A stretch of DNA of 64,000 nt from Rhizophagus irregularis (lineage: Eukaryota > Glomeromycota > Glomeromycetes > Glomerales > Glomeraceae): NCBI RefSeq assembly GCF_026210795.1, contig NC_089442.1:2604001-2668000 (forward strand), read 5' to 3'. Made by a program: the position numbers and the translations under genes. The notes under the pieces were generated by a model. It saw nothing but the letters and a program-made list of their open reading frames with translations, was not told the origin of the DNA and did no database searches. Below are positions 1 to 64,000 of the stretch, in pieces; the stretch's first letter is position 1; each line of letters begins with the position of its first letter.

Positions 1-59
1 GTATTTAATATTTGTGACGAAATCCGATAATGTTGTGCGTAACTACTCCATTATGTTAT

Positions 60-545
60 AACGATATCGTCACGTTGGTTTATGTTAACCATCCGGGGAG
101 AGAGATGTGTCTAATTTACCAGGTACGATCGTATCTTTAATTTCGCAGAAACTTGCACCATAATCCGCGTACTTATTAATTTAACAATTGTCACAAAGTT
201 TCGATACAATATTAGTGTCATAACAGTTAACCATCTGGAGAGAGAGAGATGTCTAATTTACCAGGTACTTATCTTTAATTTCGCAGAAACTTGCGTTGTA
301 TGTAATACGGACTCTTGTCAATTCAGTATTTGGTATAATATTAGTGTCTTATGTTAACCGTCGGAGAGAAGAAGTATTTACAGGTGCGTCGTAATCAGGA
401 AACTTACATCAATTCAACATTTATAATATTATTGTCATACCGATATTGTCGCATTGTTTTATGTTACTAGAGAGGGATGCGCCTACATAATTTACCAAGT
501 ACGATTAAACTTCGCAATACTTATCAATTCAACAATTGTGAATCA
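60..545. repeat. Imperfect tandem repeat, ~130-bp unit, about four copies
   Basis: Four degenerate copies begin near 84, 226, 353 and 461. Each starts with a GTTAACC- or GTTAC-like stretch and a GGAGAGAG run, continues with TAATTTACCAGGTAC and TTTCGCAGAAACTTGC, and ends in a CAATTCAAC-like stretch. Copies 1 and 2 are closest to each other. Copies 1 and 4 are preceded by a similar GATATCGTC/GATATTGTC segment. I see no coding sequence in it. Confidence 0.6.
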
Positions 546-805
546 ATAATGACGGAACGTGACTACTTCAAGCTGTAATAACAATGATATCGATACGTTG
601 TTTTTATTTTTCATTTTCGACCATCATAATTGCATATTAATAATATATACGGCATTATCAATTAATAAAAATTATTGAATGTACTAGTACTTACGGTTCA
701 CAATTTTTTCATGACCCAAAATTCTTGTCAAATATTATCTTGATACTGTGTAAATGTCGTCCTGATATCTTAATAATATTTTTAAATGAAATAATATTTT
801 TAAAC

Positions 806-1335
806 GATATCGTAACAGTACGGTTTGATAATTATATCGATACATTTTCAACATCATCGCAACATCTTCACGATAACATCACGATTTTTAAATGATATCG
901 TAACAGTACGGTTTGATAATTATATCGATACATTTTCAACATCATCGCAACATCTTCACGATAACATCACGATTTTTAAATGATATCGTAACAGTACGGT
1001 TTGATAATTATATCGATACATTTTCAATATCATCGCAACATCTTCACGATAACATCATGATTTTTAAATGATATCGTAACAGTACGGTTTGATAATTATA
1101 TCGATACATTTTCAATATCATCGCAACATCTTAACGATAACATCACGATTTTTAAATGATATCGTAACAATACGGTTTGATAATTATATCGATACATTTT
1201 CAACATCATCGCAACATCTTCACGATAACATCACGATTTTTAAATGATATCGTAACAATACGGTTTCGATAATCATAACGATACATTTTCAACATCATCG
1301 TAACATCTTCACGACGACATCACGATTTTTTTGAA
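806..1335. repeat. 88-bp tandem array rich in GATATCG
   Basis: Six units start at 806, 894, 982, 1070, 1158 and 1246, exactly 88 bp apart and almost identical, and a divergent seventh starts near 1336. Each unit opens with GATATCGTAAC and includes TATCGATACATTTTCAAC and a CACGATAACATCACGA stretch. The regular spacing and low divergence suggest recent amplification. The same GATATC theme recurs with different unit lengths at 42725-43545 and 55640-56450. Confidence 0.9.
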
Positions 1336-1556
1336 GATATCGCGACGATATAGTTATGATAGTCTTAACGATACCTTTCCAACATCTTCGCGATATTAAA
1401 TTACGAAATCAATATGATATCGTTCTGATATCAAAATGTTACCGATTTTAATATCGCGAAGATGTTGGAAAGGTATCGTTAAGACTATCATAACTATATC
1501 GTCGCGATATCTTCAAAAAAATCGTGATGTCGTCGTGAAGATGTTGAAAATGTATC
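1280..1556. repeat. Long inverted repeat (~100-bp arms) at the end of the 88-bp array
   Basis: The left arm (about 1280-1398) is the reverse complement of the right arm (about 1449-1556) apart from a ~12-bp gap and a few changes. The shared core includes GATACCTTTCCAACATCTTC on the left and its complement on the right. The ~50-bp spacer contains another GATATCGTTCTGATATC palindrome. A transcript of this segment would fold into a long hairpin. Confidence 0.85.
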
Positions 1557-3649
1557 ATTAAAATATTGTGGCAAATTTGAAGATTTCAGCAAAGAAGTTA
1601 AATCACATTATTATTTCAAAAACTAGTAAACAGAATTTAATTATTTCTGATTCAATGAATTTATATTATCAAAATGCATCTAATTGCAGTGTTTTTATGT
1701 CTTTAAATTTGATAGATCAAATGTTATTCTTAACAGTAAAATGCAAATAATTCATTATTTATTTTTAAAAATTTGACATATACAAATTTTATAACATTTT
1801 CTTTTCTATTAAACTTAAAAAAATGAAATATGATTCATTATATTTGTCTTATTAAAGTACATTGTATCTATTATTTTCATGTCTTTAGGATTAATGAATT
1901 AAAAGTTATTTGCATTTTACTGTTTTTAGACATTCAGCAATAACTTCTGATCTATTGAACTTACAGACTTGAAAATACTGTGGTTAGACGTGTCTCTATT
2001 GGACGAATCTAATGAATCATAAATCATTAAATTCTGATCACTGGACATTGATTTAATGTGATTTAATAGTTATTTTTTAAAAGTATTTAGATACTTTTGG
2101 CAGGTGGATGTATACTATATAAAATATATTAACTATATTATATATATCAACTATATTTGATATATTGCATATGTTGCATATATTGAACATTTGCAACATA
2201 GGTTGTTATCACATATTCTGGTCTTAGGGGCATGCCAGAAATCAGCTGATTTGAAAGAAGATGGAGGAGTCAAGCTTCAAATATTAAATTTTACTGGATA
2301 TTATTATAATTAACAAATATTAAAAAATTTCCTATACAAAATTTTTACAAGTTTAAAAATAATTATAGGATTCTATTTATATAATTCACAAATATCTGGT
2401 CTCAGCTTATAATTATATTTATTTATAAGTTATATTTGTAAAACATTTAGAAAAGTCAAATTTATATACTAGAAATACTGATATTTTTTAGTTTTAGTAT
2501 TGTACTGGATTCCAGCTTACAAAGCAATTTTTTTTTTTTTTTGACTTGAATTTGCTACTAAATTACAATTAATTATTCTTTTACAATTAATGCTTATTTA
2601 TTGTATCCATTATCAAGGAAAATTTCTGTCCCAAGAGATGTAGTATATCTTCAGAGATTATTTCAGTAGTGTTTTATTATCTAATATTCTTTATCATCAT
2701 CAGAGTTAATATTCACATTATCAGGGAGGTTGGAAGATTTAGTAAAAAAAGGTATCAGAATAGTTATTGTAAATTCTATTGATCAGTTCGATAAACGTCG
2801 CATGATATATTTCTAGAGAATCGTGCGATACCTATATTTTTCATAAATAAATATAAAATGGAATTATATATAATGCAATTAAACTAACCGAAATATTTTA
2901 AGCAAATTGATAAATATTTAAAAAAATAAATAGCAAGCTAATAAGCTAATCATTTGTTTTGTTTAAAGAAATTAATCTATATTAACAAATATAATTAAAT
3001 AATTTAATATTAATTACATAAATGGGTAAGATCAATGTCCTATTAATTTAAACTACTAATGTATGAAATGGACCCTAACAAGCTAAGTTTAATCTAGTTA
3101 ATATGTTATATATGTTACATAATATCATGAATGACGCATTCTAAAATTGTAAAAGAAGTTTTTTAATTTGAATATCAGTCTAGTTTACCTTTCTGTTCTG
3201 ACACCAAAAATGAACAAACGTATTTAAATGTTTGTATTACAACAAGAGAAAGAAGATATATAAAAATTTATAAGCAAACGATGCCTGATAAAAATTGCAT
3301 GTGGAAAACACATTTAACATTAGCCTCATATTCGAAACAGTTGCTATATTCAAGTTGGGAGCTAAGCTAGGGATTTCTAACCCTAAGCTCTAAGATTACG
3401 TAACCGAACCTTTTTATTAGTGATCATCATTTCATTATTTCTCAGTGACGAACTCTGCGCATATATATGTGCACTTCCAAGTTTCGATTTCATGAATTTT
3501 TAAATTTGCCGTTGGTTCTATAGTATGTACGTTCTTGTATTTTGTAATACTTTAAAGTAAGACATTTAGTAAGATATTACTTACTTTAGATTTAAGACAG
3601 TCAAAGTTTTTTTGGAAGTCAACAGCAAATTATACGAATATATTAGCCA
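1557..3649. other. Intergenic, no supported gene
   Basis: AT-rich DNA with homopolymer runs (for example T14 near 2527) and an ATAT-rich segment near 2100-2200. The only open frame (1568-1750) has no ATG and no recognisable motif. The last few hundred bases should contain the promoter of the Nem1-type gene at 3650, but I see no clear TATA-type motif that I could assign. Confidence 0.5.
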
Positions 3650-4907
3650 ATGCTGGCATCTACACAGTCTTCATCTCTTGTAAGCCAGGAGATATATACA
3701 TCTTCTAATGCTACAACGTCAGCATCGTCTTCGAATTCAACAACTAATGGAGAAAGTTGTGTCAATACTAATAATAACTTATCGGAATGTCTTACCGCTT
3801 CTTCTTCAACACCTCCTTCTTATTTTTTATTATACTACTGGACAATATTATATACTTATATAACAAATATTTTCAGTAAATCAACTGCAAGGTTACGAAG
3901 ACATTCCACTGGCGAGCATGCATATATGGCACAAACATCAGTTTCTGATACTAATAATAACATTAATAGTAATACAAACAATAATAATTCACCACAACAA
4001 CCACTTCGTCGTTCTCCGCGATTTAAATCAAAAAAGCAATTGCAACAACAAATTACTTCTTCATCAGTTGATAGTATATCCCCACTTAAAGCTGCCAATT
4101 CATCGATTCGTTTGAGAAATAATTCAAAGACATCAACACAATCATTTATGATGAAAACGAAGACACTTATATTGGATTTGGACGAAACCTTAATACATTC
4201 AACATCGAGGGGATCGCGAGCAGACGCGCACATGATTGAAGTCATGGTAGATAATCATGCTTGTTTATATTACGTGTATAAAAGACCACATGTGGATCAT
4301 TTTTTGAAAAAGGTATAGAAATAGATATTAAATTCATTTTTATTTATAGAGACTACGTTAATTATTAAATTTTTGTTTAGGTTAGTGAATGGTACAAGGT
4401 AGTTATTTTTACTGCCTCTATGCCTGAATATGCTGACCCTGTAATCGATTGGTTGGATCCAAATAAAAATTTAATCTGTAATCGATTTTTTCGACAGGTA
4501 TAAAAATATTTTTTTTAAATTGTTAGATTTGATTTTTATGATACAAGAACATCATATTTCCATTATAATTTTTATCGATATCAGTCTTGTACCAATCGAA
4601 ATGGAGCTTACATTAAAGATTTAACAATTGTTGAACCAGACCTTTCAAAGGTCTGTTTAGTTGATAATTCACCAATATCTTATGCTATGCAACAAGGTAA
4701 TATAGATATGTATATATAGTTATTTATTTTGTTAAAAAGATACGAAATAATTTGATTTTATTTGATAATTTGTTAGAAAATGGGATAGCAATTGAAGGCT
4801 GGATAAATGATCCTAATGATGAAGCGTTGTTAGATCTTTTACCTTTCTTAGATGCATTAAGATTTACCGAGGATGTAAGATCTATATTATCTCTAGCAAC
4901 TTATTGA
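3650..4907 (+). CDS. NEM1: Nem1/Dullard (CTDNEP1)-type phosphatase, 4 exons
   Basis: Exons 3650-4312, 4381-4497, 4585-4696 and 4777-4907 join in frame to about 340 residues. The N-terminus is Ser/Thr/Asn-rich, followed by a hydrophobic segment at about residues 57-75, consistent with an ER/nuclear-envelope anchor. The C-terminal half is an FCP1/NIF-type HAD phosphatase with catalytic DLDET (D176 and D178), then [15 protein letters not shown] and the VDNSP loop. In yeast and animals Nem1/Dullard with its partner Spo7 dephosphorylates the lipin Pah1 and so controls phospholipid versus triacylglycerol synthesis; that role here follows from the family. The motif order and the KVSEWYKVV-type sequence after the first intron fit Nem1 better than CTD phosphatases. 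The ATG is the first in frame after upstream stops. Splice sites are GT/AG with coherent phase. Confidence 0.9.
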
Positions 4908-5649
4908 TATCAGGGGAAAAAAGAAAATACTATTTTCATTAATCACAAAGAAAGTTCTGTAGTAAAAAAAAAAAAACTTTTGTTAGAATGGCCTGTAATT
5001 GCAAAAAAATGATTATTTTTATAAATGGTTATGGTTATTAATATGTAATATCACATCTCTTCATTATCAAACTTTAGAAATTCTGATTGTAATATAGAAT
5101 CAATAACGGCTGAATCTGCATTAAGTAAATTTAGATCAGATAAATAGTAATATTATAAGATTAAATTCTTTATTTATGGGACTTTTCCATGATATACATA
5201 ATTAATAATAATTTTTTTATTCAATGTAAATTACTAAATTCGGGTGAGACTATTAAAAAAAGCATGTTAAATTAATAATCAATTTTGTCAAGTTAAAGTT
5301 ATACTCAACTTCCCGTAATATACACCATGTTATTTTATGGTAAATAAATTGGGAAAACCAGTAAATATCTACATAGTTTAGAATAATTATAACCATTTAA
5401 GGTAATTCAAAAAATTAAAAAATACATTGATTGGAGCTACTTGCTCGCCCGAAAAAAAAAGAAACAATAATAGGTACATAATAAATTTCCTACAAAATCA
5501 AACTTAAAGGGGTAAGCAAGCAGGTCCAGCCCACTTCGGTCTCCCATTCTCAATTAAAAAATAATAATAAATTGAACAAGATGTAAAAGTAACAATAAAA
5601 ACAAAATAATGAAAAAAAAACTATTAAAACAAAAATATAACATATAAAA
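4908..5649. other. Convergent intergenic region
   Basis: It lies between the stop codons of two converging genes and should hold both 3' untranslated regions. It is AT-rich with A-runs. I see no further open frame, RNA gene or repeat. Confidence 0.5.
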
Positions 5650-7469
5650 TTAATGGCTACTCAATAACTGCTTTATATTTTTTGGAGTAGTTTCATCATT
5701 TAAATGTTTGGTATTAAAACGTAAGGCAGACATCAAATTTGAGTATTCATTTATACCGTGAGTTTGAATGGCTTTTACTGATGATTTTATCTTTTTTTTT
5801 TTAAGAAAAATTTATTAATTAATTTCATGATTAATAAGATTCTGGAAAAATTTAAAAGTGAATATAACTTACATTAATCGGTGATTGTTTAATAAATGCT
5901 CCTTGAGGATCGATGTGGTCATATAAAATAATGGATACAACCATTACTCGTAAAAAAAAATCAGTTCGTTGAGTTCTCTTTTTTGTGACTGCATGATAAC
6001 ACGCTGCTGCCAATAGTGATAGACATTCCGATACACTTCTGCCAAGGTTATTCTATGATGACAACCAACCAAAATGAAATCATTAGTTATAATTTATTTA
6101 TGCGTATATGGCAGTCATACCAATTAATAGACAATTTCATTTGTAATAAATAAGAATCATTATACGATAAGTAAATTTAATAAATTTATAATTTACCAAA
6201 AATCGGTAAATTAAAACAATTTATGTATTACCTTACTGACAAAAAGTGCCGTTACGTCTGTAACTGTCTTCAGCATTGGTGTAGGATATGCATAAAATAA
6301 GGAAATTCGGTTTGCCAATTCGTCCTCAATCATTGCGGTTTTTAAATCCGTCTGGTGATTATACATATTAATATTAGCTCAAAATATTGATGAATAAAAT
6401 TTAGAGATATTAATTTAAAATAAAACAAACTTCATTTGCTAATTTTCCTCGACTCAGTGTTCGTCGATAATAAGAAAAGTCATTTTGAATTGATGGTGTT
6501 TTCATCTAATTTCATATTTTACGAAAACGTTAGAATAAATATCACATATAATATATTTTGCTGTAAATTTTCTCTATTTTAAAATAAATGATTTCTACAA
6601 CCTTCAAATAGTCGAATTCAAAGGCAAAATCCAGTATTTCTGCTAACAATTTTGTAAGTGCTTGATATTGTTCAATATTTTTTCGAACATTCCCTTCACA
6701 TAGTATTTTTAATAATTTAGGATAAGCATCCTCTAAAATGAATAACAATAAATAAATAAAATTATTTAAACCAGTAATAATAACAATAATAAATAATAAA
6801 TTAATTAATACCCAAGGAAGCAGAATACTCAAAATATTGTTTTAATTTTGCAACTGCTGGTTGAACAGCTTGCCAAGCTTCTTCTTCATTGTCAGGTGTA
6901 GGATTGGATATTGCTTTTCTAATTAGATCTCCGCATCCTTCATAATGTCGTAAAGAATCTAAAAGGTCATTGACTGGTCGGAGGAGTTCAGAAACATGTC
7001 CATAAAGATCTGATTCCTCCTGTGTTGGTGTGGCATCTTGAATAAAACAAATTCATGTAAGTAATTAAGTCTTGAAATCCATGCATTAAAAAAAGTCTAT
7101 AATTTATTGACCCAGCCGCTTTTTTTTTATTTAGAAATATATATTTGTATAAATTATATTATATAAACATAAAATAAAAAATAAACTATAGCTATCTAAA
7201 CAAATACGCACGGGTCTTATGGAGTAAATAGTTATTATTTGATTTCCGCTTCCATTATATGCTAAAGTTTCGTTTATTTTCTGGAAAAAACTAAGCATCG
7301 GTAACAAAGTTTCTTTTTAGTCACCTTGCACTGATACTGGAGGGACTTCACTTAGTCTTTTTTTTTTTTTAAAAAAAATATATTACTTACTTTCAAGGTC
7401 GAGGTTCAAATCTGGCACCGTTGCGTCACCATTTACCCTACCACTAAAATGTGATAATATAATTCCCAT
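5650..7469 (-). CDS. CYRI/FAM49 family Rac1-binding protein, 7 exons
   Basis: Minus-strand exons 7391-7469, 6812-7036, 6602-6732, 6431-6505, 6232-6351, 5873-6052 and 5650-5790 give about 316 residues, close to the ~320 of animal CYRI-A/B. The protein starts Met-Gly, the N-myristoylation context of the family. A NDFSYYRRTLSR segment places the Arg pair at residues 159-160, matching the Arg160/Arg161 Rac1-binding pair of mammalian CYRI-B. Other family blocks are AISNPT, EEAWQAVQP, VAKLKQY, EPTPMLKT-like YPTPMLKTV, ILYDHIDPQGAF and ALRFNTKHLNDE near the end. CYRI proteins bind active Rac1 and restrain the SCAR/WAVE complex at the membrane (family knowledge); the fungal role is inferred. It is usually absent from well-studied yeasts. 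The last intron's acceptor lies in an A-run and is the least certain. Confidence 0.92.
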
Positions 7470-8263
7470 ATTATATAGATTGTGCGTAAAAAAAGTTATT
7501 TTTTTTTTTTTTTTCAAGACGGTAAAAGTGAATGGTTCGATTTGAGAGGTATGGCTTCTTGCCTAATTCGTCGAATATAGGTTGGGGTAACACTACCAGG
7601 TGCTGTGGTATAATACCTCTTGGTTAGAAATTTTATTTTATTTTTCTTTTTTTCTTACAAGGCCAGTCAGATGAGTTTAAAAACAATTTGAACGTCCGTT
7701 GAAAGTACACCAAATAAAATTACCTCCGGTAAAAAATTAGTTTATGAAGGGTTATGGAACGGAATAAAAGCTCAGATTAAATTATAGAAGGAGTGGGTGT
7801 GAATTTTGGCGACCAAGAAGAAGGAATAATGTTGTTTTTCCTCAAAAAGAAGGGAAATTTTTTTAAACAATTTTTTAGACGGAACACAAACACACCAAAA
7901 GACGCTCTTTAACGTAAGTTACATTTTTGGGATTTTTGGGTACACAAAATTTATATGTATTCATGCACACATGGCTGTGAACCAAATCCCAAGGTTAAAA
8001 TATTTAAACATTACATTCTTTATACCATTATATGTATGAAATCGGGAATTAGAGATTACCACAAATAATTTATTTTTTTTAATAAATCACCTTGAAATAG
8101 TTTAGCTTTGGCTAAAATTATAATTTCACTAAGGAACCAACATGGTGATAAAAATAAATGTCCGAAATTATTTATTACCATCTAACCTAACTAGTAATCT
8201 GTACCATACCGTATCCATTAGAATCATCATTTACGCATGCACTTACCTTTTCATTATATCCCG
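7470..8263. other. Intergenic region between two minus-strand genes
   Basis: It contains the promoter side of the CYRI-type gene and the 3' side of CWC2. Notable only for long T or A runs (for example near 7500-7515). No supported gene. Confidence 0.45.
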
Positions 8264-9871
8264 TTATCCATGCTCTTCTTCACTTTCATGATCATCATTA
8301 TCGTCATCACTTTCATATTCGGCCAATCCTGTTAATGCTTCGGTTGTAGTTTCTTTGATTTTATTATAATTTGCCGAGCTAAATCCCTGTGAGAGAATCT
8401 TTAAATTTTCTAAAGTTTCATCAGATACAATTGATTTGTTTTTTAAAGATGAATTCGAGCTTGAGTTCGTTTTTATTGTTTCCATATTAGGCTGATGACC
8501 GGCATATTGTTGATCTTCATAATATACAGAAGCCTCTAGATCATCCGAATTTTGACCTCCCTCTAAAACTAAGGGATTTTGATTATTATCATCGTTTAAT
8601 CGAGGACGTTTATTGATATAATCATTATTTGATAATGTAAACTCGGCGGGGAGACTTTTTATTATTGCTTGTGCTGCCATAGCTTCTGCCTTTCTCTTAA
8701 ATTCTGCTTTAGCTTTAGGATTAGGATCATCTGTGGCCCATCTACCAAAAATCATATTATATATTGATTATATTATAAAATGACCATCTGTATAATCTTT
8801 ATTTCAAAGATAATATCTTTCCCTTACCTTACATTAAGCACCTAGTTGAGTTTATTATTAAAATGTTTTATTAATTCATATAATACATAATATATAATAT
8901 ACTAACTTCATTTTATTACTTTCACTTACTTCATTATTGTCTAAACTCTGATTACTCATGGCTTCTTTTGCAAATTCAGCATTAAGAGAATTAGTATATG
9001 ACACGAATGCAACTCCTTTGTCTTTTAGTATTTTTACTAATAATTAAAAACATGATTTAATAAAATGAAATTAATAATAAAAACCAATCATTTTGCCTAA
9101 TTACTTTTTTCAATTTCTCCCCATTCCCCAAAGTGTTTACGTACAATATCCTATAACAGGAAAAATATTATCAATATATTTTTATAAAACGTAAGTAATT
9201 AAAAATACATTAAGGTGTAAAAACCTCCATATCAGGACAAATTGTCACATGCCCAACATAAAGTGTCCTATTTTCTCTATTAAAAGAGCCGATGCCACCC
9301 ATATCTTCACGATATTCATCAAATTTATCTCGTCCGAAAGAATCAATAGTCGTATCAACCGGATCTGAATCTGTTGGTATTCTATGCCAATAATTACATT
9401 CGTACCTGTCAGAAAATTAGGATATTAAGAATTAAATAGATGTTGCAAGAATTTGCAAAAGAACGTAAATATTTAATTAGGAGCATTTACCCAAATGGAC
9501 AACATCCTCTTGCAAAATAAAGGCAAAAATACGTATTAGATATTTTATCACCTTTTGTTTCTCCAGCATCAAGCTTTACGTTACAACGAGTTTTTGCTTT
9601 TTCCCTAAAAGAAATTTAAAGTTTATTGTTTGAACTTCATAAAATCAAATAGGTAAAACTTTACCTTGTAAACTTAGACGATCTTTCTCCTCCAGACCAT
9701 TTATTATACCAAATATTATAAAAAGTTCCTTGCTGATCAGAATTAACTCTGTTCGGCCCTACTTTAAGAATGGAGTCGTCTACCTACATAAGCGAGTTGA
9801 ATAATGAAACTGTGTAAATAAAAAAATGTATATTTTAATAATGTTCGTACCTGTTTCCTTGCAGGTTTCAT
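8264..9871 (-). CDS. CWC2: Pre-mRNA splicing factor Cwc2 (RBM22-like), 8 exons with a 14-nt micro-exon
   Basis: Minus-strand exons 9851-9871, 9665-9783, 9491-9604, 9225-9405, 9105-9150, 8930-9036, 8828-8841 and 8264-8741 give about 359 residues (yeast Cwc2 is 339). Order: the conserved N-terminal torus region with GTFYNIWYNKWSGG, a CCCH zinc finger (CLYFARGCCPFGYEC then YWH), an RRM with TLYVG as RNP2 and KGVAFVSY as RNP1, then VLNVRWATDDPNP and an acidic, low-complexity tail. Cwc2 contacts U6 snRNA and helps shape the spliceosome active site (known family role). The codons for VLNV and part of the following Arg lie in a 14-nt exon at 8828-8841, needed to restore both frame and the conserved motif. 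It shares a 226-bp divergent promoter region with NOC2. Confidence 0.93.
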
Positions 9872-10097
9872 GGTGAAATACAAATGTGAATCGCAAGGCA
9901 GAAAATTGTTTTTCAGAATACAAAAATAAATAATATCATTTAAGGTTAGAGACTTAGAGTAGAAATTCAGATGTATTCCTTTATGCTATAATGCCGGCCA
10001 AAAAGTTACCCGGGTTTAGACTTCCCAATATAGAATCTGATGACGATCAACATATAAAAAAGAAAATCGGTTCGATAATCTATATGTTAGAAAAAAA
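9872..10097. promoter_or_regulatory. Divergent promoter region of CWC2 and NOC2
   Basis: Only 226 bp separate the two start codons on opposite strands, so the promoters must be here or overlap the 5' ends. An upstream ATG at 9991 opens a 51-codon frame that ends at 10146, overlapping the NOC2 start at 10098 in another frame. No single core-promoter motif stands out. Confidence 0.5.
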
Positions 10098-13000
10098 ATG
10101 GCGAAAAATAAGAAAGCAACTAGAAAGTTTGAAAAAAAAAATTTAAAACAAACCATAGAGAAACGACGTAAAGTACAAAAATTTAAAAAAAGTGTTGAGA
10201 GACGTCAATTTAAAAAAAGATTATCGAGAAATGAAGCTCAAAACGATAACAATAATATTAATTTGTCCAAAAATATGAAAACTGATCAAAAACTTGTTGA
10301 CAGCGATGATTTAATAAGCGAAGAAATTGTTAAGTAAGAAATTTATCATTAATGGATTATTTCAATAAAGAATTATTTATAATATTATAAATATTAGGTT
10401 AAAAGGAATGAAAGATCTTGCGTTATCAGATTCAAATGAAGAATCTTTAGAAGAGGATGATGATGAGATCTTCTTAGCTAGTGATGATGAAGAAAGAACA
10501 GAACTAAGTGATGTAATTAATAAAGAAGATGATGGTGATGATCAAAATTATAAACAATCAAAATCCTACAAGCAAAAGTTGTCTGTGCAGAAGGATGCTT
10601 TAGAACTTAAGAAACAAATTGAGGAATTAGAGCATAAAGATCCAGAATTTTATAATTATTTAAAGACAAATGATCAAGAGTTAATAGAATTCGACGTATC
10701 AGATTTTGAATCAAATAGTGAAAAAGATGATAGTGATGAGGATGATATTGTAATCGAAGAAGACTCTAATAGTGAAAATGAGGTAAAAATATTAAAGTGT
10801 ATAATTATAATTTACAGATAATTTATTTTAAGTATTTTGATTACTTATTTGTTACTAGAGTTTAAACGAGGATATTAATGAAAAAGAGGAAAAAGCAGCT
10901 TTGAAGGAATTTGAATTAGATGATGATATTAGTAATGAGAATATTCAGGATTTAACATCTGAAATGATTGATAAATGGGCATCTACTATAACTGAGGTAT
11001 TTATAAAATAGATTACAAAATCTTTTGCATCTTTTGTAAAGACTAATATAATATTTTATACAAAAAAATTTCAGAGCAAGTCCTTGAGATCTACACATAA
11101 ATTAGTTTTGGCTTTTCGTGCGGCAACACATATTAATCAAGATGAAGCTATGCAGTCATTTGCATATAAAATATCCAGTCCATCAGGTATATAATAAATA
11201 ATTTGATATTCAAGGATTTGATATTAAGCAATTTTTCTTATAAAAAATTATTTAAGTGTTTAATAATCTGGTGGTGGTTTGCTTGAAACATGTTCCTGAT
11301 GCTTTTGATCATCATTTGAACGTTAAGGATTCCGATGCAAAAAATCCGTAAGTATATTTCTTTCAAAATTTCTTTCTTTCTCTGTTTTTTAACAACTTCA
11401 TATATTTGTAGAAAGTCAATTTGTTCGCGCCGTAAATGGAAATCAATACAAACTTTAGTGAAGTCCTTCTTAAATAGTGTTCTTTATATCCTTAAACAAT
11501 TAACGGAAAATGATACGCTATATTTTATCATCAAGGAAGCAGAAAAATTAGTTCCCTATTACTCATGTTTTCCAAAATTGGCGGGCCAATACTTGAAGGT
11601 ATTATTGCAACATTGGGGAACTGCAGAAGATAAAGTTCGAGTTGTAGCTTTTATCAATATTCGAAAGCTTGCATTAGTTGCTCCACCTCCGTTTGTCGAT
11701 CTTTGCCTTAAGGTAAAAGATGATTTAAGGAATAATATGCAGTTGGACAAGAATTTAAAAAATTTAATTTTATTAGGGCATTTATACTACGTTTGTTCGA
11801 TGTTGTAAAGAAACTTCAATTTTTACACTACCTTCCATTATTCTTATGAGAAATTGTGCTATTGAGATTTATGGACTTGACTTTAAGAGCTCTTATCAGT
11901 CTGCCTTTGGATACATTAGACAGCTAGCTATTCATCTCAGGAATTCCATGAATATGAAAAGCGAGGTATTTCAAAATTTCTTTAATTGTAATATTTAATA
12001 TTTTCAGTTCATTCTTACGAATTTAAATTTTATTTTAGGAAACGTTTAATGCAGTATATAATTGGCAATATATACATTGTATTGAACTTTGGTCCGAAGT
12101 ATTGGCAACATATTGTGACGAACAACGCGTTGCAACTACTGGGCAAAATTCTTTACAGGAATTGATCTACCCATTGGTTCAAGTATGCATCGGAGTATTA
12201 AGATTAAATCCTTCTGCGCAGTATATCCCACTTCAATTTCATTGCATACGTGCATTAATTCGTTTAGCACAAAAAACTGGAACTTATATTCCGCTTGCTC
12301 CTTACCTTTTTGAAATTTTGCATTCTGCTGAAGTGCGCAGAAATGCAAAACCTTCTACATTGAAACCATTGGATTTTACAATACATTTGAAGTCACCAAA
12401 AAATTATCTACATACAAGCGTATATCAGGTATTATTATTTTACGTCGTTGATAAAGTAATATTATTTTGAACATTTATTTGATTTATAATTTATAGGAAG
12501 GAATATGTGAAGAGCTTACTGAGATTTTATTAGAGTACTATGCAAGTTATTGTTTATCAATAGCTTTCCCAGAATTAATAATACCAGCTGTCTTTCAAGT
12601 ACGTCTATAGTTATTTTTTTTTGATCAATAATAATTATTATTACAAATAACAATATTATTTATTTATTTAGATTAAACGATTTATTAAAGATTCCAAAAA
12701 ATTTAAAATAAATAAACAATTCCAACATTTAGTTCAAAAGGTATGTTAAAGAATAAAAATATTTATTTAATTTTTCCAACACTTATTTTATTTTATTTTA
12801 GTTTGAAGAAAATGGAAAATTTATTGAACATCGACGACAACATGTTGATTTTGGACCTGGAGATACCGAAAAAGTGGTATGAGTAAATGTAAATTTTCAA
12901 GATTTTTCTTAACATTTATTATAAGTTTATTTTGTTAAATTTGTGAATAGAAATCGTTTTTGAGAGATGTTAACATGGATTCGACGCCCCTGGGAGCATA

Positions 13001-13154
13001 TGCGAAAAAAATTAAGAATTTAAAAGAGCAACGAAGAAAATTAATGGAATCTGTGAGTTATTAATGTTATTAATTAATTGGGATAAATTTAAAATTGTTA
13101 GGTTGCTGAAAAATTTTTTTTTAAAAAAAAAAATTGTAGGAACAAGATAATTAA
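10098..13154 (+). CDS. NOC2: Nucleolar complex protein 2 (Noc2), 13 exons
   Basis: Exons 10098-10333, 10398-10782, 10859-10996, 11075-11186, 11257-11347, 11412-11712, 11777-11965, 12039-12428, 12497-12598, 12672-12740, 12802-12876, 12951-13052 and 13140-13154 give about 734 residues (yeast Noc2 is 710). The N-terminus is strongly basic (KKATRKFEKKNLKQT), followed by acidic stretches and the helical Noc2 domain (GIYTTFVRCC, YIRQLAIHLRN, YNWQYIHCIELWSEVL, PLQFHCIRALI). Noc2 pairs with Noc1 and then Noc3 to escort pre-60S particles (family knowledge). The start at 10098 is chosen because the basic N-terminus matches the family; an upstream ATG at 9991 is in another frame. An intron at 11713-11776 is in frame but its removal restores the conserved sequence. 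The last exon is uncertain: a GTGAGT donor at 13053 suggests splicing, otherwise the frame stops at 13064. Confidence 0.9.
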
Positions 13155-13342
13155 AAAAAAAAAAATTTTATTTTATTTATTATACTTTATATTTGCAATA
13201 AATAATATATAAGTATATATATATATGATTAGTTATTATATTCTATACTTTCTAAATATTTCATTATTTCTATTTCTATTGTTATTGTAATAAATATCTG
13301 TAAAGAATATCAACAAATTCATCATATCTATTCTTTGCTTCC

Positions 13343-16295
13343 TTAAATATAACCAAATTCGCCACTAATGCTTTTCACATCACTTTCAACGATTTGAGCA
13401 CGCATACTTTTATTTTTGCCTTTAAGTGGAATATTGACTTTAAATTTATCATCATCATGCGTCGTTTCGTGTTGTTCTGTAGGTCCAATACTAGGTTTAT
13501 GATTATGTTTCCAATGAACAATACCAAGATATACCTTTCCGACTATAGCGTGAAAAATTACCAATGAAGAAGTGACTAATGTTAAAAATGGAATTATTGA
13601 ATATGATGCAGTATTTAATTTATATATAACTTGGATGATGAATTGAGGTACATCTTCTATAACAAAGCCAATAGCACTTCCCATAAAAATCATACGATCG
13701 GCCCAATTGCTCCATGGAGCTTGTAATACTTTAAAACCACCAGCTCTCGAATTTAATATACTAAGAACTTCAACTTCAGTTGAAGCTAATACCGTAAAAG
13801 TTGAAGCTATAGCATTATTTAATTTAAACCAAAGTAAAAATTTCTCATTATGCATCGCTTCGATTATTACTATATAAATAGACCAAAATAAATTAAAAGT
13901 ACATGGAAATATTGAAAAGATTAATGAAGGAATGAATAAAAATGGAATATCTTTTGAATGTGTTACAATGAATAATAAATCTAAAGAAAAATCCGATAAT
14001 ATTAAAGCGAATTGTGGTACAGCAATGTTTCTTGCTTTTCCATCACGTATATTTGCAAAAATATATAATATTCCAACAATTATAACGAAACATCCAACTA
14101 ATATTAACAAAAGCATATTTTGTACAAAAAAATTCTCTTTGATAGGAGCACCATATTTACTATCAAGATATTTCGTCATAGAACCATTTTTCAAATTTGT
14201 ATATTGTGAATTTGTTACTAAATCATTTAAATCAGATACTAAACGTAATGATGAAGGATTTCCAGGAGAAATTTGTATTGGGAGAAGTATATAAGAATGT
14301 TCATTTCCATTATCAAAATACCATTTTGAAGCTGATAGACGATCAAAATTCACTGGAAGGAAAGTTGATAATTCGTGTTTTATTGTTTTAATTGTTTCAT
14401 CAAAATCTTTAAGAAAATGAGGTAAAGCATCAGGATTAAAACGAAGTAATACATTCACTTTTTCAGAATATATAGTAAAATCTTTTTTTGTAGTGAAATT
14501 CCAAATAGCAGGTTTAACACCAGGTAAAGGTTCAGCCAATTCATTAGTTTCTACCATACCATCATCCACAGTAATATAATATTTTGTTTCAGGCATATTT
14601 AAAGTTGAAGAAAATAATAAAACATTAATTTTTGTAAAATTTTCATTTTCATTTACTAAATTAATTAAATTAGGAGGTATTGTTAAACGAGGATATTTAT
14701 CATTGTCTGCTTGAAATATATGAATTGAACCTTGACCACTTTTTTCTACAATACCACGATAAGTTAATGATAATCTAAATTGAGGTGTTTCTTTTGTAAT
14801 TTCAATATTTTCTTCATTTAAAGCAGGATAAGAAGAATATATATTTAAATTTTGATAACCATTATCTTCATCATGAAATTTTGGAAGATCAATTGTAAAA
14901 ATTGATAAAGTTTGAAATTTATAAGGATCCCACCAATTTCTTGAAAATCCAGTTAATACTACAGTATTATTACGAAACAAACAAGCACCACCAGTAAAAA
15001 TGATTTCCACAAAAGTTTCTTTGATTAAACTTCCATCAGCTTGAAATAAATCCAAAATACTATGTATTCTTGTATTATTATGAATTGGACTTAATAATTC
15101 AAAAGGATTTTGTCTTAAACTACTACTAACAAGTAAAAAACCACCATATTGAAGAGGTATACCAACTATATCCAAAAAATCACTAAAAGCAGATTTTTTA
15201 TTGATAATTTGAGATTCAATTGGAACAACATTGTGTATCATACCACTAGATAAAAAATTTATTTGATAAGATTGTACTTTTTTTTTATTCAATAATTCTT
15301 GTAAAAAACAGTTAAAACCTTTACCAATAACTGAACCTGTACATGCTAATATTTTAATTTCATGAGCAATTGTACTTGAAAATATTACAAATGGTGAAGT
15401 TTTTATTTTTTCAGATTTTGGTTCTAAAAATACGGCATAAACCTGATTTTTAACTTTTGGTGATGATGATGATGATGTAATATTTGATCTATGAGAAGGT
15501 AAAGTTGCTATTACTGACCATGCAATCAAAAATCCTCCATCTAATGTTGGTTTTGTATTATATGAACGAACACATCCATTTTCCATTTTTAAATTTTTTG
15601 ATCCAATAAGATTCGCTTTATCATCAAATAATCTCCATTCAATAGTATTACATCTTGTTCCAATCTTTTTATAATATACATATATAAAAGTATCAGTATT
15701 TGCAACTAATTGATGAGCAGTATTTATACCAAACATATTTATTTTATTATGTTCATTAAATCCATCATTCTTCATTAATAAGACACGATATAATAAATTT
15801 CCTTGTTCATCAGCAATACCAGCCCAAGTATCTTTTTGTATAGGATTATTTATATCTATTTTTCCATCTGTTCCATTGGCATAAGCAAATAATACATTTT
15901 TATTACTAATAGGAGATACTGTATTAGGTTGAATTCCAAGTGGAAGTCCCCATGAATCCAATAATATATTAACAATTGTTCCATTTGCAAGAATTGACGT
16001 TTGTTTTAAATATGTACTATTTAATCTATTTCCTACAGTAAATAATCTTAAACTATCATCTTGAAATGTACTACATCCTGCTACATATAATAACCCTAAA
16101 TAAAAAATTTGTAAAAAAAAGAGTACATTTGTAAAAGTTACACTAGTATCATACGTGTAAAAAGAATTTTACAATATTACCTTCTGTATCTTCTTCCCAC
16201 GTTCTTTCTATTACCTCTAAATCATTTAAATCTCCAAAGACACATTTAATGATAAAAAATATTATAATATAATAATATAATTTATATTTGGTCAT
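13343..16295 (-). CDS. Orphan multi-pass membrane protein with large ectodomain
   Basis: Two minus-strand exons (16181-16295 and 13343-16095) give about 955 residues. The ATG at 16295 starts a clear signal peptide (YYYIIIFFIIKCVFG), which fixes the start; the frame joined to it has no upstream ATG alternative. About 640 residues of predicted ectodomain follow, with many potential N-glycosylation sites and short aromatic repeats that look beta-rich. The C-terminal third has a hydrophobic segment (LLLILVGCFVIIVGILYIFA) followed by about four to five more, one containing a VIEDVPQFIIQ motif, and a basic hydrophilic tail. Similar acidic-Pro-Gln helices occur in several multi-pass membrane families, but I do not recognise the family and assign no function. 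It should pass through the ER and sit in the plasma or an internal membrane with a lumenal N-terminus. Confidence 0.8.
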
Positions 16296-17340
16296 TTTTA
16301 AAATTAACATTTATAAAAATTTTTTTATTATTATTTCTTTTTTAAATGAAAAAATTGAAAATATGAATTTGATCAAAAAAAAAAAAATGAATCCAATGTT
16401 TATCATACATCGCCACGCGTTGTTTTATGTACGGCTGTATATTTCTTCCGTTTCTTCCGTTATCTTAAAGGTTTTTAACGCGCCATTTTATAAAGCCATC
16501 CCGCTTTTATATAATTTTTAATTTCAGGTTTTATGATTATGTAATGCAATATTTATTTGATCGTCAGCGTAAAAAAAAAAATACATTGTTACGATATAAA
16601 ATGAGACTAGTGCATTTTAATAAGATATGTACAGTAATCACATGCAAGTTAATGACGTAATGTATTATATTAAATAATCTTTCTTATAAATTTAGATTAG
16701 TTCTTACCCTTACCCTTACCCTTCATTAAGATTTATTTTTAACCAATTCAAATACTTTTAACAATCTATTTCTAGCTCCAACAGTGTAAACTCTTAATTT
16801 TTGCAATTCCTCATTATCAAAATGAATAATTTCTTGCCATTTCATTCCATTAAAACAATCGTTATATTTATTTAATCTAAAGCCTTTTCAACCATTGAGG
16901 AAAATCTAGATTAAAATTAAATAATTTAAAATAAATATGACTACAGTATTCTATTAATTCAGATATTTAAAATTTCAGAGGGTATTAAAAATTTTTTTTT
17001 TTTGGTATTAACGGGAATTAACCTTCTGATAACTCTTTATTAACATTTACGTAATTTTTTTACAAAAAATTCTTTATACCGTCGATTTTTTTCCTTCTTT
17101 ACGTCTCATATCATCAGATCCTTCGCTGGATTTTTATGAAATTTATTATTCTTGTAGTAAGTTTTATATTTTGTCACATTGTTTTGTAAAAATAAAAAAA
17201 AGATGGTAAAGAAAAATAATTGATAATTTCATGGTAATTAGACATTTTTATTTTCACTAATTGATCATGTTGGTATTACAAATAAGTTGATCGTCGATCA
17301 ATAAATTAAGAGCCGGTAATTTTTTTTTTAAAAAAAAATC
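16296..17340. other. Divergent intergenic region
   Basis: It separates two divergent genes and should contain both promoters. A short CCCTTA repeat lies near 16705-16722 and T/A runs occur near 17315-17338, directly before the next ATG. No convincing coding frame. Confidence 0.45.
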
Positions 17341-18107
17341 ATGTCTTCTTACATTTCATTTAGAACACATTGCAGCACACTTTTTTTAAAATCTCTTCCA
17401 AATAATACTAATAAATTAATAATATCAATGTCTCCACTTTCTCATTTAATTAGAATAAATTCTATTATTACAAACTCTCATATTCAATTTTCGAAATCAT
17501 TATCACATAATCATTATACTACTAAAAGTACAAAATATAATAATGATAATATTCATGGTCACATATTATATTATTTAAAAGAAGATAAATTGAGTTCAAA
17601 GGATTTTGATTGGGGCAATATAGATGAAAGAAAAAAGAATAATTTAAGAAAAAAAATTCATCAAACGAATAAGAAAAGATTATTTATTAAACGAAATATT
17701 ATTCAAGTTAATTTTGATGCATTGGAAGGTAAATCTAAATTTATATTAATAATATATATATATATATATATCTTATTAGAAATTAATTATTTTAGATTTT
17801 ACGGAATGGCTTAGTAATCTTCGATTTAAGAAATGGGCTCCTATGTTTGAAGGGATGAAATGGCAAGATATAATTCAATTAAATGATGAGCAATTATTGG
17901 AAAAGGGCATTAAAACTTTTACCGTTAGAAGCGAATTACTTTATTATTTTAATATTATTAAAGCAGCAAAGGTGAAATATATCTTTTTTATCCTTTTTTA
18001 TTTGATTTAAAAAATTAATTAAAATTTTATTATTGTAGGCTGAGAAAGATGCCAAAAAAGAAAGTTCCGGAATTTCTGTAACAAAGGATGATAAAGATAA
18101 GGATTAA
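17341..18107 (+). CDS. Small SAM/IGR-like protein, probably mitochondrial
   Basis: Exons 17341-17728, 17796-17971 and 18039-18107 give about 210 residues. The first ~65 residues lack acidic residues and are rich in Ser, Asn, Arg and Lys, typical of a mitochondrial presequence. The second exon encodes a compact helical module (FTEWLSNLRFKKWAPMF, then LNDEQLLEKGIKT and a final YYFNIIK) that resembles a SAM domain or the fungal IGR-motif domain found in mitochondrial proteins such as Fyv4. The last exon is a short Lys/Asp-rich tail. The ATG directly follows a T9A9-type run. The fold assignment is a resemblance by eye; localisation is inferred from composition only. Confidence 0.65.
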
Positions 18108-18886
18108 GATTATTTAATTTAACTAATCACTTTTTTTTTTAAAAAAAAAAGAGATAAAAAAAGTTTTTTTGCGAATGTTATTTATATTTCACTGACAGTA
18201 CTGATTTTACTGTCAATAAGATATTTGTTATAAATCATACAATGAACACAATGCTTAATGTTCAAAATAATATCTACGAAAAAGAAAATATTTGGAAAAC
18301 AATTAGTGGCTTCTTTGGTAAGTTTGTGAAGACCAGATTCTTGTTATATTTAAAGCTAAATGTTCTTAGAGCAAAGTGAGAAGTTTTATTCTTTCTTTGG
18401 AAATCTATTGTCAATTCAAAAGGATATTATAATAAAAAAGTTATACGTACCCTTTATCCTATAGATATTGCTATAATTTGTAATAGCATCATTATAATAT
18501 ATATATAGAATACTGTATAAAACGTGTAAGCATTATGTTAGGAATCCTCACTCCAAGATTTTTTTCACCAAAATATCACATTTAGACTTTTAAATTATCA
18601 TTAAAAAAGAAAATTTTGTTTATAATCTTATCTCATGTTTCATTACTTTTATAAATATTATCGGTTATTAAATTATGCATGTATTAATGCTAAAAATATA
18701 ATTTAAAATACAATTTTTATATGAAAAAAATAAATAAAAAGTAAATCTTAATATATAACTATATTACAAACACAAAACTCATTAAATCATTTTTAAATGA
18801 TTATAATAATTATAAATAAAAAAAATAATAATAATTTACATAAACCAAATTAAAATTAATTTAATCATTATTTAATTCTGTAATAA
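18108..18886. other. Convergent intergenic region
   Basis: 3' sides of two converging genes. A T10A10-type junction lies just after the stop codon (about 18130-18150). Otherwise AT-rich DNA with no supported feature. Confidence 0.45.
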
Positions 18887-21800
18887 TTAAACCTTATTAC
18901 TGTTATTCTCAGTCAGAGATCTAGTTCTAGATCTACCATGCTCAATCAATTCAACATTAATCATAGGTGTAACAGCAGGTTGCTTTTCATTATTTTGATT
19001 TGATTTTTTAGACTTCTCTTCTTTTGCTTTTTCAGTTCTCTCTCTTTTTCTAATTTGTCTAACAATATCTAAATCATCAGGATACCACCACTGTTTAACA
19101 AATTGTATTACATATCTTGGCAATCCTGCTATAAGAATAGCAAGTGGCATACCAAACCAAAATGTTCCATCACTAAATAATTGATTTCCTATACCATATA
19201 TTGGACTTTGCTCAAATAAACTATATGCAATGACAAATAAGAACACAGACAGTATTTCTACAAATACAAATACCCATATAAACCATGACCAATAATATGT
19301 ATTAAATCCAACAAGTAAACTTGCAATTACAACTACAGTAACTGCTACTGCTGTACTAAATGGTCCTGCCGAATCTCCTTCAGGATCTGTGGAAATATAA
19401 TAAATAAAATTAAATGTAAAATATACGGCTAATGATTGCCAAATACCATCAAAGAAATATAGTCCAAATAATTTTTTTGAATATCTTAATTTTCGTATTC
19501 CCAACGAATATATAGTTGGAAATCGTAAACAATATTGCTTTCCAACTGATTGATCTGTTGCTCCTAATATAATAACTGGTGCAACTGTGAATATCATATT
19601 ATATAATTGTACAAAACTGTAATCATAAAATATATTTGCTGAAAACCTAAAAAAGTATAATTAATTTATTAGTAAAAAGAAAGAAAGAAATAAATAAATA
19701 ATGAAAGAAGAAAATAATGAAAAAAATAATATTACATGCAGAATATCTGATACCATAACACAGGAAATACCCAAATAACATTTTTATAAAAGAAGTTAAG
19801 AATCATCTCTGAAATTCTCAAATAATCCCAATGTCCATGAACAAGTAAAAGTTTGCTAAGAAATCGAAATTGTGCAATAGAATAATCGGCTGCCATCGAT
19901 GCTTGAACACCTTATTATGAGATCAAACAATAAGTGTTAATTTCAATAAAAATTATTTACCTTGAAACTCAAGAAATCAATTATTTATCCTTTTAATACC
20001 TTCTTGTCCAGATATACCAACACCAACATTTGCAGCTTGAATCATGCTTACGTCATTAGCCCCATCACCAATCGCTAATGTTGTTGATTTTTTCCCTCTT
20101 CTCACTAATTCTACTACCATAGCTTTTTGTAAGGGACTTACACGACAACATATTACAGAATGAAAAAAATCTGATAATGCGATTAATTGATTTCGAGAAT
20201 TATCATCTTCCAACAAATGTGCCAATGCTGCACCGTCAACTATAAATGCATGAACTTCTTCTTCTTTTACAGGTGGAATTTCTTCACCGTCTTCCGTAAA
20301 TTTTTTAACATTTTTATCGCCCATAAATGATACAAATACATTATTAAACTGTTTCATAACACTTTCTTTTTTAGAACCTTTCACCACCCAAAGTCTCATC
20401 TCTTTCGTTAATAATTGTGCAGCAAATCCAATATTAATTGCTGTTTCCAGCTTATCACCAGTCAGCACCCAAACTTTAATACCAGCCTTTCGTAGAGATG
20501 CAATACAATCTGGTACGCCTACTTGAAGTTTATCTTCAATAGCGGTTGCGCCCAAAAGAATAAGTTCCTTTTCAATTTTTTCAGAAACTTTATCAATTTT
20601 CTCAGAACGATCTGTTAATGAGGATGCTGCTGCCTGATACTCCTTTAACCAAGATTTGTATCGCGTTTCACTTAATTCTCGATATGCTAGAGTCAGTGTG
20701 CGGAGACCTTAAATCATAATACGAAGGTGTTAAATTTCAATATCATAAAGAAAAAAAAATTATAAAATATATTATACCATCATTTGAAAAGTCTTCAATA
20801 TCACGAGCTGTAGCTTCAACAAACTTTTCTTGACCTTTAGCCAATCTTTCAATGATAATATTATCAGCTCCTTTACAATATAATATGATACCACCCCCTA
20901 GTTCAGCTGGACGACGAACAATTACACTCATTCTCTTACGCGTCGAATTAAATTCTAATATATTCAAAATTTCGAATTTATGTTCTTTACCAAGAACATC
21001 AACTGTAAGATAATTAGTCGTTCGTGATAAGAATGCAAATCCCACATTTTTTGCTGCTGCTACAAGTGCCGCTTCGTCAGGTGATTCAGCCTTATAAACA
21101 AGATTTTTTACAACGGTTGTATCAATCGGAATTGACTTTACAGTTCCGTTAGGGCTATGACCTAGTGCTGACTCGAGTTGTTTGAGCGAAGGTAATACCT
21201 GCTTAATTGAATTTTTAAGTTTCTTTTTAGCAACGCTAATAGATGAGCTATTTTTATCTCTATTATGATTCAAACTTGATTCACTTGAATTTCCAGAAGA
21301 TTGAGTTTCATTATTTGAATCTCTTCCTCCATCGCTATTTGCATTTTCACTATTTTCTTTAGAAATATCATCAACTACAACAGTATGACATACTGCTAGC
21401 AAAGTAAAAAATTCTTTCAATAAATCAGATCTCTTATGTTTAAATTCTGATTTTCCACCAGTACTTGATTCTTCTCCTATGTCATTATCAATTTCATCAT
21501 CATTTTTCAAATCTCTAAAGATTTCAGGATCCACAAATGTTAAAAAGTTTGGATCTGTACTTGAATAAACTGGCTCGAAAACATTTTTCATTTCGTTTAT
21601 ATATTGATCAAATATTTCCTTCTGATCTAACTCTTGTTTCCCTTCATTTTGTTTTCCCTGAATTAATTCCTTTCCTTTCTCCGCATCTGTTTTTCCACCC
21701 CAACCATTTCTACCATAAACTTTTTCAGCAACTGAAAATTGACGGAACTCCATTATGTTACGAGTCAATGTACCAGTTTTATCAGAAAAGATATATTCAA

Positions 21801-24094
21801 TCTGACCAAGATCGTCTGACAAATTCCACTGGAAATTTGGAATCGAAGGATTTTGTAAAGTGGAAAGTATTAATTAATGCATGAAAATATTTAGCGCAAG
21901 AAACTATTATTATACTTACCGACTTGGGGACAGCAGTAGCCCTAGAATCTTCATCCCACATATCTAAATCATTATAAATAAAATATGCCTAAAAAAATTC
22001 GTCAAATGATCAATAAAAAAAAAGAGCGAGGAATAAACAAAAAAAAAAATTATATATGTTGCATACCTGCCAAAGCTTAACAAATTCGATAGAAATATAT
22101 AAAGAAATTGGAATTATATTTTGAAATATAATCAAACTGTTCCTGTAAAATTTTAAAATGATATGGAAATTTTAGTTAACAATATAAAAAACGAGTATAA
22201 ATAATTAATGATATAACCTTACATAAATGTAAGAAATGCAGCAAACAAAACACTTTCGCGATTTGAATCCAGATTTTCGATAGCGACACCACTATCTTTT
22301 GATAACTTGGTCGATATTGCACTGCCAATTGCACAAACCAAAGCAAGAATGATAAGAACGAAAAAATTAAGAATAACCTGAAATTAAAGAAAATAATAAT
22401 TTAAAAATTAATATCAAATAAGACGAATATAAAAATATATTTACCTCTTGATTCATTTCTTTTTCAATTCTACTACGCTTACTTGGTGTCTCACTGGAAT
22501 TAAGCATAATCTTAGTCTCGACACCGGTGAATATAGTTATGGCAATAACCCATTCCGTATTACGAATCACGTGAGCTCTCAATAATAAATTATTAATATC
22601 GACTGGAATAGTTTTTCGTGGCTTCCATTTCTGTTCCGGAGGAGTTATACTATTAGGAACAGAAGATCGTTCACTCACGGGCGGTCTAGCTTCTGAGTCA
22701 CGATCATCACTCGGTTCAGTTAGGATCAAAGCTCCACTATAAGAATATAAATTTGAATTTGGTGTTTCGGAATCAATATAAAAAGTAACATTTGTACAAT
22801 CAATAGGTGAACGAATATCTTTTGTATCGGGAATGCATCGACGAGGTTTCAAATTAGTTTCACCGTCAAGATCTTTTGTTTCTACAAAACAAGTTCCCTC
22901 TAGCTCAGAAGTTGATAAAATGATAGCGTCAGCTGGTACAGCATCATTATTTTTAAGATACAAAAAGTCTCCAACACGAACATTTCTCCATATTACTTTT
23001 CTCCACTCAGGTGGTCCATGTTTTTCGTTTGAAGGTTCGGATGGAGGTTTGTCTTCGTCATCACCATCAATTGAGTTTGAATCTTCATTTACAGAACGTT
23101 TAAATAAAGACTTAATTCGAAGGATTTGTCTCTTCCAAAATGATAATTTTGGTACTTTTGGGTAATTTACATTAACAAAATTCTGAAGATGATAACATAT
23201 TGCACCATTAAATTGTTTATCAATTTGATGTCTATTCCTATCCTCGATACCATCCTTAAGAGCAGTAAAAAACACGACAACTGACAGAGGAAGTACGGTC
23301 AATACTGGATTGTTGACACTAATAAATGGCAACATACCAAGAACGGCCATGAATAAGAAATATAAATTTGCGGCTCTCCGAAATTGTTCAAACAAGTTTT
23401 TTGGTATGAAAGTCCAAAAAGTATATTTTGATGTGACTATCTTATTAGTAACATATTTATACTTTGGTCTACCTTTTCGGTCAACTTCATCTTTTGGTAA
23501 ATCGATGTTAGCATAAACTCTACGTTCTTTACAATTTGAAGTACGATTTTTGATTTTGGTTTTTGTTCTCTTAAGTGGAGAGCCAGTAGTTTCTTGATCA
23601 ATTCCTTCTTCATTATCATCAGGATTGTTTTCATCAATTATAGCTCTATTGTACGTATTATCTGTATTATCTTCATTTCCTCTCGAATTCTTTTGTTCAA
23701 TTTTTTCATTAAAGTCTTCAGAAGAATTCATCACAGTTTCATTTACTTTAATGCTATTAATAGTTTCATCTTTTTCGATGGTTTTCTTATTAGATTCACT
23801 TTTAGTAACAACGGCTGGCGTAGACTCCACGGTCTCCGTTATTGTAGGCGTGGATACTTTTATTTCAGTTGATATTATTTGTTCGGATATTGCAGGTGTA
23901 GATATAATAGTCTCTTTAACTTCACCAGGTGAGGTATTTTCGGTAACTATAGTTTCTTGGGTTATTATTGATTCATTTTCAGTAACTAAATTTGTCGTAT
24001 CTACAGTTTCAAAGGAAGTAATAGGAGATTCTGAAATGGATATATTTGTATTCATATTCTCTTCTATAGACTCATTTTTCGTGTTCGTTGACAT
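18887..24094 (-). CDS. P4-ATPase phospholipid flippase (Dnf/ATP10-like), 8 exons
   Basis: Minus-strand exons 22445-24094, 22223-22377, 22067-22142, 21920-21988, 20778-21828, 20000-20707, 19736-19910 and 18887-19646 join in frame to about 1547 residues, a normal length for large fungal P4-ATPases. Seen in order: a Ser/Thr/Glu-rich N-terminal region, the family start RRVYANI and NKIVTSKYT, first membrane pair, actuator DGET (about residue 410), PISLYISIE in membrane helix 4, phosphorylation motif DKTGT (D666), nucleotide-binding KGAD, the hinge GDGAND (about 1214) and a C-terminal membrane domain. P4-ATPases move phospholipids to the cytosolic leaflet and support vesicle traffic and polarity (family knowledge). 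The N-terminal and actuator sequence is closer to the Dnf1/Dnf2 type than to Drs2, but this is by eye, so no symbol is given. Confidence 0.93.
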
Positions 24095-26791
24095 TGTAAA
24101 ATGGAAAAGCGAATATAAGAAAATTTTGTACTTGTTTCGTCAATGATAATATATATAATATGCACCTTTGTAAGACAAACGACTGGGGCGGTAGCATCAA
24201 AATTGACAAAATTGATATAATTTAGTTTTTATTTTTTTTTTTCCAAGTGTTACGGCACACTTTGCATACTTTGCATGAAAGATTTACAATTTTATAATTT
24301 AAAATAATTGGCGATATTAATAGTTCATATTCCATAATTAAGAATATGCAATTTGCCAATCAATGAGCTAAAAATGGTTACTAAACTAATTACTTTAGTT
24401 ACCGAATTTAAAAAATTTAGATTTCTTTAGAGAAAGTTCAATCATATATTTATAGAAAACAAGTATTTGCAAGTAACAAAATGTTGGCTTTTACAACTAG
24501 TATTTCCTAAAAAGGAAAAGCTTCATTAAAATAACCATTAGCTATTTAGTCCATTACACAATTACACGAGTTTTTCATGTGTGACGCAGATCGTTGAAAT
24601 CATGTGATGAGTTTCCGCAGTGCAATTTTTTTTTACGATGCCTACGCACATCAATCATCTTTTTGGATTAGATAGCATTATTTTATTTTTTTTTAAATGT
24701 TAAAACTGCGTAACCGGAAAAAGAAAAATGGAACGACTATTATCCCGAAATTTAATACTATAATTCTTTTCTGTTCCTATTACCTACTTTAGAATGGACT
24801 GATTAGGACATAACATCATTTCTGCATTTGTGATACTCGAGACAAGATTAATTCTTCTTTGTTCAGTGAGTTACTGACTAACTACATTTAAACTATCCTT
24901 GAATTAGAGCAAATAAAATTTTACATATTAGCTCGTGTAGGACGCAATTAATTGATCGTCCTATTATCACTTCGAAATTACTCATTTTGATGATCCTAAT
25001 CACAGTAATTAAAATTTAAATTAAAAAAAATTATATTTGGAAGGAGTACCACAGCAAGTTCATTATTTGCCAAGAAAGCCTCGATCATAATTTTCAATTG
25101 AGATTTTTTAGAACAAAAAAAAGATGGTATGATTTACCGATTTACCTCTTTTTATGGTTATAGGGTATGATGGGGTATTAGGAGAATTCCATTCAGGAAA
25201 TGAGAAGCCTTTGGTTGAGCGTTTACTATATAAAAGATGGTTTCGTTTTTCTAAACTAAAAACCAAATGGTGTATATCAATTGGTCAATTGGAGCAGTAC
25301 TTTAACTTTCATATTGTTTTCTATAAGGCCAAAGAAATAAAATTATTCGTTTCTCATGAAAAAAAATTGCTAAATTTGACCCGGCCGCCCGGAAAAAAAA
25401 TTATTTTTTAATAAAAATTTAGCCGATTCCTAGAAGTTGATTGGTTGATTTACAGCAAATTTCAAAATATACGGGACACTTGAGAAATTTGATTGTCGGG
25501 TTGTCGGGTAGGTTATTATATAATCTGATATACTACTATTCATTATACTCGTCACGTGTTATTTATACTTTTCTAATAAGCTGTAATAAATTTTTTGCCC
25601 GGGTCACCGGGTGGAAAAAAAAAATTATTTTTTTATGATTATGATTGGTCAAAACTAAAATCACATGACTAAATAAAATAAATTTTTTTATCTTTTTTTA
25701 ACATTTACATGACCCGCCCGGTTATGAGAAACGAATAATTTTATTTACTTGGCCTAATATCAGATTCAGAATGGTAAATTAATTAAAAATATGTAAGGAA
25801 AAGAAGACAAAAAATTACCTAATATTAATATGTATGCTGAAAGAGGACGTACAGGATTATTAATTATAAATATAGATACTTAATTCGTTACAGTAATAAA
25901 TGTTTGTCTCATACAATATTAGCAATACAATTGATAATTGAATGTTTATTTTTATTAACAATAGTACCTAAAAAGTCATATCTTGGAAGTCAATGGCTTA
26001 ATATTAGACATAGAATTCCATGGAATTTATGTTCATTCGAATTATCATTTTTTAAAAGAATATTTTAAAAGTACTAGTTAAAATGATATTATCAGGAATT
26101 AATCACTTACCGCTTTATTCAAATATTTAATTCCGGTCTGAATCAGATTTAACAGGTTAAATAAAGTTAAATTAGCTGCTGTTGTAATTTTCACTTGTAA
26201 TCCTACTTTGTTCTCATTCATTCTTTTATTTTATTATCTAATATTCATTATTTATTGTGTTTTTAAATAATATTTGTTAAAAAAGGGAAGTTAAAACATA
26301 TTACTTTTATCCTATTACATGTTTCATAAAAATATATAAGGTAATTAGTTGTACTATGAATTAATATCATTTTGTACAAAGACTCGAAATTATAATATGT
26401 CTGAAAGAGCTACAAAGTTTGCTAATAATGTTATCGGAATTCGGAATTAATGAATATTATTAATTTAAACATTCAAAACAGGAAACTTTTGGTCGAGTTT
26501 TGACTTTAGTTTCAGATTATAAGGAACGTTTTCTCATAATCGTGTAACATGAAAATCATAACTAAATTTGATGATTGGAAAAAAAGAAGTGAAACTCGTG
26601 GTTTCAAATTTCACTATTTTGAAACCTATAACCCTGGTAACACCATCATTGTTTTCAAGTAAAGACAACAATATTCCGAGTTATATATATATACCCGTTG
26701 TTTAAAGAACTTTTTCTTTCGATACTAAATCCATAAAATTATTGAAGGACAATTGCTGGTCAATTTGTCCAATTTGACATTTCTTGATATC
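24095..26791. other. Intergenic region with degraded repeat DNA
   Basis: It contains short frames at 25154-25411 and 25441-25638 without an identifiable product. The part around 25320-25760 carries an inverted repeat listed separately and several CCCGGGTCACCCGG-like GC patches in AT-rich DNA, suggesting an old non-autonomous transposon. The 3' end leads into the promoter of the BTB gene. Confidence 0.45.
25326..25755. repeat. 32-bp terminal-type inverted repeat, possible MITE
   Basis: The left arm 25326-25357 (AGGCCAAAGAAATAAAATTA onward) and the right arm 25724-25755 are reverse complements with one mismatch over 32 bp. GC-rich CCCGGCCGCCCGG-like sequence sits just inside both arms. The ~430-bp size and lack of coding sequence fit a non-autonomous element. 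I did not find a clear target duplication. Confidence 0.6.
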
Positions 26792-28121
26792 ATGGAAGCG
26801 AGAACCACTCAAAAGATTTTCGCAAAATTTGGAGAATTGCTAGATAATGGTTTAGGGTCAGATGTGGTTATTGAGGTCGGTAAAGAACCAAATATCAAGA
26901 AATTCCATGTACATTCTATTGTCTTGATGGCAGTATCTCCTTATTTCCGTATAGCTTTCTCTAGCAATTGGGTTAATAGATTTGATGGTATTATTCATTT
27001 TGAAAAACCCAATATTTCGCCAAATATTTTTAAAATAATCTTAAAGTATGTTAATTTATGAATTATTCGTTATTTATTTTTTAATAAGTGCGTAACATTT
27101 TTTGATATTTTTTTTTTTCAAGTTTTATATATAAAGCAGACTTAGATTTGAAAAAACATAAAGCTTCTGATATTTGTAGCTTGATTAAAGCTTCTGATGA
27201 ATTAAGTATCGATGTTCTCAACGAACATATCCTCGAGTTTGTCTCACAGAATGCAAACAGGCTTATAAATGAGGATCCAGTTCAAATTCTGCAAATTATA
27301 TTTCAACTTGATATATTTTCAAATCTTCGAAATACATTTCTTCAAATAATTTGCGATAATCCAGAGAAACTCGTAAATTTTGAAAATTTTTATACTCTCG
27401 ATAAATATACACTTATTCAACTTTTGAAACGGGATGATCTAAAAATGGAAGAAGTAATTATTTGGTATAATTTATTAGATTGGGCTTGTTATAATGTACG
27501 AGATGAACAGGAGAAGCTCGATCTTAAAGAAGTTGAAAAATGGGAATCAGGAGATTTTGCAACATTGAAAGATATACTTAAGGATTTTATTCCACATATA
27601 AGATGGTTTCAAATTTCCGGGAAAGATTTTTGGTATAATGTTAAGCCATTTAAAGAAGCCTTACCGGAAGAATTGTATGATGATCTTTTGGGATATAATA
27701 TTGATAAATCAGTCGAACTAAAATCTTTTGTTATTTTGCCACAAAGGAATAAAAATAAAATTCCTGCCAAAGTAATCCGTAAATATCCTGCCAAGTAAGT
27801 TATCGTCAAGAATCGTGTTTTGTTTTTTTTTTTAAAAAAAAAGTTAATTATAGCATTCATCCTATTTTTTTTATCTTTAATAAAAAAAGAAGGTCGTCAA
27901 CGTAAGTGCCTAATTCATAAATTAATCAATGTTTTTTAATGAAAAATATTTATAGCTGATCATCTTTTTTATCTCTCATGCTAAAAATAGGATGTCAAAG
28001 AAAGCTCCTATCACGTAAGTTAACCTTTGTTTATTATTTATCAATGAATTTAAAAAGTAATTTTTTTTTCTTTATCTTTGATTAAAGGATGTCGAAGAAA
28101 GGCCATGCTGTCGTAATTTAA
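26792..28121 (+). CDS. BTB-domain protein with BACK-like region and tiny 3' exons
   Basis: Exons 26792-27045 and 27123-27794 encode the body; likely mini-exons follow at 27893-27901, 27991-28014 and 28088-28121, giving about 330 residues. The N-terminus is a BTB fold (SDVVIEVGKEPNIKKFHVHS, then SPYFRIAFS and IFKIIL followed by FIYKADLDL after the intron). A helical BACK-like region follows (LNEHILEFV, LIQLLKRDDLKMEE). BTB proteins often act as Cullin-3 substrate adaptors and are strongly expanded in Rhizophagus (family knowledge). No Kelch or TLDc domain is visible before the end. If the GTAAGT at 27795 is not used, the frame stops at 27798; each mini-exon ends in a perfect GTAAGT donor, which favours splicing. 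The ATG at 26792 is the first in frame. Confidence 0.8.
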
Positions 28122-28645
28122 ATTGATATCTAAATAAAGTAATAATAGACATAATATAGTAACTCTATGTATAGTATTGTATAGTATATATCTTCTTATA
28201 CTACTCTAAAATTTATAGAATGTATAGTACTCCTAGAAAAAAAATTTAAATAATAAAATAATAAACAATTACAATCACAAACTAAAACAATATTAAAAAA
28301 ATGTTTTATGCGGAACCCCTGATCCCCCTTAGATCAGCATTCCCGCACCCCTGGTGTAATATTGTACTATTTTTAGTTCAAATCCCGGATACATATAAAA
28401 ATCGCTCCGCGGAAAGCACGTAATTAATTACAGTCTAAAAATAGTAAACTATTTATATCACAGCCATTAGTTGAATACCGGTACCGGGATTTAGGATCTA
28501 TTAAGGGTTGGTATAGAGCCGGATATTATATAACTCAATGTGTATTTTAATATTTTCACACAGTAATTGGGTGAATAGAGTTAAATGATATTAAAGTGAG
28601 TTATTTTTTTTATAATACTACTTTTTTTTAATTTCATATATGAAA
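28122..28645. other. Intergenic region after the BTB gene
   Basis: Mostly AT-rich. A GC-richer patch at about 28310-28500 contains a GTTCAAATCCCGG stretch like a polymerase III B-box, but no tRNA fold was found. No supported gene. Confidence 0.4.
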
Positions 28646-29075
28646 CGAGCATATTCTAAATTCTGCAAATTGTATTTCAAGTTGATTTATTTTCAGAACT
28701 TCGAGATACTATCCTTCAAATAAACCTTAGAAAACTTGGAGAAACTTATGAATTTTGCAAAATTTTATATTCTCAATAAATCTATCGTTCAAATTTTAAT
28801 CTGAATATGGAAGATGATTTGAGATCATTTGTTAAACTGAGCTTCCGCTTCTAAACTCAATATTAAAGATGCAGAATAATGGAAACTAAAGTTTCCGCAT
28901 TTTTGAATGATACAATTAAAGAATTTGTTCCACTATCAACATGATAGATGGTTTCATAGATTTTTGGTAATTTAAGCCATTTAAAAGAAGTCTTACCGGA
29001 AGAAGTGTTACGATAAATCTTTTGGGGGTATTACTCTGATAAATAAAAGTCCAACTACTTTGCCAAAAAGGTGAC
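28646..29075 (+). pseudogene. Decayed partial copy of the neighbouring BTB gene
   Basis: The segment aligns by eye with 27270-27720 of the BTB gene. It keeps recognisable stretches such as TTCTGCAAATTGTATTTCAA, a CTTCGAGATACTATCCTTCA piece, GATAGATGGTTTCA and CTTACCGGAAGAAG, but has several stop codons and frameshifts. The BTB domain itself is missing, so this is the BACK-like half of a tandem duplicate. Confidence 0.8.
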
Positions 29076-29707
29076 ATCAATTATCATTTTTATTTTAAAT
29101 ATTTTTTTTATCTTGGTTCAAGGAAAGAAAAGAATAACTCAGGTTATTACTTGATAAGAGACCATTTGATATGAAAGATATTCTTTCTTGTGATTATGAC
29201 AGAAACAGATGAACCGATCTTACAATTTGCTTTAATGTATCTAAATTATTGCTTTTTCGTGCGAGTGCAGTATCGACATAATATATATATGCAGTGAAAT
29301 GCAAATGATTGACAATCAATTAATTCAAAACAAATTCTTCGATGACTATTTGATAATCTTTACTTACAAATCATAAAATAAACATTGGTGCCAAAATGAT
29401 AAATTTGTAAAGTTCCTTAATGCTGGCAAAAATCACGTGCGGGTTACAGAAATACAAATTATTAATACGGATATCCTTTTTAAGAGATTAATTTCTTTTT
29501 ATTTGGCAATTATACAAAGAATTCATTAGATCTTGCATTTTTGAATGCATGCAATTTTATCTGTATTTCCGCTTACGTAACCTGGGCTCTTTACAATTCT
29601 GGCAGCAAATATCCTAATTTAGGAATATGATGAAATTGGAACATTCTATTTACAAAATGATTTAAACATCCATTAAAAAATTCTTATCGTTTATTTAATA
29701 ATTTACT
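29076..29707. other. Intergenic region, promoter side of the kinase gene
   Basis: AT-rich sequence without a supported frame. No motif is assigned with confidence. Confidence 0.4.
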
Positions 29708-32604
29708 ATGTCTAATAATATTGAAATTGAAGGAATCAATTGGATTGAAGAAGCCATCTCAAAAAAACATATAAAATATTATGAATATGAATATTTTTAT
29801 AATATTAAAGAAATTGGTACCGGAGGTTTTGGAAAAGTCTGTCGTGCAAAATGGAAACATTCTAATAAATACTTGGCATTAAAATCTTTTTATAATTTTA
29901 ACGACGCAACTGTCAAAGAAGTCGTTCATGAAGTAATTTATATTTTACATATTTAAACCAAATCTTTATTATTTTATATATCTTTATTTTTTTTTTTTAA
30001 TATTATTTATGGTTTAGCTTAAGCTTCATCGTGAAGTTGATTTTAATGATAACATCATTCGTTTTTATGGCATTACAGCTTCCAATCAAGGTACAATATT
30101 TTGACTATATTTAATTTATGTGAACCTGCAACATGAATTTAATTAATGATTTTTAATTAGAAAATGAAAATAGCCAATCAAAAAATTATTTGTTGGTGAT
30201 GGAATATGCCGACGGGGTACTCTTAAAGATTATTTGAAAGTAGCATTCGACATACTTACTTGGGATGACAAATTCAACCTGGCGCTTCAATTAGCCTATG
30301 CCTTATCATGTTTACATGACGAGGGAATCGTTCACCGCGATTTGGTAATTCATTTAAAACATTTCGTTGTAGTGTGAATATAATAGATTCAATAAAATTA
30401 TTAAATTGTTATTCGATTAAAAATTAGCACTCCGGTAATGTATTAGTACATCATAATACCATCAAATTAGCAGATTTTGGATTATCGAAGAGAATTGGAG
30501 AAGGATCCAAATCCCAAGCAAGCTTATACGGAGTAATTCCCTATGTTGATCCAAGAAGATTTATGAGACGAAGGAAAAATAACGAAAATAAAACACAATT
30601 ATCTTCGTTAGATGAAAAAAGTGATATTTACAGTATTGGAGTACTTTTATGGGAGATATCTAGTGGTAAACCTCCTTTTTATGTTGAAGATGAACAATAT
30701 GATATTGATTTGGCCTTGGAAATTTCACAAGGTCTTAGAGAAACGATCGTTCCTAATACACCCGTTGAATATTCTAATCTTTACATTGGTAATTATTATT
30801 TTTTTTTCATGCCAGTCTGCCAGACCAATTAAAAATTTTGTTTTAACATACCTTTTAAGTTCTCAAAACGGCACCACCCACTTTTTTTTATTATGAAGTC
30901 ATGTGACTGTTCAGACTTTTGTTTTGATGTTATATTTCAACCAATTAATTATTAATTTTATCCCACATACTGTACTTTGATTTCATGTCTTTTAAACAAA
31001 CCTTTTAGTTGGCCTGGCATAACATTAAAATTTAAGATTTTATTTAGAATATTTAATAATCTTTTTTTAAAAAATTTTAAAATTTAGAATGTTGGGATAA
31101 TGATCCAGATAATCGTCCAACTATAAGTCAAGTAGTTGATAAATTAAAATCAATGAATCCAACGATAAATGTATCACCAATTGACCAACAAGCAGTCGAT
31201 ACTTTTCAAACATTTAGTAAACTACAGTCTAATTCAAATAGTATTAAAAGTGTTAATACTACAGGTTTTCATGGAGAATTATCTCAAATGATGCAAAATT
31301 TTAATAACTTAAATATAGAAGAAATGATTGTTGAACCTTTAACAACACGATCATTAATTGTCAATAAAAATGTTGAACCTTTAACATCAGGATTTGAATC
31401 ACGCGAACAAAATAAAAATATTTCATCAAAAAATAATTTTAATTTATCAGTTGAAGAAATATATAATATCATTTTTAAATTAACAAATGAAGGGAAGGAA
31501 TGGAATGTATCGAAATATGTTTTAGAATATTTTAATAATCATAATATTAATTCACGAGAAATTTATTATTGGATTATAAATAATCAGAATGATTCGATTT
31601 ATAATTTTTTATTGGGATGTTTTAATTATTATGGTATTGGAATAGATGAAAATCGTAAAGAAGCGTTTAATTTATTTATCAATGCATCAAAAAAAAATCA
31701 TATATTGGCAGATTATTACATTGGATTATGTTACGAAGTTTTAAAGAATGAAAAGTTAGCTTTTAAATATTATGAAAAAGCAGCTAAAAATGAATGTGTA
31801 GCTGGAGAATTTAAAACTGGTTATTGTTATTATAACGGAATAGGAAAAAAAAAAGGTGTGAAGATGGCTGCCTTTTGGTGTAAAAAAGCTGCATATAATG
31901 GACATTTAATGGCCATGTATTATCTTGCTCACATGTATAAAAATGGAAGAGGCGTTAAAAAGGATTATGATAAAGCTTTTGAACTATTTAAAATATCGGC
32001 CGAAGGAGAATATGCAAACGGAATAATGATGTTAGGATATTGTTATGAATGTAAAATCGGAACTGACGTTGATAAACAAAAGGTACTTGAATTATATCAA
32101 AAATCAGCAAATTTAGGAAGTAGTAAAGCTCAATATATTCTCGCTTCAATGTATAGTAATGGGAAGGGAATTGCGAGAGATATGGTACAAGCAATTTATT
32201 GGTATGAAAAGGCTATGAATAATGGATATTTACTGGCAATGTATGATCTTGCTAATATATATAGAATTGGAAGTTTTGTTGAGAAAGATTATGACAAAGC
32301 TTTTAAATTATTTAAAAAATTAGCCGAAGAAGAACATATGGATGGAATGACAATGTTAGGATTTTGTTATAGTAAAGGAATTGGAACTTATGTTGATAAA
32401 CAAATGGCATTTAAATTATATCAAAAGGTAGCGAAATTAGGAAATTATAGAGCTCAATATAATCTTGCTCTTATGTATAATTATGGAATAGGAACTAAGA
32501 AGGATTTAGATAAAGCAGTTTATTGGTATGAAATGTCCGCTAATCAAGGATTTCATAGGGCTCAAAGTAAATTTAGGATTCTTACAAAGATCAGAAATAG
32601 GTAA
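29708..32604 (+). CDS. Protein kinase fused to Sel1 repeats, with a one-base frameshift
   Basis: Exons 29708-29932, 30018-30090, 30161-30344, 30428-30788 and 31088-32604 encode about 786 residues if one missing base is allowed. The kinase has the glycine loop GTGGFGKV (37-44), ATP-binding Lys59 in ALK, catalytic HRDL...[22 protein letters not shown] and a final [11 protein letters not shown], matching the tyrosine-kinase-like kinases expanded in Rhizophagus. After a linker come about nine Sel1/TPR-like repeats (for example [20 protein letters not shown]) reaching nearly to the stop; such repeats act as protein scaffolds. At 30214-30217 the sequence has GGGG where the conserved DGGTLKDYL frame needs GGGGG; without it the frame stops at once. 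It is either a recent pseudogene, an allele, or an assembly error. All other splice phases are intact. Confidence 0.85.
30809..31020. mobile_element. Small MITE-like insertion inside a kinase intron
   Basis: The ~212-bp segment begins ATGCCAG...CCAGACCAATTAAA and ends TTTTAGTTGGCCTGGCAT, so its ends are imperfect inverted repeats. It sits in the last intron (30789-31087), which at 299 bp is three to four times longer than the other introns of this gene. It carries no open frame. The family and target duplication are not clear. Confidence 0.5.
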
Positions 32605-35600
32605 TAACACAGTAAGATACAGGACAGTTAATTTTTATTTATTATATTATTTATTAAATAAGTTGTAATATTTAAATAAATTTTGTAAAAACAATTGCGT
32701 TCATATGAAAATTTTTCAGTGTTATCTTATTAGTTAACTGATATATCAAATAAATAATATATATTTTTATTTTTTATTTTTATAATGAAGGAGCCAGATT
32801 AAAGGCAAATGCTAGAAGAACGAATTACAAAAACTAAACTAAACTAAAGTTGATCCAACCCTCCAACTTTTGAATCTTTTCAATACTTTTTCTACGTGTT
32901 TCATGTGATCTTCCAAATTTTCCGAGTATAACCCGAGCTACCCACTACATATGCGTACTCCGTTCCCCACGTGATAGAGGCGCGATCACTGATTTGTAAC
33001 TTCGTTTCTCTTATTTCTCTTTTGACTATTTTTATTTTTAAAAAAACTTAACGTGTCGCTTACTTGCTTTTAAATAAATATATATATTTTTTTAAATCTA
33101 AAATTAAAACAAACAGTATATAATGCCAACACGCGTTCCTACACTTTGTAGCTATCCAACTAGTGTTCCAGTGAGAAATCCCAGTCCCTAGATCCTCTCT
33201 GAAAGTGTCCTTGAAGTTGAACGGTAAATCGGTATATCCACGTTCTCAGACCTCTTCCCCAGATCTAATTCCAAAATTCCTCACGTCCGAAGGCAAGATC
33301 AGTTTTAATTAAGGTATTATTGATCTTTAAATTTCATGCTGTCTAGAAGCTCATCGTGGTCACAATTACGCGGTCTTAGACTGCTTACTGTGAACGTCTA
33401 TCTCTGTTTTCAACAAATAAATTGTCAAGGTTTTGCTGCCAACCATTCATGTTGTTTAGTTTAATAGTACTTACTTGTTTCTTTTTTCTAGATTAAATTG
33501 CATTATTAAATGGAAAGGGAAAGTACTCTTTGGTCTACAAAGATTAACATCAATACGTTGATGGCTAATCAGCATTGATAATAATTTCTATCCTTCTATA
33601 AGCTACAAGGATAGTGTTATTAAATGAGTAGCACTCCACTATGCCATAAATGTAAATTACTGGGCCTTTATTCATTTTTTATTGTCCAGATTTATCTGTT
33701 TTAATTTATATCATACTAATGATTTACGGTTAATAAATATAGATAAAATCTCTTGGACGAAGAAAAACTGGTTGCCCCTAATACAATTTGGGAAGATGAT
33801 TGCTTACAAAAAATTAAAATTTGGAAATAACAATTATATTTTAAATAAGGAAATTTTTTCTTCAATAATCAATAAATCTAGCTGATTATACGAAGTAGTT
33901 TAATAATTAATGAGTTGTGGAAGGAAGAAAAACTCGTTAAGGAGGTAAAAAAGAAGGTAAAATTCGTAAAAGAAGTTAATACAATGAATATGTCTTTCAC
34001 CAATCGACTTCAACAAAAAGATAAGGAGGTTGATGTAAAAGCGATTCAACAAAAACGAAGATATATAAAAATTTCAATGCGTGATTAAAGAGAATTCACA
34101 TAATACGTATTCGGTTTTTAGTGAAGATGATTAGGTGGAATATTTGGAAAATTTGGACGATCGTTTTAATTTTTAGATGGTAGTTTTTTTAGTTAGAATA
34201 ATTTATATGGATTCGAGAGTCCTGTTTAAGAAAATTTAGAAAATCGGAAAAAAAAATAGTAAAACTAGTTAATTACAAAAAGACAAAGTAGGCTTTGGTT
34301 TATAAAATTTGGTAACGTAATATTTAATAGTTAGTTTAGTCCTTTATTTTTTTTATTTCAATCATTATATGTATTTTACAGTACGTAAAAAACGCTACCA
34401 CTTCATCGGATAGTATGAAGGCATGGGAGGGAGTTATAGATAGACCTTTATCTATATCAAACTCCAGTTTTGCTTTTGTTTACTGTATGTTCTTTATCAT
34501 AATAAAGTATTACCGTTACGTTTTATAAAAAAAAGATTTAATTAATATGTTCGTCTTTTGCTAATCATAATTAATTAAAAAGTGAACGGCTTTATTTATA
34601 ATTACAAAGGCTCAGAATAAGTAATTTCATAGTTAGGCTTTAGCGATTATGTAACATCAAATTTATTCGAAAATTTAAGTATACGAAATATGAAATTTGA
34701 AATAATTGTTACATGATTACTCAAAATATTTTCAATAACTTAAGAGTAGATAGAGATATTCAGACCCGGTTAATGCGAGAATTTACTTTTAGTTTATTAT
34801 TTATTTATAACTATGCTTGTAAGTTGGTTAGTCTTGAACATTCAATATATGATCTAATCACGTGAATCGTGTTTAATAAAGTGCTTTTAAAAAAATTTGT
34901 TTTTCTCAAAAGTCTTTGTCAGTTTGATTTGAAACCAGATTTATTTATCCTTGTATATTATTTCCCATTCCGCATTAAGGCTGACTTCCACCCGTAACTC
35001 CCTTTCCTGATTTTGATTTTAATAAAATGTAACCTGATCTCCGGGTAAACGGGTTGACCCATTAGGGGAAATACAAACACCTGCTAACCCGGTTTCTTAT
35101 CGATAACAGTTGGATAGCGAGTTGCTTAAGGGGTTTAACGAGTTAATAATGGTTTCCCAGCATAATTCAATTATTTAAATCATTTATTAGTTTTATTACT
35201 ATTATTATATATTAATGTTTAAATATCCAATGAATGCAATAAATATAATTTCTATTCATCAGTCGGATAAACTGTATCAAATTAGATGCATTTCTTTTTA
35301 CAGCTGATTTCAAAAAATGTCGGGACACTTAGCAAATTTTAAAGAACATTTTTGAAATCAGCTGTAAGAACATGATTTTTTTTTGAATAAACTTGATTTC
35401 ATATTTCCGATGATCCCACATGAAAATGCGAAAAGTTCTCCGATATCATTTGTCGGGTTAAACCGGTTGTATCTGATAGTCAATTTTTGAACCCGGTTAG
35501 TTAAATTTAAAAACCGTAAACCCGATATTTACGGATATCCGTTAATAAGGGTTACGAGTCTGAACACCATGGCGAGTCCGTGACGAGCTACACGTGACTA

Positions 35601-36170
35601 AACACAAGTGTAAATCACTTAAATCACTTTAAGTTTTCAGTTTCTTAACGATTTGATATCGTATTAACACTTTCCATCCTAATACTGATTTTAAAGCAAG
35701 TCATAATTTTTGGTAATTGCGTAATTTATGCAATATATCTTGTTCTGTGCTCGTATTTCGTCTACAGACTGTATAATGTTGGTAATCCGGGTTCTTTCCG
35801 ATTTTATTGAATCCGGTTGTAAGTAAAATAAGAATTACGGGTGGTTATGTTATATTGAATTAAGTTTCGGTCGGGAAAACGCCATGTGAAACGTTACTTC
35901 AAAAAATAAAAAAATAAAAAAATGTTTTTTAAAGGATAAATATGTCAATTGAAAACCAATTTGAATGACAAATAACTTTTTGCTCTATCTTTATATTGGT
36001 TGACTAGCCGAATTTCGAATAAAGAAAATTCTTTGCTTGTACAAAGTAAGGGTTTATGTTGTTTGTCGATCTGGTCTATATACTATTCGTTGTATATGCA
36101 GTTAGCATATAAAATTTAAGATGTAAAACTTAAGGTTTTACTTTTTTCTAACAAATTTTCAATAGCAAAA
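32605..36170. other. Long intergenic region, no firm gene
   Basis: Mixed AT-rich DNA. A 67-codon frame at 33682-33885 has no recognisable motif. Around 34950-35560 short pieces like ACCCGGTTA and CGGGTTAA recur, suggesting old transposon sequence, and a hairpin at 35298-35377 is listed separately. The last 150 bp should be the promoter of the gene at 36171. Confidence 0.4.
35298..35377. repeat. 22-bp perfect-stem hairpin
   Basis: TTACAGCTGATTTCAAAAAA at 35298 and its complement ending at 35377 form a 22-bp stem apart from one extra A, around a ~35-bp loop containing CGGGACACTTAGCAAATTT. A related loop sequence (CGGGACACTTGAGAAATTT) occurs at about 25470-25490 after TTTACAGCAAATTTCAAAA, so this is a dispersed repeat. 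Confidence 0.75.
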
Positions 36171-37061
36171 ATGACGATCGTGTCCGATGAAAAATTATTT
36201 GCAATTGTTTTATACTCCACGTTTGTTAATAACGAACATCTGCCTTCTGTCAGAGATATTTGGAAGAATCCTTGGGTAACTGGAACTTCCGGAGCATTGG
36301 TAATAGGATTAGTTGGTGCAATAGTTGTACCATTAATTTTATCAGCGATAATTTGTGTACTAGGATTTGGTGTAGAAGGTGTTGCAGCAGGTTCATTTGG
36401 TGCTTGGTTTATGTCATTGTATGGAGGTATGATTGCACGTGGAAGTCTTATTTCATTTTTGCAATCGATTGGAGCTACTGGTTTAGGAACTTTGGGAACT
36501 TCCTTAAGCAGTAGTTTTGGAGCAGCTATCGGAATTCTTATTGGAGCAATTGGTGGTTCAAACCTTGCAACATATTTTAAGGAAATGGATTTAAATGATT
36601 CTGAAAACAAAATTTTTGGAAGTTTGGTTCATATCGAACAAAATACTTATCAAAATAACCATCACATGGTTATATTCACACTCATGCCGGCTTTATTATA
36701 TAATGATACACTTTTAAGATGTTTTTTTGAAACATTTATACCTAGTTCACCATTTGCTAATTCTAAATTGTTTAGATTTGATTTTATGGAAAATGATTTA
36801 TTGTTAAAATCAGAAAAAGAAAGATTGAATCGTGCTATTCATAATTTGTTAATCGATAATTATGAAAAATCTAGAATAGAATATATTTTTCGCGATAATT
36901 ACTTAGCTGGGATAAAGTTAGGTCTTAATGGTTATAAATCATCAAATGATAAGGTAAATTTATTGGCTGATATTTGGCAACTTATAAATGGTAATATTGT
37001 TTTAGATATTGATATTGATAAAATTCGCGATAAATTTCACGATCAAATTCAAATCTTTTAA
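36171..37061 (+). CDS. IFI6/IFI27-like hydrophobic protein with C-terminal extension
   Basis: A single exon of 296 residues from the ATG at 36171. Residues ~32-136 are very hydrophobic and Gly/Ala-rich, with the arrangement GFGVEGVAAGSFGAWFMS, then GGMIARGSLISFLQSIGATG and GTLGTSLSSSFGAAIG. This is the signature order of the Ifi-6-16 (ISG12, IFI6/IFI27) family: Gly-rich GV.AGS, then SLI..LQS.GA.GL. These small proteins sit in mitochondrial or ER/nuclear membranes and affect apoptosis or membrane permeability in animals (family knowledge). The remaining ~150 residues (from ~145) form a soluble helical-looking domain that I do not recognise. No introns are needed. The fungal function is unknown; membrane location is inferred. 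Confidence 0.75.
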   Translation: MTIVSDEKLFAIVLYSTFVNNEHLPSVRDIWKNPWVTGTSGALVIGLVGAIVVPLILSAIICVLGFGVEGVAAGSFGAWFMSLYGGMIARGSLISFLQSIGATGLGTLGTSLSSSFGAAIGILIGAIGGSNLATYFKEMDLNDSENKIFGSLVHIEQNTYQNNHHMVIFTLMPALLYNDTLLRCFFETFIPSSPFANSKLFRFDFMENDLLLKSEKERLNRAIHNLLIDNYEKSRIEYIFRDNYLAGIKLGLNGYKSSNDKVNLLADIWQLINGNIVLDIDIDKIRDKFHDQIQIF

Positions 37062-37362
37062 ACTATTTTCATGACAAATTCAATTTATAAATATTGAGAG
37101 TTCGTACAATATATATATGTATTTATTAGCTATTAGACATGCTTTATAAAAATAATAGTAAATTTTAAATTTTTTTATTTTATTTTTAATAATTAATTAC
37201 GTAGTTGGTTACTTTATAGTTAATATTAAGATACATATAATAAACGCCAATTTTCCTGAAATTACAATTGTATGTATATAAATATATTGGTAGAGATTAA
37301 GCTTTGGTTTTAGCCGAGTGATTACGTTATATCGCCGTGAAAAAAGAATATTGTATGTACAG
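37062..37362. other. Short intergenic region
   Basis: 3' side of the IFI6-like gene. AT-rich with no supported feature; the pogo-type terminal repeat begins at its end. Confidence 0.4.
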
Positions 37363-37847
37363 TCGACTCGCGTTACAGCAAATTTCGATTATGAACTTCA
37401 TTGTGGTACAGATCTTATAAAATTTCGCTAAACCGAATTTTACTATTAAAATGCTGTATAACGTATAACGAAATAAACTGTATAAATTATATATATAAAT
37501 GAATCGCATTATAATGAATTTTTTTATACCGAAATTTTTTTTAATTATAACGAAGTTTTGTCGAAAATTTATTTTTTTATAAAAGATATAAAGGGTGTTC
37601 GCGTCTTGTGTTTCGTGTTAGTTTTCATATTTTCTATTCTTTTTTTTTGAAATGCCGAAAGCTAAGCCTATTAACCCGTCCAAGAAACAACTTTCTAATG
37701 AAACTTCTGCCCCTAAAAAACGTAAGTCTCTTCCTGCTGCGCAGAAACAAGAAGTTTGCTTTAAAAAAAAAATCTTCACCTTTCTTAAAAAACAAAGACC
37801 TAGCCAAAGAGTATGACATTAGTGAAGGGATGATTTGTACACAATAG
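37363..37847 (+). pseudogene. 5' relic of a pogo-type transposon (CENP-B-like HTH)
   Basis: Position 37361 starts TACAGTCGACTCGCGTTACA, a typical pogo-type terminal inverted repeat next to TA. An ATG at 37652 opens MPKAKPINPSKKQ, followed after a frameshift in an A10 run (about 37765) by SSPFLKNKDLAKEYDISEGM, which is the start of the CENP-B/pogo N-terminal helix-turn-helix. A TAG ends the frame where the family continues. No matching right end was found, and minisatellite sequence replaces the DDE part. It is a truncated, non-functional relic. Confidence 0.75.
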
Positions 37848-37849
37848 CA

Positions 37850-38250
37850 GAATGGGGGTTTTAGGACAACGCATCGCAGTTGGGGGTTTACCTTTTTTTC
37901 CTCCCCTTCTGGGTGCTGCCTATGCTAGTTGGGGGGTTAACTTTTTTTTTCTCCCCATCTGAGTTTGGGGAGTTAACTTTTTTTCTCCCCAACTTCAGCT
38001 ATGGGATACGTTATTTTTTCAACCCCCCAATTTAACTGGGGAATTAACCTTTTTTTCTGCACCATATATGCGAGTTGAGGGGTTAACTTTTTTTTTCTCT
38101 CCAACTCGAGCTTCTGGCCCGATTTTTTATTTTGACCCCATCTGAGTTTGGGATATTTTTTCTTTTTTCCCCAACTTTGGCTATGGGATACGTTATTTTT
38201 TCAACCCCCAATTTAACTGGAGAGTTAACTTTTTTTCTCCCCAATTCATA
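37850..38250. repeat. GGGGTTAAC / CTCCCC minisatellite
   Basis: Alternating units of GGGGGTTAAC, T-runs and CTCCCCAACT. Two longer copies at about 37963-38040 and 38137-38225 share CCCCATCTGAGTTTGGG and GCTATGGGATACGTTATTTT, about 174 bp apart. No coding sequence. Confidence 0.7.
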
Positions 38251-38334
38251 CTGCATATCTCTGTCATTTATGCCCCATAAGGCTTGGTGTGCAGTAATAT
38301 TTCTAACGAAAAATAAGTCTAATGGAGAATTAGG

Positions 38335-38790
38335 ACAATTTAGATTTATTTCTCTATGTATATACATGTCTACTTCATGTTTGCACTTCTACTGTATTAC
38401 TAAATATTTTTAACAAAAAAATTGGCCCAATTCTCCATTAGATTTATTTCGGTTAGATTCATTTTCCATTAGATTTATTTCTCTATGTATATACATGTCT
38501 ACTTCATGTTTGCTTTTCTACTGTATTACTAAATATTTCTAACGAAAAAATTGGCCCAATTCTCTGCTGTTAGATTTATTTCGGTTAGATTCATTTTCAT
38601 TAGATTTATTTCTCTATGTATATACGTGTCTACTTCATGTTTGCATTTCTACTGTATTACTAAATATTTCTAATGAAAAAATTGGCCCAATTCTCTGTTA
38701 GATTTATTTCCATTAAATTTATTTCTGTTAGATTTATTACTCTATGTATATAAAAGTCTACTTCATGTTTGCACTTCTACTGGGCTTTGC
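38335..38790. repeat. ~130-bp tandem repeat, four copies
   Basis: TTTCTCTATGTATATACATG recurs near 38349, 38478, 38608 and 38738 (129-130 bp apart), each followed by TCTACTTCATGTTTGC and a TACTAAATATTTCTAA segment. The last copy is more diverged. Confidence 0.8.
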
Positions 38791-38799
38791 TTTATCCTT

Positions 38800-39062
38800 C
38801 AATTTTTTGTAATACTTGGCTACATAATAACCTCTAATGTGCATTGGGCATCTCCTACAGGCAGAAGCAGTAGGCTTGCCACAATCACTACAGAATAAAG
38901 CTTCGCACGAGCCGGCTTGAGCTGAGCCACAGTCTGGCTCGGCTTGGCTTGAAAAAAAAATTCTGGCCTGAGCCAGAATGAGCTGAGCCATAAAAAATTT
39001 CAGCTTGAGCTAAAGTGAGCTGAGCCAAGCCATTAAAAACCTGGCTTGAGCCAAGCTAAGCT
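38800..39062 (-). other. Zinc-ribbon-like fragment and GAGCC-rich repeat
   Basis: On the minus strand a short frame reads CSDCGKPTASACRRCPMH and then IRGYYVAKYYKKLKDKA, with paired CxxC motifs, but it is open only as part of a GAGCTGAGCC/CTGGCTC repeat block (about 38905-39062). Probably a piece of an old coding sequence next to a repeat. No gene is called. Confidence 0.35.
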
Positions 39063-39069
39063 CAAGCTT

Positions 39070-39945
39070 TATCTTCAGAAAAATGTTTCGCAACGTTTTT
39101 TATTAAAACATTGAAAAAAAACGTTGCGAAATGTTTTTTTTTAAATATATTATTAAGAAAAATGTTTTCGCAATGTTTTTTAATTAAAATATCGAAAAAA
39201 ACGTTTTCGCAATGTTTTTTAATTAAAACATCGAAAAAAAACGTTGCGAAATGTTTTTTTCTAACATAATACTTTGAAAAAAACGTTTTCACAACGTTTT
39301 TATTAAAACATTGAAAAAAAATGTTGCGAAACGTTTTTTTTTAAATATATTATTAATAAAAAATGTTTTCGCAATGATTTTTTATTAAAAATATCAAAAA
39401 ACGTTGTGAAACATTTTTTTTAAATATAATATTTTGAAAAAACGTTTTCGCAATGTTTTTTATTAAAATATCGAAAAAAAATGTTGCGAAACATTTTTTT
39501 CTTAAATATATTATTACGAAAAAACGTTTCACGCCATTTTTTAATTAAAACATTGAAAAAAACGTTGCAAAACATTTTTTTTAATATAATACTTTGAAAA
39601 AAACGTTTCGCAACGTTTTCATTAAAATATCGAAAAAAAACGTTGTGAACCATTTTTTTAAATATATTATTAATAAAAAACATTTTCACAACGTTTTTTT
39701 ATTAAAAATATCAAAAAAAACGTTGCGAAACATTTTTTTAAATATAATATTTTGAAAAAACGTTTTCGCAACATTTTTTATTAAAATATCGAAAAAAAAT
39801 GGTGTGAAACGTTTTTTTCTTAAATATATTATTACGAAAAAATGGTTTGCACCGTTTTTTATTAGAATATTGAAAAAAAATATTGCGAAATGTTTTTTTA
39901 ATATATTATAATACAAAAATGTTTCGCAACGTTTTTTGTATGATA
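39070..39945. repeat. ~80-bp minisatellite of AACGTTGCGAAA motifs
   Basis: AACGTTGCGAAACATTTTTT-like motifs recur near 39120, 39240, 39321, 39402, 39481, 39561, 39641, 39721, 39800 and 39881, about 80 bp apart after a first 120-bp step. Each unit also holds an inverted ATGTTTTCGCAATGTTTTT, so the array is full of small hairpins. Open frames on the minus strand are by-products of the repeat. Confidence 0.85.
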
Positions 39946-39949
39946 ACTT

Positions 39950-40135
39950 ACAAGCCAACTTCGAGCTTTTGGAGTCGAGCAAGATATCGCTTTGAAAGCT
40001 TTTTGAGCTTTTGAGTTGTTACTAGGAAACTTGATTTTCGAGCTGGCTCACGAGCTACTGAGCCAATTTAATCATGGCTCAGTTCAGCTCAGCTTGAAAA
40101 GCTCGAGCCAGCTCACGAGCTGGCTCGGCTCATAC
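39950..40135. repeat. GAGCTGGCTC-rich block
   Basis: Repeated GAGCTGGCTCACGAGC, GAGCCAGCTC and CAGCTCAGCTTG motifs. It mirrors the block at 38905-39062 in opposite orientation, so the minisatellite between them is flanked by inverted GC-richer ends, like a foldback element. Confidence 0.6.
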
Positions 40136-40453
40136 GGAGCTTTATATTCTAGTAAAGACATTCTTAAACTTAGAGTTGATAAAAATGAGACTGTTAGCAA
40201 TTTTGTGAAAACCATTAAGAAAAGTAATGTTGGTCTCGACAATACCAAATTTCTGAAAGTAGATCTTTCTTCTGACGAGCTGAGTGATAGGCTAGCTTTG
40301 CTTGAAGCTGATCCTTTTACTAATATTAAAAAGACACTAAATGGTGAAGAGTTGAATGCAAATAAGACTACTATTCTAGAATACTTTGATACTGGAAAGT
40401 ATTATATTGTCATCGTATCTCCTTTTCCCCGCTTTACCCTGCAACTTTTTTAG
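40136..40453 (+). pseudogene. Truncated Crinkler (CRN) N-terminal domain
   Basis: The frame reads SKDILKLRVDKNETVSNFVK, then LKVDLSSDELSDRLALLEAD, LNGEELNANKT and ILEYFDTGKYYIVIVSP before a stop. This matches the ubiquitin-like N-terminal domain of Crinkler proteins, which serves as a secretion/translocation or interaction module and is abundant in Rhizophagus (family knowledge). The normal start (Met and the first beta strand) is absent: the GAGCTC repeat block runs directly into it. No C-terminal effector domain follows. It is a domain fragment, not a working gene. Confidence 0.75.
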
Positions 40454-40556
40454 ACAAATGTATTAGACTAAGAATATATCCAGTATGATTTTCATATATA
40501 AAATAAAATCTTACATCACAAAAAGAGTTTGTCCATATCATTATCCATTACAGGTG

Positions 40557-41018
40557 TTATTGCCGTTTTCAGAAATGTTGACATTAGAATGTTGATCATT
40601 TCTATAAATCAACAATACGACCGACACACTGAACACAGCAATTAAAATTAAAAAAAAACAAATTTTCCTTTAAAAAAAGCAAAATTAAAACTTTAGTAAT
40701 ATATTTTTAGGTAGTGTGCATAAAAAAATGTATAAAAATTATATTATTTGCATATATGTATTCACTTGCATTTGCTTGTATTTGCCAATGTTCAGTATGT
40801 TCAATGTGTTCGTTTGTGTTTGGTGTGTGTTTGGTACAAATTTTCATATTTTTAATTTTATTCATATTTAAAAAGTGACAAAAATAGTTTTTATATAAAG
40901 TTATGCATGAATACTTCAAGTTTGCATAATTTTTTGTATGTGTTCACGGTGTGTTCAGTGTGTTTGGTATAAAATGGTCAAAATTTCAGATTGTCAACAT
41001 TTCTGAAAACGGCAATAA
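40557..41018. repeat. Perfect 27-bp inverted repeat, 408 bp apart
   Basis: TTATTGCCGTTTTCAGAAAT at 40557-40583 is repeated as its complement at 40992-41018, 27 of 27 bp. The right copy contains the last codons of the decayed minus-strand gene ending at 40986. Just inside, GACACACTGAACAC and its complement GTGTTCAGTGTGT also face each other. The segment therefore has nested inverted ends. Confidence 0.8.
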
Positions 41019-42079
41019 ATCATCATCGGGTAAATGTAACCACTCATGTAAATCCTCAGTATTATCATCAGCAAAAGGAATAAACGAACAGATCTTTCTC
41101 TGTACTTTTTCCTGTTCAACAAACTCATTTCGGATGACTGCAAAAAAATTGAAGATTTTTGCGTAGCATGTTATGGCTTCAAAGAAAAAAGGAATCACAC
41201 ATGAGGCCAATTCAATGGCTAAATACTTTTTTTTCTCAACAAGGGAAATAGCAAATAATGTAATCTGATCACTAACAATTTGAATGCTATACATTCTTAC
41301 TTTCTTGGCATCTTTGATCGGGCAATCTAAATTGTCAGAAAGCATTTTACACAGACTGCAAACAGCCATCATGAGTAATTTTTTTGCATTACCAACTGTA
41401 TCCTTTTAGTAGATTTATAAGGTGACTCTGATACTTCAATCTTTAATAATTCATTCATATCTGATAATCTCAGAACAAGTACATCTATTTTGCGACGATT
41501 AATATTGCCATAAATATTTTATTAACTTCTTTAATTGATTCAACGTCCTTTTTAATCCATTTATACTTTACTTCAGGAAAGGCATTTAACAATATACGAT
41601 CTTTCTTTCATATCCCTATCTAGAACCTTTGGTGTCAAATATTTGAACATTGCAACAAAATCAAGTAAGGTATGTCTTATGAAAAAAAGGAACCTAGCTT
41701 TCTCAGTTGTTTCGTTGTCTTTTTCAGTTACTGTCTTTTCCACTATTTTTGAAAAAATTTCTGAATAGTCCGACTAAAAAATTACTTCAAGTTTTTTATT
41801 TATTAAGTCCTTTAAAACTAATTTATTTCGCAGTTGAAGAATTCTTTCGATTTCCTCATATAATTTCTTTTCTGTGATTTGTTGAACGAGGTGTATTGTT
41901 GCATTGAAGACACAAATAACATGTGTAAAATATTGATTAAATGTTGTGTTTGTAATGATGGGCTTATTGGATGTTACGATCAAAGTATTTGTAACTATTG
42001 ATGTTGTAGGATATGGTGTACTTTCATACGAATTATTCTCTTCATGGACATATTGTTTTGATCTTGCATTTTTATATGG
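40986..42079 (-). pseudogene. 3' part of a decayed host gene interrupted by element A
   Basis: On the minus strand readable pieces run from NARSKQYVHEENNSYES near 42070 through FNQYFTHVICVFNATIHLVQ, FFIRHTLLDFVAMFKYLTPK and RRKIDVLVLRLSDMNELLKI to CKMLSDNLDCPIKDAKKVRM and a final LLPFSEMLTI stop at 40986. In-frame stops and frameshifts separate them, for example a TAG after KKLEVIF. The middle part has a DVLVLR...LLKIEVS arrangement that resembles a PD-(D/E)XK nuclease core. The beginning of the gene is proposed to be at 60388-61398 on the far side of element A. Function is unknown; the joining is an inference. Confidence 0.65.
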
Positions 42080-42318
42080 TACAGAACCTCTATAATAGGA
42101 ACTTAAAAAAATTTAAATAAAATTTGACTCTATGATCAGATTTTAATTTTATAAAAAGATTAAACTCTATTTATTAAAAGGAATTGATTTATATATATAA
42201 AAAAAAAAAGTCTCAATTTTTTCAGATTATGTAAGCATCACGTGATACTACATATATTAGCCAATCAGAATTAGGATTTTATAAGTTACATAATATAAAA
42301 TTTATATAATATATTTAT

Positions 42319-42611
42319 TTATTGTATTTCATTATAAATTGAATTAGGTACACGACAATGAGATTTATATTTTTTAACAGCAAATTCAGCCATTTTTCCA
42401 GTAATTCCCTTTCTGTAAATATCCATATATTCCCATGATTTTCTTGCAAATTTCTAATTGTAATTAATGAAACTGAATCTAATGCTTCTGGTACAATTTT
42501 TTGTAAATCTAACCATATATAATTACAATTATCTCTTGTATATTTTTTTGCTACTCTCCAATACATTTCAATAAAATTTAATTCACAATGGTATTTTGGA
42601 TAAAAAATACA
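42319..42611 (-). pseudogene. C-terminal part of element A's DDE transposase
   Basis: The minus-strand frame reads CIFYPKYHCELNFIEMYWRV, KKYTRDNCNYIW, ALDSVSLITIR, then after a one-base deletion FARKSWEYMDIYRKGITGKM and AEFAVKKYKSH to a stop at 42319. CELNFIEMYW with its final Asp/Glu is the last catalytic block of this fungal transposase family (DDE superfamily endonuclease type). The N-terminal part is at 57961-60003; the two parts abut exactly when element B is removed. Confidence 0.85.
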
Positions 42612-42724
42612 TATACAGTCAACTCTCTTTATAGTCACACATTTGGAACAGTCTATATTTGGTGATTATAAAGAGATGTGACTATATAAAAAATTTCTTA
42701 CTTTGCTGAAACTTGGAGTTTACA

Positions 42725-43545
42725 ATCGATATTAATTAGATATCGCAATGATATCATTACGATATCATTACGATATTTTGATAAAAAATAGATTCGACGT
42801 CGTTAAGTTAATCGTAACTGTATTTAATCGACATCGATTAGTTCGATATCTCTGCGATATCGCTGCGATCATTATGCGATGTAAATATTATCACGTAACC
42901 ACATCGTAGTGATGTCGTATTAACATTGAATTAATATTACAAAAATATTTGACATTTATTTGATATCGTAACCATGTCGTAGTGATATTGTATTAATATT
43001 GTCAAAATATTTGACATTTTATTTGATATCGTAACCACATCGTAGTGATATCATATTAACATCGAATTAATATTGCAAAAATATTTGACATTTTATTTGA
43101 TATCGTAACCACATCGTAGTGATGTCGTATTAACATTGAATTAATATTACAAAATATTTGACATTTTATTTGATATCGTACCCACATCGTAGTGATATCA
43201 TATTAACATCGAATTAATATTGCAAAATATTTGACATTTTATTTTGATATCATAACCACATCGTAGCCATATCGTAGTGATATCATATTAACATCGAATT
43301 AATATTGCAAAAATATTAAAAATATTTTACATCTATTTGATATCGTAGCCACATCGTAGTGATGTCGTATTAACATTGAATTAATATTACAATTTTATTT
43401 GATATCGTAACTACATCATAATAATATCATATTAATATCGAATTAATATTACAAAAAATGTTTTACATTTATTTAATATCGTAACTACATCGTAATGATA
43501 TTATATTAACACCGAATTAACATCACAAAAATATTTTTATTGTAA
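42725..43545. repeat. GATATCG satellite near the left end of element B
   Basis: Units of about 65-85 bp built from GATATCGTAACCACATCGTA, GTGATATCATATTAACATCG and AATTAATATTGCAAAAATAT; the CATCGTAGTGAT core occurs near 42903, 43039, 43113, 43184, 43267 and 43353 among others. Related to the arrays at 806 and 55640 by the GATATC and CATATTAACATCG-type motifs. Confidence 0.85.
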
Positions 43546-44834
43546 TATATGTTTATTATTTATTATACATTAATAATAATAATTTTTTATTAGTGGATTA
43601 TTATGGGTGAGTGGAGTACATTTCTTTTCTTCCTTTTTTTTTTATTCTTTTCTTCTCTTTTTTATTCTTTTCTTCTCGTATGTGAGTGGATGGATACGTC
43701 ATTTTCAATTTTTAAAATATATATATATATATATAAAAAAAATAAAAAAAACAATCATGATTAATAAAATGTACTCTTTGTAAAATATATTTAAAATTTA
43801 ATACATAACCTTGGGATAATAGTTAGAGCAGGTAATTCCGGGATTTTGTAAAGAATAATAAAAATGATAATATTTTTAAGTTAGTTCTTTCTTTAAATTT
43901 TTTTGAAAGTGTTTTGTTTCTTAAAATCATAATATTGTAAAAAAATGCTGGTTGCTACGACTGATGGACAACGACAAATTGTCAGGCTACCCCCGGACAA
44001 AGTAATTGGAAGGCGGAAAATGCCATAAATATCCAGCCCTATTTTACAACATTTTCTTCCAGGCTAAAGCAAATATTACAAAAGAAATTGCAAATATATT
44101 TAACAAGCAATAGATACATGGCCGTTGAAAAATATATTCACACTTCATATTGTAATATCACAGTCTAACAAAGAAATTGCAAATATATTTAACAAGCAAT
44201 AGATACATGGCCGTTGAAAAATATATTCACATTTATACCACAGTCTAACAAAAAAATACTCAAACCACAACATATTGTAAAAAAAATATGAAAAATACGC
44301 GTATATCCTATTTTCATACCTTGCTTAACAGCTCCACTATTTATTTAAAAACCGGCTTTTTTCTCTTTTGTATGTGGGTAGGTGGGTACATTTTTCCTTT
44401 CTTTTATTCTTTTCTTTCGTATGTGAGTGGCGGGTACATTTTCTTTTCTTTATTCTTGCTTTTATTCTTGCTTTTCGTATGTGGGTGTCTTTACTATGTT
44501 GAATATATAAACTAAAGTGTCCCAAAGTATTGTTAATATTGTAAAAAGATAATTAAAGTATACTTTAAAAAGAAAAAAGAAGAGACGAACTAAAATACCG
44601 TAAAGTATTAATATAAAAAACAAGAGAAAAGCGTATTTTTGAAAATAAACAAAAAAAATCTCATTAATAAACGCGAATTTTAGCTATTTTTAGATATCAC
44701 ATGCATGTAATTAAAGTGATTTTAATTGGTTAATTTTAATTTATTATTACATCATGCATATGATTTTATTGGTTAAAATTTTATACGATACAAATTAAAA
44801 TAATTATTTTATTATATTTATATAATTAATATAA
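43546..44834. other. Non-coding part of element B with an 89-bp duplication
   Basis: A segment beginning AAAGAAATTGCAAATATATT is present at 44081 and again at 44170 (89 bp apart), nearly identical. CTTTTCTTCTC- and GTGGGTGGGTACATTTTC-like stretches recur around 43600-43690 and 44370-44490. No gene is supported. Confidence 0.55.
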
Positions 44835-47800
44835 TTATATGGCTGTAAAATAAAAATTATTTTTTATCCAAATTCTATTTGTAGTATCGTGATTTGGTAG
44901 TTGGCACCTTTCTGAATTACAATTATGAATAAAATGTACTTTTTGAACATTATCTATTACAGTAATTGGAAAAATACGTCTCCATTTATCTCCCTGTTGG
45001 CTTGGAGACGGTAAAGTGGACATTTTAATACTGAATGTTCAACCATAGTATCTTCAAACCAATCTACAACAATAAATGCATAATATTTGTTATTGTTACC
45101 CTTATGTTGAAAGATACCTTTGATTATTGCATAAGATTCTTCATGATCTTCTTCATAAATTGTGATAAAATCATCAAAATGTAGGTGAACTTTTGAAAGG
45201 ATACCATTTTCTTCTTCAATCATATATGATGCAAATTTGTACCAACTAATTGAAGAGTTTATAAGTGCCGCCTCAAACTTCATATCCACATAAGATAAAA
45301 ACAATTCAGTTTTAAAATTATGTAAAGTTAAAAGAAGTTTATCACGTTCCTGCTTTGGCATTCTTTTTTTTAATGAAATATTGGAAATAAAGTTTACTGG
45401 AGATATAACTAAATTAAAAGATTAGTAAATATAAATATCAAACATGTATTATTATATGCAATAAAATACTTACTTTTTGTATCATCATCATCGTCTTGAA
45501 CTTGTTCAGTTGCTTCAGTTGAATATTTATCTTCTGTAACATACCAATTTAAAAATAATTGTCCAAAATTTGAATTTGTAAATCCAGTACAAGATCTATT
45601 AAATCTTGGATCAATACCACCATCTGCTAAATGTCGAATTGCAAATAAAGTATTGTAACGCTTTAATAAATCTAAATCTATGTTTTTGCAATTAGTTTTT
45701 GGTACCATCCCCTTAAAAATACGATGGACCATTTCTTTTATACCAACTTGGGTATTAATAAGTGTTCAAAGGTTTTAGCATGCATCAAAAGATGCATATT
45801 AACGTGTATGTTTGGTAAATTAACAAAATTTACAAAAACCTATAAAAAGTAAAATATTGTTAATTATTTGAAATTATTCCACATTTCAATATCAAATTTG
45901 TAACTATACCTTTGGAAGGATTGAAAACTCTTCTTCAAGACATTGTTGCAATTCCTCATAGCTATTTGATGTAAATTTCTTGTTAAAAACTGCTTTCATA
46001 GTTTTTGCAACATGTATCCAACAAGATATAATAATTTTTGGAACTGAACTAACTCGAAATGCATCAATTCGTTGAATCATGGCTGTTTCATTACGTTTGA
46101 TACTTGATTCTTTTAAAAACTGGTTTAACAAAAATGGCATAATCATAGCTAATCTAAGTAAATCCGACATCATAAAACTATTGTAGTGAGTAATCGGATT
46201 TGGTAAGCGAGACCATCTTTTTGGGATTTCAAAATTTTTCCAAATTTCGATAAAATTATCTTCTCCTTCTCGTGAAAATAATTCACAAGTTAATTTTAGT
46301 AGCCGCCCAATCTTTCCTGCAGTCACATGATAAACATCCTGCGGCGTCTGTAAATGTCTTTCCCTTTTTAATTTATCTAAAATACTAGGTAATGATCGTA
46401 AACCATATTCCGTACAAAGTTGATGTCTTGACATTATAGTCTCGTGAGAAATTTTTAAGATTTCTTCGTCTGTAATATGATGATAACGTAATGTTGTTAC
46501 GATATCCTGATTGTGAGCACTAAGGTTGCTTGCCGAAACCTAGGGGTTTAGGCAAGATGGCGTTTCGCCGAAAAGTGAAATTCTGCCGAAACTATATTAA
46601 AGTTATATTAAAAAACTGGCGAAACTTTGGAGAATGGCGAAACTGCCGAAACTTATTATAAATGCCGAAACTGCCGAAACTCTGCTGAAACTATAATAAA
46701 TCTATAGTAAAATTTTGACGAAACTAATCGTAGGATTTTGAAGAGGTTTAGACAAGCAACCTTAGTGAGCACTCAATGATTCTTTAGTAGTTTTACAAGT
46801 ACGACAACCCTTATTTGCATTATGTCTAAATTTATTTTTTAAAAAATTTTAATAGTTGTCATAAAATTATATTATTATATTATTAACTAAGTTGAAAAAA
46901 TACCTTAGTACTCCTGTCATATCGTTACCTGGAGGTAAATCTGCCGTAACAACGCCTAAACCAGCAATTATCCATGCATCTTGTCCTTGGACAGTCATCA
47001 CCTTTCCTTTCTCTAATTCCTTCATTTCTGAAATGAATGGTATCATAAATTCGTCAAATTTTCCTCCAAATGGGATAAACCCAATAACAAAATAGTTCTT
47101 TATTAGCTTTCTTTGATGTGCTGGCATATTTCCAAACTGTACATAAACACCACCTAGAGAATGGTATACATTTCTAAATGTACCAAAATCATCATAATAA
47201 AGATCTAAAAACAGCTTATAGATTGGCATAGATGATGATGGTGGATTTCTAATAGAAATGTAATCAGATGGATGTAGGTATGAAAGCTTTACATTACGAA
47301 CGTGCCAACGGTCATTACATTTATAAATTATTTCACTAATCCGCAATGAACCATCAGGAATATTTTGATGTTCGAAACATCATCAATATAGTTACTTTTT
47401 CTAAAATTTGAGAAGTCATTATAATTAAAAATCGTTCGTCTTGTAACCATACTTCACCGGTAATAGAACGACGTTGTCTTGGTAACCCTTTTAAATTTCC
47501 GGGTAAATCACTATATTCCAAAATTTTTTGAATTCGTAACTGATAATATCCATCATGATTTTTTAAAATTGATCTTAATCTTCCAAGTTTTTTTTGACCA
47601 TTATCATCATGATAGTAAACAAAATCACCAGATCGGTACAATACTATTTATTAAAAATAAATAACTTTAATAAATATTATCAATGATAATAAATTATAAT
47701 TGTATCAAAGTGTATTAATTTATAACCTTCTGATATTAATATTTCGTGTTGTCCAAAAAGTGGGGATTCCCCCCATAAATTTCCATGCCAAAATTCTGAT

Positions 47801-48719
47801 TTTTCTTCAGAATTAATGCCGGGTCCAAAATACATATGCTTCATTAGCATCGGATTATTAAGAACACGCCATATAATTTCACTAATTGAGAGTTGATACG
47901 AAAGTTTTGATCCTCGTGAGGTTGATGGAGTTTTTTTTGGTGAAATTTTAATAGACTTTGTTATTATTGGTAGGAGAGGAAGACGTTTTCTCCATGATTG
48001 GAATCTTCAGATATTTTTTACCACATGGGTAGGTTCAAATTGAGAATTGTGAATGATATCGACAAGATCTTCATATGCTTTCGTAGAAACATTATGTTTC
48101 GAAGCCAGCAAAATAATGCCGTAGTTGTATAATTATCAAAGTACGGTGCAAATAGACCATTGCAGAACGGTATCTTGTCTTCATCTAACGCTTCAACGAT
48201 TTGATGTATTTCTTCCTCTTCGTTATTACGTTCCTCTTCATCGTTATTACGTTCCTTTTCATCATAATTACGTTCCTCTTCATCGTTATTACGTTCCTCT
48301 TCCACTTGATTATTATTATCATCATTATTACCTTCATCCTCCTCCTCTTCGTCATTGTTTTCATTATTATCTTCCTCCTCTTCCTCCTCTTCATAATTGT
48401 ATTCGTTATCACTTTCTTCTTCCTCTTCAGTATCAGATGAATTGACATTATCTTGCGAAAATATCATCTCATCATTGTAGTCTTGAGGATTAATTGATCC
48501 ATATGCATTATCGTCATCATTAATGTCTTGAAAACTTAAATCATCTTTATGATCATACTGAAAGTCCATGTCATCGTTATCATTATCAGGTGAACGTATA
48601 GGCGAACGAATTGCCACTCTCTCGTCAGAATCTGTTGTCTCATTAGGTTTGCTGTAAGAAAACCGATTTCGAATTCGAATTGGCTCTATTGGCTTGTTGT
48701 GACTATATCGTCTTCTCAT
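44835..48719 (-). pseudogene. Decayed Tnp2-like transposase gene with BAH-like region
   Basis: Starting at 48719 the minus strand encodes a basic then very acidic N-terminus, a region with WHGNLWGESPLFGQH, a BAH-like piece (YRSGDFVYYHDDNGQKKLGR), a core reading LGGVYVQFGNMPAHQRKLIK, then IAGLGVVTADLPPGND and GCRTCKTTKES, and a long helical C-terminal part (RLPNPITHYNSFMMSDLLRL, VNMHLLMHAKTFEHL) to a stop at 44835. The order of the ADLPPGN and CxxC blocks resembles Tnp2/CMC transposases, a remote likeness by eye. Lesions: one-base deletions near 48075, 45765 and 45000, shifts near 47385, an in-frame TGA near 48012, and a MITE at 46521. Introns are visible at about 46820-46910 and 45850-45910. 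It cannot make a full protein. Confidence 0.75.
46521..46764. mobile_element. 244-bp hAT-type MITE with perfect 8-bp target duplication
   Basis: Ends are TAAGGTTGCTTGCCGAAACC on the left and its imperfect complement GACAAGCAACCTTA on the right. The 8-bp target duplication GTGAGCAC is at 46513-46520 and 46765-46772, identical. The interior repeats GCCGAAACT many times and has no gene. Removing the element and one duplication restores an uninterrupted reading frame (KESLSAHNQDIVTT) of the surrounding pseudogene. Confidence 0.93.
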
Positions 48720-48779
48720 CTTTATAACAATTTAAAATAATTCAAATTTAATTAGAATTTTATAAATTCAATTAGAACT

Positions 48780-49130
48780 AAATTTATTAAATACTATTAG
48801 TGTGTCGGCAAAAAAAAAATGCAATTAAGTAATCAATTCGGTTAAATTACTGCCGATTTGGCTACACAAAATTTAGGGTCAATTATACCGGCTGTATATG
48901 GTTAATGACAATTGGTATGACAAATAATATTATCGAAAATAGTCATTTATTGAATGAAAATAAAATAAAATATATAATAATATAAAACATAATAATAAAA
49001 TAAAATAAAACATATAATAATATAAACATAATAATAATAAAATAAAATAAAACATAATATTAAAATAAAATAAAACATAATAATAAAATAAAATAAAATA
49101 TATTAAAATAATAAAATAAAAAATAAAAAA
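48780..49130. repeat. AATAAAATAAAAT low-complexity tract
   Basis: Positions ~48950-49130 are almost only AATAAAATAAAAT and ATAATAATA repeats. This lies just downstream of the Myb/SANT-RS gene and upstream of the Tnp2-like gene. No coding content. Confidence 0.7.
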
Positions 49131-49758
49131 TCAATGACGTCGGTGAGAGCGCCCGCGCTCTCGGTGGTAGGGAGATCGAGAATGAGAGCGCCTGCGCTCT
49201 CGGTGGTGAGGAGATCGAGAATGAGAGCGCCTGCGCTCTCGGTGGTAGTAGGGGGATTGGGAGCGAGAGCGCCTGCGCTCTCTATACTCGTATGTCCTAC
49301 GATCCATCCTATTTCTCCGGGCGGCCCGGACTTATGCTTAAAACAAAGCAAGTATTAATATAAATGCAATGAATTAATGAAAAAATCAGTTAAATAATAA
49401 ATACTTACGCTCCACTCTCCAAAACTCGTCAGAGAGTTCCTGGTGGAATCTCTCGTCATGCAAAGTCGGGGTACGAGTGGGATATCCTTCAGGATTTCTG
49501 TTTATTAATCTCTCTAAATTCTCGTACCCTGACTTTAGCGCATTCCATTTCTCTCTACATTGTTTTCTAGTTGGCCTGAATATGTGGTTGTTTCGTATAT
49601 CACGAGCAATTCCACGCCATAATTGGTTTTGGTCATGTAACCTCGTTGTGGTAGAATAAGGGCTGATAGGCCCGACGATGCTGAATTAAGGTCAAAGCAG
49701 CGTCATCGGGCCATTGAATGTATACTGGAAGATTTGCGTTTAAGTTTAATGCTGCCAT
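49131..49758 (-). CDS. Myb/SANT-like DNA-binding protein with Arg/Ser-repeat tail (frameshifted)
   Basis: ATG at 49758 opens AALNLNANLPVYIQWPDDAA; after a one-base frameshift near 49637 the frame reads QNQLWRGIARDIRNNHIF, RPTRKQCREKWNALKSGYEN, LERLINRNPEGYPT and ELSDEFWRVE. This is a Myb/SANT- or trihelix-like DNA-binding domain (W..IA..I, QCREKWN.LK.GY). A GTAAGT donor at about 49408 leads to a second exon in which the 39-bp tandem repeat encodes HRERRRSHSRSPY units, ending RGRSHRRH and a stop at 49131. The Arg/Ser tail would be expected in the nucleus. Similar Myb/SANT genes are common companions of transposons. Other frames across the repeat are longer but give an implausible ESAGAL repeat. 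The frameshift means it may be a recent pseudogene. Confidence 0.6.
49140..49290. repeat. 39-bp tandem repeat with GAGAGCGCNNGCGCTCTC palindrome
   Basis: Four GAGAGCGCCTGCGCTCTC-like palindromes at about 49145, 49184, 49223 and 49265, each followed by GGTGGTGAGGAGATCGAGAA-like sequence. It is strikingly GC-rich in AT-rich surroundings. The repeat codes for the Arg/Ser tail of the gene on the minus strand. Confidence 0.85.
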
Positions 49759-50926
49759 TATTAAATATTATTAGTTTGATGGGGAAAATGTCAAGAAAAG
49801 GCTCTATATTTATAATAAATTTATTATGATTTCTTTGAGTTTATTTTTACGATGTAAACGGTCGAATATCAAGCACGAAAAGATGATAAAATTCAACCAC
49901 CAAATGTAATTATTAAATATTAAGAACGAACAAATTAATCGTGGATTGGCGTAGATGGATAAATAATTAGCCGAAAAGGATAAACATTTAGGAGGAGTAA
50001 TGATCTACATGATGTAATATTTATCAAATGATTGACAAAGAACCAATAGGATAAATAGAGTCGATCAATTGCGGCTTAGCAATCTTTAACAATAAGAACG
50101 ATTAGAAAGAATAACTATAAGCCACAAAAGATAGATTATAAGCAAAACACATGAAGCGGATTGAAAGAACATATAAAATAATGTCGGAAAGATTAAAGAA
50201 CATAAAATAATATAAAAGATAATATAAAAAGATAATACAAAGATGTTATAAAAGATAATATATATATATAAAAGATAGCATATTAAAAGATAGTGTTTTT
50301 AAAATATAGATAGTATATTAGAAAGATAGTTCAAAGATAATATGTAAAAAGAACATAAAAGATAGTATATAGATAGAATAGAAAGTAGCATAAAATTTGT
50401 ATAAAAAGAGAACGGAATTCAAAATAATTCCACAGTTCTCATCCACAGAACTCAATAAAAATATAAGTTTCATTTAATTATTTGTTAATGAAGTTTAATA
50501 TTAATTAAAGGTAATAGGTTCGCCCTAAACTTTAATTAATGTTCGCTTAATTAATTTTAATTGAATAAAATGGAAATTTAAGAAGAATTAAATATACACC
50601 ATTGAAAAGTAATAATTCGTAGCGAGAGCTATCAAAGTTTGAAATTAAAGGTAAAAGTGGATATAATTTGGGGAAAATTTGGAGAAGTTAAATTTTATTT
50701 TATATCGTTTGATGTTTTATATTACTAACGCTATTTATGTCGTGAACCAAGAATGTTGTTATTATATGTTGTTCGTTGATTATGTCGTTTGTGGATTATG
50801 TCGTTGATTATTTGCTTGTTCGTTTAATTGTTCGTTCGTTCGTTTATTCGTTCGTTCGACCATGGGAATGCCCGTTCGATGTGGCAACTCTGTAAATTGA
50901 AGACAGAGGGAATTGGGGGATCTCAA
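49759..50926. other. Upstream region of the Myb/SANT gene, low complexity
   Basis: AAAGATAATATA-type repeats fill about 50150-50400, and a TTCGTTCGTT run lies at about 50830-50860. No supported gene. Confidence 0.45.
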
Positions 50927-51300
50927 CGATCTTGTCTAAATTTTTTAGTTCTAATGCAATCATCCTTAATTAATTTATTTAACATTGAATACACACATAA
51001 TTTTTTTTTGATTTCTTTGAGTTTATTTTTACGATCTTGTCTAAATTTTTTAGTTCTAATGCAATCATCCTTAATTAATTTATTTAACAATGAATACACA
51101 CATAATTTTTTTTGATTTCTTTGAGTTTATTTTTACGATCTTGTCTAGTTCTAATGCAATCATCTTTAATTAATTTATTTAACACATATTTTTTTTTGAT
51201 TTCTTTGAGTTTATTTTTACGATCTTGCCTAAATTTTTTAGTTCTAATGCAATCATCTTTAATTAATTTATTTAACATTGAATACACTCAATTTTTTGAT
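50927..51300. repeat. Tandem repeat, 84-105-bp units, four copies
   Basis: CGATCTTGTCTAAATTTTTT starts near 50927, 51032, 51136 and 51220 (105, 104 and 84 bp apart). Each unit contains AGTTCTAATGCAATCATC, TTAATTAATTTATTTAACA and TTTGATTTCTTTGAGTTTAT. The last motif also occurs once at about 49829. Open frames across it are repeat by-products. Confidence 0.85.
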
Positions 51301-52481
51301 TTATCAATTTATTTTAAAAATATAATTATAGTAATACTGCATTAATTAATATATATAAATAAAAATAAATAAACAAATTCTATTAATAAAAAATGAGTTA
51401 AAATGTTATCTTTATACTTTATAATTATAAAATATAATATTTTAAATCACGCATGTCCTTGATTATATTTCATATTACACTGCGATGATATATTACAATT
51501 ATACTGAATTTTAAGCTAACCTTAATTTACACCGTAACAAACTTAATTTGATCTTAATTTACTCCGTTTTAGGAATATTATCGAACAATTAAACAAATGA
51601 TTAGTTGCACATGACTTGTATTATTTGAATAGTTGATACTTTATATACCGATATTTGATTACACCAATATGTATTAAAACTCTTTCCTATCAGTAATTTC
51701 ACAATTTCAATCAATATATCGGTATTTTTCAAATATCGTTGTAAGTCGACTACTGTAGATCCCATCTATTTTTTATGTAATCAATCCAGAGGCTTACACT
51801 AAATAGATATGGCTTAGTTAGATAGGATCACCACATGGTTCATTGGCTCAGTTATTTTTCCGTCAAGAGTACCAGGATCTTATAAATTTTTTTTTCTTGC
51901 GTCATCGTATCACACATAAAAATGGAAATTCAAAACGTAATATTCCATTAATTTCTTCTCACTCCTTTTCTTCTACCGATCATTTTTCTTCTCATCTTTC
52001 CATTATTTTTCTTCTCATTTCACGTATAGCCTAAAAAATATAATAAATTTGAAACCGTAAAATCGATTTGAGGTAATCTTCCATGTAAAAAAAAAATTTC
52101 ACTGAATGAAATTCGATATTGTAATAATTTATTTATATTAATTAAATTTAATTTTCGATCTTCTAGAAATCATAATTTTTAGTTTTCCCATCTCCTGATA
52201 TTTTTAACTGATCCTGCATTTTACACGATACACAATGATATTAAGATCACGTATATTTTCCAATTAAATACTACAATCATAATTACAATAGCTAAAATCT
52301 CAAAATTATATCATGATAACCTCGCCCTTTTTTTTGTTCATTCAATATTTATCATCTACTTTTTTGAGCAAGAAAGTTGCTCTACATTTTTTATTCATTC
52401 ATATTTTCTCGATAAATATCACCTACTTTTAAACAAAAAGGTTGTTCCACTTTTTTTTTCGCTCATATTTTTTTTTATATT
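51301..52481. other. Intergenic region within element B
   Basis: AT-rich. A CTTTTTTGAGCAAGAAAGTTG / CTTTTAAACAAAAAGGTTGTTCCACTTTTTT pair near 52360-52460 resembles a short duplicated motif upstream of the next gene. No supported gene. Confidence 0.4.
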
Positions 52482-52794
52482 ATGACGACTAAACGTAAAT
52501 TACCTAATAAATCGTCTGATGATAATCAAGAAATGGAAGTTGAAGGAGGTATGTAGATATAACTCTTTTGTAAATTTATAGTAAGTTTTGCTTATATAGT
52601 TATATGTAAGAAGAATAATTAATAAATACCAAAAATATGTATAATAGGATCGAAAAGAAAACAAATTACGAAAAAAAGAAGAGATATTGACATTGAGAAA
52701 GCCAATCAGTTGATGAAAAAAAGTAAAAATAGTAATAAAGAAGCTGCCGAATCTGCCGATAAAGAAGTTATAGTAGTAAATGAAAAAAGAAGTA

Positions 52795-52838
<44 letters not shown>

Positions 52839-53697
52839 AATAATGATGATGATGAGAGTAAGACGGAAGATCATAAAAAACCTGAAGTATTTCAATCAAA
52901 GTCAAATTTAGAAATAGTTGCTTGGCTCGTCGACCATCCGGAAATTTTAAGATTGGCACTAGAAATGAACAATACGGATGTTGCTATCTCATTATCCAGT
53001 AAAATTACGGACGTAAGTATTAAATTAACATGATTTTATTATGTCTAAATCTTTTAAATAATGTATTTTTAATATTTTAGGATAAAATTCGTCTATGGGA
53101 CGAAAGTGTCAAGTGTCTTTTTTTACGTGCAAGAAGTCCGCGTGGTGAAGTTTTTGATGAGTTGATAACAAAAATTTTCAAAATAAAAATACATTCGAAC
53201 GAAGCTAAAAGCTACCTCAAAAAAACCCGAAAATTTTTTATCGATTTCAGAAATAAGTTTAACCAAATTATTTTAACTTCTATAGAAGAATTTAAAGAAA
53301 TAAGAAAAAACAGGTATTTATTTAATTGTTTCGTAGCTAACCAAATAGTGCTGTTTGTATTAATTATTAATTTAATTATAGAGCATCTACTGGAAGTTTA
53401 TCTCAAAAGGAACTTATAGATTACGTTGATGAAGAATTTGTCCAAAAGATTTTAAGCCGACAGCTTGTAGCTGTTAATATTTCAGAATTAACAAGAAATG
53501 GAGGATTCAATACCTTGGTTGATTTCGTAAGAGAAACCTTTAAGGTTTCGTGGAATGGAAAAAATTTGTCCGCCGTTAAAGAATTAGATAATATGACCAA
53601 AAAATTAACGATCCCTTCTAGGAGCGGAAATAAGATCGTTGATTCTTTATCGGTAAGTTATTTTATTTATACTGTACTGATACTTCATATCCTTTAA
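52482..53697 (+). CDS. Orphan protein with basic start and poly-Asp run
   Basis: Exons 52482-52548, 52648-53012, 53081-53313 and from 53382 join in frame. The start at 52482 (MTTKRKLPNKSSDDN) and KRKQITKKRR look like nuclear-localisation sequences. A GAT microsatellite (about 52796-52845) encodes a run of about 15 Asp. Then come NLEIVAWLVDHPEILRLALE, IRLWDESVKCLFLRARSPRG and helical sequence to KIVDSLS. A GTAAGT at 53653 may be a donor with the next exon lost or unrecognised; otherwise the frame stops at 53697. Length is about 315-325 residues. I do not recognise the family. It has clean splice phases and no internal stops, unlike the decayed neighbours, so it may be a live cargo gene of element B. 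Confidence 0.65.
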
Positions 53698-55640
53698 TCA
53701 TAGTTATTAATAATAATATTAAATTATACATAGTTATAAATCTTAGCAAACGCTCTAATTTTTTTATAAAATTATGCATTTTATAACGATATTACATTGA
53801 ATAAATTTAGTAAATTTTACAAGCAAATGATAATATGAAACATCATTATTATAAACATTATACCATAATGTCGAGTGATAATAATATAAAATAAAATGGA
53901 TGTATAAAACTATAAAATGTTTGTCTAAGATATAACATTTTCAAGTTTAAAAAGTAATTGTTGTTTTGTTAAAAATGGAATGGTTATTATATGACGTTTC
54001 TTCTTTAGTATATACGGCCTAAATATCTCTATATATTTGACGTTCTTATACAGATCAAAAAGAATACATTTGCATAACATTTGCGTAAAGTAAGAACTTT
54101 AAAGTTTAAGCCAATTCTGACTGATAATTTACAAAATAACAAACACATTTCTTAAAAAAAAATTCTGAATCAGAATACTTTTCCGGTTTCCATCTTCGAT
54201 TCTGCAAAAAATTGAAAAGTTCAGGTGATAATTTAAGAAATATCCACCTATAAAGAGACTAAACAATTATCAGGTTGATCAAGTTCGTGTAATACCAAAT
54301 TTAATAAATTGTCTGATTAAATGATCGCGTATATTAAATGATCGCGTATATTATAAGGCTATAAGGCCTATTAATTCCTAAAAAGTCAATTCAACCACCA
54401 TTTTATTTAACCGCTATTTATTTGTACGTTTTTTTTTTTGAAAAAAAAAAAACTTTCTTTCTGAAAAGTAGAGTCTTCGCTCCTATACCGTTTGCCGTCG
54501 TGCATAGTGTGTTATAGGAAAAGGCGGACTTGTTTGATTGATTATATGGGCATAAGCTTATGTTATATAGGCGTAAAACTTATATAATCAGTTTGATAAC
54601 GCAATGAAAATCCTTTAATCAAGGGTTAAAATAGGCACGATGTGAAATTCTCATATATCATGAGCTCTGTCTGTTCGAAGTGTCGTTTTATATATAATTA
54701 AGTAGGCTTAAGTCGTAAGTAACTTTTTTATAACATTGATTATTGGAGAATTAAGTGGCAAAAATAATTTTTAGTTTGTAAGACTTTAACTCCATACCAA
54801 CTTGTGTGTGTTTGGCGTATATTTTATTCTTTTAGACCTTTGCGTGGGTTAGGTAGGTTGCTTTGCATTTCTTGCAGCCTATCTTCTAATGGGTTTTAGG
54901 TCCACGTTTGCCCATTTAAAATTTATTAAACAGGATGTCATTCGTCCAAACACATTGCAACGTTTGTTGATGAAGCTATGGTTGTCTAATAAAAGTTCGC
55001 TTTGCCTGGCAATTTATAGTGGATTCAATGGATCAAATTACAAACAACAATAATTTAGTCATATGAGAATTCCAGGCCAAAGAATAAGGGTGCATTGTCA
55101 AAGTTGAGAATATATTTGTATTTTTTTTTTTAAAGCCGTCATTCTCATGAACTTTTTCATTGTATCCCTAAGTTCAATGATTTTGGTAATGATGAAACTG
55201 CAGTTGTTTATAGGGGTTTCCCGCCAAACTTCTGAGGTGAATTTGTCTGGTGTTTTCGAATATACTTATCCTTTTTGCAATAGAGTCATAGCGAGTCTTC
55301 TTAAAGCGTACCTGTGACACCCCATCCAACTTGGGCAGTGTCGCTGAATCTAAAGCAAGGTACCCGGTTAATCCTCAACTTTGGGTTGATGAGTTATGAT
55401 TCTGGAGTATTAAGGCATAATGTTTTGACTTACATTACCAATTTAACTCATAATTCTAATTTATTGAATTAGTTTATTATAGATTTATTGATATTTTTTT
55501 TATCTGTTATATAATATTTAAACTAATGTATACTTTATCTGTAATTAAAATTGTTATTGTAATAAATAACCGGTAACTTAAATCTATTGAAATTAACTTT
55601 TAAATTAGATTACAAATTATTAAAATATTATAAAATTGAA
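53698..55640. other. Non-coding region of element B
   Basis: AT-rich with a T11/A12 junction near 54430-54450. GC-richer pieces at 54880-55400 look like old transposon sequence but no frame is readable. Confidence 0.4.
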
Positions 55641-56450
55641 TTTAACGATATTTGATTGATTTGATATTTTTATAGATAATATCATTTTGATATTATTTTA
55701 ATACTGAATTAATATTAAAATAATATTATATTGATATTGCATTTATTAAAAAAAATCATTATTGTTATAACAATATCAAAATGATATCGTTTCGTTATTT
55801 GTCAATATCGATTAGATAATTATAAAGTGATATCTTTACGATATCATATTGATATTGAATTAATGTTGGAACGATATCATATTAATATCGTATTTACTTC
55901 CCATTTTTCAAAAAATTCATTGTTATTATAACAATATCGAAATGATATCAATTTGATGTTTCGTCAATATCATTATGATGTCGATTAGATAATTATAAAG
56001 TGATATCTTTACGATATCATATTGATATTGAATTAATGTTGGAACAATATCATATTAATATCGTATTTACTTTCTATTTTTCATTATTGTTATAACAATA
56101 TCGAAATATCGATATGATATCGATTTGATGTTTCGTCAATATCGTTATGATGTCGATTAGATAATTATAAAGTGATATCTTTACGATATCATATTGATAT
56201 TGAATTAATGTTGGAACGATATCATATTAATATCGTATTTACTTCCCATTTTTCAAAAAATTCATTGTTGTTATAACAATATCGAAATGATATCGATCTG
56301 ATATTTTTTCAAACAAATATCTTTACGATATCATTTCGATATATTGAATTAATATTGAAATGATATCATTGCGATATCATAATGATATCATTTGCAAATC
56401 GATATCACCACGATATTTATTTAACATCATTATTATATCAATTCGGTATT
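55640..56450. repeat. ~173-bp GATATC satellite near the right end of element B
   Basis: Three long units begin GATTAGATAATTATAAAGTG near 55810, 55983 and 56155 (172-173 bp apart) and include TTTACGATATCATATTGATA, ATCATATTAATATCGTATTT and TTATAACAATATCGAAATGA. Shorter partial units flank them. Confidence 0.9.
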
Positions 56451-56499
56451 GTTTAAAAATTCAAGGTTTCTGTAAAGTATATTAGTATATCATAATTCC

Positions 56500-57095
56500 A
56501 GCCAAAAATTAACATAATTTTAGCCAAAATTATACTCAAAACTTTATTGTATCGTAACTCCGCCAATATTAATCGTAGAGAGATGATCTTACCGCCATTC
56601 GATTCGTCTTGATGAGACGGTTCTAATGGTATAAAATACATCAAAATCCAATCACTAGATTAATTTCCGAAATTAAAAAAATATTAATGGTTTTTGTGTA
56701 ATAACTCTGCCAATATTGATCCTAGAGAGACGATCTTACCGCCATTCGATTCGTCTTGATGAGACGGTTCTAATAGTATAAAATACATCGAAATCCAATC
56801 ACTAGATTAATTTCCGAAATTAAAAAATATTAATGGTTTTTGTGTAATAACTCTGCCAATATTGATCCTAGAGAGACAATCTTACTACCATTCGATTCGT
56901 CTTAATGCGACGAATCTAATGGTATAAAATACATCGAAATCCAATCACTAGATCATCTTCCGAAATTAAAAAATATTAAATGGTTTTTAAGTAGTAACTC
57001 CGTCAATATTAATCACAGAGAGATGAGCTTACCACCATTCGATTCGTCTTGATGAGGCGATTCCAACGAGCTATTAATCGTCTTTTTACAATCAC
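56500..57095. repeat. ~147-bp tandem repeat, four copies plus one outlier
   Basis: GATTCGTCTTGATGAGACGG occurs at 56601, 56748, 56894 (diverged) and 57041, 146-147 bp apart, each preceded by a CTTACCGCCATTC stretch and, in the first three copies, followed by GGTATAAAATACATC and CCAATCACTAGAT. An isolated fifth piece lies at about 57680-57750. Confidence 0.9.
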
Positions 57096-57958
57096 TAGGT
57101 ACTGAGAAATTTAGCAAAATGTTAAATGGCGCAGTAAACGTAAATCAAGAAATATAATAATGCCGATGCTTAACATTTTGTTGAATAACTCATCAGCCAG
57201 TGATCGCAAAAGGATAAAACTGGCCCATCTCCAAATTCTTTCCCTAATATTACTTCTCCACAACAACACAACTCTTCTTTGGCGTCAGTTTCTCAGGATT
57301 CCTGGATTTCTTGGATATCCTCTTCTATAATTCGGGGTGGATCTTAGATCTCGCACTTGGATTTTCTGCGCCGCTTAACAGTTCAACCTCTTAGGATTTC
57401 TTTCTGGTAACGGACTGGATTTTTGGATGTTGGATAGTTGACTCACACTGGCCTTCGGGTAAAGTTGGGGTATGCGATTCTGTAATAGTTCAGTTTTTCT
57501 TTGCTTTAAATTTATTTTAGTTTAGATTTCTTTACTTGTATGAGTCGTGAAGCTACTCTTTTTATTTTTTATTGGTTTATTTTCTTATTTTTGTAATATT
57601 GTTCGATTACTTTTCGAAGTCCAAAGTATAAATAAAAGATAAGTCATAAGACTGTTTGCACAGCAAAAGGATAAAACTACCACCATTCGATTCATCTCAG
57701 TGAGATGATTCTAACAAGCTATGATACATCTTTGTACGATTATTAGATGCCAAGTTATTTAATATATTCTTTATATAACTGTGATTATAAACGGTTCTTT
57801 TTAATATAAGATTTTTGAGGATAGGTGTGATAGTGACTATAGATAGATTGTGACTATATAGGATAGTTTTTAATAATAAAGTGTTTTGAACATTCAACTG
57901 GTGTGACTATATAGTAGAATGTGACTATAACAGGAGTGACTATAGAGGGAGTTGACTG
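57096..57958. other. Right subterminal region of element B
   Basis: Non-coding. CAAAAGGATAAAACT occurs twice (about 57208 and 57664), and GTGACTATA repeats at about 57833, 57849, 57902, 57921 and 57936 before the terminal repeat. Such clustered subterminal motifs are typical transposase-binding sites (inference). Confidence 0.55.
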
Positions 57959-57960
57959 TA

Positions 57961-60003
57961 TGCCCTTTTTTTCTATTTCTTCTTGTAATTGAGATTTTTG
58001 TGCTTTAAAATCATCTTCTAAAGATAAAATTCTATGCATACAACAATCTGTTCTAGTTATATCTTCAATTTTTAATTTACATAATTGACAATAACCAATT
58101 AATCTTTCATACCATAAATTTCTTTCAATTAAAACTTGTTTCATACCCTTAGGTTGATTTGAAAAAGTTGGATGATTAGATGGAAAAATCATTGATTGAA
58201 AAGTTTTATTTGGACCAAAATAAGTTGATCTCATTCTTGCTTATTTTCCTTCTGGATTTACATTCATATTATTAACATTTTATGCATCTTTTGCCATTGC
58301 TCCATGATTTGTATTATTATTAAAAGGAAAAATACCAATACAATTAGGATATTTTACTTCAAATATTGGAATTGCATAATTTATAACTTGATCTAATAAA
58401 TGTTCTGCTGTCCACCATCCTTCTTCATTTTTTCCAGGTTTCAAAAATTTTCTAGCTTCAATTGGAACATTAGGATTTAATATAATTTCTTCTTCTGATA
58501 ATTTTAATCTACCTATTATTTTCAATAAAAATTTACTAACCATAATTGATTTTCCTTGTCCTTTTTTTCTTAAAGGTGGATTTCCAATAGGAGCCCAAAT
58601 TATTGGTCTATCATCATTAGAATAAAATAAATATTCATCATAAGTAACTAAAATATGCATTTTTTCATTGGGTAAAAGTGATGGATTTTGTTGTATCATA
58701 TTTTCACTTTCAAAACTTGGCATAAAATTTTTATATTGTAGCATTTTATTTAAAAAAACTTTTTTATATTCAATTATATTTTCTCTTTCATGTCCATCAA
58801 AATAAATACCCTTTTTTCTTGATTGTGGTTTTAATACTGTTTTAATCCTAATTTTTTAAACCAAATACGAGAAGTTTTAATAGAAATTGATCTCTTTGAT
58901 GTTTGTAAATTCATTTGTATAAATAATACTTGATTAATAAAAGTTTGATATTCTTTTGGTGTTGTTTTTCCTCCATTTTCACGAATAAATGATAAGCTTT
59001 TTTCAATTACATCTTCATCATCAATAAAAGACTTTATTTTTTGATGACATCCTTGTAAAGATCTAGGTAATACACCAAATTGAATCCAATTTTTTGCCCA
59101 ATTTCTAATTTGCCTTGCCTTATATATTCCCTTATTATAAATTTTTTTAGCTGATTGTAAACTTGCATCTATTTAAGTTATATTATTTTGTTTATAATAT
59201 TTAAAGAATAAATGCAATGCTTTATATCTTAAATATTCATAAGCATTTATTTTTTTTTTATTGGTAGATAAAATATTTTCAAGTTTAATTAAATGCTCAT
59301 CTTTTTTAATTTCCATTTTCTCTTCAATTTCTTCTTCATTTTCCTCTTCAATTTCCTTTTCACTTTCCTCTTCACTTTCTTTTTCAGTTTCTATTTCTTC
59401 TTCAACTTCTTTTTCACTTTTATTTTCACTTTTATTTTCAAATTCCATTTCCTCTTCTTCACTTTCTTCTTCACTCTCTTTTTCAAATTCCATTTCCCCT
59501 TCTTTATTTTCTTCTTCACTTTTATTTTCAAATTCCATTTTCTCTTCTTTACTTTCTTTTTCACTTTCTTTTTCAAATTCCATTTCCTTTTCTTCATTTT
59601 CTTTTTCACTTTCTTTTTCAATTTCCATTTCATCTTCACTTTTTTCTTCACTTTCTTTTTCTATTTCCATATTATCAAAATTAAAAAAATTAGTTATTGG
59701 TTGTGATAACTTTGCAGCTTGAGTAAATTTTCCTGAAGGACCATATTTTCTAAATTTTGTTGCTCTAGAATTTCCAGTATATGTTTTTTTTATTTTATTA
59801 TGTGCATTTTTTGACCAAATTAAAGTAAAATCACTTAATTTTTGAATTCTTTCATTTATAAATTCATCATCTGAACTGTCTTCTGAATATTCACTTGATG
59901 GTATATAATCATCATCTATAATATTAAATTAACCTATATTTGAACAACCTTGTTCATTAAATCTTTTTTTTGCAGCTTTAGAACTTTTTTTTCTTCTTGG
60001 CAT
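57961..60003 (-). pseudogene. N-terminal and central part of element A's DDE transposase
   Basis: From the ATG at 60003 (MPRRKKSSKAAKKRF) the minus strand encodes a Lys-rich start, a region repeating EKESEEKSEDEMEIE-like acidic units (59173-59670), a helix-turn-helix-like part (YIDGHERE-type GIYFDGHERENIIEYKK) and catalytic sequence HILVTYDEYLFYSNDD, IWAPIGNPPLRKKGQGKSIM, NNNTNHGAMAKDA, MRSTYFGPN and PKGMKQVLIER. The first and second acidic catalytic blocks are visible. Stops (for example TAA after KDA and at 59175) and a frameshift near 58830 disable it. The frame runs to EEIEKKGI at 57961, where element B interrupts it, and resumes at 42611. Confidence 0.85.
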
Positions 60004-60387
60004 ATTGAAAAAAAAATCTGAAGTATAATGATAATCAATGTTACATTAAATGTGGCTGAAAAAAATCTGTAACACACAAATTTAAACTAGTCTCAATTTT
60101 GACTAAATTTGATTGGCATATCTAAATTACAGATTTTTAAACAGCTAAAACTTGGCCAAAATTTAATTTAAAGAAAGCTAATGGTCATATCTATAAAAAT
60201 TATTGGTTAAATTTTTTATTTTAATATGAAAAATTTTTTTTTAGGAATTTATAATCAATCAATTGTTACTATACATAGGTAGTTGAGTATAGAGGTTCTG
60301 CACTATACTTTTAAAATAGATTCCAAAAATAAGGTTAGAATTGGATGATTTATAAATACACCATATATAACCTGGTAATTACAATAC

Positions 60388-61398
60388 CTTAGATTCTTCT
60401 ACATATTCATCAGAATCTGAGGATTCTGCATAGTTAACTTTCTTTTTTCTCCTGAGTACCATCTGTTCTTTATTTTCTGGTGTTCGTAGTTCACGTTGGG
60501 TGTGATCTCAAAGATTTGGAATGAAGGAAGAGGCTTCTTTATTCTTTTTATCTGCTTTCATTCTCTTTCGTTCTTATTCTACTGAATCAAACTCAATGCT
60601 GGCATATAATTGAAATCCTCATTGTGCTATCTGAATGCCAGCTTGTGTTCCCTTCTTCTGTGAATAACAAGTTCAGTAATAAAAATTAGAGAGAAAGTCA
60701 CTAAAATATATCAAAAAATTTATATTAAATCATTTACTTTGTTGAGATCTGACTCCAGCTCAAACAGCTCAGATTCCATTTTTATTGATGTGATTCGATC
60801 TCTCGCTTTCCAAATTTTTTTGTTTGTTGTGTCCTTTGTAATATTCTATATGAAAAAAATATTATATTAATGATCTAAGGGATTTAATAAATGCACTTTT
60901 TGAAATGTTAGATGGGAAGGAAGCCCACAATAAGCCACGGACACTCATCCCTCCCTCATTGACACTTGGCCCTCAAGAGAACATTCTTTGTTTGAACACT
61001 TGGCTCAACCTAATATTTCTATGGCCACGTACACTCAGCACTACCGATTAGTTTTATGCACGGCAAAATCTTTTCAATGCTCAGCTGTTAGATTAGCTAT
61101 AGAGTACACTGACACCACTTCGTCAAACACATGAAATTACTATTAAATATACCTGCAACTCTTTTAACAATTTAAGGATTTTATCGTAAGCAGGATGTAT
61201 ACTTGAATATACTTGTTTCAAACATCTCAACTCATCGGCTAAGGCTGTGTGAGAATTGTGTTTAGTAATATATATCGATTGCAGTTGCTTTTCAATCCAA
61301 TAAGTATTCCAGTCATTTATTCCCCAGGAGTTAAAATCCCAAGCCCAGTAATCTGGATATTTTAATTTTGAGCGATCTTTACTTGGTATATACTCCAT
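60388..61398 (-). pseudogene. 5' part of the decayed host gene interrupted by element A
   Basis: Minus-strand exons 61153-61398, 60738-60845 and 60388-60657 join in frame. The first reads MEYIPSKDRSKLKYPDYWAW and has several Trp; the second ITSIKMESELFELESDLNK; the third KKKGTQAGIQIAQ, stop, GFQLYASIEFDSVE, stop, then KKKVNYAESSDSDEYVEESK. Three in-frame stops (TGA, TAA, TGA) in the third exon disable it. The intron at 60846-61152 is long (307 bp) and probably carries an insertion. About 90 bp later element A begins, and on its other side a minus-strand frame continues (40986-42079). The family is not recognised. Confidence 0.65.
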
Positions 61399-61584
61399 AT
61401 TGAAAATATTTATTTGCGAAAAATTATTTCTATGATTTAAACCCGATTTGTAACACGTGATTATCGAAGTTGTATTACATGCTCATCATACATTAAGCCG
61501 ATCTTAAGAATAAAACGACAGAAATGTTAGAGAATTTAATGAAATGTATGATGCTATCGAAGAAGAAGTAACGAGTGGGATACC
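61399..61584. other. Short intergenic segment
   Basis: Upstream of the decayed gene; AT-rich, nothing supported. Confidence 0.35.
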
Positions 61585-61960
61585 ACATGTGATATAATTA
61601 TATCGCATGTGGTATACCATACCCTAGATTATAGTACCACATGTAATCTAAATATCACATATAATCTGAATACCGCATACGACTAAATATCACATATAAT
61701 CTGAATACCACATATAATCTAAATATCACATATAATCTGAATACCACATATGATCTAAATAATGTAATCTAATTACCACATATGATCTAAATGATGTGGT
61801 CTAAATACCACATGTAATCTAACATTTTATTATTTCTTATATCGCTTTTACATTCTAGCTATATCTTTAAGCCTTTCTTGATATTCGTATTTTTGTGCTA
61901 ATATACTTTTTATTACCACAATATAATCTAATTACCACACACAAATAATCTAAATACCAC
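61585..61960. repeat. ~19-bp degenerate repeat TACCACATATAATCTAAA
   Basis: More than a dozen variants of ATACCACATATAATCTAAAT and ATCACATATAATCTGA alternate, with a GTGGTATACCAT palindrome at the start. Simple satellite with no coding sequence. Confidence 0.8.
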
Positions 61961-62640
61961 GCTATTCTTCTTGTTTCTGAGTCATTTGTTTGCTAAATTA
62001 TACAATGGAGTTCTTGACCTTCTGTAGTTGTTTTGGAGCACCTGGTTTATATCGGAGTACTGACCTCCCTGCGCCTGATTAGGTGCTGGATTCTATATTG
62101 GAGCACTTACTTTCATCCTATTTGGTTGCCTTTCTAGATGCTGAAATAGTGTAAAAAAAAATATCGTGTCAGGTGGCGCAGTAAATTTGCGTTTAATTTC
62201 GGCTGACACTATACTATAATTCTGGCTGATCTTTTTGGAGACACGATTTGAGAATCCAGCTTGGCTACACGATGGTGCCATGATGGTGTCATGGAACTGT
62301 CATGGAACTGTTGAGGAACTGGCATGGAACTAAAGTGATTCTATTAGTTACCAATTCTGAATTAGTTTTATCTTAAACAGGATCCGAATCATTATATCGA
62401 ATCTGGCTGAAATTGTGGAATAGTGCTGGCCGAAATTATGGAGCGAATCTTGACTGCGCCTTACTGCGCCATAGTCACGTGATACTGTTCCGGCGACAGA
62501 ACACCCTCCGTCATATAACATATTGGTTAGTTTTGGCTGGCACTATGATGACCGATTTTTGGTCACCCGATTTTAGGATGATCCCTTTGGGATCCACCAT
62601 AGTAGCGTCATAGAAGTGGTAATGTATTAGTATAGTTCTA
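61961..62640. other. Degraded repeat DNA
   Basis: TGGCTGAAATTGTGGAA / TGGCTGACACTATA / TTTTGGCTGGCACTATGATG pieces recur, suggesting several diverged copies of an old repeat. No gene is supported. Confidence 0.45.
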
Positions 62641-62644
62641 TTAG

Positions 62645-63300
62645 TTCACCCCATATGCCGGTACATGTATGCCTATTTCATATCAGTTGGAGATGCGATA
62701 TGTATTATTGTGGCTATCTATCATTCTAGTCCAGTACGTATACATATATGCCGATACATACCATCGTGATAAAGCCTTTACATGCCACATCCGGATACAT
62801 ACTAGTGATAGGGTAGGCAAGTGCCAATATTTATATAATAGATTACGCACTTACCTACCCTTTTTCAGATACAACCGCTTGCCTTTTATTTACGATTTGC
62901 TCCAATTTCGCGTCCCGTGGTTGGAGGTGCGATATGTATTATCATAGCCAGCCTATTTATACCATACCGAGTACATATTCCAGGAAGATGTGGCTTCTTC
63001 CAATATTTTATATAATAATTCCGAAGTTATTCCCCATCTAAAAGTATATACCCGATTGCCTTTCTTCTTGATGGCTGGTACAAGTATGCCAATTTCGATT
63101 GCCGGTATAGGTGGTATATATTGATTCTGACTAGGCCTTCCATACCTAAGTACATATCTAGAAAAGTGTAGCCTTCTGCCAATATTTTGCGCTCTTGCCT
63201 ACCCTAGCTGTCATATCATATCCGGCTACATAGGATAAGTCTTCTTCCAATATTTTATATAATGATTACAGAGAAGACTTATCCTTTTGATGTATATCCT
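62645..63300. repeat. Degenerate repeat with hairpins, three to four units
   Basis: Units share ATATGCCGATACATACC- or CTGGTACAAGTATGCC-type sequence, TCCGGATACATA, a central CCAATATTTTATATAATGAT and a CCCGATTGCCTTTCTTCTTG-type end. Copies centre near 62835, 63010, 63155 and 63255. The first and last have strong stems around the same loop. It lies directly upstream of the gene at 63424. Confidence 0.65.
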
Positions 63301-63423
63301 GTTGCCCTTCTTTTTCGATTCATTTAATAAGTTCGCTATCGTTTCTTTTTGCATCTACCGAAAAAAATAAATTAAACATTTTCGAATTTTATAAAGTAAT
63401 ATAAACATTTTCAAACTAACATC

Positions 63424-64000
63424 ATGTATACCTCAACTATTTCTGACCAAACTGATCGCACCGGAACCGCCCCAGCCCTCCGCTACGACAGCGTCGGCCA
63501 CGATGAATGTTTAAGTGACTCAAGCAGTTGTACTGATAATAGATCCGACTTAGGGTCAGATGATTATAATGACTATGAGTCTAATTATGAGTCGGATAAT
63601 GAAGAAGCTACCTGTGCCTCAACCAGCATTACCAAGACTCCATCAATTCAGCTACTAAATGTACAAGAGCAAAAGACTAATGCAACATACACTTTAAGAC
63701 AAGAAAAGTTTAATAATGACTTCACTCCCAAGGACTTGCTAAATATCATTCGAGAAATTTTCCTATCACCACCTAGAGATATGTCAGATGAAAAGGGGTC
63801 ATTGGAATATCTCCCAATCTATTCATTTCTCTTTCCGAATGAAAAAGGGCGGTCTAAATTTTATATAACGCTTATTATCCGGGATAGTAGAGATAAATTG
63901 GTTATAAAAATCGATCGACGATCAAGTTCCCCAAAGTTTTCCGTTGCAGATGACATTTCCGAAGTATATGGTCTGCCCGGGATTCACGAATGTATTAATG
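63424..64000 (+). CDS. Unknown protein, 5' part only (runs off the window)
   Basis: The ATG at 63424 opens an uninterrupted frame of 192 codons to the window edge. The N-terminus is Thr/Ser/Ala-rich, then acidic (NRSDLGSDDYNDYESNYESD). From about residue 100 a more folded region follows: FTPKDLLNIIREIFLSPPRD, LEYLPIYSFLFPNEKGRSKF, YITLIIRDSRDKLVIKI and SVADDISEVYGLPGIHECIN. Base composition is clearly higher in GC than its surroundings. The 5' leader is AT-rich with no closer in-frame ATG. I do not recognise the family; transposon- or effector-related proteins are possible. Confidence 0.65.
   Translation, partial: MYTSTISDQTDRTGTAPALRYDSVGHDECLSDSSSCTDNRSDLGSDDYNDYESNYESDNEEATCASTSITKTPSIQLLNVQEQKTNATYTLRQEKFNNDFTPKDLLNIIREIFLSPPRDMSDEKGSLEYLPIYSFLFPNEKGRSKFYITLIIRDSRDKLVIKIDRRSSSPKFSVADDISEVYGLPGIHECIN

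What the first reader, a model, noticed from the sequence alone, without database searches (positions are those of the whole stretch)
40986..61398. Four-level nested insertion: host gene, element A, element B, hAT MITE
A decayed minus-strand gene appears in two parts (60388-61398 and 40986-42079). Between them is element A with matching CAGAACCTCTATA ends (42082 and 60300). A's transposase breaks after ...EEIEKKGI at 57961 and resumes with CIFYPKYHCEL at 42611, with no residue lost. The gap is filled by B (42614-57958), bounded by its own inverted ends next to TA. Inside B a Tnp2-like pseudogene is broken by a 244-bp MITE with a perfect 8-bp duplication. The order of events is therefore readable: host gene, A, B, MITE. 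The frame joins and end repeats are seen in the sequence; that both outer pieces were one gene is an inference.
Basis: partly seen in the sequence, partly recalled or inferred. Interest (0 to 1): 0.85.

Follow-up and report, generated by a model that had tools for sequence, protein, structure and literature searches.

The report
Nested transposons with a site-targeting LINE
A broken gene of the plant-root fungus Rhizophagus irregularis holds a Russian-doll stack of mobile elements, and one doll proves to be the landing strip of a retrotransposon that, in this genome, inserts mostly at one exact spot inside copies of that DNA transposon: a parasite living on a parasite.

Summary
The nest is real, one level deeper than reported, and its middle layer reveals something better. 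The outer pieces are one gene: 13 of 56 homologues carry both, in order. Element A (42077-60305) sits at an intron/exon boundary with TA/TA duplications. True B is 1.56 kb (42616-42700 + 56480-57958), seen uninterrupted in four other loci. Inside it lies a separate 13.8-kb transposon, C (42701-56477; 2-bp duplications in 7 of 7 copies checked), which carries the pseudogene and the hAT MITE. B also holds a 5'-truncated LINE with a 15-bp duplication, at a LINE target site. In 40 B copies read, the site is empty (28) or filled from the same base by full-length (3) or truncated (4) LINEs or an unrelated ~1-kb element (5). 100 of 130 exact LINE 3' ends abut the exact target 13-mer; target variants agree on both sides in 17 of 17 pairs; tandem pile-ups occur. 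LINEs that target other transposons are a known kind (Xenopus Tx1L, recalled); my searches listed none in fungi.

The parts
60388..61398 (-). Outer gene, N-terminal part: exons about 61398-61153, 60845-60738 and 60660-60388, decayed
   Evidence: tblastn of P0163 (R. irregularis, 398 aa) residues 1-82, 83-118 and 118-208; P0177 residues 1-82 at 98.8%
41016..42076 (-). Outer gene, C-terminal part, decayed (in-frame stops)
   Evidence: P0163 209-398 resumes at 42076; P0121 105-409
40519..40559 (-). Last ~14 codons of the outer gene, beyond the gene MITE
   Evidence: P0121 407-420 and P0124 274-287 match 40560-40519, E 0.002 and 0.005
40560..41015 (.). 456-bp MITE in the last exon of the outer gene, TIR TTGCCGTTTTCAGAAATGTTGACA, TA/TA (40558-40559, 41016-41017)
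   Evidence: 25 of 26 end bases match; weak protein homology resumes across it
60308..60387 (-). 80-bp GT...AG intron of the outer gene; A landed 2 bp into the next exon
42077..60305 (-). Element A, TA-duplicating DNA transposon, 2.88 kb without B; decayed transposase reads on the minus strand
   Evidence: TA 42075-42076 / 60306-60307; family ends; long copy L010; DDE_3 E=8.5e-5, below the curated cut-off
42616..57958 (.). Element B, TA-duplicating DNA transposon without long ORFs: 42616-42700 plus 56480-57958; 1,564 bp with the LINE remnant, 1,107 bp without
   Evidence: TA 42614-42615 / 57959-57960; TIR CAGTCAACTC(T/C)CT(T/C)TATAGTCAC; uninterrupted copies L022, L016, L043, L044; longest open stretch in the L016 copy 58 codons
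42701..56477 (-). Element C, 13,777-bp DNA transposon inserted in B; imperfect TIR CTTTGCTGAAAC / CTTTACAGAAAC, subterminal tandem repeats, 2-bp duplication TA (42699-42700 / 56478-56479)
   Evidence: Empty site in L022 and L016; copies; 26 of 41 left ends pair with a right end, median 12.9 kb; 7 of 7 flank pairs match
44957..48731 (-). Main decayed protein gene of C (no Tnp2 model found)
   Evidence: ORFs; Pfam
46521..46764 (.). 244-bp hAT-type MITE inside C's gene, 8-bp duplication GTGAGCAC (46513-46520 / 46765-46772)
   Evidence: best four copies 95.9-97.9% identical
57206..57220 (+). LINE target site, left copy: GCAAAAGGATAAAAC
57221..57662 (+). 5'-truncated LINE: only the last ~440 bp, ending AAGACTGTTTGCACA
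   Evidence: Aligns to the 3' part of the 7.86-kb LINE in L043; LINE absent in L016
57663..57677 (+). LINE target site, right copy (duplication)
   Evidence: Identical to 57206-57220

Best explanation
A gene known from arbuscular mycorrhizal fungi was hit in turn by A (at an intron/exon boundary), by B inside A's transposase, by C inside B, and by a hAT MITE inside C; a further MITE hit the gene's last exon. Shown: every junction, its duplication, and uninterrupted counterparts for A in the gene (homologous proteins), B in A, C in B and the LINE in B. B is the target of a sequence-specific LINE with an apurinic-type endonuclease and a reverse transcriptase. Shown: insertions of differing length and kind start at the same base of B, after CAGTGATCGNAAAAGGATAAAAC, and repeat that 15-bp target at the far end wherever I read it. 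Inferred: the LINE endonuclease nicks B at G[N]AAAAGGATAAAAC, the LINE RNA is copied there by target-primed reverse transcription (hence the 5' truncations), and each insertion rebuilds the target, so insertions pile up in tandem. Inferred: B, a multicopy TA transposon, gives the LINE a harmless and renewable home. A ~1-kb element without long ORFs, with a tRNA-like head by eye, uses the same site, presumably through the LINE's enzymes, though it does not share the LINE's tail.
For: Nest. Identity to the nearest of the fetched relatives rises inwards: A 90/84.5%, B 97.3-99.3%, C left end 98.8% (the small LINE remnant, 98.0%, and MITE, 97.9%, need not fit the row). Site specificity: of 40 B sites read, 28 empty, 3 full-length LINE, 4 truncated LINE, 5 the other element (the sample is not random). 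100 of 130 exact LINE 3' ends are followed within 6 nt by the exact 13-mer; of 20 of the other 30 that I read, 16 have it with 1-3 edits, one has it decayed at the same place of B, and three lie elsewhere in B. Target variants C or G agree left and right in 17 of 17 pairs within 8 kb, 6 C/C and 11 G/G, p = 8e-5 if independent. Tandem insertions, one only 22 bp long (L126). LINE parts differ more (mean 95.8% identity) than the B parts beside them (99.0%) in 28 of 28 pairs of 8 loci. LINE domains: PF03372 4.6e-11, RVT_1 1.3e-17.
Against: One genome only. RNase_H is weak in L043 (E=0.0053, below cut-off). Three of the 20 off-pattern 3' ends lie at other spots of B, two of them in reverse orientation (L109, L122, L125), and 10 of the 130 ends were not read, so specificity is strong but not absolute. 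The p value assumes independent insertions. Endonuclease cleavage was not tested. A's transposase matches DDE_3 only below the curated cut-off.
Confidence: 0.9

Rival explanations
1. One LINE inserted once into B, and the composite was then multiplied as a DNA transposon; short forms are internal deletions of it.
For: L043 and L044 are 9-kb composites with TIRs and TA flanks at unrelated loci; 7 of 7 right ends read are followed by TA. Composites may have moved too.
Against: The 6 truncated copies read lose the LINE 5' part at the target itself (within about 5 nt), at six truncation points, with no LINE 5' residue found (the window); target variants differ between copies and agree within each; tandem and unrelated insertions use the same base; LINEs are more diverged than their host B copies.
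Confidence: 0.07
2. The junctions are assembly joins.
For: No read data were available; the region is rich in repeats.
Against: Exact duplications at every junction; ends of B and C recur at dozens of places in the assembly; homologous proteins predict the outer join to the base.
Confidence: 0.02
3. The outer pieces belong to two different genes.
For: In this genome, 8 other places match the left piece and 9 the right at E<=0.01, and none is shared.
Against: 13 of 56 homologous proteins contain both in order; P0163 and P0121 join them without a gap; a clean 80-bp GT...AG intron lies at the junction.
Confidence: 0.03
4. C is a captured or rearranged host segment rather than a transposon.
For: It carries several unrelated ORFs (Myb/SANT PF13837, 4.2e-7) and no recognised transposase.
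Against: Both ends are multicopy (left 94-98%, right 99-100% in the main rows), pair at 8.8-20 kb (26 of 41), and have matched 2-bp duplications in 7 of 7 copies checked.
Confidence: 0.04

Closest known systems
Xenopus Tx1L in Tx1D (Tx1 clade; recalled; Tx1L papers stand in the reference lists of PMC8869645 and PMC6895275)
   Same: A LINE with an apurinic-type endonuclease that inserts at one site of a multicopy DNA transposon
   Different: Different kingdom and a different DNA transposon (TA duplication here; Tx1D is piggyBac-like by recall); clade not tested; a second, tail-unrelated element shares the target here
R1-clade target-specific LINEs (R1, TRAS, SART)
   Same: Apurinic endonuclease and strict target (PMC4640811, passage); 'LINE R1' is reported among the elements of R. 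irregularis (PMC8647823, passage)
   Different: Those named target rDNA or telomeric repeats (recalled); here a DNA transposon
Tc1/mariner-type TA elements (A, B)
   Same: TA duplication, TIRs; weak DDE_3 in A
   Different: B has no long ORF of its own; DDE_3 in A is below the curated cut-off
CACTA/Plavaka-type elements (C)
   Same: Large, short TIR, subterminal repeats, short duplication (family traits recalled)
   Different: No Tnp2 or Plavaka model found; TIR starts CTTTGC

Membership tests
Target-specific non-LTR retrotransposon (LINE) | Reverse transcriptase and LINE-type endonuclease | tested here: met
   L043: RVT_1 1.3e-17, Exo_endo_phos 4.6e-11
Target-specific non-LTR retrotransposon (LINE) | Insertions at one base position in a multicopy target | tested here: met
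   three exceptions elsewhere in B
Target-specific non-LTR retrotransposon (LINE) | Variable 5' truncation with a constant 3' end | tested here: met
   6 truncation points (and the window); spacings 148 to 4246 bp against 7826-7872 full length
Target-specific non-LTR retrotransposon (LINE) | Target-site duplication of 10-20 bp, as for apurinic-type LINEs (PMC6895275, passage) | tested here: met
   15 bp in the window; variants concordant in 17 of 17 pairs
Target-specific non-LTR retrotransposon (LINE) | Endonuclease cuts the target in vitro | not testable with these tools
   Needs purified protein
Tx1 or R1 clade | Position in a tree of reverse transcriptases | not tested
   No named reference sequences at hand; listed hits bear names such as reverse transcriptase family protein or jockey-like
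SINE (the ~1-kb element) | tRNA, 5S or 7SL promoter head | tested here: inconclusive
   B-box-like GGTTCGATTCC and a pairable end read by eye; no tRNA, no Rfam match
SINE (the ~1-kb element) | 3' tail shared with the partner LINE | tested here: not met
   blastn finds only chance matches of 12-27 nt, E>=0.06
Tc1/mariner (element A) | TA duplication and TIRs | tested here: met
Tc1/mariner (element A) | DDE transposase above curated cut-off | tested here: inconclusive
   DDE_3 22.9 bits against a cut-off of 28.6
Tnp2 / CACTA / Plavaka (element C) | Tnp2-type transposase | tested here: not met
   No such model listed at E<=10; HMMER's filters drop most weak matches
hAT MITE | 8-bp duplication and short TIR | tested here: met

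The most novel reading that the evidence does not exclude
A three-party mobile system: a DNA transposon without its own transposase (B) is a self-spreading landing pad onto which a LINE and an unrelated ~1-kb retroelement both lock at one base and stack in tandem; B then carries full-length LINEs as cargo when it transposes, so the LINE spreads both by copying itself and by riding.
Probability: 0.3. Interest if true: 0.75.

Novelty: new variant of a known kind. Interest (0 to 1): 0.58.

Why it matters
Target-specific LINEs are models for how retrotransposons choose sites and spare their hosts, and the well-studied cases known to me are mostly animal and mostly at rDNA or telomeres. A fungal LINE locked onto a young, dispersed DNA transposon gives some 400 natural empty and filled sites in one genome (416 pattern hits), so target recognition, 5' truncation and tandem insertion can be read from sequence. 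The second element, with an unrelated tail but the same target, asks what it borrows from the LINE. For TE annotation in arbuscular mycorrhizal fungi, where much of the repeat content is unclassified (PMC8647823, passage: 32% of the genome), it warns that layered composites can be mistaken for one element, as in the reading of this window.

Tried and rejected
Taking 42614-57958 as one 15-kb element: rejected by L022, L016, L043 and L044. A LINE amplified only as cargo of B: rejected as the main explanation (truncation points, target variants, divergence). The outer pieces as two genes, suggested: rejected. Tnp2 label for C: not found in Pfam or, for one piece, NCBIfam. tRNA and Rfam searches of the ~1-kb element: nothing; Rfam on window 40000-64000: nothing. 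Literature: searches (open PMC library only) listed no paper on a LINE targeting a DNA transposon in fungi; three listings were cut short (61: 12 of 15 papers, 62: 15 of 142, 81: 10 of 42). Papers read by passages only: PMC11075540, PMC8647823, PMC4640811, PMC3706591, PMC6895275, PMC3747384, PMC8869645. The Tx1L paper PMC85248 is not held, so Tx1D details are recalled. LINE clade: not placed. Structure prediction and fold search: not used.
Full report
WHAT IS THERE. The window is C14:2604001-2668000 of a 146.7-Mb genome in 32 contigs.

THE OUTER GENE. A search with the left piece found 56 proteins; 54 bear names of arbuscular mycorrhizal fungi (that group is recalled) and 2 bear no organism. 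Mapped back to the window, 13 of the 56 hold both outer pieces in order with E<1e-5 on both sides, 18 at E<1e-3. P0163 (R. irregularis, 398 aa) aligns 1-82, 83-118 and 118-208 to 61398-60388, then 209-398 from 42076. On the minus strand the exon ends AAG at 60388; an 80-bp intron GTATTG...AAAAG follows, and the next exon begins TATAAAAATGC, with A inserted 2 bp into it. Against this, in this genome the 8 other places matching the left piece and the 9 matching the right piece at E<=0.01 do not coincide; those paralogues are distant (the best left one 59% identical, the best right one 49%). The gene is decayed and was also hit in its last exon by a 456-bp MITE, beyond which P0121 and P0124 still match weakly (E 0.002 and 0.005).

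ELEMENT A. Short derivatives in 11 distinct loci show the true ends: 9 start TA|CGGTGCAGAACC and 2 differ by one base, and 11 of 11 end GGTTCTGCACTA|TA. L010 is a long copy that runs through the B site without B. The joined transposase scores DDE_3 at 8.5e-5, below the curated cut-off.

ELEMENT B AND ELEMENT C. L022 and L016 join window 42700 directly to 56478, and L043 and L044 do the same. So B is 42616-42700 plus 56480-57958 (1,564 bp), and C, 42701-56477 (13,777 bp), lies inside it. C's left and right ends each recur (40 of 710 and 40 of 175 candidates scored). Of 41 left ends, the window's included, 26 pair with a right end on the same strand, 8.8-20 kb away, median 12.9 kb; two of the 26 share one right end. 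Flanks repeat 2 bp in 7 of 7 copies checked, window included: TA four times, AA three times. The pseudogene and the hAT MITE are in C. Identity to the nearest of the fetched relatives is 84-90% for A, 97-99% for B and 98.8% for C's left end, in step with the nesting order.

THE LINE IN B. B holds 57221-57662, the last ~440 bp of a LINE, flanked by GCAAAAGGATAAAAC on both sides. L016 has the same place empty. L043 and L044 have LINEs of 7,855 and 7,836 bp there, with endonuclease and reverse transcriptase domains and a weak RNase H in L043.

THE SITE IS A TARGET. The B-specific left junction CAGTGATCGCAAAAGGATAAAAC occurs 416 times with up to 2 mismatches; the backwards control gives 0. I read 40 of the 100 listed. 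They were not a random sample: some, such as L084-L086, were chosen because a LINE end lay near. Result: 28 empty, 3 full-length LINE, 4 truncated LINE at four points, 5 another element. With the window and L022 that makes six truncation points, each joined to the target within about 5 nt and with no LINE 5' sequence found. The exact LINE 3' end AAGACTGTTTGCACA occurs 130 times; 100 are followed within 6 nt by the exact AAAAGGATAAAAC. Of the 30 others I read 20: 19 fetched (read) and L026. Sixteen have the target with 1-3 edits; L123 lies at the target place of B with the target decayed; L109, L122 and L125 lie elsewhere in B, the first two in reverse orientation. Among the 19 fetched, 12 are followed by another inserted LINE (2) or ~1-kb element (10), that is, tandem insertion. 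L126 stacks a LINE end, a 22-bp LINE stub and a full-length LINE start, each after its own target copy.

INDEPENDENT INSERTIONS. B copies differ at one target base (C, G or T). Pairing the 100 listed of 416 left junctions with the 100 right junctions gave 19 pairs within 20 kb; 18 agree, and the one that does not is 15.6 kb apart. Within 8 kb, 17 of 17 agree (6 C/C, 11 G/G; p = 8e-5 if independent). Eleven of these 17 are full length (7826-7872 bp); the other six have six different lengths. In 28 of 28 pairs among 8 loci, the LINE part (420 bp) is less alike (mean 95.8%) than the B part beside it (99.0%, which corrects, where one locus was counted twice). So different LINE copies seem to have entered a younger B family many times.

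A SECOND USER OF THE SITE. A ~1-kb element starts at or within a few bases of the same place in 5 of the 40 sites. In L133 and L135 it ends in the target and then B; in L130 and L134 the next insertion follows. The variant base agrees in 4 of 4 read (G, G, G, T); the fifth was cut off by the end of L132. Its longest open stretch is 84 codons. It has a tRNA-like head by eye, but ARAGORN, Rfam and a shared LINE tail were all negative.

MECHANISM. Shown: position, duplication, truncation, tandem stacking. Inferred: nicking by the LINE endonuclease at G[N]AAAAGGATAAAAC, target-primed reverse transcription, and rebuilding of the target at each insertion. A 15-bp duplication fits the 10-20 bp described for apurinic-type LINEs (PMC6895275, passage).

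WHAT IS KNOWN. LINEs that target rRNA, tRNA and snRNA genes, microsatellites, telomeres 'or other TEs' are a known kind (PMC8869645, passage, with the Tx1L paper among its references); most reported families belong to early-branched, Tx1 and R1 clades (PMC4640811, passage). R. irregularis libraries list LINE/L1-Tx1, L1-R1, I and others (PMC11075540, passage) and 'LINE R1' (PMC8647823, passage). The terms 'target site' and 'site-specific' do not occur in the main text of the first, nor 'target site' and 'specific site' in that of the second. My nine searches listed no paper on this association; the library holds only open papers and three listings were cut short.

VERDICT. The nest as such is ordinary for a genome rich in repeats, if unusually legible. 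The LINE with a DNA transposon as its landing site is the part worth following.

Noticed in passing
40560-41015: 456-bp MITE with near-perfect 26-bp inverted ends in the last exon of the outer gene, TA/TA flanks; not in the finding.
   Followed up: partly
L010, L015, L132: The same hAT MITE family has also landed in another A copy, in a short A derivative and in the ~1-kb target-sharing element.
   Followed up: no
L109, L122, L125: LINE 3' ends elsewhere in B, two at near-cognate sites (GTAAAAAGACGATT in L109, ATAAAAAGATGATT in L125), two in reverse orientation (L109, L122): possible relaxed targeting.
   Followed up: partly
42077-42082: A's left end reads TGGTA where family copies mostly read CGGTG: C to T and G to A changes such as CpG decay would give.
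   Followed up: no
49150-49290: GC-rich near-palindrome GAGAGCGCCTGCGCTCTC repeated about four times inside AT-rich C (read by eye).
   Followed up: no
49386-49685: Myb/SANT-like ORF in C (PF13837, 4.2e-7), and an unassigned plus-strand gene-like stretch at 52626-53697.
   Followed up: no
50489-50928: Part of C also found outside the C copy of locus L034 at 92.7%: C may itself hold another nested repeat.
   Followed up: no
42894-43536 and 55658-56400: Tandem repeats under both ends of C, partly inverted copies of one another; end-to-end distances vary from 8.8 to 20 kb between copies.
   Followed up: partly
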